From Erythrobacter neustonensis (GTDB lineage: Bacteria > Pseudomonadota > Alphaproteobacteria > Sphingomonadales > Sphingomonadaceae), in contig NZ_CP016033.1 of the NCBI RefSeq assembly GCF_001663175.1, forward strand, positions 310,001 through 374,000: a DNA stretch of 64,000 nt. Direction: 5' to 3'. The notes below the pieces were generated by a model. The model searched no databases and was not told the origin of the DNA. It saw nothing but the letters and a program-made list of their open reading frames with translations. The position numbers were made by a program, and so were the translations under genes. The first letter of the stretch is position 1, and every line of letters starts with the position of its first letter. Of this stretch, positions 1 to 64,000 are shown in pieces.

Positions 1-3633
<3,633 letters not shown>

Positions 3634-3659
3634 GCTGCCCTCAGCGCCACCTGACCGAC

Positions 3660-3675
3660 TGTTTCACGTGAAACA
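3660..3675. promoter_or_regulatory. parS: parS centromere-like site (ParB binding)
   Basis: The 16-bp sequence TGTTTCACGTGAAACA is a perfect palindrome and matches the known chromosomal parS consensus TGTTNCACGTGAAACA at every position. It lies between the halogenase stop and the convergent TonB-receptor gene, outside any gene. By established knowledge parS sites nucleate ParB-CTP clamps and sit in the origin-proximal part of the chromosome. No parA or parB gene is in the window. Confidence 0.88.
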
Positions 3676-3784
3676 CCGCGATTGCGGGGGTCTGAAGGCG
3701 TGCAAAAAGGGCCTGAAGGGGGTCTGCCGGGGGTCTGGATGGGGGCAGGCCCGGGTCAGCGCACGGCCACAAACCCGCCAAAGC

Positions 3785-3817
3785 AAAAGGGCCCGCCATC
3801 GCTGGCGAGCCCTTCTT
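3785..3817. terminator. Bidirectional intrinsic terminator
   Basis: Hairpin with arms AAGGGC..GCCA and TGGC..GCCCTT around a TCGC loop, flanked by A-rich sequence on the left and CTTCTT on the right. It sits between convergent genes (halogenase on +, TonB receptor on -) and can serve both. Confidence 0.7.
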
Positions 3818-3863
3818 GAAACCCTTGGTGCGACCCGCGGGCTCTTATTGCATCATGCCGCGA

Positions 3864-6683
3864 TCAGAACGACTTGCGCAGCGTCAGGTTGAACGTCCGG
3901 CCGTAGGTTTCGTGACGGCTGGGGAAGGTCCCGACGACATCGGTGCCCGCCGCGTTGAACAGGTTGTTCTCGGTCACGAAGGGCTCGTTGGTCAGGTTGA
4001 ACACTTCGGCAAGGATCTGCACGCCCTTCATGAAGCCATCGGCCTTTTCGAAGGTGTAGCCGATCTGACCGTCGAGGATCGTTTCGGGCTGCGCCTGCGC
4101 ACCCTGAAGCTGGCCTGCAAAGTTCTGCACTTCGGACAGGAAGCCGCTGCGATAGCGGGCCGCCAGCTTGGCGCGGAAGCCATACTTCTCGTAGAAGATG
4201 TCTGCCGACCAGGTGGTCTTCGAATAGCCCGGAATCGGAGTCGAATTCGTCCCGTTGCTGATTTCGGCATCCGAATAGGTGACGCTGGCAAAGCTGCCGA
4301 ACCCGTCGAGCGCATCGGTCAGATCGCCGTAGTTGAGGCGCAGCGTGCCTTCCACACCCTTGATCTTGCCGCTCGCAAAGTTGGTCGGGCCCGAGAACGT
4401 TCCCTGTGCAAGCGCCGGGTTGGCGTTGAGCAGTGCCTGCCAGCCGACCAGGTTGACTTCGCGGGTCACGTCGACCGTCGAGGTCTGGTCGACCACCCAG
4501 TCCGACAGATCCTTGTAGAAGGCCGCGACGATGATCGCAGTGCCCGGGGTGAAGTACTTTTCGACCGACAGATCGAGGTTGGTCGAACGGTAGGGCTCAA
4601 GCCGCGGGTTGCCGCCGCCCAGCGTGTAGCAGACGCGCCGGGGCGGCTGGAACTGGCCGGGAAGCACCGTGTCCGGGATCTGGTCGGCGTTGGTATCGGC
4701 GCAGACCGTGTTGTTGAAGTTGAGGTTCTGGTTCGCCGCCAGCTGGTCGAGCCGCGCACGGGTCACGGTCTTCGATGCGGCAAGGCGCACGAAGGTATCG
4801 GGCGCAACCTCGAAGGAGAGGTTCATGCTCGGCAGCCAGTTGTCGTAGGAATACTCGACTTCGTTCAGACCGCCAGCGATCGTCCCGACCGAATTCTGCG
4901 TGGTGTCGGCATAACGCAGGCCGATATTGCCGCGCACCGGAACCGAACCCAGATCGCCGTCAATCCCCGCCTGGATGTAGAAGTTGTGGATCTGCTCGCC
5001 CACGGTCCACTGGGTGTCGAAGGTCGCCTTTTCGACGCGGTAGGTGCCATCGGTCAGGAAGCGCGAGGGATCATAGGCAAGGATGTCCATGCCCAGGCTC
5101 TTGGTGTTGGTCGAACCGACGATCGCGCTGTCGGGCACCCGGAAGCCGTTGCCGAAGGCAGCGGTGGGACGCAGGAAGCTTTCGTTGGAATCGAAGTTCT
5201 TGGTGCGGTCGGTGTAGAGCCAGCCCACGGTGATCCGGTCGATCAGACCGCCATCGAACTCCCAGTAGCTTTCGGTGCGCAGCTGGTGCAGCTCGTCATC
5301 GATCTTCGGCTGCTTGAGGAAGCCGACCTGGCCCCAGCCACCCGGATCGGTGAGCAGCGAGTTGGCAGGATCGGTGTAATCGAGCAGCGTGTCGATCTGG
5401 TAGGCGCCGTCGCGCGGGAAGGTGAAGGTGAGCGTGTCCTGCGCGCCCGAACGGCCCGCACCGGTCCCGGCATAGCTTTCGTAGTTGATGTCGTTGCGGT
5501 CGAGGTTCGAGTAACCGTAATCGACCACGAAGCCGAGGTTGTCGGTCGCCTTGAAATCGAGATTGCCGCCGAGTGCGAAAATCTCGGACTTGGCGCCCTG
5601 CGTGTCGGTGCGCAGGATCGGCACGACATTGCTGTAGGTTGCCGAGGTGGCGAATTGATCGGTGGTGCCGGTCGCGCCGCCGAAGGTCGCCCCGCTCCAC
5701 GAAGCGATCGGGGTTTCGGTGCCGCGGAAGATGCCGCTGTCGTCGGTGTTGGTGTAGAACCCGTCGAGCGTCAGCGACAGGCGGTCGGTCGGCTCGAACT
5801 GGAGGCTGCCGGCAATCGAGGTGCGCTCGAAGGTGCGGCTGACGACGCCCTGACGCGGGTTGTCGGCGGGGTAGAACACGCCGTTGGCATCGCGGCGCAC
5901 CTGGCCGTTGAGCACGGTCGGGTCACCGCTTTCGCGGCTGTCCTGCGTCTTCAACTCGCGCGAGATATACTGGGTCGGGATCGACTGCACGGTTGCACCC
6001 AGCGACCAGCCGAAGGTGCCATCGTCGTTCTGGTCGATGTAGCTGCCGAAGAAGCGGTAGCCGTCATCGGCGAAATCGGGATTGAGGCGGCCCTGATCGT
6101 TGAGCGTGTAGGTCCCCGAAACCGTCAGCTGACGCTTCTTGGAATCAAGCGGCTTGACCGTGCGCAGGTCGACCGCGCCGGCGATGCCGATTGCGGCCAG
6201 CTGCGCATCGCCGGTCTTGTAAACCACGCCCGAAGCGACGAGCTCGCTCGGGAACTGGTCGAATTCGATGCCGCGGTTATTGCCCGCCGAGACCACTTCG
6301 CGGCCATTGAGCAGCGCGAGCGAGAAGTCGGGGCCGAGGCCGCGGATCGAGACCTGCTGCGAACGGCCGCGCACGCGCTGCGCGGTCACGCCGGGCAGAC
6401 GCGCAAGCGAGTCGGCGATCGACTGGTCGGGAAGCAGGCCGAGATCTTCGGCGGTGATCACTTCGACGATCGAGGTCGCGTTGCGCTTGGCATCGAGCGA
6501 GGACTGGATCGACTGGCGGATGCCGGTGACGACGATGGCGTCGCCTTCGGTCTCGCCTTCGACAGTGGTGGGCTGCGGCTCAGCCTCTTGCGCCATGACC
6601 GGCGCACCGGTGACGGCCAGCGCCATGAATGTCGCCGCGCCGCACAGCAGGCGAGCGCTTGCATTGAACCCGTTCATTTTCAT
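3864..6683 (-). CDS. TonB-dependent receptor (MalA-like, maltodextrin uptake)
   Basis: 939-residue outer-membrane TonB-dependent receptor. The signal peptide ends in APVMAQ, a TonB-box-like AIVVTG follows, then a plug domain (roughly residues 40-170) and a long beta-barrel ending in the aromatic-terminated strand LTLRKSF. I chose ATG 6683 because a strong ribosome site (GGGAGGGG) precedes it and the signal peptide begins there; the frame stays open to 6737. The neighbours (alpha-glucosidase, LacI regulator) and the length fit receptors that import maltodextrins in Caulobacter and sphingomonads. The substrate is an inference from context. Confidence 0.92.
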   Translation of the reverse strand: MKMNGFNASARLLCGAATFMALAVTGAPVMAQEAEPQPTTVEGETEGDAIVVTGIRQSIQSSLDAKRNATSIVEVITAEDLGLLPDQSIADSLARLPGVTAQRVRGRSQQVSIRGLGPDFSLALLNGREVVSAGNNRGIEFDQFPSELVASGVVYKTGDAQLAAIGIAGAVDLRTVKPLDSKKRQLTVSGTYTLNDQGRLNPDFADDGYRFFGSYIDQNDDGTFGWSLGATVQSIPTQYISRELKTQDSRESGDPTVLNGQVRRDANGVFYPADNPRQGVVSRTFERTSIAGSLQFEPTDRLSLTLDGFYTNTDDSGIFRGTETPIASWSGATFGGATGTTDQFATSATYSNVVPILRTDTQGAKSEIFALGGNLDFKATDNLGFVVDYGYSNLDRNDINYESYAGTGAGRSGAQDTLTFTFPRDGAYQIDTLLDYTDPANSLLTDPGGWGQVGFLKQPKIDDELHQLRTESYWEFDGGLIDRITVGWLYTDRTKNFDSNESFLRPTAAFGNGFRVPDSAIVGSTNTKSLGMDILAYDPSRFLTDGTYRVEKATFDTQWTVGEQIHNFYIQAGIDGDLGSVPVRGNIGLRYADTTQNSVGTIAGGLNEVEYSYDNWLPSMNLSFEVAPDTFVRLAASKTVTRARLDQLAANQNLNFNNTVCADTNADQIPDTVLPGQFQPPRRVCYTLGGGNPRLEPYRSTNLDLSVEKYFTPGTAIIVAAFYKDLSDWVVDQTSTVDVTREVNLVGWQALLNANPALAQGTFSGPTNFASGKIKGVEGTLRLNYGDLTDALDGFGSFASVTYSDAEISNGTNSTPIPGYSKTTWSADIFYEKYGFRAKLAARYRSGFLSEVQNFAGQLQGAQAQPETILDGQIGYTFEKADGFMKGVQILAEVFNLTNEPFVTENNLFNAAGTDVVGTFPSRHETYGRTFNLTLRKSF

Positions 6684-7054
6684 CAGAAGTCCCCTCCCGC
6701 AAGCATCGTTAGCCGACGCTTTTGCAGGTTTTTTCATAGCGGATGGAGAGCTTCGCGTAAATCGGCAATCAGCGATGCGCGCCTAGGATCGACAAAATCT
6801 TGCCAACCCATTCTAATCTCGAGAGGTTTGGATAAGACCACTCCCCCGTAACTTCATTTGTGAACGATCACAATCGACAAATGTTGCGCGATTGTCACAG
6901 TTTCGCAGCTTGCAGCACGGTCAGCCGCTTGTGTGGCGGAATTGCGGGACCCTCGCGACAGCTCTTGACGGATCAACCTCGGTTTTTTTCTTTTATTCTT
7001 CGATCCTTATGCTTGTCTCTTGGAGCAGGGATGCGAGTTTGATAGGCTTGGGAC
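6684..7054. promoter_or_regulatory. Divergent promoter region between TonB receptor and DUF6445 gene
   Basis: 371 bases without a gene, and more AT-rich than the surroundings. It must hold the promoters of the leftward TonB receptor and the rightward DUF6445-halogenase pair. An inverted repeat ACAATCG (6871-6877) / CGATTGT (6890-6896) surrounds a GCGC-containing core. A CpG-centred core is common in LacI-family operators, so this is a possible site for the repressor at 1079. A TTGACG hexamer at 6965 could be a -35 element, but I could not place a convincing -10. Confidence 0.4.
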
Positions 7055-7798
7055 ATGGCCATCACGCCCATCCCGACCTGCGCCGACTCTCCTCGTGATT
7101 GGGGCATCGCGCCTGAAAAGTGGCGCTGCGAAGATTTTTCATTTTCCGATCAGCAGCTTATCAGCATCGATGGTTTCCTGAAAACGCCCGATCACGCGAT
7201 TTCGCATGCCGTTTTGCAAAATTTTGCAAGGATCACGCCACAATATCCCGGCGTGCGAGCCGCCTTGCCTGCGCGCGTCTGCGCTGACTGGCTGACGATG
7301 CTTGCACCGCTGCTCGACCACTGGTTCGGCGCGCCTGCGGGCGGGCGCGGGTGGGCGATGCAGGCGTGGTATTCGCTGGTGACGACGCCGCCCCATGCTT
7401 TGATACCGATGCAGCGTCTGCCGCATGTCGACGGGACCGATCCTGCGCAGATCGCAATGATGCTCTACCTGTCACCCGGTGGTCCGCATGGCGGCACGGC
7501 GTTCTTCCGCCATCTATCGACCGGGCTGGAGGCGCTGACGGGCGAGACCTATCCGCGCTATGCCGCCGCGGTGCAGGCCGATCACGCGCGCACCGGAATG
7601 CCGCCGGCCGCCTATCCCACCGACGGCGCGCCGCATTTTGCGCGCACCCATGTCGCCGAGGGACGCTTCAACCGCGCGATTTTCTATCGCGGCAACATCC
7701 TCCACAGCGGTGTGATCGATAACTTGGCACCGCTCGGCACCACGCCTGCTGACGGGCGGCTTACCATCAATGCCTTCTTCCGCCCCGCGGCGGAATGA
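7055..7798 (+). CDS. DUF6445-type protein, possible 2-oxoglutarate/Fe(II) oxygenase fold
   Basis: 247 residues with no signal peptide. It has a possible facial-triad arrangement: PHVDGTDP (His-x-Asp), a later HSG, and a downstream Arg in GRLTINAFF. This resembles prolyl-hydroxylase-like oxygenases and matches the DUF6445 proteins that accompany tryptophan-halogenase-like genes in TonB-receptor loci. The stop overlaps the next halogenase start by 4 bp, so the two are translationally coupled and probably act on the same compound. The enzymatic role is inferred, not shown. Confidence 0.65.
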   Translation: MAITPIPTCADSPRDWGIAPEKWRCEDFSFSDQQLISIDGFLKTPDHAISHAVLQNFARITPQYPGVRAALPARVCADWLTMLAPLLDHWFGAPAGGRGWAMQAWYSLVTTPPHALIPMQRLPHVDGTDPAQIAMMLYLSPGGPHGGTAFFRHLSTGLEALTGETYPRYAAAVQADHARTGMPPAAYPTDGAPHFARTHVAEGRFNRAIFYRGNILHSGVIDNLAPLGTTPADGRLTINAFFRPAAE

Positions 7799-9333
7799 CC
7801 AAGGGACCGGACATGGACAGACCTGATGTGACGCGGCTGGTGATCGTGGGGGGCGGCACCGCCGGGTGGATCACCGCCGCCGCCTTTGCCAAGCTTCTGG
7901 GCAAGCGGCTCAAGATCGAACTGGTCGAGAGCGAAGCGATCGGCACGGTCGGCGTGGGCGAGGCGACGATCCCGCAGATCCTGCGGCTGAACGCGATCCT
8001 CGGGCTGGACGAAAACGCCTTCCTCAGCGCGACCTCGGGCACCTTCAAGCTGGGGATCGAATTCGTCGACTGGGGGGCCAAGGGCAGCCGCTATCTGCAC
8101 ACCTTCGGCGAGACGGGGATGAGCCTCGGGCGGGTGCCGTTCCACCACTATTGGCGGCGCGCGGCGATGATCGGTCAGGCCGGCAGCCTGTGGGATTATT
8201 CGCTGCATCAGATGGCGGCGGATCAGGCGCGGTTCGGCAAGATGGACCGCGTAGGCAACACCGCGATGACGGGGCTCGCCTATGCCTACCACTTCGATGC
8301 CAGCCGCTATGCGCTGTTCCTGCGCAGCCATGCCGAGGCGAACGGCGTGACCCGGACCGAAGGCATCGTCGAAAGCGTTGCGCGTGACGGGGAAAGCGGC
8401 GACATCACCGCGATCACGCTCAAGGGCGGCAAGACGGTCGCGGGCGATTTCTTCATCGATTGCACCGGGTTTCGCAGCCTGCTTCTGGGTGAGGCGCTGG
8501 GTGTGGGCTATCAGGACTGGTCGAAATGGCTGCCCTGTGACCGCGCGCTGGCCGTGCCGTCGGAACGCTTGCCCACCCTCGTCCCCTATACCCGCGCGAC
8601 CGCAAAGGACGCCGGCTGGCAGTGGCGCATTCCCTTGCAGCACCGCACCGGCAACGGCCACGTCTATTCGAGCGGGTTCAAGAGCGACGAGGCCGCAGCC
8701 GACACGCTGATGGCGGGGCTCGACACCAGGCCGCTGGGCGATCCGCGACCGATCCGCTTCACCACCGGGCGGCGCGAGGCGTTCTGGGCGCACAATTGCG
8801 CGGCGATCGGCCTGTCGAGCGGGTTTCTCGAACCGCTCGAATCGACCTCGATCCACCTGATCCAGTCGCATGTCAGCCGGCTGGTCCAGCTGTTTCCGCG
8901 CCATGGCGATCCGGCTTCGCTGCGCGCAGAATACAACGCGCGCTGCGCAGCGGAGGTCGCGCAGATCCGCGATTTCCTGATCCTGCACTATCACCAGACC
9001 GCGCGTGAGGACACCGAGTTCTGGCGCTATTGCAAGCACATGGATGTGCCCGACAGCCTGACGCACAAGCTGGCGCTGTTTGCCGCATCGGGCCGCGTGG
9101 GCCGCGATGTCAACGATCTGTTCCGCGATGCCAGCTGGGTGCAGGTGATGCTGGGACAGGGTGTGATGCCCGCCGATTACGACGCGATGGCCGATCAGCT
9201 TGCGCCCGCGCAGCTGACCGAATTCCTTGCCAACGTGAAGACGATCACCGCACGCGCCGTGGCCACCCTGCCCACGCATGCGGACTATCTGGCCCGCCAC
9301 TGCCCGGTGGACGCCGCGCTGCTCGCCGCCTGA
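7795..9333 (+). CDS. Tryptophan halogenase family flavoprotein (copy 2)
   Basis: 512-residue paralogue of the protein at 2113. Same landmarks: IVGGGTAGWITAAAFAK, FKLGIEF with the presumed catalytic Lys at about residue 85, [14 protein letters not shown], and EPLESTS with the catalytic Glu. The two copies are alike along their whole length, with near-identical blocks such as [16 protein letters not shown], so they probably arose by duplication. ATG 7795 overlaps the stop of the DUF6445 gene; a second ATG at 7813 is an alternative start. The substrate is unknown. Confidence 0.87.
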   Translation: MTKGPDMDRPDVTRLVIVGGGTAGWITAAAFAKLLGKRLKIELVESEAIGTVGVGEATIPQILRLNAILGLDENAFLSATSGTFKLGIEFVDWGAKGSRYLHTFGETGMSLGRVPFHHYWRRAAMIGQAGSLWDYSLHQMAADQARFGKMDRVGNTAMTGLAYAYHFDASRYALFLRSHAEANGVTRTEGIVESVARDGESGDITAITLKGGKTVAGDFFIDCTGFRSLLLGEALGVGYQDWSKWLPCDRALAVPSERLPTLVPYTRATAKDAGWQWRIPLQHRTGNGHVYSSGFKSDEAAADTLMAGLDTRPLGDPRPIRFTTGRREAFWAHNCAAIGLSSGFLEPLESTSIHLIQSHVSRLVQLFPRHGDPASLRAEYNARCAAEVAQIRDFLILHYHQTAREDTEFWRYCKHMDVPDSLTHKLALFAASGRVGRDVNDLFRDASWVQVMLGQGVMPADYDAMADQLAPAQLTEFLANVKTITARAVATLPTHADYLARHCPVDAALLAA

Positions 9334-9360
9334 GGCACCCACCGCAAGGACGCGGTCACG

Positions 9361-9397
9361 AAAAAGGGCGGCGCAGCCATGCTGCACCGCCCGTTTT
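9361..9397. terminator. Bidirectional intrinsic terminator
   Basis: A-tract, then arms GGCGG.GCAGC and GCTGC.CCGCC around CAT, then a T-tract. It lies between the convergent halogenase and cytochrome c genes and has the form of a terminator in both directions. Confidence 0.85.
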
Positions 9398-9421
9398 TCC
9401 GTGGCCCGAGGGGCCAGCCGA

Positions 9422-9925
9422 TTACTTCGACTGGGCTTCGAGATAGGCGACGAGATCGGCGCGCTTCTGATCGTCCTTCACGCCGGGGAAGGCCATCTTG
9501 GTGCCCGGCACATAGGCCTTGGGGTCCTTGAGGTAGTCGAACAGAACGTCGGGCGTCCAGGTGATGCCGCTGTTCTTGTTGGCGTCCGAATAGTTGAACC
9601 CGGCAACCGATCCGGCCTTGCGACCGACGACCTTGTGGAGCGACGGGCCGACGCGGTTCACGCCTTCGTCGAAGACGTGGCAGGTGCGGCAGGCGGCAAA
9701 CACCTTTTCGCCCGCTGCGGCATCACCGGTGAAGCTGGCATAGGTCACCGCGCCGCCGGCGGGCGTGGCCGCTGCGGTGCTGGTGGCCGCCGGAGTTGCA
9801 ACCGCAACAGCCGCAGTATCGGTCGCCGCCGGAGTGGCGGTGTCTTCGGCCTTCTTGCCGCCGCACGCCGACAAAGCGGCAATTGCTGCAACCGCAGCGG
9901 CACCTTTCAGGAAATTACGCTTCAT
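9422..9925 (-). CDS. Lipoprotein class I cytochrome c (cytochrome c2-like)
   Basis: 167 residues from ATG 9925, which is preceded by AGAGGA; the frame is open further upstream but has no other plausible start. The N-terminus is a lipoprotein signal with lipobox LSAC (Cys21), followed by an Ala/Thr-rich linker to about residue 58 and then a cytochrome c domain with CRTCH (Cys79, Cys82, His83) and the Met ligand in GTKMAFPG. It should be a membrane-tethered electron carrier on the periplasmic side, like membrane-anchored cyt c552/cy forms, passing electrons between the bc1 complex and an oxidase. Confidence 0.92.
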   Translation of the reverse strand: MKRNFLKGAAAVAAIAALSACGGKKAEDTATPAATDTAAVAVATPAATSTAAATPAGGAVTYASFTGDAAAGEKVFAACRTCHVFDEGVNRVGPSLHKVVGRKAGSVAGFNYSDANKNSGITWTPDVLFDYLKDPKAYVPGTKMAFPGVKDDQKRADLVAYLEAQSK

Positions 9926-10130
9926 GGTCGTTTGTCCTCTGAACATTATGTTCCTCCCGCATCCCAGCGGGGCATAAACCAGATTTCCGGGCGTGCAAAG
10001 CGAGACTTCACGCATGTTTACGCCCCCCTTCCCGGCTGTCCGCTGATCGTTCAATGCGCGAACGCGCAAAGGGTTTCCCGCGCGCTGCCGAAAAGATTGC
10101 GGACTGCATTTGGCGCGTTATGCTGGCGTC

Positions 10131-10970
10131 ATGAAGACACTCCCCTGGCACGCCAAACTCGTCCTTGCCCTCTTGGCATTTCTCCCGATCTACTTCGGCA
10201 TTGCCGCGCTCGGCACGCGGATCGGGTTGCTCAGCTGGCAGACCGGTCTGTTGACGATGACGCTGGCGGGCGGCACGATCCTGATCGCGGTGGTGGCGCT
10301 GGCCGCGCTGATCGCGCTGATCTTTGCGCTGCGCACGCAGCCGCGCCGCAACGGCCTGGTGGTGCTGGCAGTGGTCGGCCTGATCGTGCCGGGGATGATC
10401 GGTGCGGTGTTCGCTTCGGCCCGGTCGAAGGCTGCCGACAATCCGATCCACGATATTTCGACCGACACCGCCAATCCGCCAGCCTTCTCTGCCGAAACGA
10501 TGGCCGCGCGCGAGGAATCGGGCGCCAACGCGCTCAGCGATTATCAGGCGCCGCTGGGTCAGGTGCCGCTGTATAACGAAGGCGCCACCCCGCTCGACCG
10601 CGAACTGGCCGTCAAATCGCACGCGCAGATCATCACCGACCGCGACGATCGCCCCGCGCCGCTGCCGCTGGGCCGTGCGAGCCGCGCCGATGGCGTTGCC
10701 GCTGTCGCGGCGGCGATGGAGGAAATGGGTCTGGACGACATCCGCGAGAACGCCGCGACCGGCATGGTCGAAGGCACCGCGCACACCCGCTGGTTCGGGT
10801 TCCGCGACGATGTTGTCGCGCGCGTCAGCGATGCGCAGATCGATTTCCGCTCGGTGAGCCGCGTGGGCCGCAGCGATCTGGGCGCGAACACCGCGCGGAT
10901 CAATGATCTGCGCGCCCGCACCGAACGGCTGCTGGGTTCGGCTAGCCGCGAAACGATGCCGCAGCCATAA
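10131..10970 (+). CDS. DUF1499 family membrane protein
   Basis: 279 residues with three N-terminal hydrophobic segments (about residues 7-26, 36-60 and 70-88) and a periplasmic or cytosolic DUF1499 domain. Recognisable DUF1499 blocks are NPIHDISTDTANPP, TRWFGFRDDVVARV and DFRSVSRVGRSDLGANTARI. A TTG at 10110 is an alternative start. The function of the family is unknown. The last 29 bases overlap the end of the convergent phosphatidyltransferase gene. Confidence 0.85.
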   Translation: MKTLPWHAKLVLALLAFLPIYFGIAALGTRIGLLSWQTGLLTMTLAGGTILIAVVALAALIALIFALRTQPRRNGLVVLAVVGLIVPGMIGAVFASARSKAADNPIHDISTDTANPPAFSAETMAAREESGANALSDYQAPLGQVPLYNEGATPLDRELAVKSHAQIITDRDDRPAPLPLGRASRADGVAAVAAAMEEMGLDDIRENAATGMVEGTAHTRWFGFRDDVVARVSDAQIDFRSVSRVGRSDLGANTARINDLRARTERLLGSASRETMPQP

Positions 10971-11547
10971 GACTGCGCTGCACCACGGTTGCGACGCACA
11001 GCGCCGCATAGGCATAGGCAATGGCGCCGAACCATGAAGGGGCAAGGCACATCGCGATGAACACCGCGATCGTTTCGGCCCCTTCGGCCAGCCCGGTCGA
11101 ATAGAAGAAGCTTTTGCGGCCGTGCGCCTCGGTCGTCTCGCCGCGCTTGGCAGCGATCACGGCAAAGGCGAGGAAGCTTACCCCTGTCAGCACGAAGCTT
11201 GCTACCAGCACCAGTCCCGGCAGCGTGTTCGCGGGTGCGAGGATGCCGAAGGCCAGCGGCACGCTGACATAGAAGGCAAAGTCGGCGACGATGTCGAAAT
11301 AGCCGCCCAGATCGCTTGGGCCCCGCGCGCGCGCCACCGCGCCGTCGAGCCCGTCGGCGAGCCGGTTGGCGATGATCAGCCCAAGGCCCCAGCCGATGTG
11401 GCCCGTCGCGATCGCTCCCGCCCCGCCCAGCCCCAGCGCAAGTCCGGCAAAGGTGAGTGCATTGGCGGTAACCCCCGCGCGCGCCAGCGCCGTGCCCGCG
11501 CGCCCCAGCGGCGGGTCGATCAGCGGGCGCAGCTTTGCATCAAGCAT
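10942..11547 (-). CDS. CDP-alcohol phosphatidyltransferase family protein
   Basis: 201-residue integral membrane protein with the family signature DG..AR........G...D...D, seen as DGAVARARG and GGYFDIVAD at about residues 69-89. Such enzymes transfer a phosphatidyl group from CDP-diacylglycerol to an alcohol in phospholipid synthesis; the alcohol cannot be told from sequence. Several hydrophobic helices follow. The start overlaps the stop of the nucleoside transporter gene by 8 bp, so it is probably the distal gene of that leftward operon. Confidence 0.88.
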   Translation of the reverse strand: MLDAKLRPLIDPPLGRAGTALARAGVTANALTFAGLALGLGGAGAIATGHIGWGLGLIIANRLADGLDGAVARARGPSDLGGYFDIVADFAFYVSVPLAFGILAPANTLPGLVLVASFVLTGVSFLAFAVIAAKRGETTEAHGRKSFFYSTGLAEGAETIAVFIAMCLAPSWFGAIAYAYAALCVATVVQRSLMAAASFRG

Positions 11548-12817
11548 AGGTGACCAGCCCGATCCATGCGCCCGTCATCGCGCTGGCGAGATTGCCCGAA
11601 ATCCAGCTTTTCATTCCCAGTCCCGCCGCCTCGGCGCGGCGTTCGGGGCACAGCGTCCCGATGGTCGAAACCAGCAGGCCGACGCTGGCGAGGTTCGCCA
11701 CGCCGCACAGCGCATAGGTGACGATCAGCATCGCTCGCGGCCCCAGCGTGCCGGGGGCAAGTGCGGCGAGTTCGAGATAGGCGACATATTCGTTGAGCAC
11801 CGCCTTGGTCCCCATCAACCCGCCCGCGGCCTGCGCCTCGGTCCAGGGAACGCCGATCAGCCACATCAGCGGCGCGAGCAGCCAGCCCATGATCCGCTTC
11901 AGGGTCAGCGGCTCGCCCGCAACCTCCAGCGTCGTGGCGGCCAGCGCCATGTCGGCCAGCGCCACCAGCGCGAAGACCGTGATGATCACCGCGATGACAG
12001 CGAGGAACAGCTGCATCCCGTCCATCGTGCCCTTCACTATCGCATCGATGCTGCCTTCGTACTTGAGGCCCGTATCCTCGGCATCCACCTCGGTCGCGGC
12101 ATCCTCGTCTCCGGGCGGCACCATCAGCCGCGCGATCAGCAGCGCGGCGGGGAGCGAAATCAGCGAGGCGGAGATCATGTGCCCCACCGCATCGGGCAGC
12201 ACCGCGCGCAAGGTCGTGGCATAGAGGATCAGGATCGCGCCGCTGATGGTCGCCATCGTCAGCGTCATGATCTGGAACAGCTCGCTGCGGCTGACGCGCG
12301 CGAAATAGGCGCGGGTCACCAGCGGCGCTTCGACCACGCCGAGGAATACGCTCGCCCCGCCCGACAGGCCGACCACGCCCGACACGCCAAGGCTGCGGCG
12401 CAAAAGGAAACTGAGCCCACCCACCATCCAGCGCAGCACGCCCCAATGCCACAAGAGCGCCGACAGCGCGGAAAAGACGATCACCAGCGGCAGGATCTGG
12501 AACGCAATCACCAGCGGCGGCTGCGCGCCTTCGCGCAGTGCAAAGGGCAGTTCTGCCCCGCCGAGATAGCCGAACATGTAGGCCGATCCCTTGAGCGTTG
12601 CCGCCTCGACCGCGCTCACCGCATTGTTGACCATCCCCACCGCCGCCCAGACGAAGGGCACACGCACGATCAGCACTGCGAGGAGGCCCTGCATTGCCAG
12701 AGCGCCCGCGATCCAGCGCCAGCCGGGATGTCCGCGGCGGTTCTCCGAGAGGCCCCAAGCCAGCCCCATCAGCATCGCAATGCCGATCACCCCGCGCAAC
12801 TGATCGAACAGTTCCAC
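11540..12817 (-). CDS. CNT family nucleoside transporter (NupC-like)
   Basis: 425 residues from a GTG at 12817, chosen because it places a hydrophobic helix at the N-terminus and lies just after the upstream gene; the frame is open to 12910 but that extension is hydrophilic and overlaps the upstream gene. The concentrative nucleoside transporter signature appears as GTKAVLNEYVAY, and about ten hydrophobic segments are visible. The protein should import nucleosides with Na+ or H+. The family's conserved C-terminal motif is visible as YALCGVANLASVG. Confidence 0.9.
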   Translation of the reverse strand: MELFDQLRGVIGIAMLMGLAWGLSENRRGHPGWRWIAGALAMQGLLAVLIVRVPFVWAAVGMVNNAVSAVEAATLKGSAYMFGYLGGAELPFALREGAQPPLVIAFQILPLVIVFSALSALLWHWGVLRWMVGGLSFLLRRSLGVSGVVGLSGGASVFLGVVEAPLVTRAYFARVSRSELFQIMTLTMATISGAILILYATTLRAVLPDAVGHMISASLISLPAALLIARLMVPPGDEDAATEVDAEDTGLKYEGSIDAIVKGTMDGMQLFLAVIAVIITVFALVALADMALAATTLEVAGEPLTLKRIMGWLLAPLMWLIGVPWTEAQAAGGLMGTKAVLNEYVAYLELAALAPGTLGPRAMLIVTYALCGVANLASVGLLVSTIGTLCPERRAEAAGLGMKSWISGNLASAMTGAWIGLVTYA

Positions 12818-12824
12818 CGCCCCG

Positions 12825-14966
12825 TCAGCCCCGCCGCCAGGTGTGATAGCGTTCGACCCAGCGAAGCACCCCTTCGGGCTTGTGCGCCTTCTTCCAGTTT
12901 CCAGCGGCAAACTTGTTCGCTTCGACCAGCGTGGGATAAGCGTGGATCGTGCCGAGGATCTTGTTGAGCCCCAGCCCGTGCTTCATTGCCAGCACATATT
13001 CCGCGATCAGCTCGCCCGCATGTGCGCCGACGATGGTGGCGCCCAGCACCGTGTCCTTCCCGCCCGCAGGGGTAAGGATCTTGACGAAACCCTTGGTCTC
13101 GCTCTCGGCGATCGCGCGGTCGAGTTCGTGCAATTCGAAGCGCGTCACCTCGACCGCGATGCCCTGCTCTTCCGCCTCGCGCTCGTTCAATCCCACGCGC
13201 GCGACTTCGGGGTCGAGGAAGGTGACCGCGGGGATCACGCGGTAATCGGCCTTGAATTTGCGGAAGGTGCCGAACAATGCGTTGACGCTCGCATACCACG
13301 CCTGATGGCTGGCGGTGTGGGTGAACTGGAACGGCCCGGCGACATCGCCTGCGGCAAAGATGTTGGGGTATTTGGTGGCGAGGAATTCATCCGTCACCAC
13401 GGTCTTGTCGGTGTCGATGCCGAGCGCCTCCAGCCCGAAGCCGGTGAGTCGCGCCTTGCGGCCCACCGCGACGATCAGCGCATCGAACGGCACACGCAGT
13501 TCCTGCCCGCCCCGTTCGGCGACCAGCACATCGCCTTCGATCCGCACCGCCTTGTGCCCGGTCAGCACGCGCACCCCGTCACCGTCCAGCACCGCGCGGG
13601 CGAGCGCGGAGACATCGGCATCCTCGCGGCCCAGCAGCGCGTCCGCCATTTCGACCTGCGTGACCTGCGATCCCAGCCGCGCGAGCGCCTGCGACAATTC
13701 GCACCCGATCGGCCCGCCGCCAAGCACCGCGACGCGCGCAGGCGCGGCGTCCATCTGCGCGAACGCCTCCCACATCGTTTCGCTGGTGAGATAGCCGCTG
13801 GCCTCGATCCCCGGTATCGGCGGGACAACCGGCTCGGCCCCGCTGGCGATGATGATGCTGCGGGTGGTGAGGCGCTGCGTGCCGCCGCCATGCAATGCGA
13901 TCTCGACCGTCCAGGGGTCGACGATCGTCGCGTATCCCTTGACCACATCGACGCCGAGGCCGGTGTAACGTTCGACAGAATCATTGGGCGCAATCGCCGC
14001 GATCGCCTCCATCACCCGCGCGATCACTGCCTTGAACGGCACCTCGGGCTCGTGCGGGGTCAGCCCGTAACGGTCGGCGTGGCGCATGGTCGCGGCGACC
14101 TTGGCGCTCTTGATCAGCGCCTTGGACGGCACGCAGCCGGTGTTGAGGCAATCGCCGCCCATCTCGTGCGCTTCGACCAGCGTGACCTTGGCCTTCACCG
14201 TCGCCCCGATCAGCGCCGATACCAGCCCGGCCGAGCCTGCGCCGATCACCACCAGATTGCGGTCGAACCGCTTGGGACGGGTGAAGCCGGCATAGGCCTT
14301 GCGCCGCTGCACCGCGGCAATCACCAGCTTCGCGAGCCACGGCGCGATGCCGAGAAGGACGAAGCTCCCCAGCACCGCGGGCGAGGCGATCCCCGTAAGG
14401 CTGTCGATCCGCGCAAGCTGCGTTCCCGCATTCACATAGACCGCAGTGCCCAGCAGCATCCCGAGTTGGCTGACCCAGACATAGGTCCACAGGCGGATGC
14501 GGGTCAGACCCATCACCAGATTGACCACGAAGAACGGGAAGGCCGGGATCATCCGCAAGCTGAACAGATAGAACGCGCCGTCGCGCTCGACGCCCTCGTT
14601 GATCGCCTTCAACCGCTGCCCGAACCGCGCCTCGATCGCGTCGCGCAGCACATAGCGCGACGACAGGAACGCCAGCGTCGCCCCCAGCGTCGAGGCGAAG
14701 GAGACGAGGACCGTCCCCGTCACCACCCCGAACAGGGCGCCTGCTGCCAGCGTCAGCAGCGCCGCGCCCGGCAGCGAGGCCGCGGTAACCGCGACATAGA
14801 TCGCAAAGAACCCTGCCAGCACGCCTGCCGGATTGGCGGCATAGAATGCCTCCCACTGCGCCACCCCCGCCTTGATCCCGTCAAGCGTCAGATATTGGCC
14901 GAGGTCGAAGATGAAATAGGCGGCGATGATCGCGGCCAACACGGCAAGGATGGCAAGCTTCTTCAC
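12825..14966 (-). CDS. Fusion: TVP38/TMEM64 (DedA-like) membrane domain plus mercuric-reductase-like flavoprotein
   Basis: 713 residues from GTG 14966. Residues 1-230 are a TVP38/TMEM64 (VTT) membrane domain with the typical SxPGAALLTLAAGALFG block and FPFFVVNLVMGLTRI. From about residue 240 a class I pyridine-nucleotide-disulfide oxidoreductase begins (VVIGAGSAGLVSA) with the redox disulfide GGDCLNTGCVPSKA, an NAD-binding GGGPIGCE, the FAD motif FAAGDVAG and a C-terminal dimerisation domain with HAYPTLVE. No mercury-binding C-terminal Cys pair or N-terminal MerA metal domain is present, so it is probably not a mercuric reductase. It would be a membrane-tethered NAD(P)H:disulfide or quinone reductase of unknown partner. 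The flavoprotein at 14993 is directly upstream. Confidence 0.9.
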   Translation of the reverse strand: MKKLAILAVLAAIIAAYFIFDLGQYLTLDGIKAGVAQWEAFYAANPAGVLAGFFAIYVAVTAASLPGAALLTLAAGALFGVVTGTVLVSFASTLGATLAFLSSRYVLRDAIEARFGQRLKAINEGVERDGAFYLFSLRMIPAFPFFVVNLVMGLTRIRLWTYVWVSQLGMLLGTAVYVNAGTQLARIDSLTGIASPAVLGSFVLLGIAPWLAKLVIAAVQRRKAYAGFTRPKRFDRNLVVIGAGSAGLVSALIGATVKAKVTLVEAHEMGGDCLNTGCVPSKALIKSAKVAATMRHADRYGLTPHEPEVPFKAVIARVMEAIAAIAPNDSVERYTGLGVDVVKGYATIVDPWTVEIALHGGGTQRLTTRSIIIASGAEPVVPPIPGIEASGYLTSETMWEAFAQMDAAPARVAVLGGGPIGCELSQALARLGSQVTQVEMADALLGREDADVSALARAVLDGDGVRVLTGHKAVRIEGDVLVAERGGQELRVPFDALIVAVGRKARLTGFGLEALGIDTDKTVVTDEFLATKYPNIFAAGDVAGPFQFTHTASHQAWYASVNALFGTFRKFKADYRVIPAVTFLDPEVARVGLNEREAEEQGIAVEVTRFELHELDRAIAESETKGFVKILTPAGGKDTVLGATIVGAHAGELIAEYVLAMKHGLGLNKILGTIHAYPTLVEANKFAAGNWKKAHKPEGVLRWVERYHTWRRG

Positions 14967-14992
14967 GTCCCGGTCATTCCCCTTGGCGCCGA

Positions 14993-16153
14993 TCAATCCC
15001 CGCGCGCGAGACGGGCGTATTGCGCGATCCACGCTTTGTCGATGGCATGCTTGAGCGCAAGCACCCAGCGTCCCTCGGCGGCAAAGGTTCCGTAAGCCGC
15101 GATCGCGTGGCCATCGCCGGTGTTGAGCAGATAGAGGCTGTTGGCGCGCGGGCGGTATCGTGCGCGCGGCGGCTGGCCTGCGGCCAGATGGCGCAGATTG
15201 GCGGCAAGCACCGGCCCGGCCTTGACTGCATGCACGCCCGAGTGCGCAAGGCTTCGGTCGCTCCGCGCGGCGACATCGCCTGCGGCAAGGATATGGCCAT
15301 GCGAGATCGACCGCTGGTGCGCGTCGACCGCAATGAAGCCCGCCGCATCGGTCGCGATCCCGCTGTCTGCGACCCATCGGGGCGCGCCGCTGCCAAGCGC
15401 GGCGATCACGCAGGAGAAAGGCGCAAGGCTTTGCCCTCCAGCGGTCAGGCATCCGCCCTCCAGCCGCGCTTCGGCGTCGATCACCGCGATCCCCTGCCGT
15501 GCCAGCGCAGCAGCGACACGGCGACGCACGCCTTGCGAAAAGCCGGGGAGCACCCCGCGCTCGCCCGCGACGAGAGTGACGCGAGGACGCGCGGCCAGAC
15601 CCGCGATGTTGCGCAAGGCAAAGGCAAGCTCGACCCCGCCCGCGCCGCCGCCCGCCACCACGATCCGCGCAAGCATTTCGGGCTGCGACGCGGCAACTTG
15701 AGCGAGACGATCGGTAAAAGCGCCGATCGGGCGGATATCGAGAATGCGCGGATCACTCCCCAGCAGCGCCCGCCCTCGCGGTGCGCCGCCGGTGTCGAAG
15801 CTGGCGATGCCGAAACCGATCCTGCGTCCGTCCCCGCAGGTGACCACCCGCGCTTCGGGATCGAGCGCGGCGCAGCGATCGGCGACCCATTCCGCGCCCG
15901 CGCGCGCCGCAAGTGCGGCAAGATCGACCAGCCCGTCGTCCTTGCCATGCTGCCCCGCAATCCAGCCGGGCACCATGCCAGAATAGCGCAAGTAAGGCTC
16001 GGGCGTCAGCAACACCGCACGCGCCGCGCCGGGCGGGCCGCCCCGCGCGATCCAGTCGGCCAGCACCGCGACATGCGCATGGCCCCCGCCCGCCAGCAGA
16101 ATATCGGCATGATCGTGCCGGTCGCAAGCCTTGCCATGTTGACCCGTCATCAC
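14993..16153 (-). CDS. FAD-dependent oxidoreductase, SelD-N-terminal-like (TIGR03169 type)
   Basis: 386 residues with FAD motif ILLAGGGHAHVAVL and the block YLRYSGMVPGWIAGQ characteristic of the NADH-dehydrogenase-like domain that is fused to selenophosphate synthetase in some bacteria. A second nucleotide-binding motif VVAGGGAGGVELA and the FAD-contact ILAAGDVAA follow. Here it stands alone, without a SelD domain and with no selenium gene nearby. It is 26 bp upstream of the TMEM64-reductase fusion and co-directional, so a shared redox task is likely. The electron acceptor is unknown. Possible starts are 16153 and the adjacent Met codon. Confidence 0.82.
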   Translation of the reverse strand: MMTGQHGKACDRHDHADILLAGGGHAHVAVLADWIARGGPPGAARAVLLTPEPYLRYSGMVPGWIAGQHGKDDGLVDLAALAARAGAEWVADRCAALDPEARVVTCGDGRRIGFGIASFDTGGAPRGRALLGSDPRILDIRPIGAFTDRLAQVAASQPEMLARIVVAGGGAGGVELAFALRNIAGLAARPRVTLVAGERGVLPGFSQGVRRRVAAALARQGIAVIDAEARLEGGCLTAGGQSLAPFSCVIAALGSGAPRWVADSGIATDAAGFIAVDAHQRSISHGHILAAGDVAARSDRSLAHSGVHAVKAGPVLAANLRHLAAGQPPRARYRPRANSLYLLNTGDGHAIAAYGTFAAEGRWVLALKHAIDKAWIAQYARLARGD

Positions 16154-16411
16154 GTCCGCGTCATTGCGCGTTGTTCATCTGCCCGCAAGCTTCCGGCGCT
16201 ATCGGGCAAGATACTTTATTACCTCTCATTACCAACAAATGCTCGTATAGTCGCGTTTTGCATCCGGAGGCTAGGTCGGAACCGCAAGGGCCCTCGACCA
16301 TTGTTCGCTTGAGCGGCGCTGCAGTTGCTTGCACAGCAACAAGCGCGCTGTTGCGGTGCCCTGTGGGTTGCAAGCCACACGCGATGGACCTTATCGGACG
16401 GAAAGGCTGCC

Positions 16412-18124
16412 ATGGCAGGTGAAGGCCAAAATTACGGCTCGCAGATATCCCTGGCCAAGTTCTTCAGGATTTTCTTCGACATCCTGAAGCCCGAAGCCAA
16501 TTTCTACTGGCTCGCGGCGGTTTACGGTGTCGGGATCAGCCTGCTCAGCCTCGCCACCCCGATTTCGGTGCAGATGCTCATCAACACCATCGCCAACACC
16601 GCGCTTACCGCGCCGCTGGTGATGCTGTCGCTCACGCTGTTCGGCCTGCTGCTGATGTCGGTGCTGCTCTATGCCTTGCGGATCCACCTGATGGAGATCT
16701 TCGCGCGCCGGTTCTACGCGCGGATGGTGGCCGAAATCTCACTGATCTCGGTCTATGCGCAGGACCCCTTTTTCGGCGACGTGAAGAAAAGCTCGCTGTT
16801 CAACCGCTATTTCGACGTGATCTATGTTCAGTCGCTGATCCCCAACCTGTTCATCGGCGGATTTACCGCGCTGCTCCAGATTGCGGTCGGGTTCGTGCTG
16901 GTCAGCCTCTATCACCCCTATTTCCTCGGCTTCACGCTGGTGATGATCGCGCTGATCTGGGCGATCTGGCTGATATGGGGCGCGCGCGCGCTGCGCACCG
17001 GGATCGATGTCAGCCATGCCAAGCACACCACCGCTGCCTGGCTTGAGACGATCGGCGGGTCGAACGGCTTTTTCAAGTCGCAGCGCCGGATCGACTACGC
17101 GCTCGACAAGACCGATGACCACACGCGCGTTTATGTGAATCAGCGCAAACGCCACTTCCGCCACCTGTTTTCGCAGACGGTCAGCTTCCTCGTGCTCTAT
17201 GCCGCCGCCAGCGCGGCCTTGCTGGGGCTTGGGGGTTGGCTGGTCATCCAGAACGAGCTGACGCTTGGGCAACTGGTCGCCGCCGAACTGGTGCTGTCGG
17301 CAGCCTTTGTCGCGGTGTCGCAGCTGGGCATCTACCTTGGCTATTTCTACGACCTGTTCGCCGCGGTCGAGGAAATCTCGCAGTTCTACGATGTCGAACA
17401 GGAACAGCCCAAGGACGCCGATCCTGTCGTCGGGCCGGATCACACGATCACGATGCAGCGCGTGACCGGCAAGGCCCGCAACGAAGACGTGTGCTTCGAC
17501 CTTGAAATCCCGAGCGGGGCGGTGGTCATGGCGGCGGCCAGCCAGCACGGGGTGCAACGCCTGTTCACCAATCTGCTCAAGCTGCACGATCTGCCGCAGG
17601 GCGGGATCGCGACGCTGGGCGAAATCGATCTGAAAGCGATCGAGCCGCATTACCTGCGCAAGAACGTCCACGTGCTCGACCGGCCCAGCATCGTCGAAAT
17701 GACGATCCGCGAATATCTGGCGCTGTCCTGCCCCGAAACCGCGCCGCAGCGGATGCTCGGCGCGCTCGAGACCGTGGGGCTGGCCGATACCATCGCCACG
17801 CTCGAAAAGGGGCTCGACACCCCGCTTGCGACTACGGGCTATCCGCTTTCGGCGGTCGAACTCCAGCAGTTGAAGCTTGCCAATGCGCTGCTCGAACGCC
17901 CGCGCGTGCTGGTGCTGAGCCGGTTGTTCGATTTGCTTGACCCTGAACCGATCGAACGCGCGGTCGCTGAATTGCGCGCGCAGGCCTATTCGACCGTGAT
18001 CTATTTCTCCAACCGCCGCATCGATCTGGGCTTCGACCGGTTCCTCTATCTCGAAGCGCAACGGCAAAGCTGGTTCGACGATTTCGACGAATTCAGTGCC
18101 GCCGTTGCCGGAAAGGGGGCCTAA
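16412..18124 (+). CDS. ABC exporter-like membrane protein with a degenerate (pseudo-) ATPase domain
   Basis: 570 residues; ATG 16412 is preceded by GGAAAGG. Residues 1-340 form a type I ABC exporter membrane domain with about six helices. Residues 360-560 align by length and pattern with an ABC nucleotide-binding domain, but every catalytic motif is lost. The Walker A position reads AAASQHGVQRL (no GKS/T), the Q-loop position VLDRPS, the signature position LSAVE instead of LSGGQ, Walker B ends LVLSR instead of LDE, and the switch His is Asn in YFSNRR. It is the first gene of an operon with an HlyD-type adaptor (2 bp later) and a TolC-type channel. It therefore looks like a type I secretion machine that cannot itself hydrolyse ATP. 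Confidence 0.88.
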   Translation: MAGEGQNYGSQISLAKFFRIFFDILKPEANFYWLAAVYGVGISLLSLATPISVQMLINTIANTALTAPLVMLSLTLFGLLLMSVLLYALRIHLMEIFARRFYARMVAEISLISVYAQDPFFGDVKKSSLFNRYFDVIYVQSLIPNLFIGGFTALLQIAVGFVLVSLYHPYFLGFTLVMIALIWAIWLIWGARALRTGIDVSHAKHTTAAWLETIGGSNGFFKSQRRIDYALDKTDDHTRVYVNQRKRHFRHLFSQTVSFLVLYAAASAALLGLGGWLVIQNELTLGQLVAAELVLSAAFVAVSQLGIYLGYFYDLFAAVEEISQFYDVEQEQPKDADPVVGPDHTITMQRVTGKARNEDVCFDLEIPSGAVVMAAASQHGVQRLFTNLLKLHDLPQGGIATLGEIDLKAIEPHYLRKNVHVLDRPSIVEMTIREYLALSCPETAPQRMLGALETVGLADTIATLEKGLDTPLATTGYPLSAVELQQLKLANALLERPRVLVLSRLFDLLDPEPIERAVAELRAQAYSTVIYFSNRRIDLGFDRFLYLEAQRQSWFDDFDEFSAAVAGKGA

Positions 18125-18126
18125 GC

Positions 18127-19173
18127 ATGGCGACGCTCAAAGAAGACATGGCGCACTTCAAGACGCTCGCCAGCATCCGCACCCCGCGGATCATGCGCGC
18201 AGTGTTCTTCATCATCCTGACCGCGGTTGTCGTGGCGATCGCCTTCCTCGTCTATGTCCCGTGGGTGCAGACCACGTCGGGCCGCGGGGTGGTGACCACG
18301 CTCAGCCCCAACCAGCGCAAACAGGACATCAACGCGCTGGTGCCCGGCCGGATCGAGGAATGGTATGTGCGCGATGGTTCGTCGGTGAAGAAAGGCGATC
18401 CGATCGTCCGTATCGCCGATATCGACCCCAATCTGCTCGACCGCCTGCAGGCCGAACGCGGGCAGATGGAGCTGCAACTGGCCGCCGCGCAATCCGCGCT
18501 TGCCACCGCGCAGATCGACGAACGCCGGAGCCGCGAATTGTTCGAGGCGGGACTTGCCGCCCGGCGCGACTATGAATTGTCGCAGATCAAGGTCGCCGAA
18601 ATGCAGGGCAAGGTTGCCGCCGCGCAGGCCGATCTCAACCGCGCAGATGTCAATATCGCGCGCCAGTCCGAACAGATCGTGCGCGCCCCGCGCGACGGTT
18701 TCATCCAGAGCCTCAACGCCGGCGATGCCGCGACCTTCATCAAGGCGGGCGATGTGCTGGCGACCTTCGTCCCCGAAGGCGCGGTGCGGGTGATCGAGAT
18801 TTTCATCGACGGGCGCGATGTCGCGCTCGTCCGCCCCGGCGATGCGGCGCGCATCCAGTTCGAAGGCTGGCCCGCGGTGCAATTTTCGGGCTGGCCCTCG
18901 GTTGCGGTCGGCACCTTCGGGGGCAAGGTCGTCAGCGTCGACCAGTCGGCGCAGATCGACGGGCGCTTCCGCGTGCTGATCGCCGAAGACACGCTCGACG
19001 GCTATGGCTGGCCCGAGGAACGCTATGTCCGCTTCGGCGCGGCGGTGCAGGCCTGGGTGCTGCTCGAAACCGTGCCGGTGGGTTACGAGATCTGGCGCCA
19101 GCTCAACAATTTCCCGCCGCAGTTGCCCACCGCCGCGGCGACAGCCCCAGCCACCGCAGGGGCGGCGAAATAG
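18127..19173 (+). CDS. HlyD family periplasmic adaptor (membrane fusion protein)
   Basis: 348 residues: short cytosolic N-terminus, one transmembrane helix (about residues 23-45), a lipoyl half-motif (VPGRIEEWYVRDGSSVKKGDPI), a coiled-coil hairpin of about 90 residues (ERGQMELQLAAAQSAL onwards), the second lipoyl half and a beta-barrel domain. It would bridge the inner-membrane protein at 16412 and the outer-membrane protein at 19176. Spacings of 2 bp on each side show tight operon coupling. Confidence 0.93.
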   Translation: MATLKEDMAHFKTLASIRTPRIMRAVFFIILTAVVVAIAFLVYVPWVQTTSGRGVVTTLSPNQRKQDINALVPGRIEEWYVRDGSSVKKGDPIVRIADIDPNLLDRLQAERGQMELQLAAAQSALATAQIDERRSRELFEAGLAARRDYELSQIKVAEMQGKVAAAQADLNRADVNIARQSEQIVRAPRDGFIQSLNAGDAATFIKAGDVLATFVPEGAVRVIEIFIDGRDVALVRPGDAARIQFEGWPAVQFSGWPSVAVGTFGGKVVSVDQSAQIDGRFRVLIAEDTLDGYGWPEERYVRFGAAVQAWVLLETVPVGYEIWRQLNNFPPQLPTAAATAPATAGAAK

Positions 19174-19175
19174 CC

Positions 19176-20687
19176 ATGCCGCGACGGTTTGTCTTGTCGT
19201 CTTCGCCCGCGCGGGGTGTTCGCTGCACGCTGCTCGCCTGCGCGGCAGCGGCTGCGTTTTGCGCGGCAACCACGCCCGCCATCGCGCAAACCATCGCGCC
19301 CGTCGGCGACCCGATCGAAGCCGCGCTGACCACCGGGCCCCTGCTGCCCGAAGAGGTGCTGCGCTCCTCCGCGCTCACCTTCCCGCAGGTGCTCGAAGCC
19401 TTCGAGCGCGAGGCCGCCGCGCGCGCAGATCAACTGGGTGCCGACGGCGCGTTCGACCTGATGCTGAAGGGCGAATATTACGACCGGCTGACAGGCTATT
19501 ATTCGGGCGGTTTCGGCAAGGTCGAAGCGCGCCAGCCGCTGCGGCCACTGGGCGCGGAAGTGTTCGGCTCCTACCGCGTGTCGAGCGGCGATTTTCCGAC
19601 CTACGAGAATTACAATTACACCAACGCGCTGGGCGAAGTGAAGGTCGGCGCGATGTTCTCGCTGCTGCGCAACCGCGACATCGACAGCCGCCGTTTCGCG
19701 ATCGAGGACACCCGCCTTGCCGCCGCGCAGGCCGAGCTTGACGTGATGCTGGTGCGCCTCAACGTCCAGCACGAGGCCTTGCGGGCCTATTGGCGCTGGG
19801 TCGGCGCAGGCGAGGAAATCCGCGTGTTCGAGGAATTGCTCGAAATTGCCGAAGCGCGCCAGATCGGCCTGACCCGCGAATTCAACGAAGGCGCGCTCGC
19901 GCGGGTCGCGCTGATTGAAAACGAACAGAACCTGCTGCGCCGCCGCACGCTGCTCGAACAGGCGCGGCGCGATTTCGAGACCGCCTCGAACTCGCTGGGG
20001 TTCTACCTGCGCGGCACCGATGGCCGGATGATCGTGCCCACGCGTGAGATGCTCCCCGATCTTGCCCGCTTCGGCGCGATCCCCGCGCCCGAGGCGTTGG
20101 CGATCACCCCGACCAGCGAGGTGATCCTTGCCCGGCCGGAGCTGCAGACCTTCCGCATCGCGCTCGAACGCGCGAACAACCGGATCGCACTGCGCGAAAA
20201 CGATCTCAAGCCCTCGCTCAACGCGACCGCCGAGCTGTCGCGCGATTTCGGCCAGATCGGGCCGGGCGGGCCGGGCTTCGATTCGACCGACACCGTGGTG
20301 GGCCTCACCTTTTCGGTGCCGCTGCAACGCCGCACCGCGCGCGGGGCGCTGGACCGCGCAGAGGCCGAACGGCGCGAAACCGAGCTGCGCCAGCGCCGGA
20401 TCGCCGACCAGATCACCACCGATGTCAGCAACATCCTCACCAATCTTGCCGCCGCACGCAAGCTGGCTGACCTTGCGAATGCCGAGGTGCGGCAGGCCAA
20501 CCAGATGGTGCAGGCCGAACGCACGCGGTTCCGGCTTGGCGCAGGCGAGTTCTTCCTCGTCAACGCGCGCGAGGAAACCGCGGCGAACGCGCAGATCGGC
20601 GCGATCCGTGCGGGCCTTGCCGGAAGGCTCGCCGAGGCAAGCTACAACGCGGCAACGATGAACCTGCGCGCGCTGGGGCTGGAATAG
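19176..20687 (+). CDS. TolC family outer-membrane channel protein
   Basis: 503 residues with a signal peptide (cleavage near TPAIAQ) and two long alpha-helical coiled-coil repeats typical of outer membrane efflux proteins (for example EVRQANQMVQAERTRFRLGAGEFFLVNAREE). It is the third gene of the operon starting at 16412 and should form the exit duct of that export complex. The substrate is not indicated by any neighbouring gene with RTX or double-glycine features. Confidence 0.92.
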   Translation: MPRRFVLSSSPARGVRCTLLACAAAAAFCAATTPAIAQTIAPVGDPIEAALTTGPLLPEEVLRSSALTFPQVLEAFEREAAARADQLGADGAFDLMLKGEYYDRLTGYYSGGFGKVEARQPLRPLGAEVFGSYRVSSGDFPTYENYNYTNALGEVKVGAMFSLLRNRDIDSRRFAIEDTRLAAAQAELDVMLVRLNVQHEALRAYWRWVGAGEEIRVFEELLEIAEARQIGLTREFNEGALARVALIENEQNLLRRRTLLEQARRDFETASNSLGFYLRGTDGRMIVPTREMLPDLARFGAIPAPEALAITPTSEVILARPELQTFRIALERANNRIALRENDLKPSLNATAELSRDFGQIGPGGPGFDSTDTVVGLTFSVPLQRRTARGALDRAEAERRETELRQRRIADQITTDVSNILTNLAAARKLADLANAEVRQANQMVQAERTRFRLGAGEFFLVNAREETAANAQIGAIRAGLAGRLAEASYNAATMNLRALGLE

Positions 20688-20690
20688 GGT

Positions 20691-21146
20691 TTAGAGCTTT
20701 CCGCGCAATGCTTGGTAGGCGGCAGCGGCTACCGTGTTGGCGAGGTTCAGCGACCGGATCACATCGGATCGCATCGGCAGCTTGACCAGCCGGTCGGCGT
20801 GCCGGTCGATCACGGCCTGCGGAATGCCTTTGGTCTCCTGCCCGAAGACAAGGAAAGCATCGTCAGGATATTTGGGCTCGTAGAAAGAGCGCGCGCCGAA
20901 TTCCTCGAACAGGAACAGCTGATCGGGCCGCGGCGCGCGCGCGGCGAGAAACGCGTCCCAGCTGGCATATTCGGTGAGGCGGACATGCGGCCAGTAATCG
21001 AGGCCCGAGCGCTTCACCCGCTTGTCGGAGATATCGAAGCCGAGCGGATGGATCAGAATCAGCTCCAGATCGAGCGCCACGCAGGTACGCCCCACCGCGC
21101 CGGTGTTGCCGGGGATCTCGGGCTGGACGAGGACGATGGCGGTCAA
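20691..21146 (-). CDS. trmL: tRNA (cytidine(34)-2'-O)-methyltransferase TrmL
   Basis: 151-residue SPOUT-fold methyltransferase with the expected motifs: PEIPGNTGAVGRTC near the N-terminus, LVFGQETKGIP, and the C-terminal RSLNLANTVAAAAYQAL that forms the SAM-binding trefoil knot. It 2'-O-methylates the wobble nucleotide of tRNA-Leu. The start is a TTG at 21146 that overlaps the stop of the upstream gene by 4 bp-style coupling (TTGA); upstream residues in this frame are not conserved-looking. It ends 3 bp from the convergent TolC gene. Confidence 0.92.
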   Translation of the reverse strand: MTAIVLVQPEIPGNTGAVGRTCVALDLELILIHPLGFDISDKRVKRSGLDYWPHVRLTEYASWDAFLAARAPRPDQLFLFEEFGARSFYEPKYPDDAFLVFGQETKGIPQAVIDRHADRLVKLPMRSDVIRSLNLANTVAAAAYQALRGKL

Positions 21147-21556
21147 AGCGTTTTGGCGCCGATCACACGGCTCGCACGGTAATAGCCGAACGCGCCCTCG
21201 CCCGACCACGCCTTCCCGTCAGGATAGCGCAGTTCGATTCCGGCCAGATCGGCCGCGTCAGCAAGGCCCATGTTTACCCCGGCCATGACGTCGCCGTGCC
21301 GAGCGACCGCGGCAGCCGTCATGCGGAAATGGGTGGTCGAGCCGCACGCCGGACAGAAATGCACCTCGGCCCCGGCTTCGGCCTTGTCACGACGGCTGTG
21401 GCACGCGGTGGGCCCATTGATCTCGACTTCAGCGGGATCGAAATAGCCCCACCGCGCGCCTGCCTTGCGGCACATGTCGCAATTGCAGGCGTGAATGAAT
21501 TCCGGCCTGCGGGCCGTGGACACGCTCACAGAACCGCAAAAGCACGTAACGGTCAT
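21143..21556 (-). CDS. GFA/CENP-V family zinc-binding protein
   Basis: 137 residues of the glutathione-dependent formaldehyde-activating (GFA) fold. Zinc cysteines are visible in TCFCGS, HACNCDMC and FCPACGS. Most such small proteins have no tested activity, so the formaldehyde link is only by family. The start overlaps the gatB stop by one base (TAATG), and the stop overlaps the trmL start, so it is embedded in the gat operon. Confidence 0.88.
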   Translation of the reverse strand: MTVTCFCGSVSVSTARRPEFIHACNCDMCRKAGARWGYFDPAEVEINGPTACHSRRDKAEAGAEVHFCPACGSTTHFRMTAAAVARHGDVMAGVNMGLADAADLAGIELRYPDGKAWSGEGAFGYYRASRVIGAKTL

Positions 21557-23052
21557 TACCCCAGCTTGCCCTTAAGCAACTGGTTCACCACTGCCGGGTT
21601 CGCCTTGCCCTGCATCGCCTTCATCGTCTGGCCGACGAAGAAGCCGAACAGCGCTTCCTTGCCGGCGCGGTATTGTTCGACCTTGTCGGCGTTGGCGGCG
21701 ATGATCGCATCGACGGCGGCTTCGATCGCGCCGGTGTCGCTGACCTGCTTGAGCCCTTCGGCCTCGGCGATTTCAGCGGGTTCGCGGCCGGTCTTCAGCA
21801 CGATCTCGAAGATTTCCTTCGCCTGCCCGCCGCTGATTTCGCCCTTGTCGGCCATCGCGAGGATGGCTGCCTGCGAAGCGGCGGTGGCATTGGCGGCATC
21901 GCCTTCGTTGCCCAGCGCCTTCATCACCCCCGGCGCGACCGAAAGCGCCCAATTGGCGACCTGCGTGGCGACCGCCGCGTCATTTTTGCCCGTTGCGCGC
22001 GCGGTTTCGGCAAGCAACGTTTCGAAGCGCGCAAAGGTCTCGACCTCGGCGGTCAATTCGCGCGCGTTGTAGGGGGTGAGGCCGAGCGTCTCGATATAAC
22101 GCTTGCGCTTGGCGTCGGGCAGTTCGGGGAGCGAAGCGCGGCATTCGGCGAGGAAATCCTCCTCCAGCACCAGCGGCAGCAAGTCCGGATCGGGGAAGTA
22201 GCGATAATCGTGCGCGTCTTCCTTCGAACGCATCGTGCGCGTGGTGCCGGTGACCGGATCGAACAGGCGCGTTTCCTGCACGATCGTGCCCCCGCTTTCG
22301 AGCACATCGACCTGGCGCATCGCCTCATGCTCGATCGCCTGCATCACGAAGCGCACCGAATTCACGTTCTTGGTTTCGGTCCGCGTGCCCAGCGGCTCGC
22401 CGACCTTGCGCACCGACACATTCACGTCGGCGCGCATCGAACCTTCTTCCATGTTGCCGTCGCAGCTGCCGACATAGCGCAGGATGCTGCGCAGCTTGCG
22501 CAGGTAAGCGCCGGCCTCGGCGGGCGAGGCCATGTCGGGGCGGCTGACGATCTCCATCAGCGCCACGCCCGAACGATTCAAATCGACATAGGACATGGTC
22601 GGGTGCTGATCGTGCATCAGCTTGCCGGCATCCTGCTCGATGTGGATGCGCTCGATCCCGATCACCTTGTCGGCCTCGATCCCCGCCTTCTCGTCCGCTT
22701 CGATCGTCAGCGAGCCTTCGCCCACGATGGGGTGGTAAAGCTGGCTGATCTGGTAGCCCTGCGGAAGATCGGCATAGAAGTAGTTCTTGCGGTCGAACTG
22801 GCTCCACGCGTTGATCTGCGCCTCGATCGCCATGCCGGTGCGCACCGCCTGGCGGATGCATTCGCGGTTGGGCACGGGCAGCATCCCCGGCATCGCGGCA
22901 TCGATCAGGCTGACCTGCGCGTTCGGCTCCGCGCCGAAGGCGGTCGCCGCGCCGCTGAACAGCTTGGCGTTGGAAGTGACCTGCGCATGGACTTCAAGGC
23001 CGATCACGACCTCCCATTCTCCGGTGGCGCCCTGAATGCGGTAGTTGCTCAT
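21556..23052 (-). CDS. gatB: Asp-tRNA(Asn)/Glu-tRNA(Gln) amidotransferase subunit B
   Basis: 498 residues, full length. The N-terminal cradle domain begins [22 protein letters not shown], and the C-terminal tRNA-binding YqeY-like tail ends [18 protein letters not shown]. GatB phosphorylates the misacylated tRNA and channels ammonia from GatA to form Gln-tRNA(Gln) or Asn-tRNA(Asn). It is coupled to the upstream small ORF by a 4-bp overlap. Confidence 0.98.
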
Positions 23053-23207
23053 TGCTTGTCCTCGTCCTCGATCACCTTGCCATCCGGCCCGAAGCGCATT
23101 TCGCCGTGATCGACGTTCTTCCTAACCCAATTGGCGACCATGAAGGTCAGCGGCACCGCAAGGGCGATGCCGATTCCGGCAAGCCAAAGCGGCGTGTCGG
23201 GGGTCAC
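23049..23207 (-). CDS. Small single-pass membrane protein between gatA and gatB
   Basis: 52 residues. The start is a GTG at 23207 that overlaps the gatA stop (GTGA), and the stop overlaps the gatB start (ATGA), which argues strongly that it is translated. One hydrophobic helix ([20 protein letters not shown]) is followed by a charged tail ending [11 protein letters not shown]. No family is recognised. Because of the coupling it should be made at the same rate as the amidotransferase subunits; a role in tethering or stability would be speculation. Confidence 0.75.
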
Positions 23208-24685
23208 CACCACTTCTCCGGCTTCGCCGTGAAGCCCGCACGCTGCTGGATCGCGAGACCTGCGTTCAGCACACCCTGCTCGTCGAAGGGGCGCCCCACC
23301 AGTTGCAGACCGAGCGGCAGGCCGTCGGCGTTGGTCGTCGCGGGCACGCTCATCGCGGGCAGCCCGGCGAGGCTTGCGGGCACCGCGAAGACGTCGTTCA
23401 GATACATCGTCAGCGGGTCTTCGTTCATCGAACCCAGCGGGAAGCTCGCGGTCGGCGTGGTGGGTGCGAGGATCACGTCGCATTCCTCGAACGCGCGCTC
23501 GAAATCGCGGGCGACCAGCGCGCGGATCTTCTGCGCCTGCGTGTAATAGGCGTCGTAGAAGCCGGCCGAGAGCACATAGGTGCCGATCAGGATGCGGCGC
23601 TTGACCTCGTCGCCGAAGCCCGCGGCGCGGGTGGCGGCATACATGTCCTGCAGGCCGCTGCCATCGGGCAGATCGCGCAGGCCGTAACGCACGCCGTCAT
23701 AACGCGCGAGGTTGCTCGACGCCTCGGCAGGTGCGACGATGTAATAGGCGGGCAGCGCATATTTGGTGTGCGGTAGCGAAACGTCGACGATCTCGGCGCC
23801 CGCATCGCGAAGCCACGCTTTGCCCTGCTCCCACGAATCGAGGATCGCCTGATCGGTGCCATCCATCCGGTATTCGCGCGGGATGCCGACCTTCTTGCCG
23901 CGCAGGTCGCTGCTGAGCGCGGCTTCCCAGTCGGGCACGTCCATCTGGAGCGAAGTCGCGTCCTTGGGATCGAACCCCGCCATCGCGCCGAGCATGATCG
24001 CGCAATCCTCGACGCTCCGCGCCATGGGACCTGCCTGATCGAGGCTCGAGGCGAAAGCCACCACGCCCCAGCGCGAGCAGCGGCCATAGGTCGGCTTGAT
24101 CCCGCAGATGCCGGTGAAGGCTGCCGGCTGGCGGATCGAGCCGCCGGTGTCGGTGCCGGTGGCGGCAGGCGCGATGCGCGCCGCGACAGCGGAAGACGAA
24201 CCGCCCGAGGAACCGCCGGGCGACATGGCCGCATTGCTGCCGGCCTTCTTCCACGGCGAGGTGACGTTGCCGAAATAGCTCGTCTCGTTCGACGACCCCA
24301 TCGCGAACTGGTCGAGATTGAGCTTGCCGAGCATCCCCGCGCCCGCGTCCCACAGCTTCTGAGATACGGTCGATTCGTATTGCGGAGTGAAGCCTTCGAG
24401 GATGTGGCTGGCCGCGGTGGTCTGGACGCCGCGGGTGGCGAACAGGTCTTTCATCCCGATCGGGACCCCCGCCATTGCGCCAAGCTGCTCGCCCTCCGCG
24501 CGCGCGGCATCGACCTTGTCGGCGGCGGCCAGCGCGTGATCGGGGGTGGTGACGATGAAGGCATTCAATGCCGCCGCATCGGCAACAGCGGTGTTGAAGC
24601 GTTCCGCCACTTCGCGCGCGGTGAAATCGCCCTTGGCGACGCCATCGCGGATTTCCTTGACGCCGAGAGAGGTGAGGTCAGTCAT
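23204..24685 (-). CDS. gatA: Asp-tRNA(Asn)/Glu-tRNA(Gln) amidotransferase subunit A
   Basis: 493-residue amidase-signature enzyme. The Lys/cis-Ser/Ser triad is visible as Lys79 in [10 protein letters not shown], the Ser in SPGGSSGG (about residue 159) and Ser183 in [14 protein letters not shown]. It releases ammonia from glutamine for transfer to the aminoacyl-tRNA on GatB. ATG 24685 matches the usual N-terminus; the frame stays open to 24754 without homology-like sequence. It follows gatC with a 126-bp gap. Confidence 0.98.
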
Positions 24686-24811
24686 GGTTTCCAACCGTTC
24701 GCCCTGCGCCGATCGAAAGGACAACCTTTCTGGGCGCAGAGTCAGTAAAGACAAATCGCGGGCGTCGACACGCTCGGCCCGAACGGATGAGCAGGCTTCG
24801 CGCCTCCCCCT

Positions 24812-25114
24812 TTATTCAATCACTTTGGGCACGCCGAAGAAACCGTGCTCGGCCGCCGGCGCATTGGCGAGAACATCGGCCTGCCTGCCGCCGCCGGTCA
24901 GCGGATCGGCATCGACCACGTCATCGCGCAGGCGAAGTGTGTTGGGGATCACCGCCGCCATCGGCGCGATCCCCGCAGTGTCGACTTCGCCCAGCTGTTC
25001 GACCCATTGGAGGATGCCGTTCAGTTCGGGCACCATCCGTTCAAGCGCGGCATCATCCATGCGGATGCGCGCGAGGCTGGCGATCTTGGCGACGGTTGCC
25101 TTGTCCACCGACAT
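24812..25114 (-). CDS. gatC: Asp-tRNA(Asn)/Glu-tRNA(Gln) amidotransferase subunit C
   Basis: 100 residues, typical GatC length, beginning [19 protein letters not shown] and ending FFGVPKVIE. GatC wraps around GatA and GatB to stabilise the complex. It starts 14 bp after the FKBP gene and is the first gat gene in the order gatC, gatA, small ORF, gatB. Confidence 0.96.
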
Positions 25115-25128
25115 AGCCCGGCCTGCCC

Positions 25129-25728
25129 TTACCGGCCCTGCGGCGCGGCTTGCGGCGCCTGCGGCTGGCCCTGCGGACCCTGCTGGCCCTGCTGACCCAT
25201 CTGCGCCTGCATGGTTTGCTGGAGCACCTGCAGATTGCGGTCGAAGGTTGCGCGGCTCATGATGTCGACGACTTCGATGTCGAACTTGAGATCGGCGTTG
25301 GCCGGGATCGGCGAACCCTGCGGGGGGCTCGCGCCATAGGCCTGCTCTGCCGGGATGAAGAGCGTGTACTTGCCGCCCTTCTGCATCTGCTGCAGTCCGT
25401 TGAAGAAGCCGGGGATCGTCGCGCCCTCTTCCAGCGGGAAGGGGCTGCCTTCGGGGAACAGGCCCTGCACGGGCAGCGGAATATCGCGCGATTCGTCGAA
25501 CACCGTGCCATCGGCGGCAAGGCTGCCCTTGTACTTCACCCAGACGACTTCGCCGATCTTGGGGGTCGGGCCGGTGCCGGCAACCACCGTGTCGACCGAC
25601 AGCCCGCGCGGGATCGCCGCCCAGGCAAGGCCGGCGCCGACCAGAATCGCGAGGATCACTCCGATCCACAGCTTGGTCAGCGAACCCTTGGCAACGGGCT
25701 GGATGGGAACGCGGGTAATCTCGGTCAT
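25129..25728 (-). CDS. Membrane-anchored FKBP-type peptidyl-prolyl isomerase
   Basis: 199 residues: short cytosolic N-terminus, one transmembrane helix (about residues 20-41), then an FKBP domain ([59 protein letters not shown]). The C-terminal 25 residues are rich in Gln, Gly and Pro and look disordered. It should fold proteins at the periplasmic side of the inner membrane. Same strand as gatC and 14 bp away, so it is likely the first gene of that operon. Confidence 0.92.
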
Positions 25729-25772
25729 GCTGGTGTCCTGCTGGTCCGCGCGCGGCGCGGGATTATGACGAC

Positions 25773-25803
25773 AAAAGGGCGCGGAATGAAACCGCGCCCT
25801 GAT
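25773..25803 (-). terminator. Intrinsic terminator downstream of rpsU
   Basis: Perfect 9-bp arms AGGGCGCGG / CCGCGCCCT around AATGAAA; on the minus strand the hairpin is followed by TTTTGT. It sits between rpsU and the FKBP gene and would end rpsU transcription. Confidence 0.8.
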
Positions 25804-25863
25804 GGCTTATCGTAAAGGCTGTTTCAAGCGGTTCCGGCGGGCGACACGCACTTGGCGACGGGA

Positions 25864-26070
25864 TTATTTGCTCCCGTCACGCTCCATCCGCTTGCGCTCC
25901 ATCTTGCGAGCGCGGCGCACGGCAGCAGCCTTTTCACGGGCGCGCTTTTCCGACGGCTTTTCGAAGTGACGACGCAGCTTCATCTCGCGATAAACGCCTT
26001 CGCGCTGCAGCTTCTTCTTGAGCGCGCGCAGGGCCTGATCGACATTATTATCGCGAACCATGATTTGCAT
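25864..26070 (-). CDS. rpsU: 30S ribosomal protein S21
   Basis: 68 residues beginning [20 protein letters not shown] and continuing with the basic [20 protein letters not shown] tail; this is the normal S21 length and pattern. ATG 26070 is preceded by TGAGG. S21 sits near the anti-Shine-Dalgarno end of 16S rRNA and assists initiation. It stands as a single gene with its own terminator. Confidence 0.97.
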
Positions 26071-26298
26071 AAACGACGACTACCTCATGTCAAAACGCCA
26101 GAGCCCTGCTTGATTCTGCGCAGGGATACGCGGTGAATTTCCAATGAAATGCGGGCGATTCCCTTGGGGGACCGCCCTTCAATCGGCGCCCCGATAGTCC
26201 AACGGCGGGAAATTGGCAACCCTGTCGCGGCATGATCGGGCAGGTTCGTGCGCGCGCCGCGCTAGGCAGATCGCCTTGCCGCCGCTAAAGGCAGCGCC

Positions 26299-26715
26299 AT
26301 GTCCGGTGAAATCTCCCCCCTTGTGGCAAGCCTCAACGTCGCTGTCGGCGGCGCGGCAGGCTCGGTGCTGCGGTATCACGCAGGCCGCGCGGCGCACAGC
26401 CTTGCGCCTGCGGGGAGCGCATTTCCGTGGGGGACGCTGGCGGTCAATATCGCGGGCAGCCTCTTGATGGGCCTGCTGATCGGCTGGCTGGCGCGCGGCA
26501 CGATGACCGACACAGGCACCGAATCCACGCGGCTGCTGCTGGGCGTCGGCCTGCTTGGCGGCTTCACCACCTTCAGCGCCTTTTCAGCCGAGCTGGTCAC
26601 GATGCTTCACCGCGGGCAGATCGGCATGGCGGGCGCCTATGTCGCCGTCTCGCTTGTCGCCGGGATGGCGGCGGTGCTGGCCGGCCTTGTCACTGCTCAG
26701 AGTATCGCTGCATGA
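26299..26715 (+). CDS. crcB: Fluoride channel CrcB/Fluc
   Basis: 138-residue, four-helix membrane protein with the Fluc blocks GGAAGSVLRY, GTLAVNIAGSLLMG and GGFTTFSAFSAE. It forms dual-topology dimers that export fluoride. I looked for a fluoride riboswitch in the short leader and saw none. It starts a rightward string of overlapping genes; its stop overlaps the next start by 4 bp. Confidence 0.95.
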   Translation: MSGEISPLVASLNVAVGGAAGSVLRYHAGRAAHSLAPAGSAFPWGTLAVNIAGSLLMGLLIGWLARGTMTDTGTESTRLLLGVGLLGGFTTFSAFSAELVTMLHRGQIGMAGAYVAVSLVAGMAAVLAGLVTAQSIAA

Positions 26716-27998
26716 ACGAAACCACCTCCCCCGCCCCCGCTTCGCCCGAAGCTGTCCGCCAGTTCACTGTGGGCGAGGATGATGACGGCATCCGGCTCGA
26801 CCGCTGGTTCAAGCGCAACCTGCCGCAGGTCGGCTTTGCCACGGTCTCGCGCTGGGCGCGCACCGGACAGATCCGGGTCGATGGCAAGCGCGCCAAGCCA
26901 GAAGACCGGCTTGCCACCGGCCAGACCCTGCGCGTGCCGCCGGGCGGCGAGGATGCGCCTGCTGCCGCCGCGCGCAAGGCCGCGCCGCGCGCCCGCAGCT
27001 TGAGCGCCGAACAGATCGCCGAGGCCAAGGCGATGGTGATCCACGAAACCCGCGCCGCGATCGTGCTGAACAAGCCGCCGGGCCTTGCGACGCAGGGCGG
27101 CAGCAAGACGACGAAGCATGTCGACGGGCTCCTCGATGCCTTTGTCGAGGACGAGAAGACCCCGCGCCCGCGGCTGGTCCACCGGCTCGACAAGGATACC
27201 TCGGGCGTGCTGCTGATCGCGCGCACACCGGGCAGCGCGGCGAGCTTTTCCAAGCGGTTCGCCAGCCGTTCGGCCCGCAAGGTCTATTGGGCGCTGGTGG
27301 TGGGGGTTCCCGATCTCGCCGAAGGCGTGATCGATGCCCCGCTCGCCAAGCAGCCGGGCACCGGCGGCGAAAAGATGCATATCGACGAGGAGAACGGCGC
27401 GGCCGCCAAGACCCGTTACCGCGTGGTCGACAGCGCCGGACAGCGCGCTGCCTGGGTCGAGCTTGAGCCCTTGACCGGGCGCACGCACCAGCTGCGCGTT
27501 CACATGGCCGCAATCGGCCACCCGATCGTGGGCGATGGCAAATATGGCGGGCAGGACGCCTTCCTGACCGGCGCGGTCAGCCGCAAGATGCACTTGCACG
27601 CGCGCCGCCTGATCATCAGCGAACCCAAGGCCACCGGCAAGGATGCGCCCGCCAGCACCGGCAAGCTCGATGTGACCGCCGAACTGCCCGAGCATTTCGC
27701 GATGAGCATGGATGTGCTGGGCTTCGATCAGGGCCTGTCCGATGCATCGCCGCTGCGCGAGGATACGCCCGAACGCACGCCCGAAGAAAAAAAGCAGGCC
27801 GCGCGCCGCCACTTCAAGCAGGCGCGCAAGGAAGAACGCGCGCCGCGGCGCGCGCGCGGCGCGGCCAATGCGCAAGCCAAGCCCAAGCCCAAGGGCAAGC
27901 CTGCTCCGGGCGGCAAGAGCAAACCCGCTGGCCGGGCGGGCGGCACGCCAGCAGGCAAGCCGGGCGCTCGCCCCCCTGCCCGCAAGCCGGCCCGCTGA
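26712..27998 (+). CDS. RluA family 23S rRNA pseudouridine synthase (RluC-like) with a long basic tail
   Basis: 428 residues. An S4 RNA-binding domain (GIRLDRWFKRNLPQVGFATV) precedes the catalytic domain with RLVHRLDKDTSGVLLIA, which holds the catalytic Asp, and TGRTHQLRVHMAAIGHPIVGD. The last 75 residues or so are low-complexity and rich in Lys, Arg, Ala, Pro and Gly, and look like a disordered RNA-binding tail. It should modify 23S rRNA uridines; the exact sites cannot be read from sequence. Coupled to crcB (ATGA) and to the next gene (TGATG). Confidence 0.93.
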   Translation: MNETTSPAPASPEAVRQFTVGEDDDGIRLDRWFKRNLPQVGFATVSRWARTGQIRVDGKRAKPEDRLATGQTLRVPPGGEDAPAAAARKAAPRARSLSAEQIAEAKAMVIHETRAAIVLNKPPGLATQGGSKTTKHVDGLLDAFVEDEKTPRPRLVHRLDKDTSGVLLIARTPGSAASFSKRFASRSARKVYWALVVGVPDLAEGVIDAPLAKQPGTGGEKMHIDEENGAAAKTRYRVVDSAGQRAAWVELEPLTGRTHQLRVHMAAIGHPIVGDGKYGGQDAFLTGAVSRKMHLHARRLIISEPKATGKDAPASTGKLDVTAELPEHFAMSMDVLGFDQGLSDASPLREDTPERTPEEKKQAARRHFKQARKEERAPRRARGAANAQAKPKPKGKPAPGGKSKPAGRAGGTPAGKPGARPPARKPAR

Positions 27999-28597
27999 TG
28001 CACCCCAATCCGCTTTTCCGCAGCGAAGATCCGGCCCTGCCTGCCCGCCTGATCGACGCGGCAGGGTTCGGAATGGTCTTTGCCCAGACCCCCGAAGGGC
28101 CGCGCGTCGCGCATACCCCGATCATGGCCGTGGGCGATGATCGGCTGCAATTCCACCTCGCGCGCAGCAATGCGCTGACCCGCCATCTTGTGGGCGCGCA
28201 GGCGCTGATCGTGGTCAACGGGCCCGATGGCTATGTCTCGCCGCGCTGGTATGTCGACCGCGACACCGTGCCGACGTGGAATTACATCGCGCTCGAGTGC
28301 GAAGGCGCGGTGTCGCAAATCGCCGACGACGCGCTGGAAGCCTTTTTGCACGCTGCGATCCTGCGCCACGAAAGCCTGCTCGGCGGCGCGCCGTGGCAAG
28401 CGTCCGAATCATCGGCGAAGGTGTGGGAGGGACTGTTCCGCGGGATCGTCGGCTTTGAAATGACGGTCGCGGCGATGCGCCCCACGCTGAAGCTCTCGCA
28501 GAACAAGTCGCCCCGCGAACGTGCGGCGATTGCCGAAGGACTTGCGCAGGCAGGCAAGGCCAATTTGGCGCAGGCGATGCTAGGGGACGCGGCGTGA
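27998..28597 (+). CDS. PaiB-like FMN-binding protein
   Basis: 199 residues of the FMN-binding split-barrel family named after Bacillus PaiB. Visible family blocks are GPDGYVSPRWYVDRDTVPTWNYIALECEG and AMRPTLKLSQNKSPRERAAI. PaiB was described as a negative regulator, but most family members are better viewed as flavin- or heme-binding proteins of unclear role. Overlaps both neighbours, so it belongs to the crcB operon. Confidence 0.88.
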   Translation: MHPNPLFRSEDPALPARLIDAAGFGMVFAQTPEGPRVAHTPIMAVGDDRLQFHLARSNALTRHLVGAQALIVVNGPDGYVSPRWYVDRDTVPTWNYIALECEGAVSQIADDALEAFLHAAILRHESLLGGAPWQASESSAKVWEGLFRGIVGFEMTVAAMRPTLKLSQNKSPRERAAIAEGLAQAGKANLAQAMLGDAA

Positions 28598-29256
28598 CCC
28601 GGCTGGCGGTGTTCGATTGCGACGGCACCCTCGTCGACGGGCAGGCCGATGTCTGCTGGGCGATGGCGCGGGCGTTCGCGCGCGCGGGCCTTCCCGTGCC
28701 CGACGATCATGCGGTGCGCCGGACAGTCGGCCTCAGCCTGACAGCCGCAGTGCGCCGCCTTGCCCCGCAGCTTGGCGAGGACGACAACCGCGCTGTCACC
28801 GAATTCTACCGTTCGAGCTTTCGCGCACGGCGGGAGGAAGGCCTGCTCGACGAGCCGCTGTATGACGGGATCGCCGATCTTTTGCGCGGCCTTCACGCAG
28901 ACGGCTGGAGCCTTGCGGTCGCCACGGGCAAATCCGACCGCGGGCTGGCCGCCTGCCTGGCAACACATGGCATCGCCGACCTGTTCGTCTCGCTCCAGAC
29001 CGCTGACCGCCACCCGTCCAAACCGCACCCCGCGATGCTCGAAGCCGCGCTGTTCGAAGCCGGCGCGCAGCGCGCGGAGGCGGTGATGATCGGCGACACC
29101 AGTTTCGACATGGCGATGGCCAAGAGCATCGGGGTCGCCGCGATCGGGGTCGGCTGGGGTTATCACGGCGCGGACGAACTGGCCGCGAGCGGGGCGGCCT
29201 GCGTGGTCGAAACGTCCACGCAGCTTGCCGCCGCGCTTGAAAGGCTGCTGCCATGA
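28594..29256 (+). CDS. HAD family hydrolase (phosphoglycolate-phosphatase-like)
   Basis: 220 residues from a GTG at 28594 overlapping the previous stop. HAD motif I is FDCDGTLVDG with the nucleophile and acid Asp; motif II is the Thr in VATGKSD; motif III the Lys in HPSKPHP; motif IV GDTSFDMAMAK. The cap is of the helical C1 type (subfamily IA). The substrate is probably a small phosphoester, but it is not determinable here. Confidence 0.93.
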   Translation: MTRLAVFDCDGTLVDGQADVCWAMARAFARAGLPVPDDHAVRRTVGLSLTAAVRRLAPQLGEDDNRAVTEFYRSSFRARREEGLLDEPLYDGIADLLRGLHADGWSLAVATGKSDRGLAACLATHGIADLFVSLQTADRHPSKPHPAMLEAALFEAGAQRAEAVMIGDTSFDMAMAKSIGVAAIGVGWGYHGADELAASGAACVVETSTQLAAALERLLP

Positions 29257-29492
29257 CCCTGCCCGAACCGACCCGCGGCGATACCCGCGCGCGCAATGGC
29301 TATCTGGTCATCACCGCGCTGCGCTTTACCGGGATCGCGATGATCATGGCCGGCTTTGCGATCGTGCGCGGGGTGATCGACCTGCCCTATGCGCTCGGCG
29401 CGGTGCTTGCCGTGCTGGGCTTTATCGAATTCTTCTTCCTTCCGCGCGTCGCCGCGCGCCGCTGGAATGCCGGAGCCAAGGACACGCCATGA
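29253..29492 (+). CDS. Small two-helix membrane protein, unknown
   Basis: 79 residues with two hydrophobic helices (about 24-42 and 46-64) ending FFFLPRVAARRWNAG. It overlaps the HAD gene and the ATP12 gene by 4 bp on each side, so translation is coupled and the ORF is very likely real. No family recognised. Confidence 0.82.
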   Translation: MTLPEPTRGDTRARNGYLVITALRFTGIAMIMAGFAIVRGVIDLPYALGAVLAVLGFIEFFFLPRVAARRWNAGAKDTP

Positions 29493-30196
29493 TCCGCCGC
29501 TTTTACAAGGACGTCACGCTCGCAGCCCAGCCTGCGGGCGGGTTTCAGGTGATGCTCGATGCGCGGGGGGTGAAGACCGTGGGCGGCAAGCCGCAGATCG
29601 TGCCCGCGCAGGCGCTGGGCGAGGCGATGGCGGCCGAATGGCGCGCGCAGGGCGAGAAGATCGATCCCGCCAGCCTGCCGCTGCGCGACATGGCCGATTA
29701 TGCGATCGACATCGTTTCGGCCGATCCGGCGGCAATCGCGCGCGCGCTGGTCGCCTATGCCGACACCGATACGCTGTGCTACCGCGGCGATCCCGACGAG
29801 GCGCTCCATCAGCGTCAGCAGACCGAGTGGGAGCCGCTGCTTGCCCGGGTCGAGGCCGCGCATGGCATCACGCTTACCCGGATCAGCGGGATCGTTCACC
29901 GCCCGCAACCGCCCGAGGCGCTCGCCGCGCTGGAGGCACGCTTGCTGGCGCTGCCGCCCTTCGTGCTGACGGGGGTGGAGGCGATGGCCAAGCTCGCCGC
30001 ATCGCTCGTCACCGCGCTCGCCGCGCTTGACGCCCGGCACAAGGACGAGGCACGGATGCTGTGGCAGGCGGCGTGTCTGGAAGAGGAATGGCAGGCCGAT
30101 CTGTGGGGCCGCGATTGGGAGGCCGAAGAACGCCGCGCCCGGCGCGAGGCCGATTTCCTGCGCGCGGGCGCCTTTGCGCGGTTGTCGCAGGCCTGA
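29489..30196 (+). CDS. ATP12 family F1-ATPase assembly chaperone
   Basis: 235 residues starting MIRRFYKDVTLAA; typical ATP12 features are the ARGVKTVGGKP hairpin, ADTDTLCYRG, the W-rich block EWEPLLARVEAAHG and the C-terminal LEEEWQADLWGRDWEAEERR. ATP12 binds the free alpha subunit of F1 during ATP synthase assembly; bacterial members occur mainly in alphaproteobacteria. The ATG at 29489 overlaps the preceding stop. Last gene of the crcB string. Confidence 0.93.
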   Translation: MIRRFYKDVTLAAQPAGGFQVMLDARGVKTVGGKPQIVPAQALGEAMAAEWRAQGEKIDPASLPLRDMADYAIDIVSADPAAIARALVAYADTDTLCYRGDPDEALHQRQQTEWEPLLARVEAAHGITLTRISGIVHRPQPPEALAALEARLLALPPFVLTGVEAMAKLAASLVTALAALDARHKDEARMLWQAACLEEEWQADLWGRDWEAEERRARREADFLRAGAFARLSQA

Positions 30197-30217
30197 CGCA
30201 GCCGGCGGCGGGCGCCG

Positions 30218-30823
30218 TCAGCCCTCCGCCACCCAGCCTGCAATATCGGCGGCAACCGCGTTGGCCGCGGTGTTGAGCGCCGCGCCGACCGCGCGCGTTT
30301 CGGCGGCAACGCCCGCTTCGCGCGCTTCGAAACGGCGCGTGGCGATCGCGCCGTCCCTGCCGATCCGCACGGCATCGAACCGCACCACCGCCGAGGATGT
30401 CGCCGCATCGTATCCCATGTCGATCAGCGTCCCCTGCACCGTCACCGTCGCCAGCGTCGCGGTTTCATCGCCGTCGATCACCATCGCGTTGCCGCGGGCG
30501 CGGATCGTCTCGCCCACCAGACGGCGGAACAATCGCGCGGGCTTCTCGACCCAGACCGCTTCCTGCAGATAGGCAAGCTCGGTCTCGCTCACCGCCACAG
30601 GCACGCGCAGCACGTCAAGCTTGGCGGGCGTATCGAAGGCGAGCACCGCGATCACCGGGCGCGCGGTGCCGGGGGCCGCGCCGGGTCCGGCCGGAGCGGT
30701 CGCCGCAGGGCTCAGCGTCAGCAGGCTGGCTGGCGGTTTGCCGCCCAGACTGATGCATCCTGCCAGCGCCAGCGAAATGGCCGCGGCACCGGCGATCCGG
30801 AAGGGTCGGTGGGTCAAGCGCAT
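30218..30823 (-). CDS. ABC-type transport auxiliary lipoprotein (PqiC/LptE-like, Mla system)
   Basis: 201 residues with a lipoprotein signal (lipobox LAGC) and the fold of the DUF330-type auxiliary lipoproteins: PVIAVLAFDTPAKLDVLRVPV, AVWVEKPARLFRRLV and FDAVRIGRDG. It starts 13 bp after the MCE-domain gene and closes the lipid transport operon. It probably sits in the outer membrane or periplasm as partner of the MCE ring. Confidence 0.88.
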   Translation of the reverse strand: MRLTHRPFRIAGAAAISLALAGCISLGGKPPASLLTLSPAATAPAGPGAAPGTARPVIAVLAFDTPAKLDVLRVPVAVSETELAYLQEAVWVEKPARLFRRLVGETIRARGNAMVIDGDETATLATVTVQGTLIDMGYDAATSSAVVRFDAVRIGRDGAIATRRFEAREAGVAAETRAVGAALNTAANAVAADIAGWVAEG

Positions 30824-30836
30824 CGCATCATCATCC

Positions 30837-31787
30837 TTATTGCGGCTTGTAGTCGGGCAGCGTCTTGCCGCCCACCAGCGCGCCTGCGCCTTCGGCTTCG
30901 AGCTTTTCGGTGATCGAACGCAAGGAGCGGCTGGTCGCGCGCAGATCCTGCAAGGTCGCCTCGGCATTGGGCAGCGTGCTGGTGCGCAGCTGACGCGCGG
31001 CGGGGCGCGTGTCTTCGAGCGTTGCCGACAGCGACGCCAATGCTGCGTTGGCGCTGCGCAAGGTCGCGCGCAGTTCCTGTGCCAGCGGCGCGCCATCCTT
31101 GTTGATCAGCGCATCCGAGCTTGCCGCGACCTTTTCGAAGGCATCGAGCGTCTGGTTGAATTCCTGCATCGTGACGCGGAATTCCTTGAGGTTGGCGGTC
31201 AATTCAGGCGCGGCATCGGCCATCCCCGCGGTCAGCCGGTTCGAATTGGCCAGAATGCCCGCCAACTCCTTCTGGTTGTCGGGGCCGAGAATGATGTTGA
31301 GCTGTTCGGTCAGCGTCGCCAGCCGTTCGAGCAGCAGCGGCGCATTGGCGACGATTTCACCAAAGCCCCCGCGCCCCGGCGGGATGACCGGGCGGCCTTC
31401 GGGGCAGGCGGTGGTCTGGCAGGTGATCGGCGGATTGTCCTTGCGCGCGCCGTCAAGCAGGATCGTCGAGACGCCGGTGAAGCTCGCCTGGATCGTCGCC
31501 TGCGTGCCGACGAGGATCGGCACCTCTTCCTTCACCTTGATCCGCACTCGCACGAATTCGGGATTGTCCTTGGCGAGCGCGATTTCGGTGACCTGCCCCA
31601 CGGGCACGCCGGCGTAACTCACCTGGCTGCCGTTCGCGAGGCCCGAGACCGACTGGTTGTAGAAGATATCGAATTCGTCCTTCGCGCCTTCGTTCAGACG
31701 CGCGACCCAGACGATGAAGGCAGCCAGCATCGCCAGCAGCACCAGCGTGACCGCGCCCACCCACAGATGATTGGCTCTGGTTTCCAT
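30837..31787 (-). CDS. MCE-domain lipid transport protein (MlaD-like)
   Basis: 316 residues with an N-terminal transmembrane helix (about residues 9-29) and one MCE domain (FDIFYNQSVSGLANGSQVSYAG...). A long helical C-terminal region follows, as in single-MCE proteins that build a tunnel for phospholipids across the periplasm. The neighbours supply the ATPase, permease and lipoprotein. Confidence 0.93.
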   Translation of the reverse strand: METRANHLWVGAVTLVLLAMLAAFIVWVARLNEGAKDEFDIFYNQSVSGLANGSQVSYAGVPVGQVTEIALAKDNPEFVRVRIKVKEEVPILVGTQATIQASFTGVSTILLDGARKDNPPITCQTTACPEGRPVIPPGRGGFGEIVANAPLLLERLATLTEQLNIILGPDNQKELAGILANSNRLTAGMADAAPELTANLKEFRVTMQEFNQTLDAFEKVAASSDALINKDGAPLAQELRATLRSANAALASLSATLEDTRPAARQLRTSTLPNAEATLQDLRATSRSLRSITEKLEAEGAGALVGGKTLPDYKPQ

Positions 31788-31835
31788 GGCGTCCCTATGC
31801 GGCCGCTTGCGCGGACTTGTCCAATATTCTGTTGA

Positions 31836-32648
31836 TCATGCCGCGCTCTCCCCGGCGAGGTGCGTGGCATGCGCGCTGCGGCCGCGCGGGCCGTTGAAAT
31901 ATTCCTCGATCCACGGATGGCCCGTCGCGATCAGTTCGGGGATCGTGCCCACCGCAATGATGCGCCGGTCCGCAATCACCGCCACCCGGTCGCAGATTTC
32001 ATACAGCGTATCGAGATCGTGGGTGATCAGGAACACGGTAAGGCCCAGCGTCTCCTGAAGCTCGCGGGTCAGGCGGTCGAACTTGGCCGCGCCGATCGGG
32101 TCGAGCCCGGCAGTGGGTTCATCGAGGAACAGAAGCTCGGGATCGAGCGCGAGCGCGCGCGCAAGCCCGGCGCGTTTCTTCATCCCGCCCGACAATTCGT
32201 TGGGATACTTCTGCACCGCGCTTTCGGGCAGGCCTGTCAGCATCACCTTGTAACGCGCGATCTCGGCACGGAATGCGGGGTCGAGATCGGGGTAGAACTG
32301 CTTGAGCGGCACCTCGACATTCTCGCCCACGGTCAGCGTCGAGAACAGCGCGCCGCCCTGGAACAATACGCCCCAGCGTTCGCGCACCACAAGATCGGTT
32401 TCGGCATCTTCGCCGCACAGGTTGCGGCCCAGCACGCGGATGCGCCCCGCTTCGGGCGTCTGCAGCCCGATGATCGAGCGCATCAGCACCGATTTGCCGG
32501 TGCCCGAACCGCCGACCACGCCGATGATCTCCCCGCGCCGGACAGTGAGGTCGAGCCCGTCATGGACGAGGAAATCGCCGAAGCGGTTGACCAGCCCTTC
32601 GACTTCGATCGCCGGGCTTTCGTCGCGGGTGTCCGCGTTCATCCGCAT
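31836..32648 (-). CDS. ABC transporter ATP-binding protein (MlaF-like)
   Basis: 270 residues with a complete set of ATPase motifs: Walker [11 protein letters not shown], signature LSGGM, Walker B LLFLDEP and switch His in ITHD. The MlaF-specific block [17 protein letters not shown] is present. It drives lipid movement between the membranes with the permease 4 bp upstream. The contrast with the degenerate ATPase domain at 16412 is clear. Confidence 0.95.
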
Positions 32649-32652
32649 CGTC

Positions 32653-33765
32653 CTACCCCCACCCGATTTCGGTGAAGAACACCGCGAAGAAGGCGTCCAA
32701 TACGATCACCGCGAAGATCGCCGAAACCACCGCCATCGTCGTGCGGCGGCCGACCTCTTCGGAATTGCCGTGCACCTGCATGCCGTGGAAGCATCCTGCA
32801 AGCGCAACGATCAGCCCGAACACGGGCGCCTTGATCAGCCCGACCCACAGATCGTGCACCGGCACCACTTCCTGAATGCGGATGAGGAAGGTGAGGAAAG
32901 GGATGCCCAACGTCAGATCGCCCACCACCGCGCCGCCGATGATCGCCATCATCGCGGCGAAGAAGCCGAGCAGCACCATCATGAAGGTTGCGGCCAGGAT
33001 GCGCGGGATCACCAGCACTTCGATCGGCGAGATGCCGATCGTGCGCATCGCGTCGATTTCCTCGGTCAGCTTCATCGTGCCGATCTGCGCGGCAAAGGCG
33101 CTGCCCGAACGGCCCGCCACCATGATCGCGGTCATCAGCACGCCCAGTTCGCGCAAGGTGATCCGCCCGACGAGGTTCACGGTCAGCGCCTCGGCACCGA
33201 ATTGCTGGAGCTGCACCGATCCCTGCTGCGCGATCACGATCCCGATCAGGAAACTCATCAAGCCGATGATCGGCAGCGCCGAAACCCCGACCAGTTCCAT
33301 CTGGTGGACCAGCGCCTTGAACGGAAAGCGCGAGGGATGGCGCAGCAGGCTGCCCGCGCCGATCAGGATCTGGCCGAAGAAACCGACCACCCCGAAAATC
33401 CCGCCGCGCGCATTGAACACGTGTTCGCCAAGCTTTGTCGGCACGCGCTCCCACACCGGCAACCGGTGCGGGTGCGTGTCGCCGCCCGCATCGATATCGC
33501 GCATCGCGGCAAGCAGGCGCCTTGCTTCGGGGCTGGCACCGGTGATTTCGCTGTCGTGGGCGTGCGCCGCGCGGCATACCAGCCATGCGCCGACCGTGTC
33601 GATTTCCTCGACCCCGGACAGATCGACGGTTCCAATCGGGCCATCGATCGCCTTGAGCGCGCGCTCGATCGGGCCGATCGCGGGAAGCGTGAGCAGGCCC
33701 GACAGCACCAGCCGCTGGCCGCCCTCGCCTGCATCTTCGAGCAAATAGTGCGCGGCATCCTGCAT
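32653..33765 (-). CDS. MlaE-type permease with N-terminal STAS domain
   Basis: 370 residues. About the first 110 residues form a STAS-like domain ([19 protein letters not shown]); the rest is an MlaE permease with signature [24 protein letters not shown] (start part shown) and [27 protein letters not shown] region. In E. coli the STAS domain is a separate protein (MlaB), so here the two are fused. ATG 33765 is chosen because the frame upstream (to 33819) shows no conserved sequence. Confidence 0.93.
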
Positions 33766-33873
33766 CTTGCAGCGGCTATGGGGCGATTTTGGCTCGCCCG
33801 CAAGACTTGGGGCAACCACGGGCGCGCTCTATCATTGCATCGCACCATGGGTGCTGGCATGGCGCGAAGCATT

Positions 33874-36618
33874 ATGGCGAACCCCACCGACACCGCTCTG
33901 CCCACCACCTTCGACCCCGCCGCGATCGAGGCGCGCTGGTATTCCCACTGGGAGGCGAACGGCCTGTTCCGGCCCGAACGTCCCGAGGCCGAAGCCTATA
34001 CGATCGTCAACCCGCCGCCCAACGTCACGGGCAGTCTGCATATCGGCCACGCGCTCGACAACACGCTGCAGGACGTGGTGATCCGTTATGAACGCCTGCG
34101 CGGCAAGGACGCTTTGTGGGTGGTCGGCACCGATCACGCGGGCATCGCGACGCAGATGGTGGTCGAGCGCCAGATGGAGGCGCGCCAAGACAAGCGCACC
34201 AACTATTCGCGCGAGGCTTTCGTCGACAAGGTGTGGGAGTGGAAGGCGGAAAGCGGCGGCACCATCACCAACCAGCTGCGCCGGCTCGGTTGCTCGATGG
34301 ACTGGGGCCGCGAGCAGTTCACGATGGACCCGCACTTCACCCGCGCGGTGATCAAGACCTTCGTCGATCTCTACAATGATGGCCTCATCTACCGCGACAA
34401 GCGGCTGGTGAACTGGGACCCCAAATTGAAGACCGCAATTTCCGATCTCGAGGTCGAGACGCAGACGATTGCGGGGAGCTTCTGGCACCTGCGCTATCCG
34501 CTGGCGGACGGCGCGAAGCTCGACGATGGGCGCGATTACATCGAGGTCGCCACGACCCGGCCCGAAACCATGCTCGCCGACATGGCCGTGGCAGTCCATC
34601 CCGATGACGAGCGCTACAAGAGCGTCGTCGGTGCGCAGGTGATCCTGCCGATCACCGGCCGCCGCATCCCGATCGTGGCTGATGAGCACGCCGATCCCGA
34701 ACTGGGCTCGGGCGCGGTCAAGGTGACGCCGGGGCACGACTTCAACGATTTCGAGGTAGGCAAGCGCGCCGGGTTTGCACCGGCCGACATGCTCAACATG
34801 CTCGATGCCGAGGCCAACGTCTGCCAGACCGCCGACGGACTGGTGCCGGAGGAATTCCTCGGCCTCCACCGCTTCAAGCGCGACGGCGTCGACGGCGCGC
34901 GCGAGCTGGTGGTCGCGAAGATGAAGGCGCTGGGCCTGCTGATCCCGCACGTCACCAAGAACAAGGACGGCGAGGAAATCGAACACGACGCCGAACCGCG
35001 CCAGATCGCGACGCCCTTCGGCGACCGCGGCGGCGTGGTGATCGAGCCGTGGCTGACCGACCAGTGGTATGTCAACGCTGCCGAACTCGCCAAGAAGCCG
35101 ATCGAAGCGGTGCGTTCGGGCGAGGTGCAGATCGTCCCCAAGACGTGGGAGAAGACCTTCTTCAACTGGATGGAAAACATCCAGCCGTGGTGCGTCTCGC
35201 GCCAGCTGTGGTGGGGTCACCGCATTCCGGCGTGGTTCGCCGATGATGGCCGCTGTTTCGTCGCTGAAGACGAAGCCGCCGCGCAGGCGCTCGCAGGCGA
35301 AGGCATCGCGCTGCGTCAGGACGAGGACGTCCTCGACACGTGGTTCTCATCTGCCCTGTGGCCCTTCGCCACATTGGGCTGGCCCGAGGGCGGCGCGCCG
35401 CTCCTGCAAAAACACTTCCCTAACAGCCTGCTCATCTCCGGGTTCGACATCCTGTTCTTCTGGGATGCGCGGATGATGATGATGGGCTTCTACAACATGG
35501 GGCAGAAGCCCTGGGACACGCTCTATCTCCACGGCCTCGTGCGCGCAGCCGACGGCGCAAAGATGTCGAAGTCCAAGGGCAATGTCGTCGACCCGCTCGG
35601 CCTCATCGACCAGTATGGCGCGGACGCGCTGCGGTTCTTCATGGCGGCGATGGAGAGCCAGGGCCGCGACATCAAGATGGACGAGAAGCGGGTCGAGGGA
35701 TACCGCAACTTCGCCACCAAGCTGTGGAACGCGGCGCGTTTCTGCCAGTCGAACGGGATCGGTGCCTCGGACACGATCAAGGCCCCGCCCGCGCGGCTTG
35801 CGGCCAACCAATGGATCATCGGCGAAGTGCAGGCCTGCGTTGCCGAAATCGACAAGGCAATGGCAGACCTGCGCTTCGACGCGGCGGCCAATGCGATCTA
35901 CCAGTTCACGTGGAGCAAGTTCTGCGACTGGTATCTCGAACTCATCAAGCCGGTCTTTGCAGGGGACGCTGACCCCCCACCCGCCATTGAAACCCGCGCC
36001 GTGGCCGGCTGGGCGCTCGACCAGATCCTCGTCATGCTGCACCCCTTCATGCCCTTCATCACCGAAGAACTGTGGCACAAGCTGGGCGCGCGGCCCTATG
36101 AACTGATCGTCGCCCAGTGGCCCGCGCCCGAAGCGGAAGTCAGCAAGGAAGCCACCGACGCGATCGACTGGGTGATCGACCTCACCACCAGCACCCGCAG
36201 CGCGAAGAACGAACTCGGCATCGCGCCCGGCGCGAAGCTGGCGGCATGGCTGGCGGCACCTTCGGACGTTGCCGCGCGCACCATCGAGCGCAGCAGCGCC
36301 GCGATCGAGCGCCTCGCGCGTCTCACGCCGGTAACCATCGGCGAGGCCCCGGAAGGCCCGGCGATGCAGGTGACCGCAGGCGAGGACGTGTTCGTCATCC
36401 CGCTCGAAGGCATCGTCGATATCGCGGCGGAGAAAGCGCGGCTGGAAAAGGCGCTGGCGGCTTCGCAGAAGGAAGCCAAGTCGCTCGGCGGCCGCCTCTC
36501 CAACCCCGCCTTCGCCGAGAAGGCCAAGCCCGAAGCGGTCGAAAAGGCCCGCGCCGACCTCGCGCATCACACCGGCGAGGTCGAACGGCTCACGGCAGCA
36601 CTGGCGCGGTTGGGGTAG
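33874..36618 (+). CDS. valS: Valyl-tRNA synthetase
   Basis: 914-residue class I synthetase with the HIGH-type motif [11 protein letters not shown] (preceded by NPPPNVT) and the KMSKS motif in [13 protein letters not shown]. The CP1 editing domain lies between, and a C-terminal coiled coil ([21 protein letters not shown]) binds tRNA. ATG 33874 is taken as the start; in-frame ATGs at 33847 and 33859 are alternatives and no strong ribosome site decides. Divergent from the Mla operon. Confidence 0.98.
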
Positions 36619-36743
36619 ACTGCATGATCAGCTCCCCCCGGCGCTTCGTCCGCTTTCAGGACTCGCCGGGGTGATGAGTGGGAAACGGAAGGGCAACTGA
36701 TCGGATCATCGCGATATCATAGCCCCGCGCACTGCTGCCCTGA

Positions 36744-38321
36744 CTATTGCTGAGATGGTTTAATCACTCCACCGGGTTGGATATCTTTCAATACAGCCGC
36801 CAATCGATCGACATTGCCGGTTTCTACGAGAAACGAGAAATTTGCCCCGTCCCCTCCTTGGCGGTCTAGGTTTCTGGTGACCGAATAGGTCCAGCCAAGC
36901 TGCTCGCGAAAAAGCTCCTGCAGCGTTTTTTCGAAACCGGTCGAGAAGTCGTTGCCGCAGTGGCCGGATGGAAGGCGCTCTTCCGAAGCTTGCGCGATCA
37001 CGACACGTGACATGTCGGGGTGCACCGTGGGCCGCGTGCTGACAAGCCAGCATCCGAGTTCGAACGATACGACGTCTGCGGATACGTTTTTTCGTTCTGT
37101 CAGGATAGTGAGCAAAGGCCTCCTGAACCAGACTGCGAAGACTGCCTCGGCTTCGTCGGGCCTTGTGTCGGCGATCCGTGCTCCTCGCTCACGATCGCCC
37201 AGCAATGTTGCAAATGCCCGCGCCAAGGCACTTCCCGGCGCAGGCCGCGGGCTTGGTCTCAACGCGGAGGGATCGTAATCGGCGATCGAGACACGTGTCA
37301 GCCAATTGGCGATGAAGATGCCAGCGTCCGCCGGCGGCGAGAATTGCGGGAAAGTAATTTGCGCTCCGATATTTCCGGCACGGTCCGACGCCCGGTACCA
37401 GATTGTGCCCGATGCACCGTCGCCGTAGCGCGCGCGAACCGCCGCGAAAAAGGCGTTCTGCACATTCGCCGCAGCGCCTTCCGAAGCCGCACTGTGCGGA
37501 TGCGAGAGGTGAGGCGCTGCTCCGTACAGCGTGACGGATGCCTAGTCGGCTTGGAGTGTAACGATGCCGGGTTGGTCGTTGCCCTCAACCCGGAACGCCC
37601 CTTGCGTGCGCGACACGCCAGGCGATCCGGGGAAATCGAAGTTTTTGCGGACGGTCTGCTCCATCGGGCGCAAGGCCATAGGGGCGACCACGATCAGCTC
37701 CATGTTGCTTGGCCGGTACCAGTGCCCGAACCAGTTCGCCAAGGCCTCCACGCCAATGCCAGCGAGCGAAGCTTCGGTGCCGATCGGCAGCGATGCATGC
37801 GGATGCCCCTTCCCGAATATTTGCGGAAAGGCGACGGATTTCACCCTTGTGTCGAGCTGCCAGGATATCTCGCGCATTTCCGCAAGGACGATACGCTTCT
37901 CGATCGCGAACCCACCAAGCTACACCACATCGGCAGCAGCGCGCATCCGGTCCGCCTCCAGCGCGAGCGCCTGATCGAGCTTCTGGGCCGGAACGGTCCA
38001 ATAGAAATTGGTGCGGTCGAAATCGGTGCCTGCGTTGATCTCCTCGCCGCCCAGATCGGCAGCTTGCAGCGCATGGCGGTCGCCCGAGTTGAAGCCGCGC
38101 GCGAACACATGTTCCGCCAGATGCGCGATGCCGCGCTGGTCGCTTCGCTCGTCGGCCGAGCCGGCCGCCACGTTGACAAGTATCGCGGCGCGCGAGGCGT
38201 CCGGTGCCTCGACCAATGTCACCCGCAGCCCGTTTGGCAGAACGAACGATCGTTCTTTTGCCAACGCATTCTGCGGGACTGACAAGGCCCACAAGGCAAC
38301 CAGCGCGAGCAGCACCTTCAT
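36744..38321 (-). pseudogene. M16 family zinc metallopeptidase interrupted by two in-frame TAG codons
   Basis: One uninterrupted frame of 526 codons apart from two amber codons, at 37920-37922 and 37542-37544; there is no frameshift. The first part has a signal peptide (ending NALAKE) and the inverted zinc motif HLAEHVF. The first TAG falls just before the conserved block FAIEKRIVLAEMREI, which normally follows EADRM in M16 enzymes. The second TAG lies in the linker after IVTLQAD, before the C-terminal M16 half with FREQLGWTYSV. The natural stop is also TAG. The plain reading is a recently inactivated gene; readthrough by an amber suppressor is the alternative. It overlaps the amidohydrolase stop by 4 bp. 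Confidence 0.82.
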
Positions 38322-39628
38322 CGCGCGATCACTTCGCCCTGCTTCACCGCCAATTCGATCCTGTCCAGCGCCGACAGGTCACGGGTGGGATCGCGATCCA
38401 GCACGATGAAACTGGTTTCAGCGCCTTCCGCGATTGCGCCGATCGCGCGGTCGGGGAACAACGCGCGCGCGGTGACGTGCGAGGATGCCCGCAGGGCTTC
38501 GGCAGGGGTCATCAAGCCGGCTGCGACCAGCGCCTTGATCTCGTCGATCACCGATCCGCCCCACAGATCGCTGCCCGTCAGGATCGGAACTCCGGCCTTG
38601 CCGAGACGCTGCATGTTGTCACGAACGACCGGAACGATGCGCGCCCACTGATCGGGCTTGCGCTGCCAGATCTGGCGGTAGACCTCGAAGGTCGGGATCA
38701 CCATCGTGCCTTCCTTTGCCATCTGCGCGATTGTCGCATCATCGAGCCGCAGATCGTCAAGGGTGATGTATTTGCTCGGCGAGGTCGGCAGGTGCGCGAG
38801 GATGTCGACCCCGGCCTCCACCGCGATGCGCGCGTCATCGGCGGTCTGGACATGCGCCGCCACGCGCGCGCCGGACGCATGCGCACGGCGAACGATTTCG
38901 GGCACCAGTTCCGGCCGCACGCCTGTCTTGCCGTCGTTCACAGGGTCGATGCGGCTTGCCTCGTCATTGGCATCGACGAGGATGATCTTCACCAGCTTGG
39001 GCTGTGCCGCTGTCGCCTGCGCCCACTTGGCCTCCACGTCCGCCACGCTGTCGACCGCCCAGAAAGCCTTGTCGATCAGATCCGCCGGCGTCAGCGGATA
39101 ACCGCTCGCGCGGGCGTTGCCGACGGCAAGCGCGATGGGGTGCCCGTTCGATGCGGAGAAGGTTGCCTCGGCAAACAGCGTGTCGGGTGCGCCGGGCGCG
39201 TTCAGGAGATCGCGGAAACCGGCGATATCGTCGCTGTGCGCGGCCATCTGGGCGTTGTAGAAGATGCCGCGCCGCAGATAATCGTCGGCCATCTGCCGCA
39301 CCGACCAGCGGTTCTGAAGGTTGTGGTTATGCCCCTCGGCCAGCGGCGGCATGGCATAGCGCCCGTCCAGATCGATCGTGATGTCGACGCGGCGCGGGCG
39401 TTTCCGGGTGAATTTCCCTTCGACGCTGTACCAGGTGGCCTTGGCAAACCGGGTGCCATCGAACCAGTAGCCACCGACCATCGCCATGGTCGCTGCGGGC
39501 AGGCGCGGAGCAATCGTCGGATTTTGCGCGCCGGGCACCGGCTCGTCCGCCTGCACCTGGGGCGGCATGAGCGAAAGGATTGCGGCCAGGCCGGCAAACT
39601 GTGCGGCACGGCGAAAAGACGGGTTCAT
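38318..39628 (-). CDS. Secreted amidohydrolase family metal-dependent hydrolase
   Basis: 436 residues with a signal peptide (cleavage near VQADEP) and an amidohydrolase metal centre: HNHN for the HxH pair, a Lys in LVKIILVD, His in AAHVQT, His in LAHLPTS and Asp in LTGSD. It is probably a periplasmic cyclic amide, peptide or ester hydrolase; the substrate is unknown. Its last codon overlaps the M16 gene, so the two were built to be co-translated, perhaps for peptide scavenging. Confidence 0.88.
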   Translation of the reverse strand: MNPSFRRAAQFAGLAAILSLMPPQVQADEPVPGAQNPTIAPRLPAATMAMVGGYWFDGTRFAKATWYSVEGKFTRKRPRRVDITIDLDGRYAMPPLAEGHNHNLQNRWSVRQMADDYLRRGIFYNAQMAAHSDDIAGFRDLLNAPGAPDTLFAEATFSASNGHPIALAVGNARASGYPLTPADLIDKAFWAVDSVADVEAKWAQATAAQPKLVKIILVDANDEASRIDPVNDGKTGVRPELVPEIVRRAHASGARVAAHVQTADDARIAVEAGVDILAHLPTSPSKYITLDDLRLDDATIAQMAKEGTMVIPTFEVYRQIWQRKPDQWARIVPVVRDNMQRLGKAGVPILTGSDLWGGSVIDEIKALVAAGLMTPAEALRASSHVTARALFPDRAIGAIAEGAETSFIVLDRDPTRDLSALDRIELAVKQGEVIAR

Positions 39629-39724
39629 TCAAGCCTCCTGATCTGGTTCGGAGGCCATTGCTGCTGGCGATATAGGAATACAGGCCGGACAGCACGAGAC
39701 GCGGCGGATGCGGCGTGAGACGTG

Positions 39725-40432
39725 TCAGCCGGGCCCGAGCGCCGCTTCGATTGCGGCGCGGCAGGTTCGGCTGAACCGCACTTTGGCGCCGCTATCGAGA
39801 TGCAGCGTCCCATCGCCGCTGCGCTCGGTTTCGAGCGACCGGATCGCGGCGGCGCGAACGATCGTAGCGCGTTGGACGCGGACAAATCCCGGGCCAAGCT
39901 GCTCGGCAATCTGCGCCGAGGACTGGCGCAGCAGGTGGACCTCGCCCTGCGCATACACGCATTGATAATGCCCGGCCGCCTCCACCCGTTCGATCAGGTC
40001 GGGGGCGATGTAGCGAATACGCGCCCCGTCGCGGACGGCCAGCGGTTGCGGCGTTCTGGGGCTGTCCGAAATCTGCCGCGTCGCTCTTTCAAGTGCCTGA
40101 TCGACTGCCGATTGCGTGACCGGTTTCAGGAGATAGTCGGCCGCCTGCTGCCGCAATGCCTCGATCGCGTAGGTGGCATCGGCTGTGCAGTACACAATCG
40201 AAGGCACGCCTTGCGCTTTCGCTGCCACCCCCAGATCGACGCCCAATCCATCGGGGAGGTGGATGTCGAGAAAAACGATGTCGTAGGCATGCTGCGCCAG
40301 CAAGGCGTGTGCCGCCTTGGCGCAATCAGCCGCGTCGACCTGCGCGATTGCGGGCCGGGCGCTTAGCGCATCGACCAGCGCGGTGCGCATCAGGAGCACA
40401 TCCTCGACAACCAGTGCCCGCAGCCCGTTCAT
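39725..40432 (-). CDS. LytTR family response regulator
   Basis: 235 residues: receiver domain with phosphoacceptor Asp56 (IVFLDIHLPDG) and the Lys in LLKPV, then a LytTR DNA-binding domain (GHYQCVYAQGEVHLLRQS, FVRVQRATIVR). It overlaps its kinase by 4 bp. The next gene on the same strand (amidohydrolase) begins 96 bp downstream and is a natural candidate target. Confidence 0.94.
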   Translation of the reverse strand: MNGLRALVVEDVLLMRTALVDALSARPAIAQVDAADCAKAAHALLAQHAYDIVFLDIHLPDGLGVDLGVAAKAQGVPSIVYCTADATYAIEALRQQAADYLLKPVTQSAVDQALERATRQISDSPRTPQPLAVRDGARIRYIAPDLIERVEAAGHYQCVYAQGEVHLLRQSSAQIAEQLGPGFVRVQRATIVRAAAIRSLETERSGDGTLHLDSGAKVRFSRTCRAAIEAALGPG

Positions 40433-41469
40433 GCGGGCAAGCCGATGCTTACCCGAAAGACACCGCCGCTGCGATCATGCTCAAGCGTTGCAGCCTTGCC
40501 GCAATGGATCGCCAGCAGCCGCCGCGCGGTTTCGATGCCCGAGCCGAGCCCTCGCGAAGGTTCGGCGACAGGCGGAGCGGGGTTGGACAGTTCCAGCGTA
40601 ACCTTGCCTGCATCCGTCCGCGCCGCCTCAAGCCGCAACCAGCGCACACCATCCTCGTTGCAGGCGCCGTGGGTCATCGCATTCTCGACCAGCGGCAATA
40701 GCATGCGCGTGGGAACCGCCTGCCGCCAGAGGTCATCGGGGATCACCCGCTCGAACCGGATGTCGCCGTGCAGCATGCGGTAGAGCGAAAGATGCTCCTC
40801 GATCTCGCCGACGGCTTCGGCCAGCGTCTGGATATGGTCGGTTTCGGCCAGACTGGTCCGCAGCACATCGGCCAGCGATGCAATCACACTCTCGGCCTTT
40901 GCCGGAGACTGGTGCGCCAGTTGCGCGATCGAACCCAGCGTGTTGAACAGAAAGTGCGGGTTGAGCTCGGCCCGCAGCGCGCGCAGTTCCGCTCCCGCGG
41001 CGTCCTGCGCGTGGCGTTCGGCGCGGCGGGACCATACCAGTGTCTGGCCGATCGCAATCACCGCGATGAAGGTCGGCACGGCAAAAAGGCTGGTGATCAC
41101 AACCCGCTGCGCCAGCTGTGCCAGATCAGGTGCGGACACGATCGAACCGCTACCGATCAGGTTCGCAGCGGCTTGCAGAATTGGCAGCACCGCGGTGACC
41201 GCGGGGATGATCAGCAACCCCGCCAACAACAGCAGGACGGCATTGCCGAACGCCCGGTGCCCATGCAGCGGCCAGAGGTGACACATCCTGAACAGCAGCG
41301 GCGTGACCAGCGCCCAGGTGCCGAAGTGCAGGATGTTGTATGCCAGCACCCGAAGAAAATCGATTGCTTCGGGTTCGGACACATTCACCAGCGTCGATGC
41401 GGGCGTCCAGGCAAGCGCAACCAGCAACCAGCCACAAGCGATCCAACCCCACAACCTCAGCGTCGTCAT
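40429..41469 (-). CDS. LytS/YehU-type sensor histidine kinase
   Basis: 346 residues with about four N-terminal hydrophobic segments, a His_kinase domain with LNPHFLFNTLGSIAQLAHQ (phospho-His) and an ATPase domain with LVENAMTHG and GLGSGIETARRLL. It should phosphorylate the LytTR regulator encoded immediately downstream. No extracellular sensor domain of known type is apparent. Confidence 0.92.
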   Translation of the reverse strand: MTTLRLWGWIACGWLLVALAWTPASTLVNVSEPEAIDFLRVLAYNILHFGTWALVTPLLFRMCHLWPLHGHRAFGNAVLLLLAGLLIIPAVTAVLPILQAAANLIGSGSIVSAPDLAQLAQRVVITSLFAVPTFIAVIAIGQTLVWSRRAERHAQDAAGAELRALRAELNPHFLFNTLGSIAQLAHQSPAKAESVIASLADVLRTSLAETDHIQTLAEAVGEIEEHLSLYRMLHGDIRFERVIPDDLWRQAVPTRMLLPLVENAMTHGACNEDGVRWLRLEAARTDAGKVTLELSNPAPPVAEPSRGLGSGIETARRLLAIHCGKAATLEHDRSGGVFRVSIGLPA

Positions 41470-41614
41470 GCGGTGTCCCGAGCGAGGACCGGATGTAGCA
41501 AAAAGTTGAAATTCTGCATCAGGTTAGGTCCAGACAAGACATGGTTGCCTATGCGGCTTACGCGAGGCAATTGCCATCTGCCGCGTAATTGTCGAGGGTT
41601 ACAATCTGGCACCG

Positions 41615-42367
41615 CTACGGGCCTGCGGTAATAGCTGCCTTGTCCGCTAACGTCTCGACTGGCTGATCGCGTTCGACCCGCTCAGAATAGCGGTCAACCA
41701 ATTGCTCGGCGTGCGGACGCAGCAGCACGGTGAAGCGCACCAGTTCCTCCATCACGTCGACGATGCGGTCGTAATAGGCTGACGGCTTCATCCGCCCGGC
41801 CTCGTCGAACTCCTCGTAAGCCTTGGCAACCGATGACTGGTTGGGGATGGTGAACATCCGCATCCAGCGCCCGAGAATGCGCAAGGCATTGACGGTGTTG
41901 AAGCTCTGCGATCCGGCGTTGACCTGCATTACCGCAAGCGTGCGCCCCTGGGTGGGGCGCAAGCCCTTGTAGGCGAGCGGCAGGTGGTCGATCTGCGCCT
42001 TCATGATCCCGGTGATCTGGCCGTGTCGCTCCGGGCTGCACCACACCTGGGCTTCGGACCACAGCGAATGTTCGCGCAGCTCGTGCACCGCCGGGTGATC
42101 GTCGCTTGGCGTCTGGTCGGGCAGCGGCAGGTCGCTGGGATCGAAGATGCGCGTCTCGCAACCGAAGAATTGCAGCAGCCGCGCCGCCTCCTCCACGGCA
42201 AGGCGCGAGAAGGAGCGGGTCCGCAGCGAGCCGTAGAGCAGCAGCACGCGCACCGGCGGGTCCATCGGGCCCAGGCCGAGCGCGGGGCGGGCATGGACAT
42301 ATGCAGGCTTCAGCGCAGGCAGATGCGTAGGGTCGGGCAGAGTGCGCAGGCGGGTGTGTTCGATCAT
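41615..42367 (-). CDS. arsH: ArsH, NADPH-dependent organoarsenical/FMN reductase
   Basis: 250 residues with the flavodoxin-like FMN loop [21 protein letters not shown] and the ArsH blocks [21 protein letters not shown] and [24 protein letters not shown] region. ArsH oxidises trivalent organoarsenicals. ATG 42367 overlaps the acr3 stop by 4 bp; the open frame upstream is a shadow of acr3. Confidence 0.95.
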
Positions 42368-43422
42368 GCGGGGTCTTCCGGGAAACGCGCTCGGGTGCGG
42401 TTGGCGAAGGCGACCAGCGAGAGCATCACCGGCACTTCGACCAGCACGCCAACCACGGTGGCAAGCGCCGCGCCGCTCGACAGGCCGAAGAGGCCGATGG
42501 CAACAGCTACGGCGAGCTCGAAGAAGTTGGATGTGCCGATCAGCGCGCAAGGCGCGGCAATCGCGTGCGGCACACGCCAAGCCCAGGCCCAGGCATAGGC
42601 GGCGGCGAAGATCGCATAGGACTGGATGATGATCGGCACCGCGATCAGCGCGATCAGCAGCGGGTTCGCGATAATCGTGCCCGCCTGAAAGGCGAACAGC
42701 AGCACCACGGTCGCCAGCAGGCCGATGATCGACCACGGCTTGAGCCGTGCAGTGAAGGCATCGACCGCCGCGGCATCTCCGCCATGACTGGCAATCACCC
42801 GTGAACGGGCCAGCGCGCCCGCCGCCAGCGGGATGACCACATAGAGCGCAACCGACAGCAGCAGCGTCTGCCACGGCACGACGACGGCGGTCACGCCCAG
42901 CAACAGCGCAACGATCGGCGCGAAGGCGACGATCATCACCAGATCGTTCGCCGCCACCTGCACCAGCGTGTAGGCAGGATCGCCCCGCGTCATCTGCGAC
43001 CACACGAACACCATCGCGGTGCAGGGTGCTGCGCCGAGCAGGATCAGCCCGGCGATATATTGCTGCGCGTCGGCGCGCGGCAGCAGGTCGGCATAGAGAT
43101 AATCAAAGAACAGCACCCCCAGCGCCGCCATGGTGAAGGGCTTGATCAGCCAGTTGATTACCAGCGTGATCACCAGCCCCTTGGGCTTCCTGCCGATGTC
43201 GCGGATGCTGCCGAAGTCGACCCCGACCATCATCGGGAAGATCATCGCCCAGATCAGCACCGCCACGACAAGGTTGACCGAGGCATATTCAAGCCCCGCC
43301 AGCATCCCGACCGCGTCCGGCGCGGCGCCCCCCAGCGCGAGCCCGGCGAGAATGGCAAGCAGCACCCAGAGCGAAAGAAAGCGCTCGAACAGACCGAGCG
43401 GCGAGGCGGCGGCGGCGCTCAT
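42364..43422 (-). CDS. acr3: ACR3 family arsenite efflux transporter
   Basis: 352-residue, ten-helix membrane protein of the ACR3 type. The conserved Cys in [13 protein letters not shown] and the [14 protein letters not shown] block are present. It extrudes arsenite using the proton motive force, with no ArsA ATPase nearby. Overlaps arsC by one base and arsH by four. Confidence 0.95.
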
Positions 43423-43928
43423 CAGGCGGTTCCTTCCATCGCGCCGATGTCGGCAAGAGCGGCTTGCAAGGTGGGCTTATCCAGCCCCGCCCGGTCGAGC
43501 GCGAGGAAGGCCCGCACCCGCATTTCCAGCAGACGCCAGGTTTCCTCGAAGGCAGCGTCGACCTCCGCTTCCGAGCCCGTCACATCAGCCGGATCAGGCA
43601 GCCCCCAATGGGCCTTGAGCGGACTGCCAAGGAACACCGGGCAGGCCTCGCCGGCCGCATTGCCGCAGACGGTGATCGCAAGGTCGATCGCGGGTGCATC
43701 GGGAGCGGTGAATTCGTCCCAGCTCTTCGACCGGAAAACGCCTGTGTCGATCCCGCGTCGCGCCAGTAGTCGCAACGCACCGGGATGCGGCACGCCCTTG
43801 GGCTTGCTGCCGGCGCTGAAGGCACGAACCCGGCCTTCCCCCAAGTGGTTGAAGAGCGCCTCGCCAAGGATCGAGCGGGCCGAGTTGCCGGTGCACAGCA
43901 CCAGAACGGTGAAGGGGGTATCACTCAT
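43422..43928 (-). CDS. arsC: Arsenate reductase ArsC (low-molecular-weight phosphatase fold)
   Basis: 168 residues. The P-loop CTGNSARS supplies the nucleophile Cys12; Cys88 and Cys96 ([14 protein letters not shown]) match the redox shuttle pair of thioredoxin-coupled ArsC. It reduces arsenate to arsenite for export by Acr3. A helical C-terminal extension of about 30 residues is present. Confidence 0.93.
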
Positions 43929-43937
43929 CGCAAGGCC

Positions 43938-44297
43938 TCAGTTTCGGGGATCGCAGGCAAGCCCAGCCATCAGGTCGCCGCACATCTCGGGCGCCCCTTG
44001 GCAGCAGTCTTGCACCAGAAAGGTCAGCAGGCGGCGCATCGCGGCATAGTCCGCGCGGTAGTGGATCAGGCGGCTCTCGCGCTCGGATTGCACCAGCCCT
44101 GCCCGCTCGAGCGTGGCAAGATGATGCGACATGGTCGACGGCGGGACTCCGCAATGCTCGGCAATAGAGCCCGCGATCATGCCATCGTGGCCCGCCGTCA
44201 CAAGCATCCGAAACACGGCGAGCCGCGTCTCATGAGCCAGCGCACCAAGCGCATCCACTGCCCAGACTTGTGTTTCGATATCGTCCATATCCGACAC
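43938..44297 (-). CDS. arsR: ArsR family arsenic-responsive repressor
   Basis: 119-residue winged-helix repressor with recognition helix region GVPPSTMSHHLATLERAGLV. Cys98, Cys99 and Cys106 near the C-terminus (DCCQGAPEMC) resemble the Cys95/96/102 arsenite site of Acidithiobacillus ArsR, rather than the CxC site of plasmid R773. First gene of arsR-arsC-acr3-arsH. Confidence 0.95.
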   Translation of the reverse strand: MSDMDDIETQVWAVDALGALAHETRLAVFRMLVTAGHDGMIAGSIAEHCGVPPSTMSHHLATLERAGLVQSERESRLIHYRADYAAMRRLLTFLVQDCCQGAPEMCGDLMAGLACDPRN

Positions 44298-44306
44298 CCT
44301 TCGGTC

Positions 44307-44365
44307 TTTATCGAAATATCGGGTAACACGGTTGCGTCAATCCATAATTCGAAAACTATCGAATT
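44307..44365 (-). promoter_or_regulatory. ars promoter with candidate ArsR operator
   Basis: A perfect inverted repeat AATTCGA (44346-44352) / TCGAATT (44359-44365) with 6-bp spacer lies 50 bp upstream of arsR, and a second ATCGAAATATCG-like element lies at about 44308-44320 near the arsR start. AT-rich TTCGAA-type palindromes are usual for ArsR operators. The rest of the 44298-44590 gap shows no gene. Confidence 0.5.
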
Positions 44366-44590
44366 GGTTCTGGAGACCGCGATCCGTGCACCAGAGTGCA
44401 ACTAATGATGTCCGCTCCGGTTTCGGTTTGCAAATTTCCGCTTTCGGACAGAGATCCGCTGAAGCCGCCAGGCAAGTTTCGGGTTCGCTCGCGAGCAAAG
44501 CGCGTGACCGGGTATGGGTGCTTCTCAAACCGGCCACTATCTGGATCTGAGCTGTGCCATCTCGGATAGCCTGAGGCTGAAGCCAAAGGC

Positions 44591-45259
44591 CTATCGGTAT
44601 AGCCCGGCGGCCCTCAGCGCCTCGCTACGGCTGCGCACTTCAAGCTTGCGGTAGATCGACTTCACATGATTGCCGACCGTGTGCGGCGAGATGCCGAGAT
44701 CGCGGGCGGCTTCCTTGTAGCTGCGTCCGGCGGCGAAGGCGCGCAGCAGGTCATGCTCCCGCGCTGTCAGGCCATCGCTGTCGGGCGGGCCGGATTGGGT
44801 GCCGATCGGCGGGGTCTGGCGCAGGAGATCGATCAGATAGACCGCCGCTGCCGGGCTGACGGGTGCGCCGCCATCGAGCGTGATCGCCACGCCGTCGCGC
44901 ACCTGTTCGGGGGTACTGTCCTTGAGCAGATAGCCGTCCGCCCCCGCCGACAGCGCGCGCACCACGGTATCGCGGTCCCCGAATGCGCTGACCATCAATG
45001 CCTTGGCCGAGGTATGCGCCTTGATTTCGGGCACCAGATCATAACCCGATCCGTCAGGCAGGCCGATGTCCATCAGGAACAGGTCCGGCGCCAGTCCGAT
45101 CAGCGTCCGGCCCGATGCCAGATCATGCGCCACCCCGACGATCTCGTAGCGACCGGCCTCCATCAGCACCTTCACGAAATATTGCCGGACGGTCGGATCA
45201 TCCTCGATGATCGCGATGCGGGCAGGTGCGCTGAGGTCGCACGGTTCGGGGTCAGTCAT
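44591..45259 (-). CDS. NarL/FixJ family response regulator
   Basis: 222 residues: receiver domain with Asp64 (LFLMDIGLPDG) and Lys in LLKDS, then a LuxR-type helix-turn-helix (LTAREHDLLRAFAAGRSYKEAARDLGISPHTV, shown in part). Its partner kinase gene ends 69 bp upstream. A 15-bp palindrome in that gap suggests autoregulation. Confidence 0.94.
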   Translation of the reverse strand: MTDPEPCDLSAPARIAIIEDDPTVRQYFVKVLMEAGRYEIVGVAHDLASGRTLIGLAPDLFLMDIGLPDGSGYDLVPEIKAHTSAKALMVSAFGDRDTVVRALSAGADGYLLKDSTPEQVRDGVAITLDGGAPVSPAAAVYLIDLLRQTPPIGTQSGPPDSDGLTAREHDLLRAFAAGRSYKEAARDLGISPHTVGNHVKSIYRKLEVRSRSEALRAAGLYR

Positions 45260-45294
45260 GCAGGATGGCTATCACGCAAGCGGCGAGCGTGCCA

Positions 45295-45309
45295 TGCCAT
45301 GACATGGCA
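45295..45309. promoter_or_regulatory. 15-bp palindrome (copy 1), putative response-regulator operator
   Basis: TGCCATGACATGGCA, a perfect palindrome around a central A, in the gap between kinase and regulator genes. An additional TGCCAT half-site adjoins at 45290. The same motif recurs at 47324. Confidence 0.55.
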
Positions 45310-45328
45310 GGCGCGGCATGGTGGCTGG

Positions 45329-47254
45329 TCATGCTGCTTCGCGCAGTGACGCTGCGGGCAATGTCAGCGTTGCGATGGTGCCGATGCCCGGTTCGGATTC
45401 CAGCGCAAACTCGGCGCCGATACCCTCAGCACGGCGCGCCATATTACCAAGGCCACGGCCAGCCCCTGCAGCCGCAGTGCCTGATCCATTATCGGCCACC
45501 GTAATCGCCACCCTTTCAGTCGGACCGGCAGCCACAGTCACCTTCATGGAGGTCGCGCCCGAATGCTTGAGCGCGTTGGTGACCGCCTCTTGCAGGATGC
45601 GGAACAGCTGGAGCGTGTCACGCGGGCCAAAGGCGGGGAAGGCGAGATCTTCTGCCTGCTGCCAGTCAAAGGCAAGGCCAGCGGCGATGACCTGAGGCTG
45701 GATTCGCGCGCGAAAGGTGGCCAGCGCGGCCTCGACCGATTCGCCAACCGAATCCATTGAATCCACCATCAGCCGCATCTCGTCGATTACGCTCTGGAGG
45801 CCCTGCGCCACTTTGGACGGCTCGGCCTGCCCCATGCGCGCGGCGAGCATCATCGACATCAGCTGGCTGCCAAGGCCATCGTGAATGTCCTGCATGATCC
45901 GCCGCCGTTCGGCATCATGCGCCTGTTCGCGCACCAGTTCCTGCTCTCGCGCATAAGCGACGGCAAGTTCGGCCTCGCGCTGATCGACCTTGTCCTGAAG
46001 CATGGTGTTGAGCGCGCTCTGCGACTGGAACAGACGGAAGTTGCGGGCGAGGAACGCCGTCACCATTGCAAGCATCAGGAACGGCGCGGCGTTCTGGAGA
46101 TTGCCTTCGCCGAGCGGGGAATCGGGATAGAGGTTGGTTATCGCATCCATCGCCGTTGCCACCACCAGCACACTCATCAGGGCGCTCTCAAGCAGACGGT
46201 TTTCGCGCTCACGCGCAAAGTGCCACAGCAGCCGGGCCAGCGTTGCCGCGCTCAACCCAGCCAGAACGTAAAACCACACCACCGTCGGCGCATCATAGGC
46301 CTCAGGCATTGGCGTTCCGAGCAGTCGCCACAGGACGTAGGCCAGCGCCGCGCCGAAAACCGTGAGCACAGCAGGCATGAGCCTGCGCAAGGGGCGGCCT
46401 GTCCAGGCGTCGATGAAGCCGAGCAGCGCCACCGGCACGAACATGTTGATCGCAAAGAACAGCGCCATTCGCCACCACCCGTCGAATGGCGGCGCGAGCC
46501 ACAGGCCATAGAGATAATTGGCCACCAGCGCGCCGGACAGGACGCTAAGCCAGGTGGCGAAGCGCCAGTCATCCGACCGGAACACCATCACCGTGGCAAT
46601 CAGACCGAGCAGCCCCAGAAGCAGCGCGGCGTAGTCGCGGAACGCGTTGAGGTTCCAAAGACGCGCTGCAGAATAGGCGCGCATCGCTTCGTATTCGCCG
46701 ACCAGTGGCGGGTAGATGTCGGTATAGGGGAACCCGTCGCGTAGTGTGATGTAGGTCAGCCGGTTATCGCCCTGCTTCAGCAGCCCCGCCGGAATGCGGG
46801 TGAGGAAGGTCTTCTGCCCGTGAAACGTGCCTGCCCCCGGCGTGACGCTGCCTTCGCCCACCAGCAGCGCGTCGTTCACATAAAGCCGGTAGTTGTCCAC
46901 CTGCAAGGTCGACACGATGCCAAGCCCGGTGGGCGGCACGTCATCGACATTGATGGCAATTTCCACTGCAAAAATCGCAGTGTCACAGCAGTGGGTCCAA
47001 GGCAACTGCACGTCCTCGAACCGCGCCTCGCGCGCTGCTGCCAGCGTGGGCGTTTCAAGCCGGGCGATGCGGGTTGCGGTCTGCTCGATCTGCGGCGGAG
47101 CCTCGCCTCGGTGAGCGCGGAACAGGGGACCATCGATCAGCAGCCAGAACACGGCCTGCACCACAAGGATCGTTGCCACCAGCTTGCCCAGCTGGCGCCA
47201 CTTCATTTGCCCCGACAAATTCAGCCCCCTGAAATTCTTCTTATCCGCATTCAT
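45329..47254 (-). CDS. Sensor histidine kinase with 7TM (DISM-like) membrane region
   Basis: 641 residues. N-terminal transmembrane helix, an extracytoplasmic sensor domain of about 150 residues (contains an HCC triplet in WTHCCDTAIF), seven hydrophobic segments (about residues 195-395), a coiled coil, then HisKA_3 with IMQDIHDGLGSQLMSMM (phospho-His) and an ATPase domain with LQEAVTNALKHSG and GRGLGNMARRAEGIGA. ATG 47254 is the preferred start; an in-frame ATG at 47206 is possible. It is divergent from the secreted-protein cluster and probably controls it through the regulator at 44591. Confidence 0.9.
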   Translation of the reverse strand: MNADKKNFRGLNLSGQMKWRQLGKLVATILVVQAVFWLLIDGPLFRAHRGEAPPQIEQTATRIARLETPTLAAAREARFEDVQLPWTHCCDTAIFAVEIAINVDDVPPTGLGIVSTLQVDNYRLYVNDALLVGEGSVTPGAGTFHGQKTFLTRIPAGLLKQGDNRLTYITLRDGFPYTDIYPPLVGEYEAMRAYSAARLWNLNAFRDYAALLLGLLGLIATVMVFRSDDWRFATWLSVLSGALVANYLYGLWLAPPFDGWWRMALFFAINMFVPVALLGFIDAWTGRPLRRLMPAVLTVFGAALAYVLWRLLGTPMPEAYDAPTVVWFYVLAGLSAATLARLLWHFARERENRLLESALMSVLVVATAMDAITNLYPDSPLGEGNLQNAAPFLMLAMVTAFLARNFRLFQSQSALNTMLQDKVDQREAELAVAYAREQELVREQAHDAERRRIMQDIHDGLGSQLMSMMLAARMGQAEPSKVAQGLQSVIDEMRLMVDSMDSVGESVEAALATFRARIQPQVIAAGLAFDWQQAEDLAFPAFGPRDTLQLFRILQEAVTNALKHSGATSMKVTVAAGPTERVAITVADNGSGTAAAGAGRGLGNMARRAEGIGAEFALESEPGIGTIATLTLPAASLREAA

Positions 47255-47323
47255 TAGCAAGCGTTTGCCGTCACGCAACTGCGGGCTAACTGTGGGTTGC
47301 TGGCAAAAGTCGGTCCGGCGGGA

Positions 47324-47338
47324 TGCCATGATATGGCA
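47324..47338. promoter_or_regulatory. 15-bp palindrome (copy 2) in the divergent promoter
   Basis: TGCCATGATATGGCA, one base away from copy 1 at 45295, located between the divergent kinase gene and the first secreted-protein gene. A further ATGGCA half-site follows at 47348. Confidence 0.55.
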
Positions 47339-47437
47339 GCATGATTCATGGCATGGGACAGTGCCGTTCTGAGGCTTAGCAGGCTCTCCATCGCATCAGG
47401 CAGTGGTTTCAGGCTGCCGCAACATGGGGAACCCGAC

Positions 47438-47734
47438 ATGAAACTGCGTCTCGCCATTGGCCTTGGCGGCCTGCACCTTTCGCTGCTTTCGGCGCTGGCC
47501 TTTGCCAGCATGGGCGCGCCTGCAATGGCGCAGGGCCAGAACGAGGCGGCGGTCAAGAAGCCCAGCGGCGGGGTCGCCTGCCCCTCGGGCTGGCGCTCGG
47601 TCCCCGGTAACACCTCGATGTGCGAACCGCACGAGAGCAAGGCGCCGCTGATCTACGCCAAGAAGGACAAGGAAACCTGCGCGGACGGCTATTACGAAGT
47701 CTACCGCCTGTGGTGCTCCACCCGTCGTCCGTAA
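47438..47734 (+). CDS. Small secreted protein with one four-cysteine module
   Basis: 98 residues with a signal peptide (cleavage near APAMAQ). The mature part carries four cysteines: CPSGW...C, then C 19 residues later, then WC 12 residues after that. The same spacing is found twice in each of the two larger proteins that follow. ATG 47438 is chosen for the signal peptide; the frame is open from 47348. No known family recognised. First gene of the rightward cluster opposite the kinase. Confidence 0.82.
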   Translation: MKLRLAIGLGGLHLSLLSALAFASMGAPAMAQGQNEAAVKKPSGGVACPSGWRSVPGNTSMCEPHESKAPLIYAKKDKETCADGYYEVYRLWCSTRRP

Positions 47735-47758
47735 GCCTCAAAGGGGGGGGGAATTAAA

Positions 47759-48694
47759 ATGCGGAAATCACTCATGTCAGCCGCTGCGGCGGTATTGCTG
47801 GCGCTTGGCGGATTGGCAGCAGCCAGCCCGGCGGCCGCGCAGACCGGCCCGGCAACGATCCCGGCCGCTTCGAACGGCGGCTGCCCGGACGAATACACCC
47901 GCGGCACATCGATCAGCCCCAAAAAGGGCCAGACCAATCCTGACCTGTGTTACGCAGACGGCAAGTCGCCGCCGATGGTGGCAATGAAGCGGACCACGTC
48001 TGAACCGTGCCCGTCGGGCTTACGTCCGGACAGCAGTTCCAGCTATTTTTGCACGAGCAAGCCCCAAGAGCGCACATGGTCGGCGGAAAACAACCTCGCC
48101 AAGGACACCAAGCTGCCCAAGCCGTCCAAGGGCGTGCGCTGTCCGACTGGGTGGGCATCCACCACGCAGCTCGACAGCTGCTACACCACGCTCGACAACC
48201 CCCCGGCAACCCGGTTGAGCAAGGGCAAGCCCTGCGCCGCTGGCGAGATCGAGGAATGGGGCACCTGGTGCACCGGCGATCTTTCGGGCGTGACCCGCGC
48301 CAATGCCGAAGGCCATGCCTCGGCCGATTTCAACAAGGTGTATATGCACCTCCAGAGCAGCGGCGGTGATTGGCAGGGCATGAAGTGCTGCGTCTCTCCG
48401 GCGGCCTCGGCCTGGTACGCTGAAAGGGGCCAATACCGCACCATGCGCATCAACGGGGAAGATGTGCCCGTCGATGACAATGGCAACCCGGTAAAGGGCG
48501 CTGGTAAAGCCGTCGCATCCGGCAGTGGTGGCAACGAAAGCACCACTGGCGACGAAACCCCGGCCAGCCAATGCACCAGCGGTTCTTCGACAGGCGCCGC
48601 GATCGGGAGCGCGATCGGTGGAGATGCCGGTGCAGCGCTGGGATCAATGCTCGGCGGTCTCGGCAAGAAGAAAAAGAAGAAGGCCGGCTGCTGA
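47759..48694 (+). CDS. Secreted protein: two four-Cys modules, Gly-zipper and poly-Lys/Cys tail (paralogue A)
   Basis: 311 residues with a signal peptide (cleavage near PAAAQT). Module 1 begins GGCPDEYTRG and ends YFCTSKP; module 2 begins VRCPTGWAST, has CYTTLDNPPATRLSKGKPC and ends TWCTGD. A glycine- and serine-rich linker follows, then a glycine-zipper-like helix (TGAAIGSAIGGDAGAALG) and the tail GSMLGGLGKKKKKKAGC, with a terminal Cys. An extra CC pair (MKCCVSP) lies between. The ribosome site is a run of nine G, 7 bp before ATG 47759. Function unknown. Confidence 0.85.
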   Translation: MRKSLMSAAAAVLLALGGLAAASPAAAQTGPATIPAASNGGCPDEYTRGTSISPKKGQTNPDLCYADGKSPPMVAMKRTTSEPCPSGLRPDSSSSYFCTSKPQERTWSAENNLAKDTKLPKPSKGVRCPTGWASTTQLDSCYTTLDNPPATRLSKGKPCAAGEIEEWGTWCTGDLSGVTRANAEGHASADFNKVYMHLQSSGGDWQGMKCCVSPAASAWYAERGQYRTMRINGEDVPVDDNGNPVKGAGKAVASGSGGNESTTGDETPASQCTSGSSTGAAIGSAIGGDAGAALGSMLGGLGKKKKKKAGC

Positions 48695-48717
48695 CCATCC
48701 AGCGCCGCACGATCCAA

Positions 48718-48746
48718 GCTGCCCCGCCTTGGGGGGGAGGGGCAGC
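48718..48746 (+). terminator. GC-rich intercistronic hairpin between the two paralogues
   Basis: Perfect 8-bp arms GCTGCCCC / GGGGCAGC enclosing GCC...GGGGGGG. No T-run follows, so it is more likely an mRNA-stabilising or attenuating hairpin than a full terminator. A weaker hairpin of similar type (about 49767-49800) follows the second paralogue. Confidence 0.4.
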
Positions 48747-48806
48747 GGGCGGGTGTGCAACGCGATCGCGATCCGCACCCGCCCCATCACTTCATGGAGA
48801 TTTTCT

Positions 48807-49757
48807 ATGAAACTGCTTTTGTCCGCCACCGCCGCCAGCCTGCTGGGCCTTGCCTTCTCAGCAGCCCCTGCCGCCGCGCAGCAGACTGGTCCGGCAACCA
48901 TTGAGGTCGCGAGGACGGGCTCTTCGTGCCCAAGCGAATATCGCAGGGGTGGTAGCGGCGTATCTATCGGAAACAGACCGACGAGTCCGACAATGTGTTA
49001 CGCTTACAGTGACACGCCGCCTTACGTGATGAAGAAGGCCAGCCTTTCGGACCCGTGCCCGGCCGGTCTGCGCGCGGAGAGCAGCGGGAGCCTGTGGTGC
49101 ACCAACAAGCCCGAAGCGCGCGGCATGGCACCTGAACAATGGCTGGCGAAGGGCAAATTCCCCAAACCGTCCAAGGCCGCGCGGTGCCCGGCGACCTACC
49201 GCAGCAGCCTCGATTTCACCGAATGCTACACCTCGATCGACAACCCGCCCGCCGTGCGCCTGTCGAAGGGCAGGCCCTGCGGCCCGGACGAGGTGAACGA
49301 GTTCGATCTGTGGTGCACTTCGCGCTTCGATCACCTGCCCTATTCGGAAATCGAATCCGCAGCCTTCGGTGACTATGCCAAGCTGCTCGATCTGGCAGCG
49401 GCAGAAGGCCGACCCTACAGCACGGTGCCGGGCAACGGGCAGGAAAACAAGGCCTCGCCCGGGATCCGCGCCTGGTATCAGGCGCAGGGCAAGCTGACCA
49501 CGGCTGCCGCAGCCCCCGCCGCCTCCGGCCCGTCCAAGGGTGACCACACCAGCGCCGCAGAAGACGAAGCGCGCGGCATGGCCGCAGCGCGGGGCATGAC
49601 GGGCAGCAATGCCGGCCAGCCCGCCCCGGCCCAGTGCAACAGCGGATCGGCCACGGGCGCTGCCATCGGCGGCGCGGTCGGCGGGGATGCCGGCGCGAAG
49701 ATCGGCTCGATGCTGGGCGGCCTTGGCAAGAAGAAGAAAAAGCAGGCCGGCTGCTGA
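48807..49757 (+). CDS. Secreted protein: two four-Cys modules, Gly-zipper and poly-Lys/Cys tail (paralogue B)
   Basis: 316 residues, paralogous to the protein at 47759. Signal peptide (near PAAAQQ), then module 1 (SSCPSEYRRG ... LWCTNKP), module 2 (ARCPATYRSS, CYTSIDNPPAVRLSKGRPC, LWCTSR), a helical and low-complexity region, and the near-identical tail (TGAAIGGAVGGDAGAKIG, GSMLGGLGKKKKKQAGC). ATG 48807 is preceded by GGAG. The tail is more conserved between the two copies than the modules, which argues that it is functional. Confidence 0.86.
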   Translation: MKLLLSATAASLLGLAFSAAPAAAQQTGPATIEVARTGSSCPSEYRRGGSGVSIGNRPTSPTMCYAYSDTPPYVMKKASLSDPCPAGLRAESSGSLWCTNKPEARGMAPEQWLAKGKFPKPSKAARCPATYRSSLDFTECYTSIDNPPAVRLSKGRPCGPDEVNEFDLWCTSRFDHLPYSEIESAAFGDYAKLLDLAAAEGRPYSTVPGNGQENKASPGIRAWYQAQGKLTTAAAAPAASGPSKGDHTSAAEDEARGMAAARGMTGSNAGQPAPAQCNSGSATGAAIGGAVGGDAGAKIGSMLGGLGKKKKKQAGC

Positions 49758-49868
49758 CGACAAAGCCTCCCGCAGTTCAAATGCGACCCGTTTGCGGGGG
49801 GTAGACTGGCGGGCGTGCACGGCTTTGGACACTGCGCGCCCGCCTTTTTCGCGAGAAAGGATGCCTCG

Positions 49869-50267
49869 ATGAAATCCCGTTTCCTGATGACCGCTGCGGC
49901 CTTGTTCGCGATCGTAGCGCCTCTCGCCCCAGCTATGGCGCAGCCCGCGCCCGAACTCGTCTTCGCCTTGCCGGTGACCGACGGGATGGAAAGCGAGCCG
50001 GTCTCGAACGTGCAGCTTACCTTCAACACCAACGTGACCATCAGTCATGTCGACATCGAAACGCCCGATGGCGTCAAGCTGGTGCTGTTCGATGTGATGG
50101 CCAATGACGGCGAAGGTCAGACCAGCATGGTGTTCAGCTTCGATCTGCCCGTGCCGATCGTTGCCCCCGGCCAGTATTTCATCAATTACGTCGCCGAGGT
50201 GAACCGCAAGGACGGCACCAGCGACAGCGTTTCGGCCCATTCCTCCTTCACCATGCTGGAGCAGTGA
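49869..50267 (+). CDS. CopC-fold periplasmic protein without canonical copper ligands (1)
   Basis: 132 residues with a signal peptide (cleavage near APAMAQ) and the beta-sandwich pattern of CopC/YobA: an ALPVTDGMESEPVSNVQLTF opening and a C-terminal YFINYVAEVNRKDGTS strand pair. CopC normally has His at the mature N-terminus and a DGH motif; neither is present here. It is therefore CopC-like in fold but perhaps not in metal binding. ATG 49869 is preceded by AAAGGA. Overlaps the next gene by one base. Confidence 0.7.
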   Translation: MKSRFLMTAAALFAIVAPLAPAMAQPAPELVFALPVTDGMESEPVSNVQLTFNTNVTISHVDIETPDGVKLVLFDVMANDGEGQTSMVFSFDLPVPIVAPGQYFINYVAEVNRKDGTSDSVSAHSSFTMLEQ

Positions 50268-50692
50268 TGCGCGGCCGCCTGATCCTGCCGGCCCTTGCGG
50301 CGGTGCTGGCCAGCCCGGCAGCGGCGGAAAAGCTTGACGCGCGGGCGATGCTCGTCGCCTCCACACCCGCCAAGGACAGCACGGTAGAAGCCGGGCTGGA
50401 CACCATCACCCTGACCTTTGCCGAACCTGCCGAGGTCATCAGCGTGACGCTGCGCCTGCCTGACGACAGTGAAATGGCGCCTGTTCCCGAGGCCCCGGCC
50501 AGACGTGGGCGGCAGAAGGACTATCGTTACCGCCTGCTAGCGCCGCTGGAGCAGCCGGGGAGCTACGCGATCTCCTACCTCCTCATATCGAAATCGTTCA
50601 AATCGTTGAACGGCTTCATCGATTTCCAGATCGCGGGCGAGGAAGCGGTCGCGGCCAGCGAATATGCTGCCGAACCGGAGACCGAAGAATGA
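50267..50692 (+). CDS. CopC-fold periplasmic protein without canonical copper ligands (2)
   Basis: 141 residues with a signal peptide (cleavage near PAAAEK). The mature part starts with the CopC-like phrase LVASTPAKDSTVEAGLDTITL and ends with YAISYLLISKSFKSLNGF, again without the DGH copper motif. The last residues are acidic (EPETEE). The ATG at 50267 overlaps the previous stop (TGATG); the GTG at 50264 is an alternative. Confidence 0.7.
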   Translation: MRGRLILPALAAVLASPAAAEKLDARAMLVASTPAKDSTVEAGLDTITLTFAEPAEVISVTLRLPDDSEMAPVPEAPARRGRQKDYRYRLLAPLEQPGSYAISYLLISKSFKSLNGFIDFQIAGEEAVAASEYAAEPETEE

Positions 50693-51075
50693 GCCACACC
50701 CGCATCCTTCCAGCAGCGCTGCTGCTGGGGCTTGGCGTTTGCTACACCGCCAGCGCCGCTTCAGAGGCGCCGCAGGCCAAAGTTTCGCCCAGCTTCAACT
50801 GCGCCAAGGCGCGCGCCGGCAGCATCGACAAGGTGATCTGCGCCAGCCCGGAACTCTCGCAGCTCGATCGCGACATGGACGAGGACTACATGCGCGCCAT
50901 GGCCGAAACCCCGCGCGCGATGTGGCCGGATATCCTCGCCGAACAGCGCGAATTCATCCGCAGCCGCAACAAGTGCATGGGGATCAAGAAGCAGCGGCAC
51001 CACTGCATCGCTTTCGCGTATGAATCCCGCATCCAGCGGCTGGCCGACTGGATCGACGGTTCGTGGCAGGAATAG
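50689..51075 (+). CDS. LprI/DUF1311 family secreted protein
   Basis: 128 residues with a signal peptide and the LprI (DUF1311) pattern: SFNCAKARAGSIDKVICAS, LSQLDRDMDEDY, EQREFIRSRNKC and CIAFAYESRIQRL. The four cysteines should pair. LprI of Mycobacterium inhibits lysozyme, but most DUF1311 proteins are untested. Overlaps the CopC-like gene by 4 bp. Confidence 0.82.
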   Translation: MSHTRILPAALLLGLGVCYTASAASEAPQAKVSPSFNCAKARAGSIDKVICASPELSQLDRDMDEDYMRAMAETPRAMWPDILAEQREFIRSRNKCMGIKKQRHHCIAFAYESRIQRLADWIDGSWQE

Positions 51076-51087
51076 GGAGGCGCTAAG

Positions 51088-52113
51088 ATGGCGATGATGC
51101 GATCCGCGGTGATGGCAGCCGGCCTGCTGGCATTCCTCCCCGCGCCCGCCAAGGCCAACGACACACAGGCGGCGCTCGGCCTCGGCGGGCTGATCTTCGA
51201 ACGCAGCGACGAGATCGCAATGGAAAGCGAGGATCTCTACCTGTCTCACGACAAGGTGCGCGTGCGCTATACCTACCGCAATCTGACCAGCAAGCCGGTG
51301 ACCATCCTCGTCGCCTTCCCGCTGCCCGATGTGCCGCTGGATGGCCGCGATCTGGAATGGATCGAAAGCGCCTATCCCGACTGGGACGCGATCGGCATGA
51401 CGACCAAGGTCGATGGCAAGCAGGTTGAATTACTGCGCATCGATGTGCCCAAGCTTGGCGGCAAGGACATCTCGGCAAGGCTCAAGGAACGCGGTTGGCC
51501 GGTGCGATATTGGCAGGACGAGGGCTTTCACGCCCGCCTTGCCGCGCTTTCCGCAGACGACAAGTCCGAACTGGTGGGCGAGGGCCTGCTCAGCGCGGAT
51601 CAGTTGACCGGACACGAATTGCGTCCGCTGTGGACCGTCTCGACCGCCTTCGTGCGCACGCAGACCTTTCCCCCTGGCAAGGCCGTGACGGTCGAGCACG
51701 CCTATGAACCCATGATCGGGGGTACGGTCACTTCGGCGCTCGACCGCGAGGCGCGGTATGAGAGCATGGCCGGGCCTGACGGCTACGAAGCGCGCTACTG
51801 CGTCGATGGTCCGTTCCTGCGCGGCTATGATCGCCGCCGCTACACCGCAGATGGCGGGCGCATTGAAACAGTCATGCCGGTCGAAACCTGGCTCAGCTAT
51901 GTGCTGGCCACCGGCGCCAATTGGAAGGGGCCGATCAAGCGGTTCAAACTGACGGTGGACAAGCCCGGCCCGCAGGTGCTGGTCAGCCTGTGCATGGATG
52001 GTCTGACGAGAGTTTCCCCCACCCGGTTCGAAGTGGTGAAAACCGATTTCGAGCCCACTCGCGACATTGACATTCTCTTTCTCGAGGTAGTCTCATCCGA
52101 TGGCGGCAGCTAA
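51088..52113 (+). CDS. DUF4424 family secreted protein
   Basis: 341 residues with a signal peptide (cleavage near PAKAND), matching DUF4424 in its opening (AALGLGGLIFERSDEIAMESE) and VAFPLPDVP. It is all-beta and periplasmic by prediction. The function of the family is unknown. A good ribosome site (GGGAGG) precedes ATG 51088. Confidence 0.83.
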   Translation: MAMMRSAVMAAGLLAFLPAPAKANDTQAALGLGGLIFERSDEIAMESEDLYLSHDKVRVRYTYRNLTSKPVTILVAFPLPDVPLDGRDLEWIESAYPDWDAIGMTTKVDGKQVELLRIDVPKLGGKDISARLKERGWPVRYWQDEGFHARLAALSADDKSELVGEGLLSADQLTGHELRPLWTVSTAFVRTQTFPPGKAVTVEHAYEPMIGGTVTSALDREARYESMAGPDGYEARYCVDGPFLRGYDRRRYTADGGRIETVMPVETWLSYVLATGANWKGPIKRFKLTVDKPGPQVLVSLCMDGLTRVSPTRFEVVKTDFEPTRDIDILFLEVVSSDGGS

Positions 52114-52697
52114 GATGGGGGCACGTTTGGAATGACGCGAAATGCGCCACATAAATCCGGCCGATGCACAAGGGCCGGCACTCTTTATTGCGCGGTCTGC
52201 CGAACGCGGCTGAGCCCGTCACTTGAAATAGCCACACGACCGGCGCTTGATCAGGCACCGATAGCCTTCGCGCATGGAACCCCGGTCGTTCCCACTGGCC
52301 ATGCCATCCGTTCGTCACAGCCTGCGCCCTGGATTTCAGCAGCGTGCCGGATACTCATGTCGGTCCCGCAACACTGGCTTAATCCGGACGATGTGGCAGC
52401 GTGGGTCCAAGAGGCTGCTGACGGATCGGGCATGTCGGGTTGCTGTGGGCCGACAGGGGTGTCGGGGCCCAACCAGCAATGTCGCCGTTGCAGGTCACTT
52501 GTCGGTGTGTTGCAGGACGACTGCATAACGCCGCGCGTTTTCATGCCAGACCCGGAAAAGACGTTCTGGGCCGAAAAAGATGCCGACCATCTGCCGTGGT
52601 GAATGCCCCGGTCGGCAACCCCGTTCCAGGGTCTGGCGTTTCGTCGTTTTTCTACAATCAACCATGAGCACATTGTGAAAATCGGCGATTCGCCGGT
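52114..52697. other. 584-base gap in the secreted-protein cluster
   Basis: No strong gene and lower GC than the flanks. It contains one doubtful small Cys-rich ORF (see 52357) and an eight-G run just after the next start (about 52720-52727). A new promoter for the second half of the cluster is likely here, but I could not identify it. Confidence 0.5.
52357..52602 (+). CDS. Doubtful small cysteine-rich ORF
   Basis: 81 residues if it starts at ATG 52357 (open from 52132). The region MSGCCGPTGVSGPN, CRRC and DDCITPRVFMPDPEKTFW is protein-like in composition, with six cysteines. There is no signal peptide or recognised family, and the upstream part looks non-coding. It may be a real small gene or the relic of one. 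Confidence 0.3.
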   Translation: MSVPQHWLNPDDVAAWVQEAADGSGMSGCCGPTGVSGPNQQCRRCRSLVGVLQDDCITPRVFMPDPEKTFWAEKDADHLPW

Positions 52698-53507
52698 ATG
52701 TCCGTATGGTGTTCGGCGCTGCGGGGGGGGTATCGCGATTTGTCGGGATTGATTTTGTCATCGCAGGCTGCGCTGGGCCTTCTGGCATGCGCTCACGCCT
52801 ATGACATTGCGCGCAAGGAAAACCCTCTCGATCCCCGGCTTCGCGAGCATGCAGCCATTCTGGCGCGGCAGGTGGACGACTTTGGTCACGCCGGTTCTGA
52901 AAGCGATCCGTCCGGATCGTCGCTGGCCGATGGCTGGGCCACGATGGTGACCCAGTGCGACACGCAGTTCCGGCAACCCTTTGGCGAGGTGTCGGATTGG
53001 CTGGCACATGGCGCGGGATACGCAAATCCTTCCCCGGATCCGGCCGCACTCGAATGGAACCGCAAGGCAGCCGCAGCTGGCAGCGCGGAAGGTCTTTGGC
53101 GCGTGGGTCATGCTTATCGCTATGCAGGGTCCGGGGTGACACCTGACCGAGAGGAAGCGCATCGCTGGTTCCGTATGGCGGCAGCGCGCGGGCATCCCGA
53201 TGCCGCGTTGCAACTCTATCAGGACCTCTACCCCGACGATGCGCCGGGAGCTGCGTCAGCCGATGCCATCGCGCTGCTTGATCTGGCGCTTGCAGGCCGC
53301 CTCCCCGATGCCGCTTACCAGATGGCTCTTGCAATCTTTCTGGGCGTGCGGGGCAATGGCGATCCGGTTCTGGCAGCCGCCTGGATGCACATTGCCGCAC
53401 GCGAGGGCAGCGAACTCGGGATCGACTCATTGCCCAATGTGCTCGAGCCGCTGAACTCTGCACAGCGCGAGGCCGCGCTGGTGCTTTCCCGAACGCTCCA
53501 GAAATAG
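52698..53507 (+). CDS. Sel1-like repeat protein
   Basis: 269 residues with Sel1/TPR-like repeats (AALEWNRKAAAAGSAEGLWRVGHAY, then EAHRWFRMAAARGHPDAALQL). The N-terminus (SGLILSSQAALGLLACAHAYD) is hydrophobic but not a clean signal peptide, so the true start may lie elsewhere or the 5' end may be altered near the G8 run at about 52720. It probably acts as a protein-protein scaffold in the envelope. Confidence 0.7.
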   Translation: MSVWCSALRGGYRDLSGLILSSQAALGLLACAHAYDIARKENPLDPRLREHAAILARQVDDFGHAGSESDPSGSSLADGWATMVTQCDTQFRQPFGEVSDWLAHGAGYANPSPDPAALEWNRKAAAAGSAEGLWRVGHAYRYAGSGVTPDREEAHRWFRMAAARGHPDAALQLYQDLYPDDAPGAASADAIALLDLALAGRLPDAAYQMALAIFLGVRGNGDPVLAAAWMHIAAREGSELGIDSLPNVLEPLNSAQREAALVLSRTLQK

Positions 53508-53516
53508 GATTTGCCG

Positions 53517-53813
53517 ATGTTTATCCTGTCCCTTGCTTTGCTGGCGGCATCATCGACGGCGCCCGATCCCTACATCTGTCTCGGCACCACCGCGCGCGCC
53601 ATTGCAGAGCTCCGCGAAGCTGGACGCGAGCCGGAGGCTCGGCTGCTTGCCGCGCAGTCGATCTGGCTGGATCAGGTTCGCCCGGCCGTGCCCGGCACGG
53701 CCGATGCCAGCCTGATCGAGGATGCCCGCATCAGCCGGATTGACCAGCCGCGACGCGCCTTTCGCCGCGATCTGAAGCGCTGCCTTGCCCAGACGCCAAA
53801 GCCTGCCAAGTGA
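53517..53813 (+). CDS. Small secreted protein, unknown
   Basis: 98 residues with a short signal peptide (MFILSLALLAASSTA) and two cysteines (YICLGT near the N-terminus and KRCLAQ near the C-terminus) in a mostly helical chain. AGGA precedes ATG 53517. No family recognised; its spacing (9 bp after the Sel1 gene, overlap with the next) places it in the operon. Confidence 0.72.
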   Translation: MFILSLALLAASSTAPDPYICLGTTARAIAELREAGREPEARLLAAQSIWLDQVRPAVPGTADASLIEDARISRIDQPRRAFRRDLKRCLAQTPKPAK

Positions 53814-53827
53814 AGGTGCAGCATCGG

Positions 53828-54943
53828 ATGATGAAGACTGCGATCGCCGCTTTCGGTTTGCTACTCGCCAGCGCCGCGCAAGCGACCACGTCCTGTGTGG
53901 ATTCCGCCCATGCCCCGCTTGAAGGGCAATCGAACGTGCCCCTGCCCACCGGGTTCGAGCCGTGCGATACCGGCGCGCTGATTGCCAAGGGCGACACCAA
54001 TATCTGGCGCTGTAAGGTGCAGCCCGGCTTCGAAGACAAGGTCGGCGCGACCTATCTTGTCGTCATCGAACAGGGCGGCCGGATCGTCGCGACCGAACGC
54101 GACGACATGGAGCAGGGGCCGCTCGATGCGCTGCGCTGGTACGAGGTCGATTTCGACCGCGACGGCGCCCACGAACATGTCATCGCCCGCCGGGTCATGG
54201 AAACGCCCGCGCATGCCATCCAGCAATGGCGGGTCAGCATCCATTCGGCAGACTGGAGCAAGGTCATCACCAGCTTTGATGGGGTGGAGGATTTCGGCCC
54301 CGATGCCATCTTCCGCGATAGTCCGGATGAAGGGTGCCTCATCCTCCAGACCCGCTATGAGGCGCTGCCGGGCGAAGGCGAGCAACTGGCGCTGAAGGGC
54401 AGCCTGTGGGCGATCGTGGATGATGAGCCCGTCGCACTGGCAGAAGAGCCCGAACCCCGCGTGCTGGATGCCGCCTTCATCGCCGAGCGCCAGCAAGCGC
54501 CCTACCCTGACGACTACATGCGCACGCCCTTCCGCTGGCTGTACGGGCGTGATCATGAGGCGGAACAGGCCGCGACAAGCCCGCAAGATGAAGCCGCCGC
54601 CAAACTGCTTGGCGCGGTGCGCGGCTATGTCCTGCTGGGCGAGGCGTGCCGCGAACCGCTGGGCAACGATCTGGCCAATGCCTTCGCGATCAATGCGCGC
54701 GCCGCGCTGGAAAGGCTGGGCGGCGATGCCGCAGCCGCGCAAGTCTTCGTCAAGGAGGCGAGCGAAGTCGCCGCCTACAACTGCGCGGGCGAGGGCCCAT
54801 GCTGGCGCAAATATTTCGATATGCCGGATGCCACCGACGCGCAGGGCTTTGCCGCCTGCGCCACCGCCGCTGCGCAAGCGCAGGAAGATTTCAGCACGAT
54901 CATGGTCACCGCAATGACCATGGGGTCGTCACAGGAGCGTTGA
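53828..54943 (+). CDS. Secreted protein with DxDxDG-like loop, unknown
   Basis: 371 residues with a signal peptide (MMKTAIAAFGLLLASAAQA). It contains a calcium-loop-like DFDRDGAHEHV at about residue 110, as in FG-GAP/VCBS blades, and scattered cysteines (YNCAGEGPCW). ATG 53828 and 53831 are adjacent; a GTG at 53810 overlapping the previous stop is an alternative. No family recognised. Confidence 0.72.
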   Translation: MMKTAIAAFGLLLASAAQATTSCVDSAHAPLEGQSNVPLPTGFEPCDTGALIAKGDTNIWRCKVQPGFEDKVGATYLVVIEQGGRIVATERDDMEQGPLDALRWYEVDFDRDGAHEHVIARRVMETPAHAIQQWRVSIHSADWSKVITSFDGVEDFGPDAIFRDSPDEGCLILQTRYEALPGEGEQLALKGSLWAIVDDEPVALAEEPEPRVLDAAFIAERQQAPYPDDYMRTPFRWLYGRDHEAEQAATSPQDEAAAKLLGAVRGYVLLGEACREPLGNDLANAFAINARAALERLGGDAAAAQVFVKEASEVAAYNCAGEGPCWRKYFDMPDATDAQGFAACATAAAQAQEDFSTIMVTAMTMGSSQER

Positions 54944-54945
54944 GA

Positions 54946-56586
54946 ATGAAAAGACTGTTGTGGCTGCTGCTCGCCCTTGTTTCCGCCGTGCTGAACCCCG
55001 TCGCGGCGTTGGCGCAAGACGGCGCTGCGCTCAGGCCGGTGCCGGTCGCGCTGAACGGCGCGGATGAGATGAAGCTGAAGGGTGACTTATGCCGATATGG
55101 CTTTGTCGCATCGGAAACGAGGAAATTCAGCGGCGATGAGCGCTTGGCCGCTTGCCGCGAAGCCTATGTCGGTTTCGGCGGTAGTGCGTTCCACCGGAAC
55201 GATATGGCAATGAGCCTGTGTGTCGACAGGAAAAAGACCGGCACTTTCCAGATCGCCGCGCAGGACAGGGATCTCTGTTACAACGCGGCCGTCGATACCT
55301 TTGCGGTGACGCTTACCGAACCCCTCAGCGTCCATTCCCAGCTTCTCGACGCGCTGCCTGCGCTGTGCGATGCCGGGCACTATAAAAGCTGTGTGCTTCT
55401 TGCACGCATCTCGATGCTGCGGCCCAAGGAATTCGCATCGCCGCTGTCGGCGGCCGATGCCGTAGCGACGCTTGAGCGGGCGTGCACGGCGAAGACCCGA
55501 ACCGCCTGCTATTATACCGCACAGATCGCGTTCAAGGCCAAGGATTGGGCACGGACAGGCACTTTTCTTCGGCAGGAATGCGCGCTTGGCACCAAGGACG
55601 TGTGCGATGAAATCACGCGTCTCGGCTCACGCGGCGATGCAGGTTTCGAATTTGCCAGAGGGATGTACAAGTCCGACATCGAATTGTTCGACGAAGCCTG
55701 CTGGCGCGACGAGGACAGGTCCAGCTGCTTCATCGTGGCCCGGTACAAACAGCGGGTCAAGGAACTCGACATATCGACGGCGCGCCGCGCATGTTTCACG
55801 GGCGATGCCGGTTTTTGCGAAGACTTGGCGAAGCAGGAAGCCTTCGAAGGCGATCTCGGCAAGGTTGACGATGCCTTGTATCGCGGCTGCCGGCTCGACA
55901 TCGGTCTTTGCGATGAACTGGTAAATTATCGTTCGGGCAAGCTCGTTTACGAACGCTCGCCCGATTTCCTGCCGCCTGATCCGCAATATATTGCGGCGCG
56001 GCTCGTCGAAAGCCGGGCCGCACGCGATGCATCGGGCAAGCCGGCGGCGACCTTCTTTGAAATCATGCTGTGCGACATCGGCGATCTTTCGGCGTGCAAG
56101 GAACTTGGGATGAAGGTTCCGCGCGACACGCCATCCTTTACAATGCCGCCAATCAATGAATTCGTCAGCAAGGTGCAGGCCAAGGCCGACGAGAAATGCC
56201 GACAAAAGCGCGAGGCGGATTTCTGCCGCGAAATGGCGATCGTGCTGCGCCCGCGCTTCAACGGCGAGCAGGCGATCGACATGCCGCGCGCCGCGCGTTT
56301 CGGTGCGGCGGCGTGCATGCTCGGCAAGATCGACATGTGCGGTTTCTCCGGCGTCGCTCTGGTCGAAGGCCAGCACGGCGGCCCGCCCGATCGCAAGAAC
56401 GGCAGCGCGCTGCTCGACAAGGGGTGTAGCGGGCGCGATGCAGCGGCGTGCTATTTCTTCGCCACGGTCCTTGCACAGGATGGCCGGTTTGATCAGGCCA
56501 AACTTGCCGCGCAGACTGCGCTTCAAATCAACCCCGCCTTTGCCGAAGCAAAGGACCTTCTCGCCAAGCTGAATCAGGAGCAATGA
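54946..56586 (+). CDS. Secreted Hcp-like cysteine-rich Sel1 repeat protein
   Basis: 546 residues with a signal peptide (ending VAALAQ). About ten short repeats carry a Cys pair spaced by 6-8 residues, for example ERACTAKTRTACYY, EECALGTKDVC-type, EACWRDEDRSSCF, RACFTGDAGFC and KGCSGRDAAACYFF. This is the pattern of Helicobacter cysteine-rich (Hcp) proteins, in which each helix pair is closed by a disulfide. It ends with a TPR-like helix pair. CAGGAG precedes ATG 54946; overlaps the next gene by 4 bp. Confidence 0.8.
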   Translation: MKRLLWLLLALVSAVLNPVAALAQDGAALRPVPVALNGADEMKLKGDLCRYGFVASETRKFSGDERLAACREAYVGFGGSAFHRNDMAMSLCVDRKKTGTFQIAAQDRDLCYNAAVDTFAVTLTEPLSVHSQLLDALPALCDAGHYKSCVLLARISMLRPKEFASPLSAADAVATLERACTAKTRTACYYTAQIAFKAKDWARTGTFLRQECALGTKDVCDEITRLGSRGDAGFEFARGMYKSDIELFDEACWRDEDRSSCFIVARYKQRVKELDISTARRACFTGDAGFCEDLAKQEAFEGDLGKVDDALYRGCRLDIGLCDELVNYRSGKLVYERSPDFLPPDPQYIAARLVESRAARDASGKPAATFFEIMLCDIGDLSACKELGMKVPRDTPSFTMPPINEFVSKVQAKADEKCRQKREADFCREMAIVLRPRFNGEQAIDMPRAARFGAAACMLGKIDMCGFSGVALVEGQHGGPPDRKNGSALLDKGCSGRDAAACYFFATVLAQDGRFDQAKLAAQTALQINPAFAEAKDLLAKLNQEQ

Positions 56587-57605
56587 TGCCGCTTTCTTCA
56601 TTCTCTCGCGCGGCGCTCCGCCATGCACTCGCTGGTACGGCCATGGCGATGGCCACTGCAACCATGGCTGCACCCACTCCGCGCGGCGTGCCGAAAGAGG
56701 TGTACGCCGCGGTCAAGGCGCGCTTCGGCACGGCTCACGCTGCCTTGTATGAAGGCGCTGACGGAGCGCCCGTGGTGCCGCAGCCACCGACCGTTATGTT
56801 CCGCAAGGTCGACATCAACCGCGACGGCACTTCCGATTGGCTGGTCGATTACGAACGCGCCAGCACCGTAATCGGCGGGTTGTGCGGCACCGGCGGATGC
56901 CTGAAACAGGTCTTTGTCTCGCGCGGTGATGGCAGTTACGGGCTCGGCTTTGCTGCCCAAGCGATCAAAATCACCGTGAAGCGCGCAAATTCCGCCATGC
57001 CGGCGGTTCTTGCGAACATGCACGGGGTTCATTGTGGCGGAACGGGCAGCGATGCCTGCGTAATCCCGATGCGATGGGAACCCACCGCAGGCAGGCTGGT
57101 GCCTGTTGCTTACCCAGACGGTGCCGCCGTTATCCGACCTTTTGACGCATTGGCCGATGCCCCCGTGGCCGCGCCGCCCACCATTCTCGCAAAGCGCGAT
57201 GCGGATCGCGCGATCTGCGAAAAAGCGGGCTTCACCTTGCCGGACGCAGATGGCGAAAGCGCCACTTACCCCTTTCTCGATGTTAACGGCGATGCGATCC
57301 TCGACTGGATTGTCCAGCCGTATTGTATGCAGTCGGAGACCGATGACCCGGTCGAAACGCCGGACGGCGCCCAAGCCGCCATGCCGGTGCTCGACAATGC
57401 CGTGTTCGTCAGCCGCGGTTCGGATTTCGTGAATGTATGGTCTGGTCCGGACAGCCTGGCGTTCGACTTGACTGGGGCTCAGCCGGCTATGGTGGTGTCA
57501 CAGGAGGGTTCGATCTGCGACAACGATGAAGCGGGCGCCTGTGATGCCACAACAACCTACATCTGGGACAAAGTCTCCAGCAAGATCATGATATTGGCGC
57601 AATAG
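56583..57605 (+). CDS. Secreted protein with two EF-like/FG-GAP calcium loops, unknown
   Basis: 340 residues with a signal peptide (cleavage near TMAAPT). Two loops DINRDGTSDWLVD and DVNGDAILDWIV have the D-x-D/N-x-D/N-G pattern of calcium-binding FG-GAP or dockerin-type repeats, about 160 residues apart, so the protein is probably a duplicated domain. Cysteines occur in GLCGTGGC. Related in style to the protein at 53828. Last rightward gene of the cluster. Confidence 0.75.
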   Translation: MMPLSSFSRAALRHALAGTAMAMATATMAAPTPRGVPKEVYAAVKARFGTAHAALYEGADGAPVVPQPPTVMFRKVDINRDGTSDWLVDYERASTVIGGLCGTGGCLKQVFVSRGDGSYGLGFAAQAIKITVKRANSAMPAVLANMHGVHCGGTGSDACVIPMRWEPTAGRLVPVAYPDGAAVIRPFDALADAPVAAPPTILAKRDADRAICEKAGFTLPDADGESATYPFLDVNGDAILDWIVQPYCMQSETDDPVETPDGAQAAMPVLDNAVFVSRGSDFVNVWSGPDSLAFDLTGAQPAMVVSQEGSICDNDEAGACDATTTYIWDKVSSKIMILAQ

Positions 57606-57824
57606 ATAATCCACACCTTCTCTGTCGCGGCGGGAATCGCAGTTCATCATCCAGTGCCGACAAGAGCAGCTGCGCCTCGCGGGAGCGATTGCAATTGCTT
57701 TTCCAACGCGGCCAGAACAGAATAGTGCAACCACTCCGTCTGTTTGATCGACCGGTCGATTGGCATTTCATTTCGATCGGACACGATCATCAGTTGGCCG
57801 TCTTCAGAAACTTACAGGCCGCTT

Positions 57825-58232
57825 TTAGCCCTCTAACGCTGCCAGCGCTTGCTTAGCTTGGCTGTAACCGGGATCCAGCGATAAGGCGCGACGCATGTAC
57901 ATTTTGGCCTTGACGCGATCCTGTCCGACCGGGTCGCCATTGGCGTAAATCGCGCCCAAATTGTAGCAGGCCCGAGCACTGCCCCGATCGCAACCCTTTG
58001 CGAACAGTGCCATCCCTTTCCATTTGTCCTGGATCAGGCCCCAGCCTTCGTAATACAGAAGGCCAAGGTTGTAGCAGGCATCGCCTTCACCACGATCACA
58101 AGCGATCGAATACTCAGGGACTCCGACCTGTGCTTGCAGGGCCGGCGCAAGCAGATACATCCCGACCATAGATATGAAAGCTGTGGGCATAAGGGAAAAG
58201 CCAGATTTGATCGATTTCCTCGATTTTGTCAT
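57825..58232 (-). CDS. Small Hcp-like Sel1 repeat protein
   Basis: 135 residues. A hydrophobic N-terminal segment (about 13-35) is a signal or anchor; the mature part has two Sel1/Hcp repeats with C-x7-C pairs (ACDRGEGDACYNLG and GCDRGSARACYNLG) and a final TPR-like helix pair. ATG 58232 is preceded by GGGGAAGGG; the frame is open to 58292. It is convergent with the cluster and shares its repeat type. Confidence 0.85.
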   Translation of the reverse strand: MTKSRKSIKSGFSLMPTAFISMVGMYLLAPALQAQVGVPEYSIACDRGEGDACYNLGLLYYEGWGLIQDKWKGMALFAKGCDRGSARACYNLGAIYANGDPVGQDRVKAKMYMRRALSLDPGYSQAKQALAALEG

Positions 58233-58991
58233 AGAACCCTTCCCCCCTTGAAGTCGTTTGTTTGCATGAGCGATGGTTAGCTCTGCCTGCATCCGATGAC
58301 GTTGCTAAATGATGAGGTCAATACAGACGCAAGACTTGGCAGGATTTTGAAAACCGTCGTGTGCGTCCTCGCGGTTCCGACCGCGAGGAGTAGTCTGACA
58401 GGTCACCACTTATGCTTGTTCGTGCCCTGCGGTAAGACGGGCTGCGGTGAGGCACCAGCAAATGCTGGCGGCGCGTGCCGCGAGACATGAAGACGGGCTT
58501 TTAAATCCTATTCACAACAAGCAAATAGTCATAAGCTTGACGCATTAGCTGCGCGAATAATCGACTTTAACCCCTCGATGGCAGGCCCTCTGGCACCTCT
58601 CGCTGGCGTCAATCCCGCTAATTCGCGAACTTTCGCTCAGAGCACTTTCTGCCACATCCGGCCCTCCCTGATCGCGTCAGGGTGCCCGCTTTCGAAAAGC
58701 CTTGGTTCTCTGGTCGAGCGTCCGTTAGGGGGTCGATTGCCGAAGGTCCGCTTTATTTCCGCTCACCTGCGAGAGCGCCATTGCCGGGCGAGGCGCATGG
58801 GAAATTTCCTACTTCTGCAAATCGTGCAATAGGCCGGACATGTCTTGTCGCCCCACCCCCGTTTTCGCGCGCGAAACCTGTGTCCGTCCGCGTGATGTAT
58901 TGGCTGTCAGGCCATTGATGACGATCGATTTTTCCGGATGCCGGAAAGGTGACAAGGTGTCGCCTTTGTCACCTTCACAACAGGCGCGCCG
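58233..58991. other. 759-base gap with tandem hairpins before queE
   Basis: No convincing gene; the short open frames at 58296 and 58578 have no signal peptide, ribosome site or protein-like pattern. Just before queE there are two hairpins: TTTCCGG ATG CCGGAAA (58931-58947) and AAGGTGACAA (58946-58955) / TTGTCACCTT (58966-58975). They may form a 5' leader control element; neither fits the preQ1 riboswitch consensus that I know. Confidence 0.5.
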
Positions 58992-59726
58992 ATGAACCTC
59001 ACCCTTGCCACCGACGACACCGGCGGGCCGGAAATTTTCGCCTCGCTGCAGGGCGAAGGGCCGTCGGCCGGAATGCCGGTTGCCTTCGTGCGGCTGTCGC
59101 GCTGCAACCTCGCCTGTACGTGGTGCGACACGGCCTATACCTGGCATTTCGAGGGCGACAACCGGCCGCACCGCGACTGCGTGACCTTTGACCGCAAGGC
59201 CAATCAGGTGACGCTTTCGCCCGGGGAAACCGCTGCGCGGATTGCAGCTCTGGGCCAGAACCGCCTCGTCATCACCGGGGGCGAACCGCTGCTTCAGGCA
59301 GGCGCGCTGGCCGAGATGCTGGCGCACCTGCCCGATCATACCGTCGAGATCGAAACCAACGGCACGGTCGCCCCGCCCGCGCGGCTCGATATCCGGGTGG
59401 ATCAATACAATGTCAGCCCCAAGCTTTCGCACAGCGGCAATCCGGCCGACCTCGCCTTGCTGCCCGAACGGCTCGACGCATGGGCCGCCGAACCGCGCGC
59501 GTTCCTCAAGTTCGTGGTCGCCGCGCCGGCAGATGTGGACGAGGTGCTGGCGCTCCAGCGCCGCTACCGCTTCCGTCCCGAACGCGTGTTCCTGATGGCC
59601 GAGGGGACGGACAGCGCAACCCAGCGCGAACGGCAGGCATGGCTGTCAGACCTGTGCCTGAAGCATGGCTTCCGCATGAGCGACCGGCTGCATATCCATC
59701 TTTACGGGGACACCAGAGGCACGTGA
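58992..59726 (+). CDS. queE: 7-carboxy-7-deazaguanine synthase QueE
   Basis: 244-residue radical SAM enzyme with the cluster motif CNLACTWCDT (Cx3Cx2C), a preceding EIFASLQGEGPSAGMP and the SAM-binding TGGEPLLQ. It converts carboxytetrahydropterin to 7-carboxy-7-deazaguanine in queuosine synthesis. No other que gene is in the window. A CDG hairpin leader region precedes it. Confidence 0.95.
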   Translation: MNLTLATDDTGGPEIFASLQGEGPSAGMPVAFVRLSRCNLACTWCDTAYTWHFEGDNRPHRDCVTFDRKANQVTLSPGETAARIAALGQNRLVITGGEPLLQAGALAEMLAHLPDHTVEIETNGTVAPPARLDIRVDQYNVSPKLSHSGNPADLALLPERLDAWAAEPRAFLKFVVAAPADVDEVLALQRRYRFRPERVFLMAEGTDSATQRERQAWLSDLCLKHGFRMSDRLHIHLYGDTRGT

Positions 59727-59778
59727 ACGAAAGGAGGCATTGACCGGCCACGCGGAGCGATCGCAGGCGCGAACGCAA

Positions 59779-61476
59779 TCAGCCTTGCGATCTCCAGCGC
59801 ATCACGACGCGTTCGACCAGTTCTTCCTCGCCGCCGTCCTGGTTCCACAATTCGGTGAAGCTCGGGTCTTCGGACGCGGGGCGCTTGTGTTCTTCCAGCG
59901 CATCGAAGCTGACGCGGATCGGGATCGCGACGCCCTCGCCGCAGATGATGCATTCGCGGTTGCGCAAGGCGGGGATCGAATCGAGGAACCCGCGCGCGCC
60001 TTCGGGCATCGCGGCCTTCACGAAGGCCTGGTCGCGGTCGTTGTTCAGGCGCATCGCGATGATCGTGCCGCACTGCGACAGCACGCCTTCGGCAAGGTCG
60101 GAGGGACGCTGCGTGATCAGGCCGAGGCTGATCCCGTATTTGCGCCCTTCCTTGGCGATGCGGCTGAGGATCTTGCCAACCGAGGAGCCATCGGCGTTCT
60201 TCTCGTTGGGGACGTAACGGTGGGCTTCCTCGCACACCAGCAGCACCGGCCGGGTCTTTTCCTCGCGGCCCCAGATCGCAAAGTCGAACACGAGACGCGA
60301 CAGGACCGCCACCACGGTCGAGGTGATGTCCGAAGGCACGCCCGACACGTCGATGATCGAGATCGGCCGCCCGCCGCCGGGCATGCGGAAGATCTTGCTG
60401 ATGAAGTCGACCATCGTGTCGCCCACCAGCATGCCGGAAAACATGAACTGGTAGCGCGGATCGGCCTTCAGTTCGTCGAGCTTCTGCTTGATCCGCATAT
60501 ACGGCGCGCTCGAGGTCGCCTTGTCGAGCCGGCCCATCTCGTCCTGCAGGATATTGCCGAAGTCGCTGAGCAGATAGGGGATCGGCGAATCCACCGTGAT
60601 CTTGCCCATCGTCTGCGCCAGCCGGCTCTTGGTCCGCGCGGCGAGCAGCACCTTGGCCAGAATGTCCTGATCGGTCTGCCGCTCGTTGCCGCTGCTCGAC
60701 AGCAGCACTTCGCAATGCTCTTCGAAGTTCATCAGCCAATAGGGCATCTGCAGGTTCGACACGTCGAGGATCTGGCCCGTGGTGCGGAATGCGGCCGAAT
60801 ATTCGCCGTGCGGGTCGATCATCACGATATGACCCTTGGGCGCGGCTTCGCAGATGCGGTGCAGGATCAGCGCGGCGCTGGTCGATTTGCCGGTGCCGGT
60901 AGAGCCCAAGAGCGCGAAGTGCTTGCCCAGCATCGCATCGATGTAAAGGCCAGCGCGAATATCCTTGGTCGGGAAGACCTTGCCGATCGTGATGCTGGCG
61001 CGACCGTCGCTCGCATAGATCTGTTCCAGATCGCGCGTGGTGCAGGGATAGATCAGTGCGCCGGGGATGGGATAGCGCGTGACCCCGCGCTTGAACCCGT
61101 GGATGCGCCCGGTCAGCTTTTCCTCGCCGCCCTCGCCCAGAAAGTCGATATGCGCGATGATCCCGCCTTCGGTGCGGCGGTCCTTGCGCTGGTCGCGCAC
61201 GTTGGCGAGCAGCCAGGCATCGCCGACGCGGATCTTGATCTGGCTGCCGACCTGCCCGGCCATCGCGACCGAGGCATCATCGTCGGCCATGCATTCGTTG
61301 ATGCGTTGCAGATCGAGCGCGATCTGCGAGCCCGAGCCGGAAATTTCCAGCACGACCCCGATCGGCAGGCGCGCATTGTCGTGCTGGCCGCGGGCATAGG
61401 CTGCCGCAACCTCGTCATTTCCGGCGGGGTTGGGGCCGGTAAAACGCTCGAAATCCTGCGTGACGTGGTCGCTCAT
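59779..61476 (-). CDS. HerA-like ATP-binding protein (DUF87 helicase/translocase family)
   Basis: 565 residues: an N-terminal HAS-barrel-like domain, then an FtsK/HerA-type ATPase with Walker A GSTGTGKSTSAA and Walker B-like RPVLLVCEEAHRYVP; the block GLITQRPSDLAEGVLSQCGT is typical of bacterial HerA homologues. HerA partners NurA nuclease in archaea; no nurA-like or Sir2/DUF4297 partner lies beside it here. It could act in DNA repair or be an orphan translocase. Confidence 0.88.
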   Translation of the reverse strand: MSDHVTQDFERFTGPNPAGNDEVAAAYARGQHDNARLPIGVVLEISGSGSQIALDLQRINECMADDDASVAMAGQVGSQIKIRVGDAWLLANVRDQRKDRRTEGGIIAHIDFLGEGGEEKLTGRIHGFKRGVTRYPIPGALIYPCTTRDLEQIYASDGRASITIGKVFPTKDIRAGLYIDAMLGKHFALLGSTGTGKSTSAALILHRICEAAPKGHIVMIDPHGEYSAAFRTTGQILDVSNLQMPYWLMNFEEHCEVLLSSSGNERQTDQDILAKVLLAARTKSRLAQTMGKITVDSPIPYLLSDFGNILQDEMGRLDKATSSAPYMRIKQKLDELKADPRYQFMFSGMLVGDTMVDFISKIFRMPGGGRPISIIDVSGVPSDITSTVVAVLSRLVFDFAIWGREEKTRPVLLVCEEAHRYVPNEKNADGSSVGKILSRIAKEGRKYGISLGLITQRPSDLAEGVLSQCGTIIAMRLNNDRDQAFVKAAMPEGARGFLDSIPALRNRECIICGEGVAIPIRVSFDALEEHKRPASEDPSFTELWNQDGGEEELVERVVMRWRSQG

Positions 61477-61594
61477 TGGCGCCTTTTCCCCTCTGCGCGG
61501 CGGTTGTGATTGGCCCCGGGGGATAGGTCGGTTTGCGTTAAGATCGGGTCAACAGCGGCGCGATGCTCGCCCAGCCGGAGCGCCGGGGCAGTGC

Positions 61595-62377
61595 TCAGCC
61601 GCGCGCGAACAGGCGCCCGGCGATCCAACCCATCGCCAGCGACAGCGCGATCGCGCCGAGCCCGTAGAAGAACGACCACCGCTGCGATGCGGTCACCACC
61701 TGCCCCTCCAGCCCCGCCTTGACCACTTCGATGCGCGCGGTCGCACTGGCCAGCACGCGGCCGCGCGACACCGCAAAGGTTTCGGCAGTGTATCGCCCCG
61801 TCACCACGTTCGACGGCAGATTGATGCGCGCCTGATAGAGCACCTTTTCGGCGATCCTCACCCCGCCCGGGTTTTCCTGATAGAGCCCCTGCCGGCGGCG
61901 CAATTCGACCAGCCCTTGGGCGTAGCGCGCCTGCTCGTCGGGATCGATCGTGCCCGAGGGTGAAAGCTGGATGAAGTCGGTCCCAAGCTCGTAGATGGCC
62001 GCAGTGCGTTCGTCCACGATCTCGCCGATCGGGCGCGAGGAGGCGACGGCGAAGAACGACGGGGCCGAGCGGAAGTCGCTCGATCCGGCATTGGCCCAGA
62101 TGCCTACGATGCGCTCCTTCTCGCGGATGCGCACCGCCTGGGTCGGCCCCTTGAGAACGACGATAATGTCGTAATTCCCCGTCGAACGCACCCCGCCGGG
62201 GTCCATCACCGCGCCGTAAAGCAGCAGCCGCGCGCCGGTGAAGCCCTGCCGCACCTCGATCCGCGACTGGCTCACCGCGGGCACCAGCAGCGGCTCGTTC
62301 TGGGCGAGCGCGGGGATCGGTGCGGCCAGCGTCACGCCGGCAATCAGCCCAGCCCGGAAACCCCTCACCACTCTCAC
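61595..62377 (-). CDS. TIGR02186 family membrane protein
   Basis: 260 residues with a signal peptide (GTG start at 62377, cleavage near PALAQN), a periplasmic domain of about 200 residues (EVRQGFTGARLLLYGAV, ANAGSSDFRSAPSFFAVASSR in part) and a C-terminal transmembrane helix (FFYGLGAIALSLAMGWIAG). Members of this family are nearly always next to a TauE/SafE exporter, as here 22 bp upstream; the pair is probably one export system. Confidence 0.85.
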   Translation of the reverse strand: MRVVRGFRAGLIAGVTLAAPIPALAQNEPLLVPAVSQSRIEVRQGFTGARLLLYGAVMDPGGVRSTGNYDIIVVLKGPTQAVRIREKERIVGIWANAGSSDFRSAPSFFAVASSRPIGEIVDERTAAIYELGTDFIQLSPSGTIDPDEQARYAQGLVELRRRQGLYQENPGGVRIAEKVLYQARINLPSNVVTGRYTAETFAVSRGRVLASATARIEVVKAGLEGQVVTASQRWSFFYGLGAIALSLAMGWIAGRLFARG

Positions 62378-62399
62378 CCGGCTGCACCCGCGCGCAGGC

Positions 62400-63314
62400 T
62401 CACAACGGCACCACGGTATAGATCTCGTCCGGCTGCACGCCGAGCCCGTAAAGCATCCGCAGCGCGATCAGCAGCACCAGCGTTGCCAGCGCGAGGCGCA
62501 GGATTTCGGGCCGCGCCTTCAGCGCAATCTGGGTGCCGAACTGCGCGCCCAGCACCGATCCCAGCAAAAGCAGCGCGGCAAGCACCAGATCGACCGCCTT
62601 GGTGGTCAGCGCATGCGTCATCGTGGTCAGCATCGTCACGAACAGGATCTGAAACAGCGATGTGCCGACCACGACATTCCCGCTCATCCCGAGGATATAA
62701 AGCATCGCGGGCACCAGCAGGAACCCGCCGCCCACCCCCATCAGCATCGTCAGGATGCCGACCAGCATCCCCAAGATCAGCGGCGCCAGCGGGGAGATAT
62801 ACAGGCCCGAAGCGTAGAACCGCCAGCGGTAGGGCAGGCTGGCGACCAGCGGGTGGTGGCGGCGTTTCTTCACCTGCCGCCGTCCTTTCAGCAAGCCGGG
62901 CCGCAGCGCCTCGATCGCCTCGCGCATCATCAGCGATCCGATCGAGCCGAGCAGCAGGACGTAGAGGATCGAGATCACCACATCGATCTGGCCCCACGCC
63001 TGAAGCACGCTGAACAATCCTGCGCCGATCAGCGCGCCGATCATCCCGCCCGCCACCAGCACGCCGCCCATGCGGTAATCGACGCCCTTGCGCCGCGAAT
63101 GCGCGAGCACGCCCGACACGCTCGCACCGGTGACCTGCGTTGCCGCCGATGCGGCCGCGACTGTCGGGGGAATGCCGTAGAAAATCAGCAGCGGCGTGGT
63201 CAGAAACCCGCCGCCCACGCCGAACAGGCCCGACAGGATGCCGGTAAGCCCGCCCAGCAAGACGATGACCAGCCCGTTGACCGAAAGATTCGCGATGGGC
63301 AGGTAAACGTCCAT
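62400..63314 (-). CDS. TauE/SafE family sulfite/organosulfonate exporter
   Basis: 304 residues with about eight hydrophobic segments and the duplicated TauE glycine-rich motifs (GGLTGILSGLFGVGGGFLTTPLL in part, LMGVGGGFLLVPAMLYIL in part). ATG 63314 starts at MDVYLPIANLS; a TTG at 63323 is an alternative. Exports sulfite or related anions in characterised members; the substrate here is unproven. Confidence 0.9.
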   Translation of the reverse strand: MDVYLPIANLSVNGLVIVLLGGLTGILSGLFGVGGGFLTTPLLIFYGIPPTVAAASAATQVTGASVSGVLAHSRRKGVDYRMGGVLVAGGMIGALIGAGLFSVLQAWGQIDVVISILYVLLLGSIGSLMMREAIEALRPGLLKGRRQVKKRRHHPLVASLPYRWRFYASGLYISPLAPLILGMLVGILTMLMGVGGGFLLVPAMLYILGMSGNVVVGTSLFQILFVTMLTTMTHALTTKAVDLVLAALLLLGSVLGAQFGTQIALKARPEILRLALATLVLLIALRMLYGLGVQPDEIYTVVPL

Positions 63315-63429
63315 GCGCGCCAAGCTAGCCGAGGCGGCAGGGAGAGGAAACCCGCGCCAAGCGCGTATCCTCGGTGTTTTTACTTAGCCTCGCGAGCGTC
63401 GGGAGAGCGAATGGCGGCGCGCCGGGACG

Positions 63430-64000
63430 CTAGAATCCGGTCGAGACAGTCACCGCAAGGCCCGAACCCGGGCTTGCCTCGCCCGCGACGCGGTGGCGCC
63501 AGTCGACCCCGACGCGGGTGGGGACTTTGCCCACCTTCATGTCGAGCCGCATCGTCGGGCCGACATCGAGCCGCTGTGCATCTTTCTGTGCGCCGCCCCA
63601 CACGCCCGCTCCCAGCGACAGTCGCAGGGCATTGTTGCTCAACCGGTTGATGAAGCCGACGGGGCGCAGCGCGTTGGCCTGTCCATCGGCAAACCACGTC
63701 GCGCCCGGCCCGCCCACCCATCCGGCCTGTCCATAGGCTTCGCCCTGCATCCCCAGGGGGAGGCGGAACGGGGCAAGCTCTGTCACCAGATAGCCTGCCG
63801 GGCGCACGGCGGTGAAGAACGCGGCCTCGGTATAGCGCGCCTCGCCTGCGAGGCGCAGCGGGATGCCGGCCAAGGGGCGCGCCGAAAGGCCGAGTGCGAC
63901 TTCGCTTTCACCGCCTTGCACCTGCGCGCTGTAGGCCCGCAGATAGATGCGCGGGTCATGGCCGCTCCTCGGGCGGAGCCGATATTGCGCCACCGCGCCC
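63430..64000 (-). CDS. Outer-membrane-like protein, C-terminal part (continues past window)
   Basis: At least 187 residues in a frame that is open to base 64000, so the N-terminus lies outside. Alternating hydrophobic/polar beta-strands and a terminal Phe (VTVSTGF) suggest an outer-membrane or secreted beta-barrel protein; a bacteriophage-like or cellulose-synthesis BcsC-like barrel cannot be excluded. No family recognised. Confidence 0.6.
   Translation of the reverse strand, partial: GAVAQYRLRPRSGHDPRIYLRAYSAQVQGGESEVALGLSARPLAGIPLRLAGEARYTEAAFFTAVRPAGYLVTELAPFRLPLGMQGEAYGQAGWVGGPGATWFADGQANALRPVGFINRLSNNALRLSLGAGVWGGAQKDAQRLDVGPTMRLDMKVGKVPTRVGVDWRHRVAGEASPGSGLAVTVSTGF

Follow-up and report, generated by a model that had tools for sequence, protein, structure and literature searches.

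Organization of the locus

The window analyzed here, a stretch of 64,000 nucleotides from Erythrobacter neustonensis (bases 310001-374000 of a 3.09 Mb genome in one contig), harbors a response regulator and a sensor kinase (44591-47254, minus strand) that diverge from a set of secreted-protein genes, g1 to g7 (47438-52113, plus strand), an opposed arrangement that bears out the original prediction (Table 1). Further rightward come a 156-aa ORF (to 52602), g8 to g12 (52698-57605), and then a leftward Sel1 gene, beyond which lie genes for a radical-SAM protein and a HerA helicase. The rightward genes had been read as one continuous run with frequent start/stop overlaps; the overlaps are present (g4/g5, g5/g6, g9/g10, and g11/g12), but the run is interrupted at 52114-52697, a gap containing a single ORF of 156 aa, and the locus is made of two parts, the core g1-g7 and the accessory half g8-g12. 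Most of the products carry signal peptides (assigned by eye), much as predicted.

Table 1. Features of the locus, with positions in the window
Feature	Position	Strand	Remarks
arsR, LMWP-type arsC, ACR3-like SBF transporter	42364-44297	-	ars operon directly behind the regulator
NarL/LuxR-type response regulator, recognition-helix N197	44591..45259	-	PF00072 8.1e-19, PF00196 3.9e-15
Sensor histidine kinase: TM, extracytoplasmic beta-sandwich with CC pair (C89,C90), 7 TM, HisKA_3 and HATPase	45329..47254	-	domain matches and model
Predicted operator, three half-sites ATGCCATGATATGGCA-N-CAT-N4-CATGGCAT	47323..47354	+	upstream of g1
Putative -10-like element, CTTAGC in the window	47375..47380	+	
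g1: 98-aa secreted, single 4-Cys module	47438..47734	+	
g2: secreted, two 4-Cys modules, C-terminal glycine zipper, end KKKKKKAGC	47759..48694	+	structure model made
g3: g2 paralogue	48807..49757	+	46% identity
g4: CopC-fold-like secreted protein without CopC copper-ligand motif	49869..50267	+	
g5: CopC-fold-like secreted protein without CopC copper-ligand motif	50264..50692	+	
g6: LprI/DUF1311-like secreted protein	50689..51075	+	
g7: DUF4424 secreted protein	51088..52113	+	
Small Cys-rich ORF, 156 aa	52132..52602	+	like C-terminal part of B1 784-aa YadA-head ORF
g8 (accessory): Sel1 repeats	52698..53507	+	lipobox-like LLAC by eye; start approximate
g9 (accessory): 100-aa secreted protein	53511..53813	+	
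g10 (accessory)	53810..54943	+	without family match
g11 (accessory): Cys-rich	54946..56586	+	weak TPR
g12 (accessory)	56583..57605	+	B1 homologue is N-terminal domain of 1430-aa TPR-CHAT protein
Sel1-repeat secreted protein	57825..58232	-	domain match

On the left, the ars operon is flanked by an ORF at 41615 that we take to be arsH-like. By tblastn, none of the 22 other loci matched the ars genes; in the protein clustering, arsR alone matched one ORF, in the module-free locus L071. On the right, the terminal Sel1 gene has no match next to the core in the same 22 loci and is probably a neighbor rather than a member. The repeats originally called Hcp-like are in fact Sel1/TPR repeats.

The accessory half was met again only in Novosphingobium sp. 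B1, g11 having a strong match in just 1 of 16 other genomes and a weak one (2.4e-4) in G357. In B1, g10 is split into two ORFs, g7 and g8 are separated by the 784-aa YadA-head ORF and a small gene, and the 1430-aa g12-TPR-CHAT protein is followed by an OmpA-family protein. The window's 156-aa ORF, which has no Pfam match, shares 53% identity over 146 aa with the C-terminal part of the B1 YadA-head protein (L016:3213-5567). The B1 ORF at L156:4833-9125 unites the g12 homologue, TPR repeats, and a CHAT (caspase-like) domain behind a signal-like N terminus.

Secreted proteins of the core

Like g2, its paralogue g3 has two 4-Cys modules. The tails of g2 and g3 consist of a glycine zipper, then lysines, then a terminal Cys; the glycine-zipper matches fall below the curated cut-off, and Cys is the C-terminal residue in 19 of 20 aligned g2-family members and second-last in the remaining one. 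A profile search found no PDB sequence relative, and the g2 model, which can be used from residue 29 to 250, resembles no fold in the PDB, so that joint assembly of the secreted set is a guess.

The CopC-like, LprI-like, and DUF4424 assignments made earlier from the letters were recovered by Pfam. The g4/g5 pair matches PF04234 at 4.7e-11 and 1.4e-4, the latter just under the cut-off, and g5 scores 32.3 against a cut-off of 95 in the NCBIfam CopC model. CopC proteins bind copper through an N-terminal His and an H-x3-G motif. The ligand motif, searched as H-x3-G-x-[FYWI], occurs in none of 20 CopC-like members, an N-terminal-His-like pattern occurs in one, and the members are His-poor (0-3 each). 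Metal binding by these proteins is therefore unlikely, and a copper/CopC reading of g4/g5 was dropped because the motif is absent. The g6 product, secreted and with an LprI-type Cys pattern as in LprI/ScwA (PF07007), matches that family at 3.2e-4 with 21.5 bits, just below the curated cut-off of 22. The g7 product is a full-length member of the DUF4424 family (PF14415; lpg2210, PDB 4g2a), matched at 7.7e-83 with 278.6 bits over positions 1-306 of 306.

Sensor kinase and response regulator

The AlphaFold2 model of the kinase (DSSP elements, with helices called transmembrane by eye) comprises a transmembrane helix, a beta-sandwich (58-187), seven helices, and a DesK-like core; the 7TM region after the extracytoplasmic beta-domain agrees with the 7TM-type kinase proposed earlier. 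Its best PDB sequence matches are DesK and VraS, DesK matching by fold as well, and its closest named relatives come from Novosphingobium sp. ERN07 and B1. In 7TMR-DISM kinases, 7 TM helices come after an extracytoplasmic beta-domain, and the model, with helices assigned by eye, has this same architecture. Because no Pfam 7TMR-DISM domain matched the kinase at E<=0.1, we suggest that it works like such kinases and do not class it as a member.

An HCC triplet had been pointed out in the sensor domain; its cysteines are conserved, but its histidine is not, the preceding residue being H, Y, or D among relatives. The vicinal CC pair is found in the sensors of all 22 module kinases examined. It is present in 14/14 class-1 sensors beside modules and in L158, and in 7/7 class-2 sensors (including the L083 chimera) at another alignment position (RECC); 2 of 5 module-free paralogous kinases also have it. 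The occurrence of adjacent cysteines at two positions in two sensor types, beside Cys-rich outputs, suggests that they may serve in thiol sensing. The chimeric kinase at L083:13455-15335 carries a class-2 sensor on a class-1 kinase core, and its regulator and operator are class-1.

The regulator, with a receiver and a GerE helix-turn-helix, lies beside a HisKA_3/HATPase kinase, as is the rule for NarL-type two-component systems; its best PDB sequence match is NarL (1a04), and NarL, VraR, and DesR are among the best.

Conservation and distribution of the module

Stretches were fetched around relatives of the kinase and of g2, and genes were called by a codon-usage script. Fifteen loci share the orthologous core: the window, L015, L016, L033, L034, L067, L068, L069, L075, L076, L077, L081, L082, L083 (counted by its kinase core only), and L157; 13 of the 14 non-window loci were reached by kinase searches, and L157 was reached via g2. 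The module thus recurs in 14 further loci, with shuffled gene order, and at least one module gene is divergent from the kinase in 15/15. Beside the orthologous kinase, g1-type genes are found in 14 of these 15 loci, g2-type in 13, CopC-like in 12, DUF4424 in 8, and LprI-like in 6; L033, which lacks g1, retains a remnant g1 leader by our reading of the alignment. By contrast, module genes accompany none of five paralogous kinases reached by the kinase search (L070-L073, 36-41% identical; L074, 29% overall and 50% over the kinase core), a count that leaves out two further matches on short contigs of G390.

Independent scattering, which would have spoken against a common system, is not seen for the core, and the regulator pair and the secreted core therefore form a real evolutionary unit. 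The proposal that the genes make up one unit holds for the core, linked in 15/15 orthologous loci, but not for the whole span, because g8-g12 were seen again only in B1.

Within the window's genus, the kinase was found at E<=1e-60 in 11 of 114 genomes, six of them at >=57% identity, and all six of the latter have g2-type genes. Five further genus genomes have g2-type genes; L194 holds a full module at a contig edge, L190 and L195 have g2-type genes beside class-2 kinase-regulator pairs, and L191-L193 hold stand-alone g2-like variants with no kinase within the fetched stretch (two genomes, plus a second copy in one class-2 or contig-edge g2 genome). In L158, a locus fetched because of its g2-like gene, a distant kinase (44%) lies ~2 kb from that gene, and no operator match was found there. 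At the family level, the g2 profile matches 10 of 397 sampled genomes, in 4 of 96 genera.

DUF4424 occurs in 24 of 398 genomes of a phylum sample. Seventeen matched places were fetched, of which 14 were evaluable (in L113, L114, and L121 the window-trained gene caller did not call the DUF4424 gene), and none of the 14 neighborhoods outside this group contains g1, g2, g4/g5 (CopC-like), or g6 (LprI-like) genes. DUF4424 neighbors outside sphingomonads were accordingly dropped as a functional clue. In the literature searched, by title or abstract start and with subscription journals mostly outside the search, no description of the module was found, nor, by title, any sphingomonad paper on DUF4424.

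In two genomes, 1064-aa BNR/Sortilin-Vps10 proteins are encoded near modules (L159:6371-9565 and L081:3149-6343).

A predicted operator at fixed distance from a -10-like element

Aligning the kinase/module intergenic regions revealed a conserved element of two classes, ATGCCAYGATATGGCA-N-CAT-N4-CATGGCAT and ATCCCATGATATGGGA-NN-CAT-N4-CATGGGAT, which differ by a G-to-C change at all three half-sites (TGCCAT versus TCCCAT). In class-1 loci having g1, the element is located upstream of this gene, also where g1 is separated from the kinase by g7 or g6-g7. Because this predicted operator is in front of g1, it would tie the regulator to the module genes, the link that the original prediction had supposed. 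Strong sites (<=3 mismatches) number 17, in 16 loci; a CTA starts at offset 21 nt after the element in 16 of the 17 (the window has TTA), and TA occupies offsets 22-23 in every one. The element may act as a class II activator site.

In the window, the shortened operator pattern matches once with 0 mismatches, as against 0.05 matches with up to 3 mismatches in shuffles, a comparison that is partly circular in that the pattern was derived from the window site and its relatives; besides 47323-47354, no second operator was found in the window within 5 mismatches. A whole-genome search of 12 module genomes returned one site in 11 and two in B1. With the S-degenerate longer-spacer pattern, one site was found in 7 of 12 genomes and none in the other 5 (shorter-spacer class), and the TGCCAT-class pattern, run on 11 genomes, gave one site in 4, two in B1, and none in 6; reversed-pattern controls on whole genomes gave 0 sites. 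The second B1 site precedes the YadA-head ORF with an identical 21-nt spacing.

Six loci have g7 or g6-g7 interposed between kinase and g1; in this position these genes need another promoter, and none was found for them in class 1. The class-2 circuits (L079, L080, L084, L159, L190, and L195) have a different palindrome, ATCCCGYRATCRCGGGAT-like, before g6/g1/g2 in L079, L080, L159, and L190 and in weak form in L084 and L195, with one 3-mismatch chance match in the module-free L071.

Genome G154 has four module loci (L077-L080). A kinase-regulator pair was called next to three of them, both class 1 and class 2 being represented. The remaining locus, L078, shows a weak class-1-like operator before g2, with 3 mismatches to the short-spacer form within the fetched stretch; it lacks CTA at offset 21, was missed by the genome-wide patterns, and does not enter the 17-site count, which did not take in that locus. 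G154 may be a case of pathway insulation.

Hairpin scores of g1 leaders exceed those of 664 control leaders (Mann-Whitney p 0.0008); because just 4 of the 17 leaders score above the 95th percentile of the controls, an RNA leader hairpin is a lead only. In the g1 leaders of L033, L068, L080, L083, and L157 the ribosome site falls within the hairpin 3' arm, and some arms have changed yet still pair, e.g. CCTGTTGC/GCAACAGG versus CTCCTTC/GAAGGAG.

Coupling between regulator and predicted operator

All five TGCCAT loci have SPHTVG-N-HVK as the recognition helix, and the ten TCCCAT loci have SPHTVG-T-HVK (with V replaced by I in one), so that operator class matches the helix residue (N/T) in 15/15 loci. 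Eight regulator columns separate the classes, and one of them lies within the recognition helix. N197 aligns with NarL V189 (numbering counted by hand from the alignment). V189 of NarL touches bases; a literature search for this base contact found nothing. In a tree of kinase plus receiver, from which the output domain was excluded (14 labeled rows and 2 outgroup rows, L083, with its chimeric kinase, being omitted), the operator/residue state has changed at least twice. The AU test rejects a single clade for the TCCCAT rows (p 0.018) and for the TGCCAT rows (p 0.0045), the groups having been named after the pattern was seen. Transfer of an entire module can move operator and regulator together.

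Discussion

The gene content and its conservation, as well as the candidate operator, its spacing, and its coupling to the regulator, can be read directly from the genomes compared, and a kinase-regulator-promoter circuit is, at this sequence level, well supported. We favor, with some confidence, the explanation that the locus is a self-contained signaling circuit with a secreted output, an envelope assembly that may be redox-triggered. The 7TM sensor kinase would read an envelope signal and phosphorylate its NarL-type partner, which would bind the three-half-site operator before g1 and, 21 nt upstream of the -10-like element, serve as a class II activator of g1 and the genes that follow; activation is here presumed rather than repression. 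The products, namely 4-Cys proteins stapled by disulfides and ending in a glycine zipper, CopC-fold proteins of Ig-like type, and the LprI-like and DUF4424 proteins, would be exported and oxidized. Most likely they would build or protect an assembly in the periplasm or at the cell surface in response to a disturbed thiol/disulfide balance of the envelope. Both the disulfides and the joint assembly of these products are presumed.

The stimulus is the weakest step. Because the vicinal Cys pair is found in every module kinase sensor examined (22/22), thiol/disulfide (redox) stress of the envelope is the best guess, albeit a tentative one, and the redox part of the stress response originally proposed can still be entertained. 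The reading in its entirety, i.e. redox-gated envelope building in which a vicinal-Cys kinase and a nearly one-promoter regulator drive a disulfide-stapled, glycine-zipper-anchored assembly of non-PDB fold, with operator and one helix residue co-switched at least twice and class-1 and class-2 circuits insulated within one genome, is speculative, and we would not expect all of it to hold.

Among the alternatives, a peptidoglycan/cell-wall or lysozyme-stress system, in which the LprI-like g6 and the Sel1/TPR proteins control wall enzymes, seems unlikely. It would be consistent with the LprI-like nature of g6 and with ScwA, a periplasmic protein that has an LprI domain and two disulfides and is reported to alter murein hydrolase levels (PMC7933661), as well as with the YARHG partner of DUF4424, tied to peptidoglycan in the accessible part of Coggill et al. 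However, g6 is present in 6 of 15 loci only, ScwA is reported not to affect lysozyme resistance, no wall-binding domain was found in the core proteins of the window, and the lysozyme part of the earlier stress reading goes back to a family name only.

There is a similarly small chance that the circuit turns on surface proteins for attachment or biofilm formation, to which the second B1 operator before the YadA-head ORF, the OmpA-family protein ending the B1 cluster, and the glycine-zipper tails (below the curated cut-off) might point. Against this, the YadA-head/OmpA context was seen in one genome only, tblastn recovers in the window just the C-terminal part of the YadA-head ORF and no YadA head, and no OmpA gene is present among the scanned genes of the locus.

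A metal-response locus, with CopC-like proteins buffering copper (or arsenite) and the kinase Cys pair sensing the metal, is very improbable. Vicinal thiols bind As(III), and such ligands, the CopC Pfam matches of g4 and g5, and the arsR-arsC-acr3-type genes next door would all be in keeping with it; however, the copper-ligand motif is absent from 20/20 CopC-like members, which are His-poor, g5 stays far below the NCBIfam score, and the ars genes do not travel with the module, arsR reappearing only in the module-free L071. The metal part of the earlier stress reading is not supported, the same motif being absent. Just as improbable is a patchy accessory island whose genes co-travel without joint function, as the rarity of the module in the family, its shuffled order and copy number, and the three module loci of G154 besides the orthologue might suggest, since the fixed 21-nt spacing and the operator/residue coupling indicate that the regulatory link has been maintained.

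The self-contained circuit that we favor shares with NarXL, DesKR, and VraSR, NarL/FixJ-type regulators with DesK-type kinases, a HisKA_3 kinase, a receiver with GerE output, and, in the predicted operator, inverted half-sites, but its sensor differs, and 11 of the 12 module genomes searched have a single strong target site, B1 having two. Whereas NarL recognizes a 7-2-7 arrangement, according to the available part of the source (PMC4549865), the half-sites here are 3 bp apart and accompanied by a third. The CopC-like proteins, with a weak to moderate domain match, differ from CopC in lacking the copper-ligand motif. The accessible portion of the 2013 DUF4424 family paper reports no recurrent gene neighbors and proposes complexes with enzymes (PMC3848476), whereas a recurrent neighborhood is found here, seen only in sphingomonad loci.

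Together, these data describe a predicted three-half-site operator with a fixed 21-nt spacing before g1, which is new here, and a circuit whose strong target sites would number one or two in each genome. DUF4424 gains a reproducible set of genomic partners together with a regulator, and the module supplies a small natural experiment on transcription-factor specificity, in which one recognition-helix residue has switched against one operator base at least twice.
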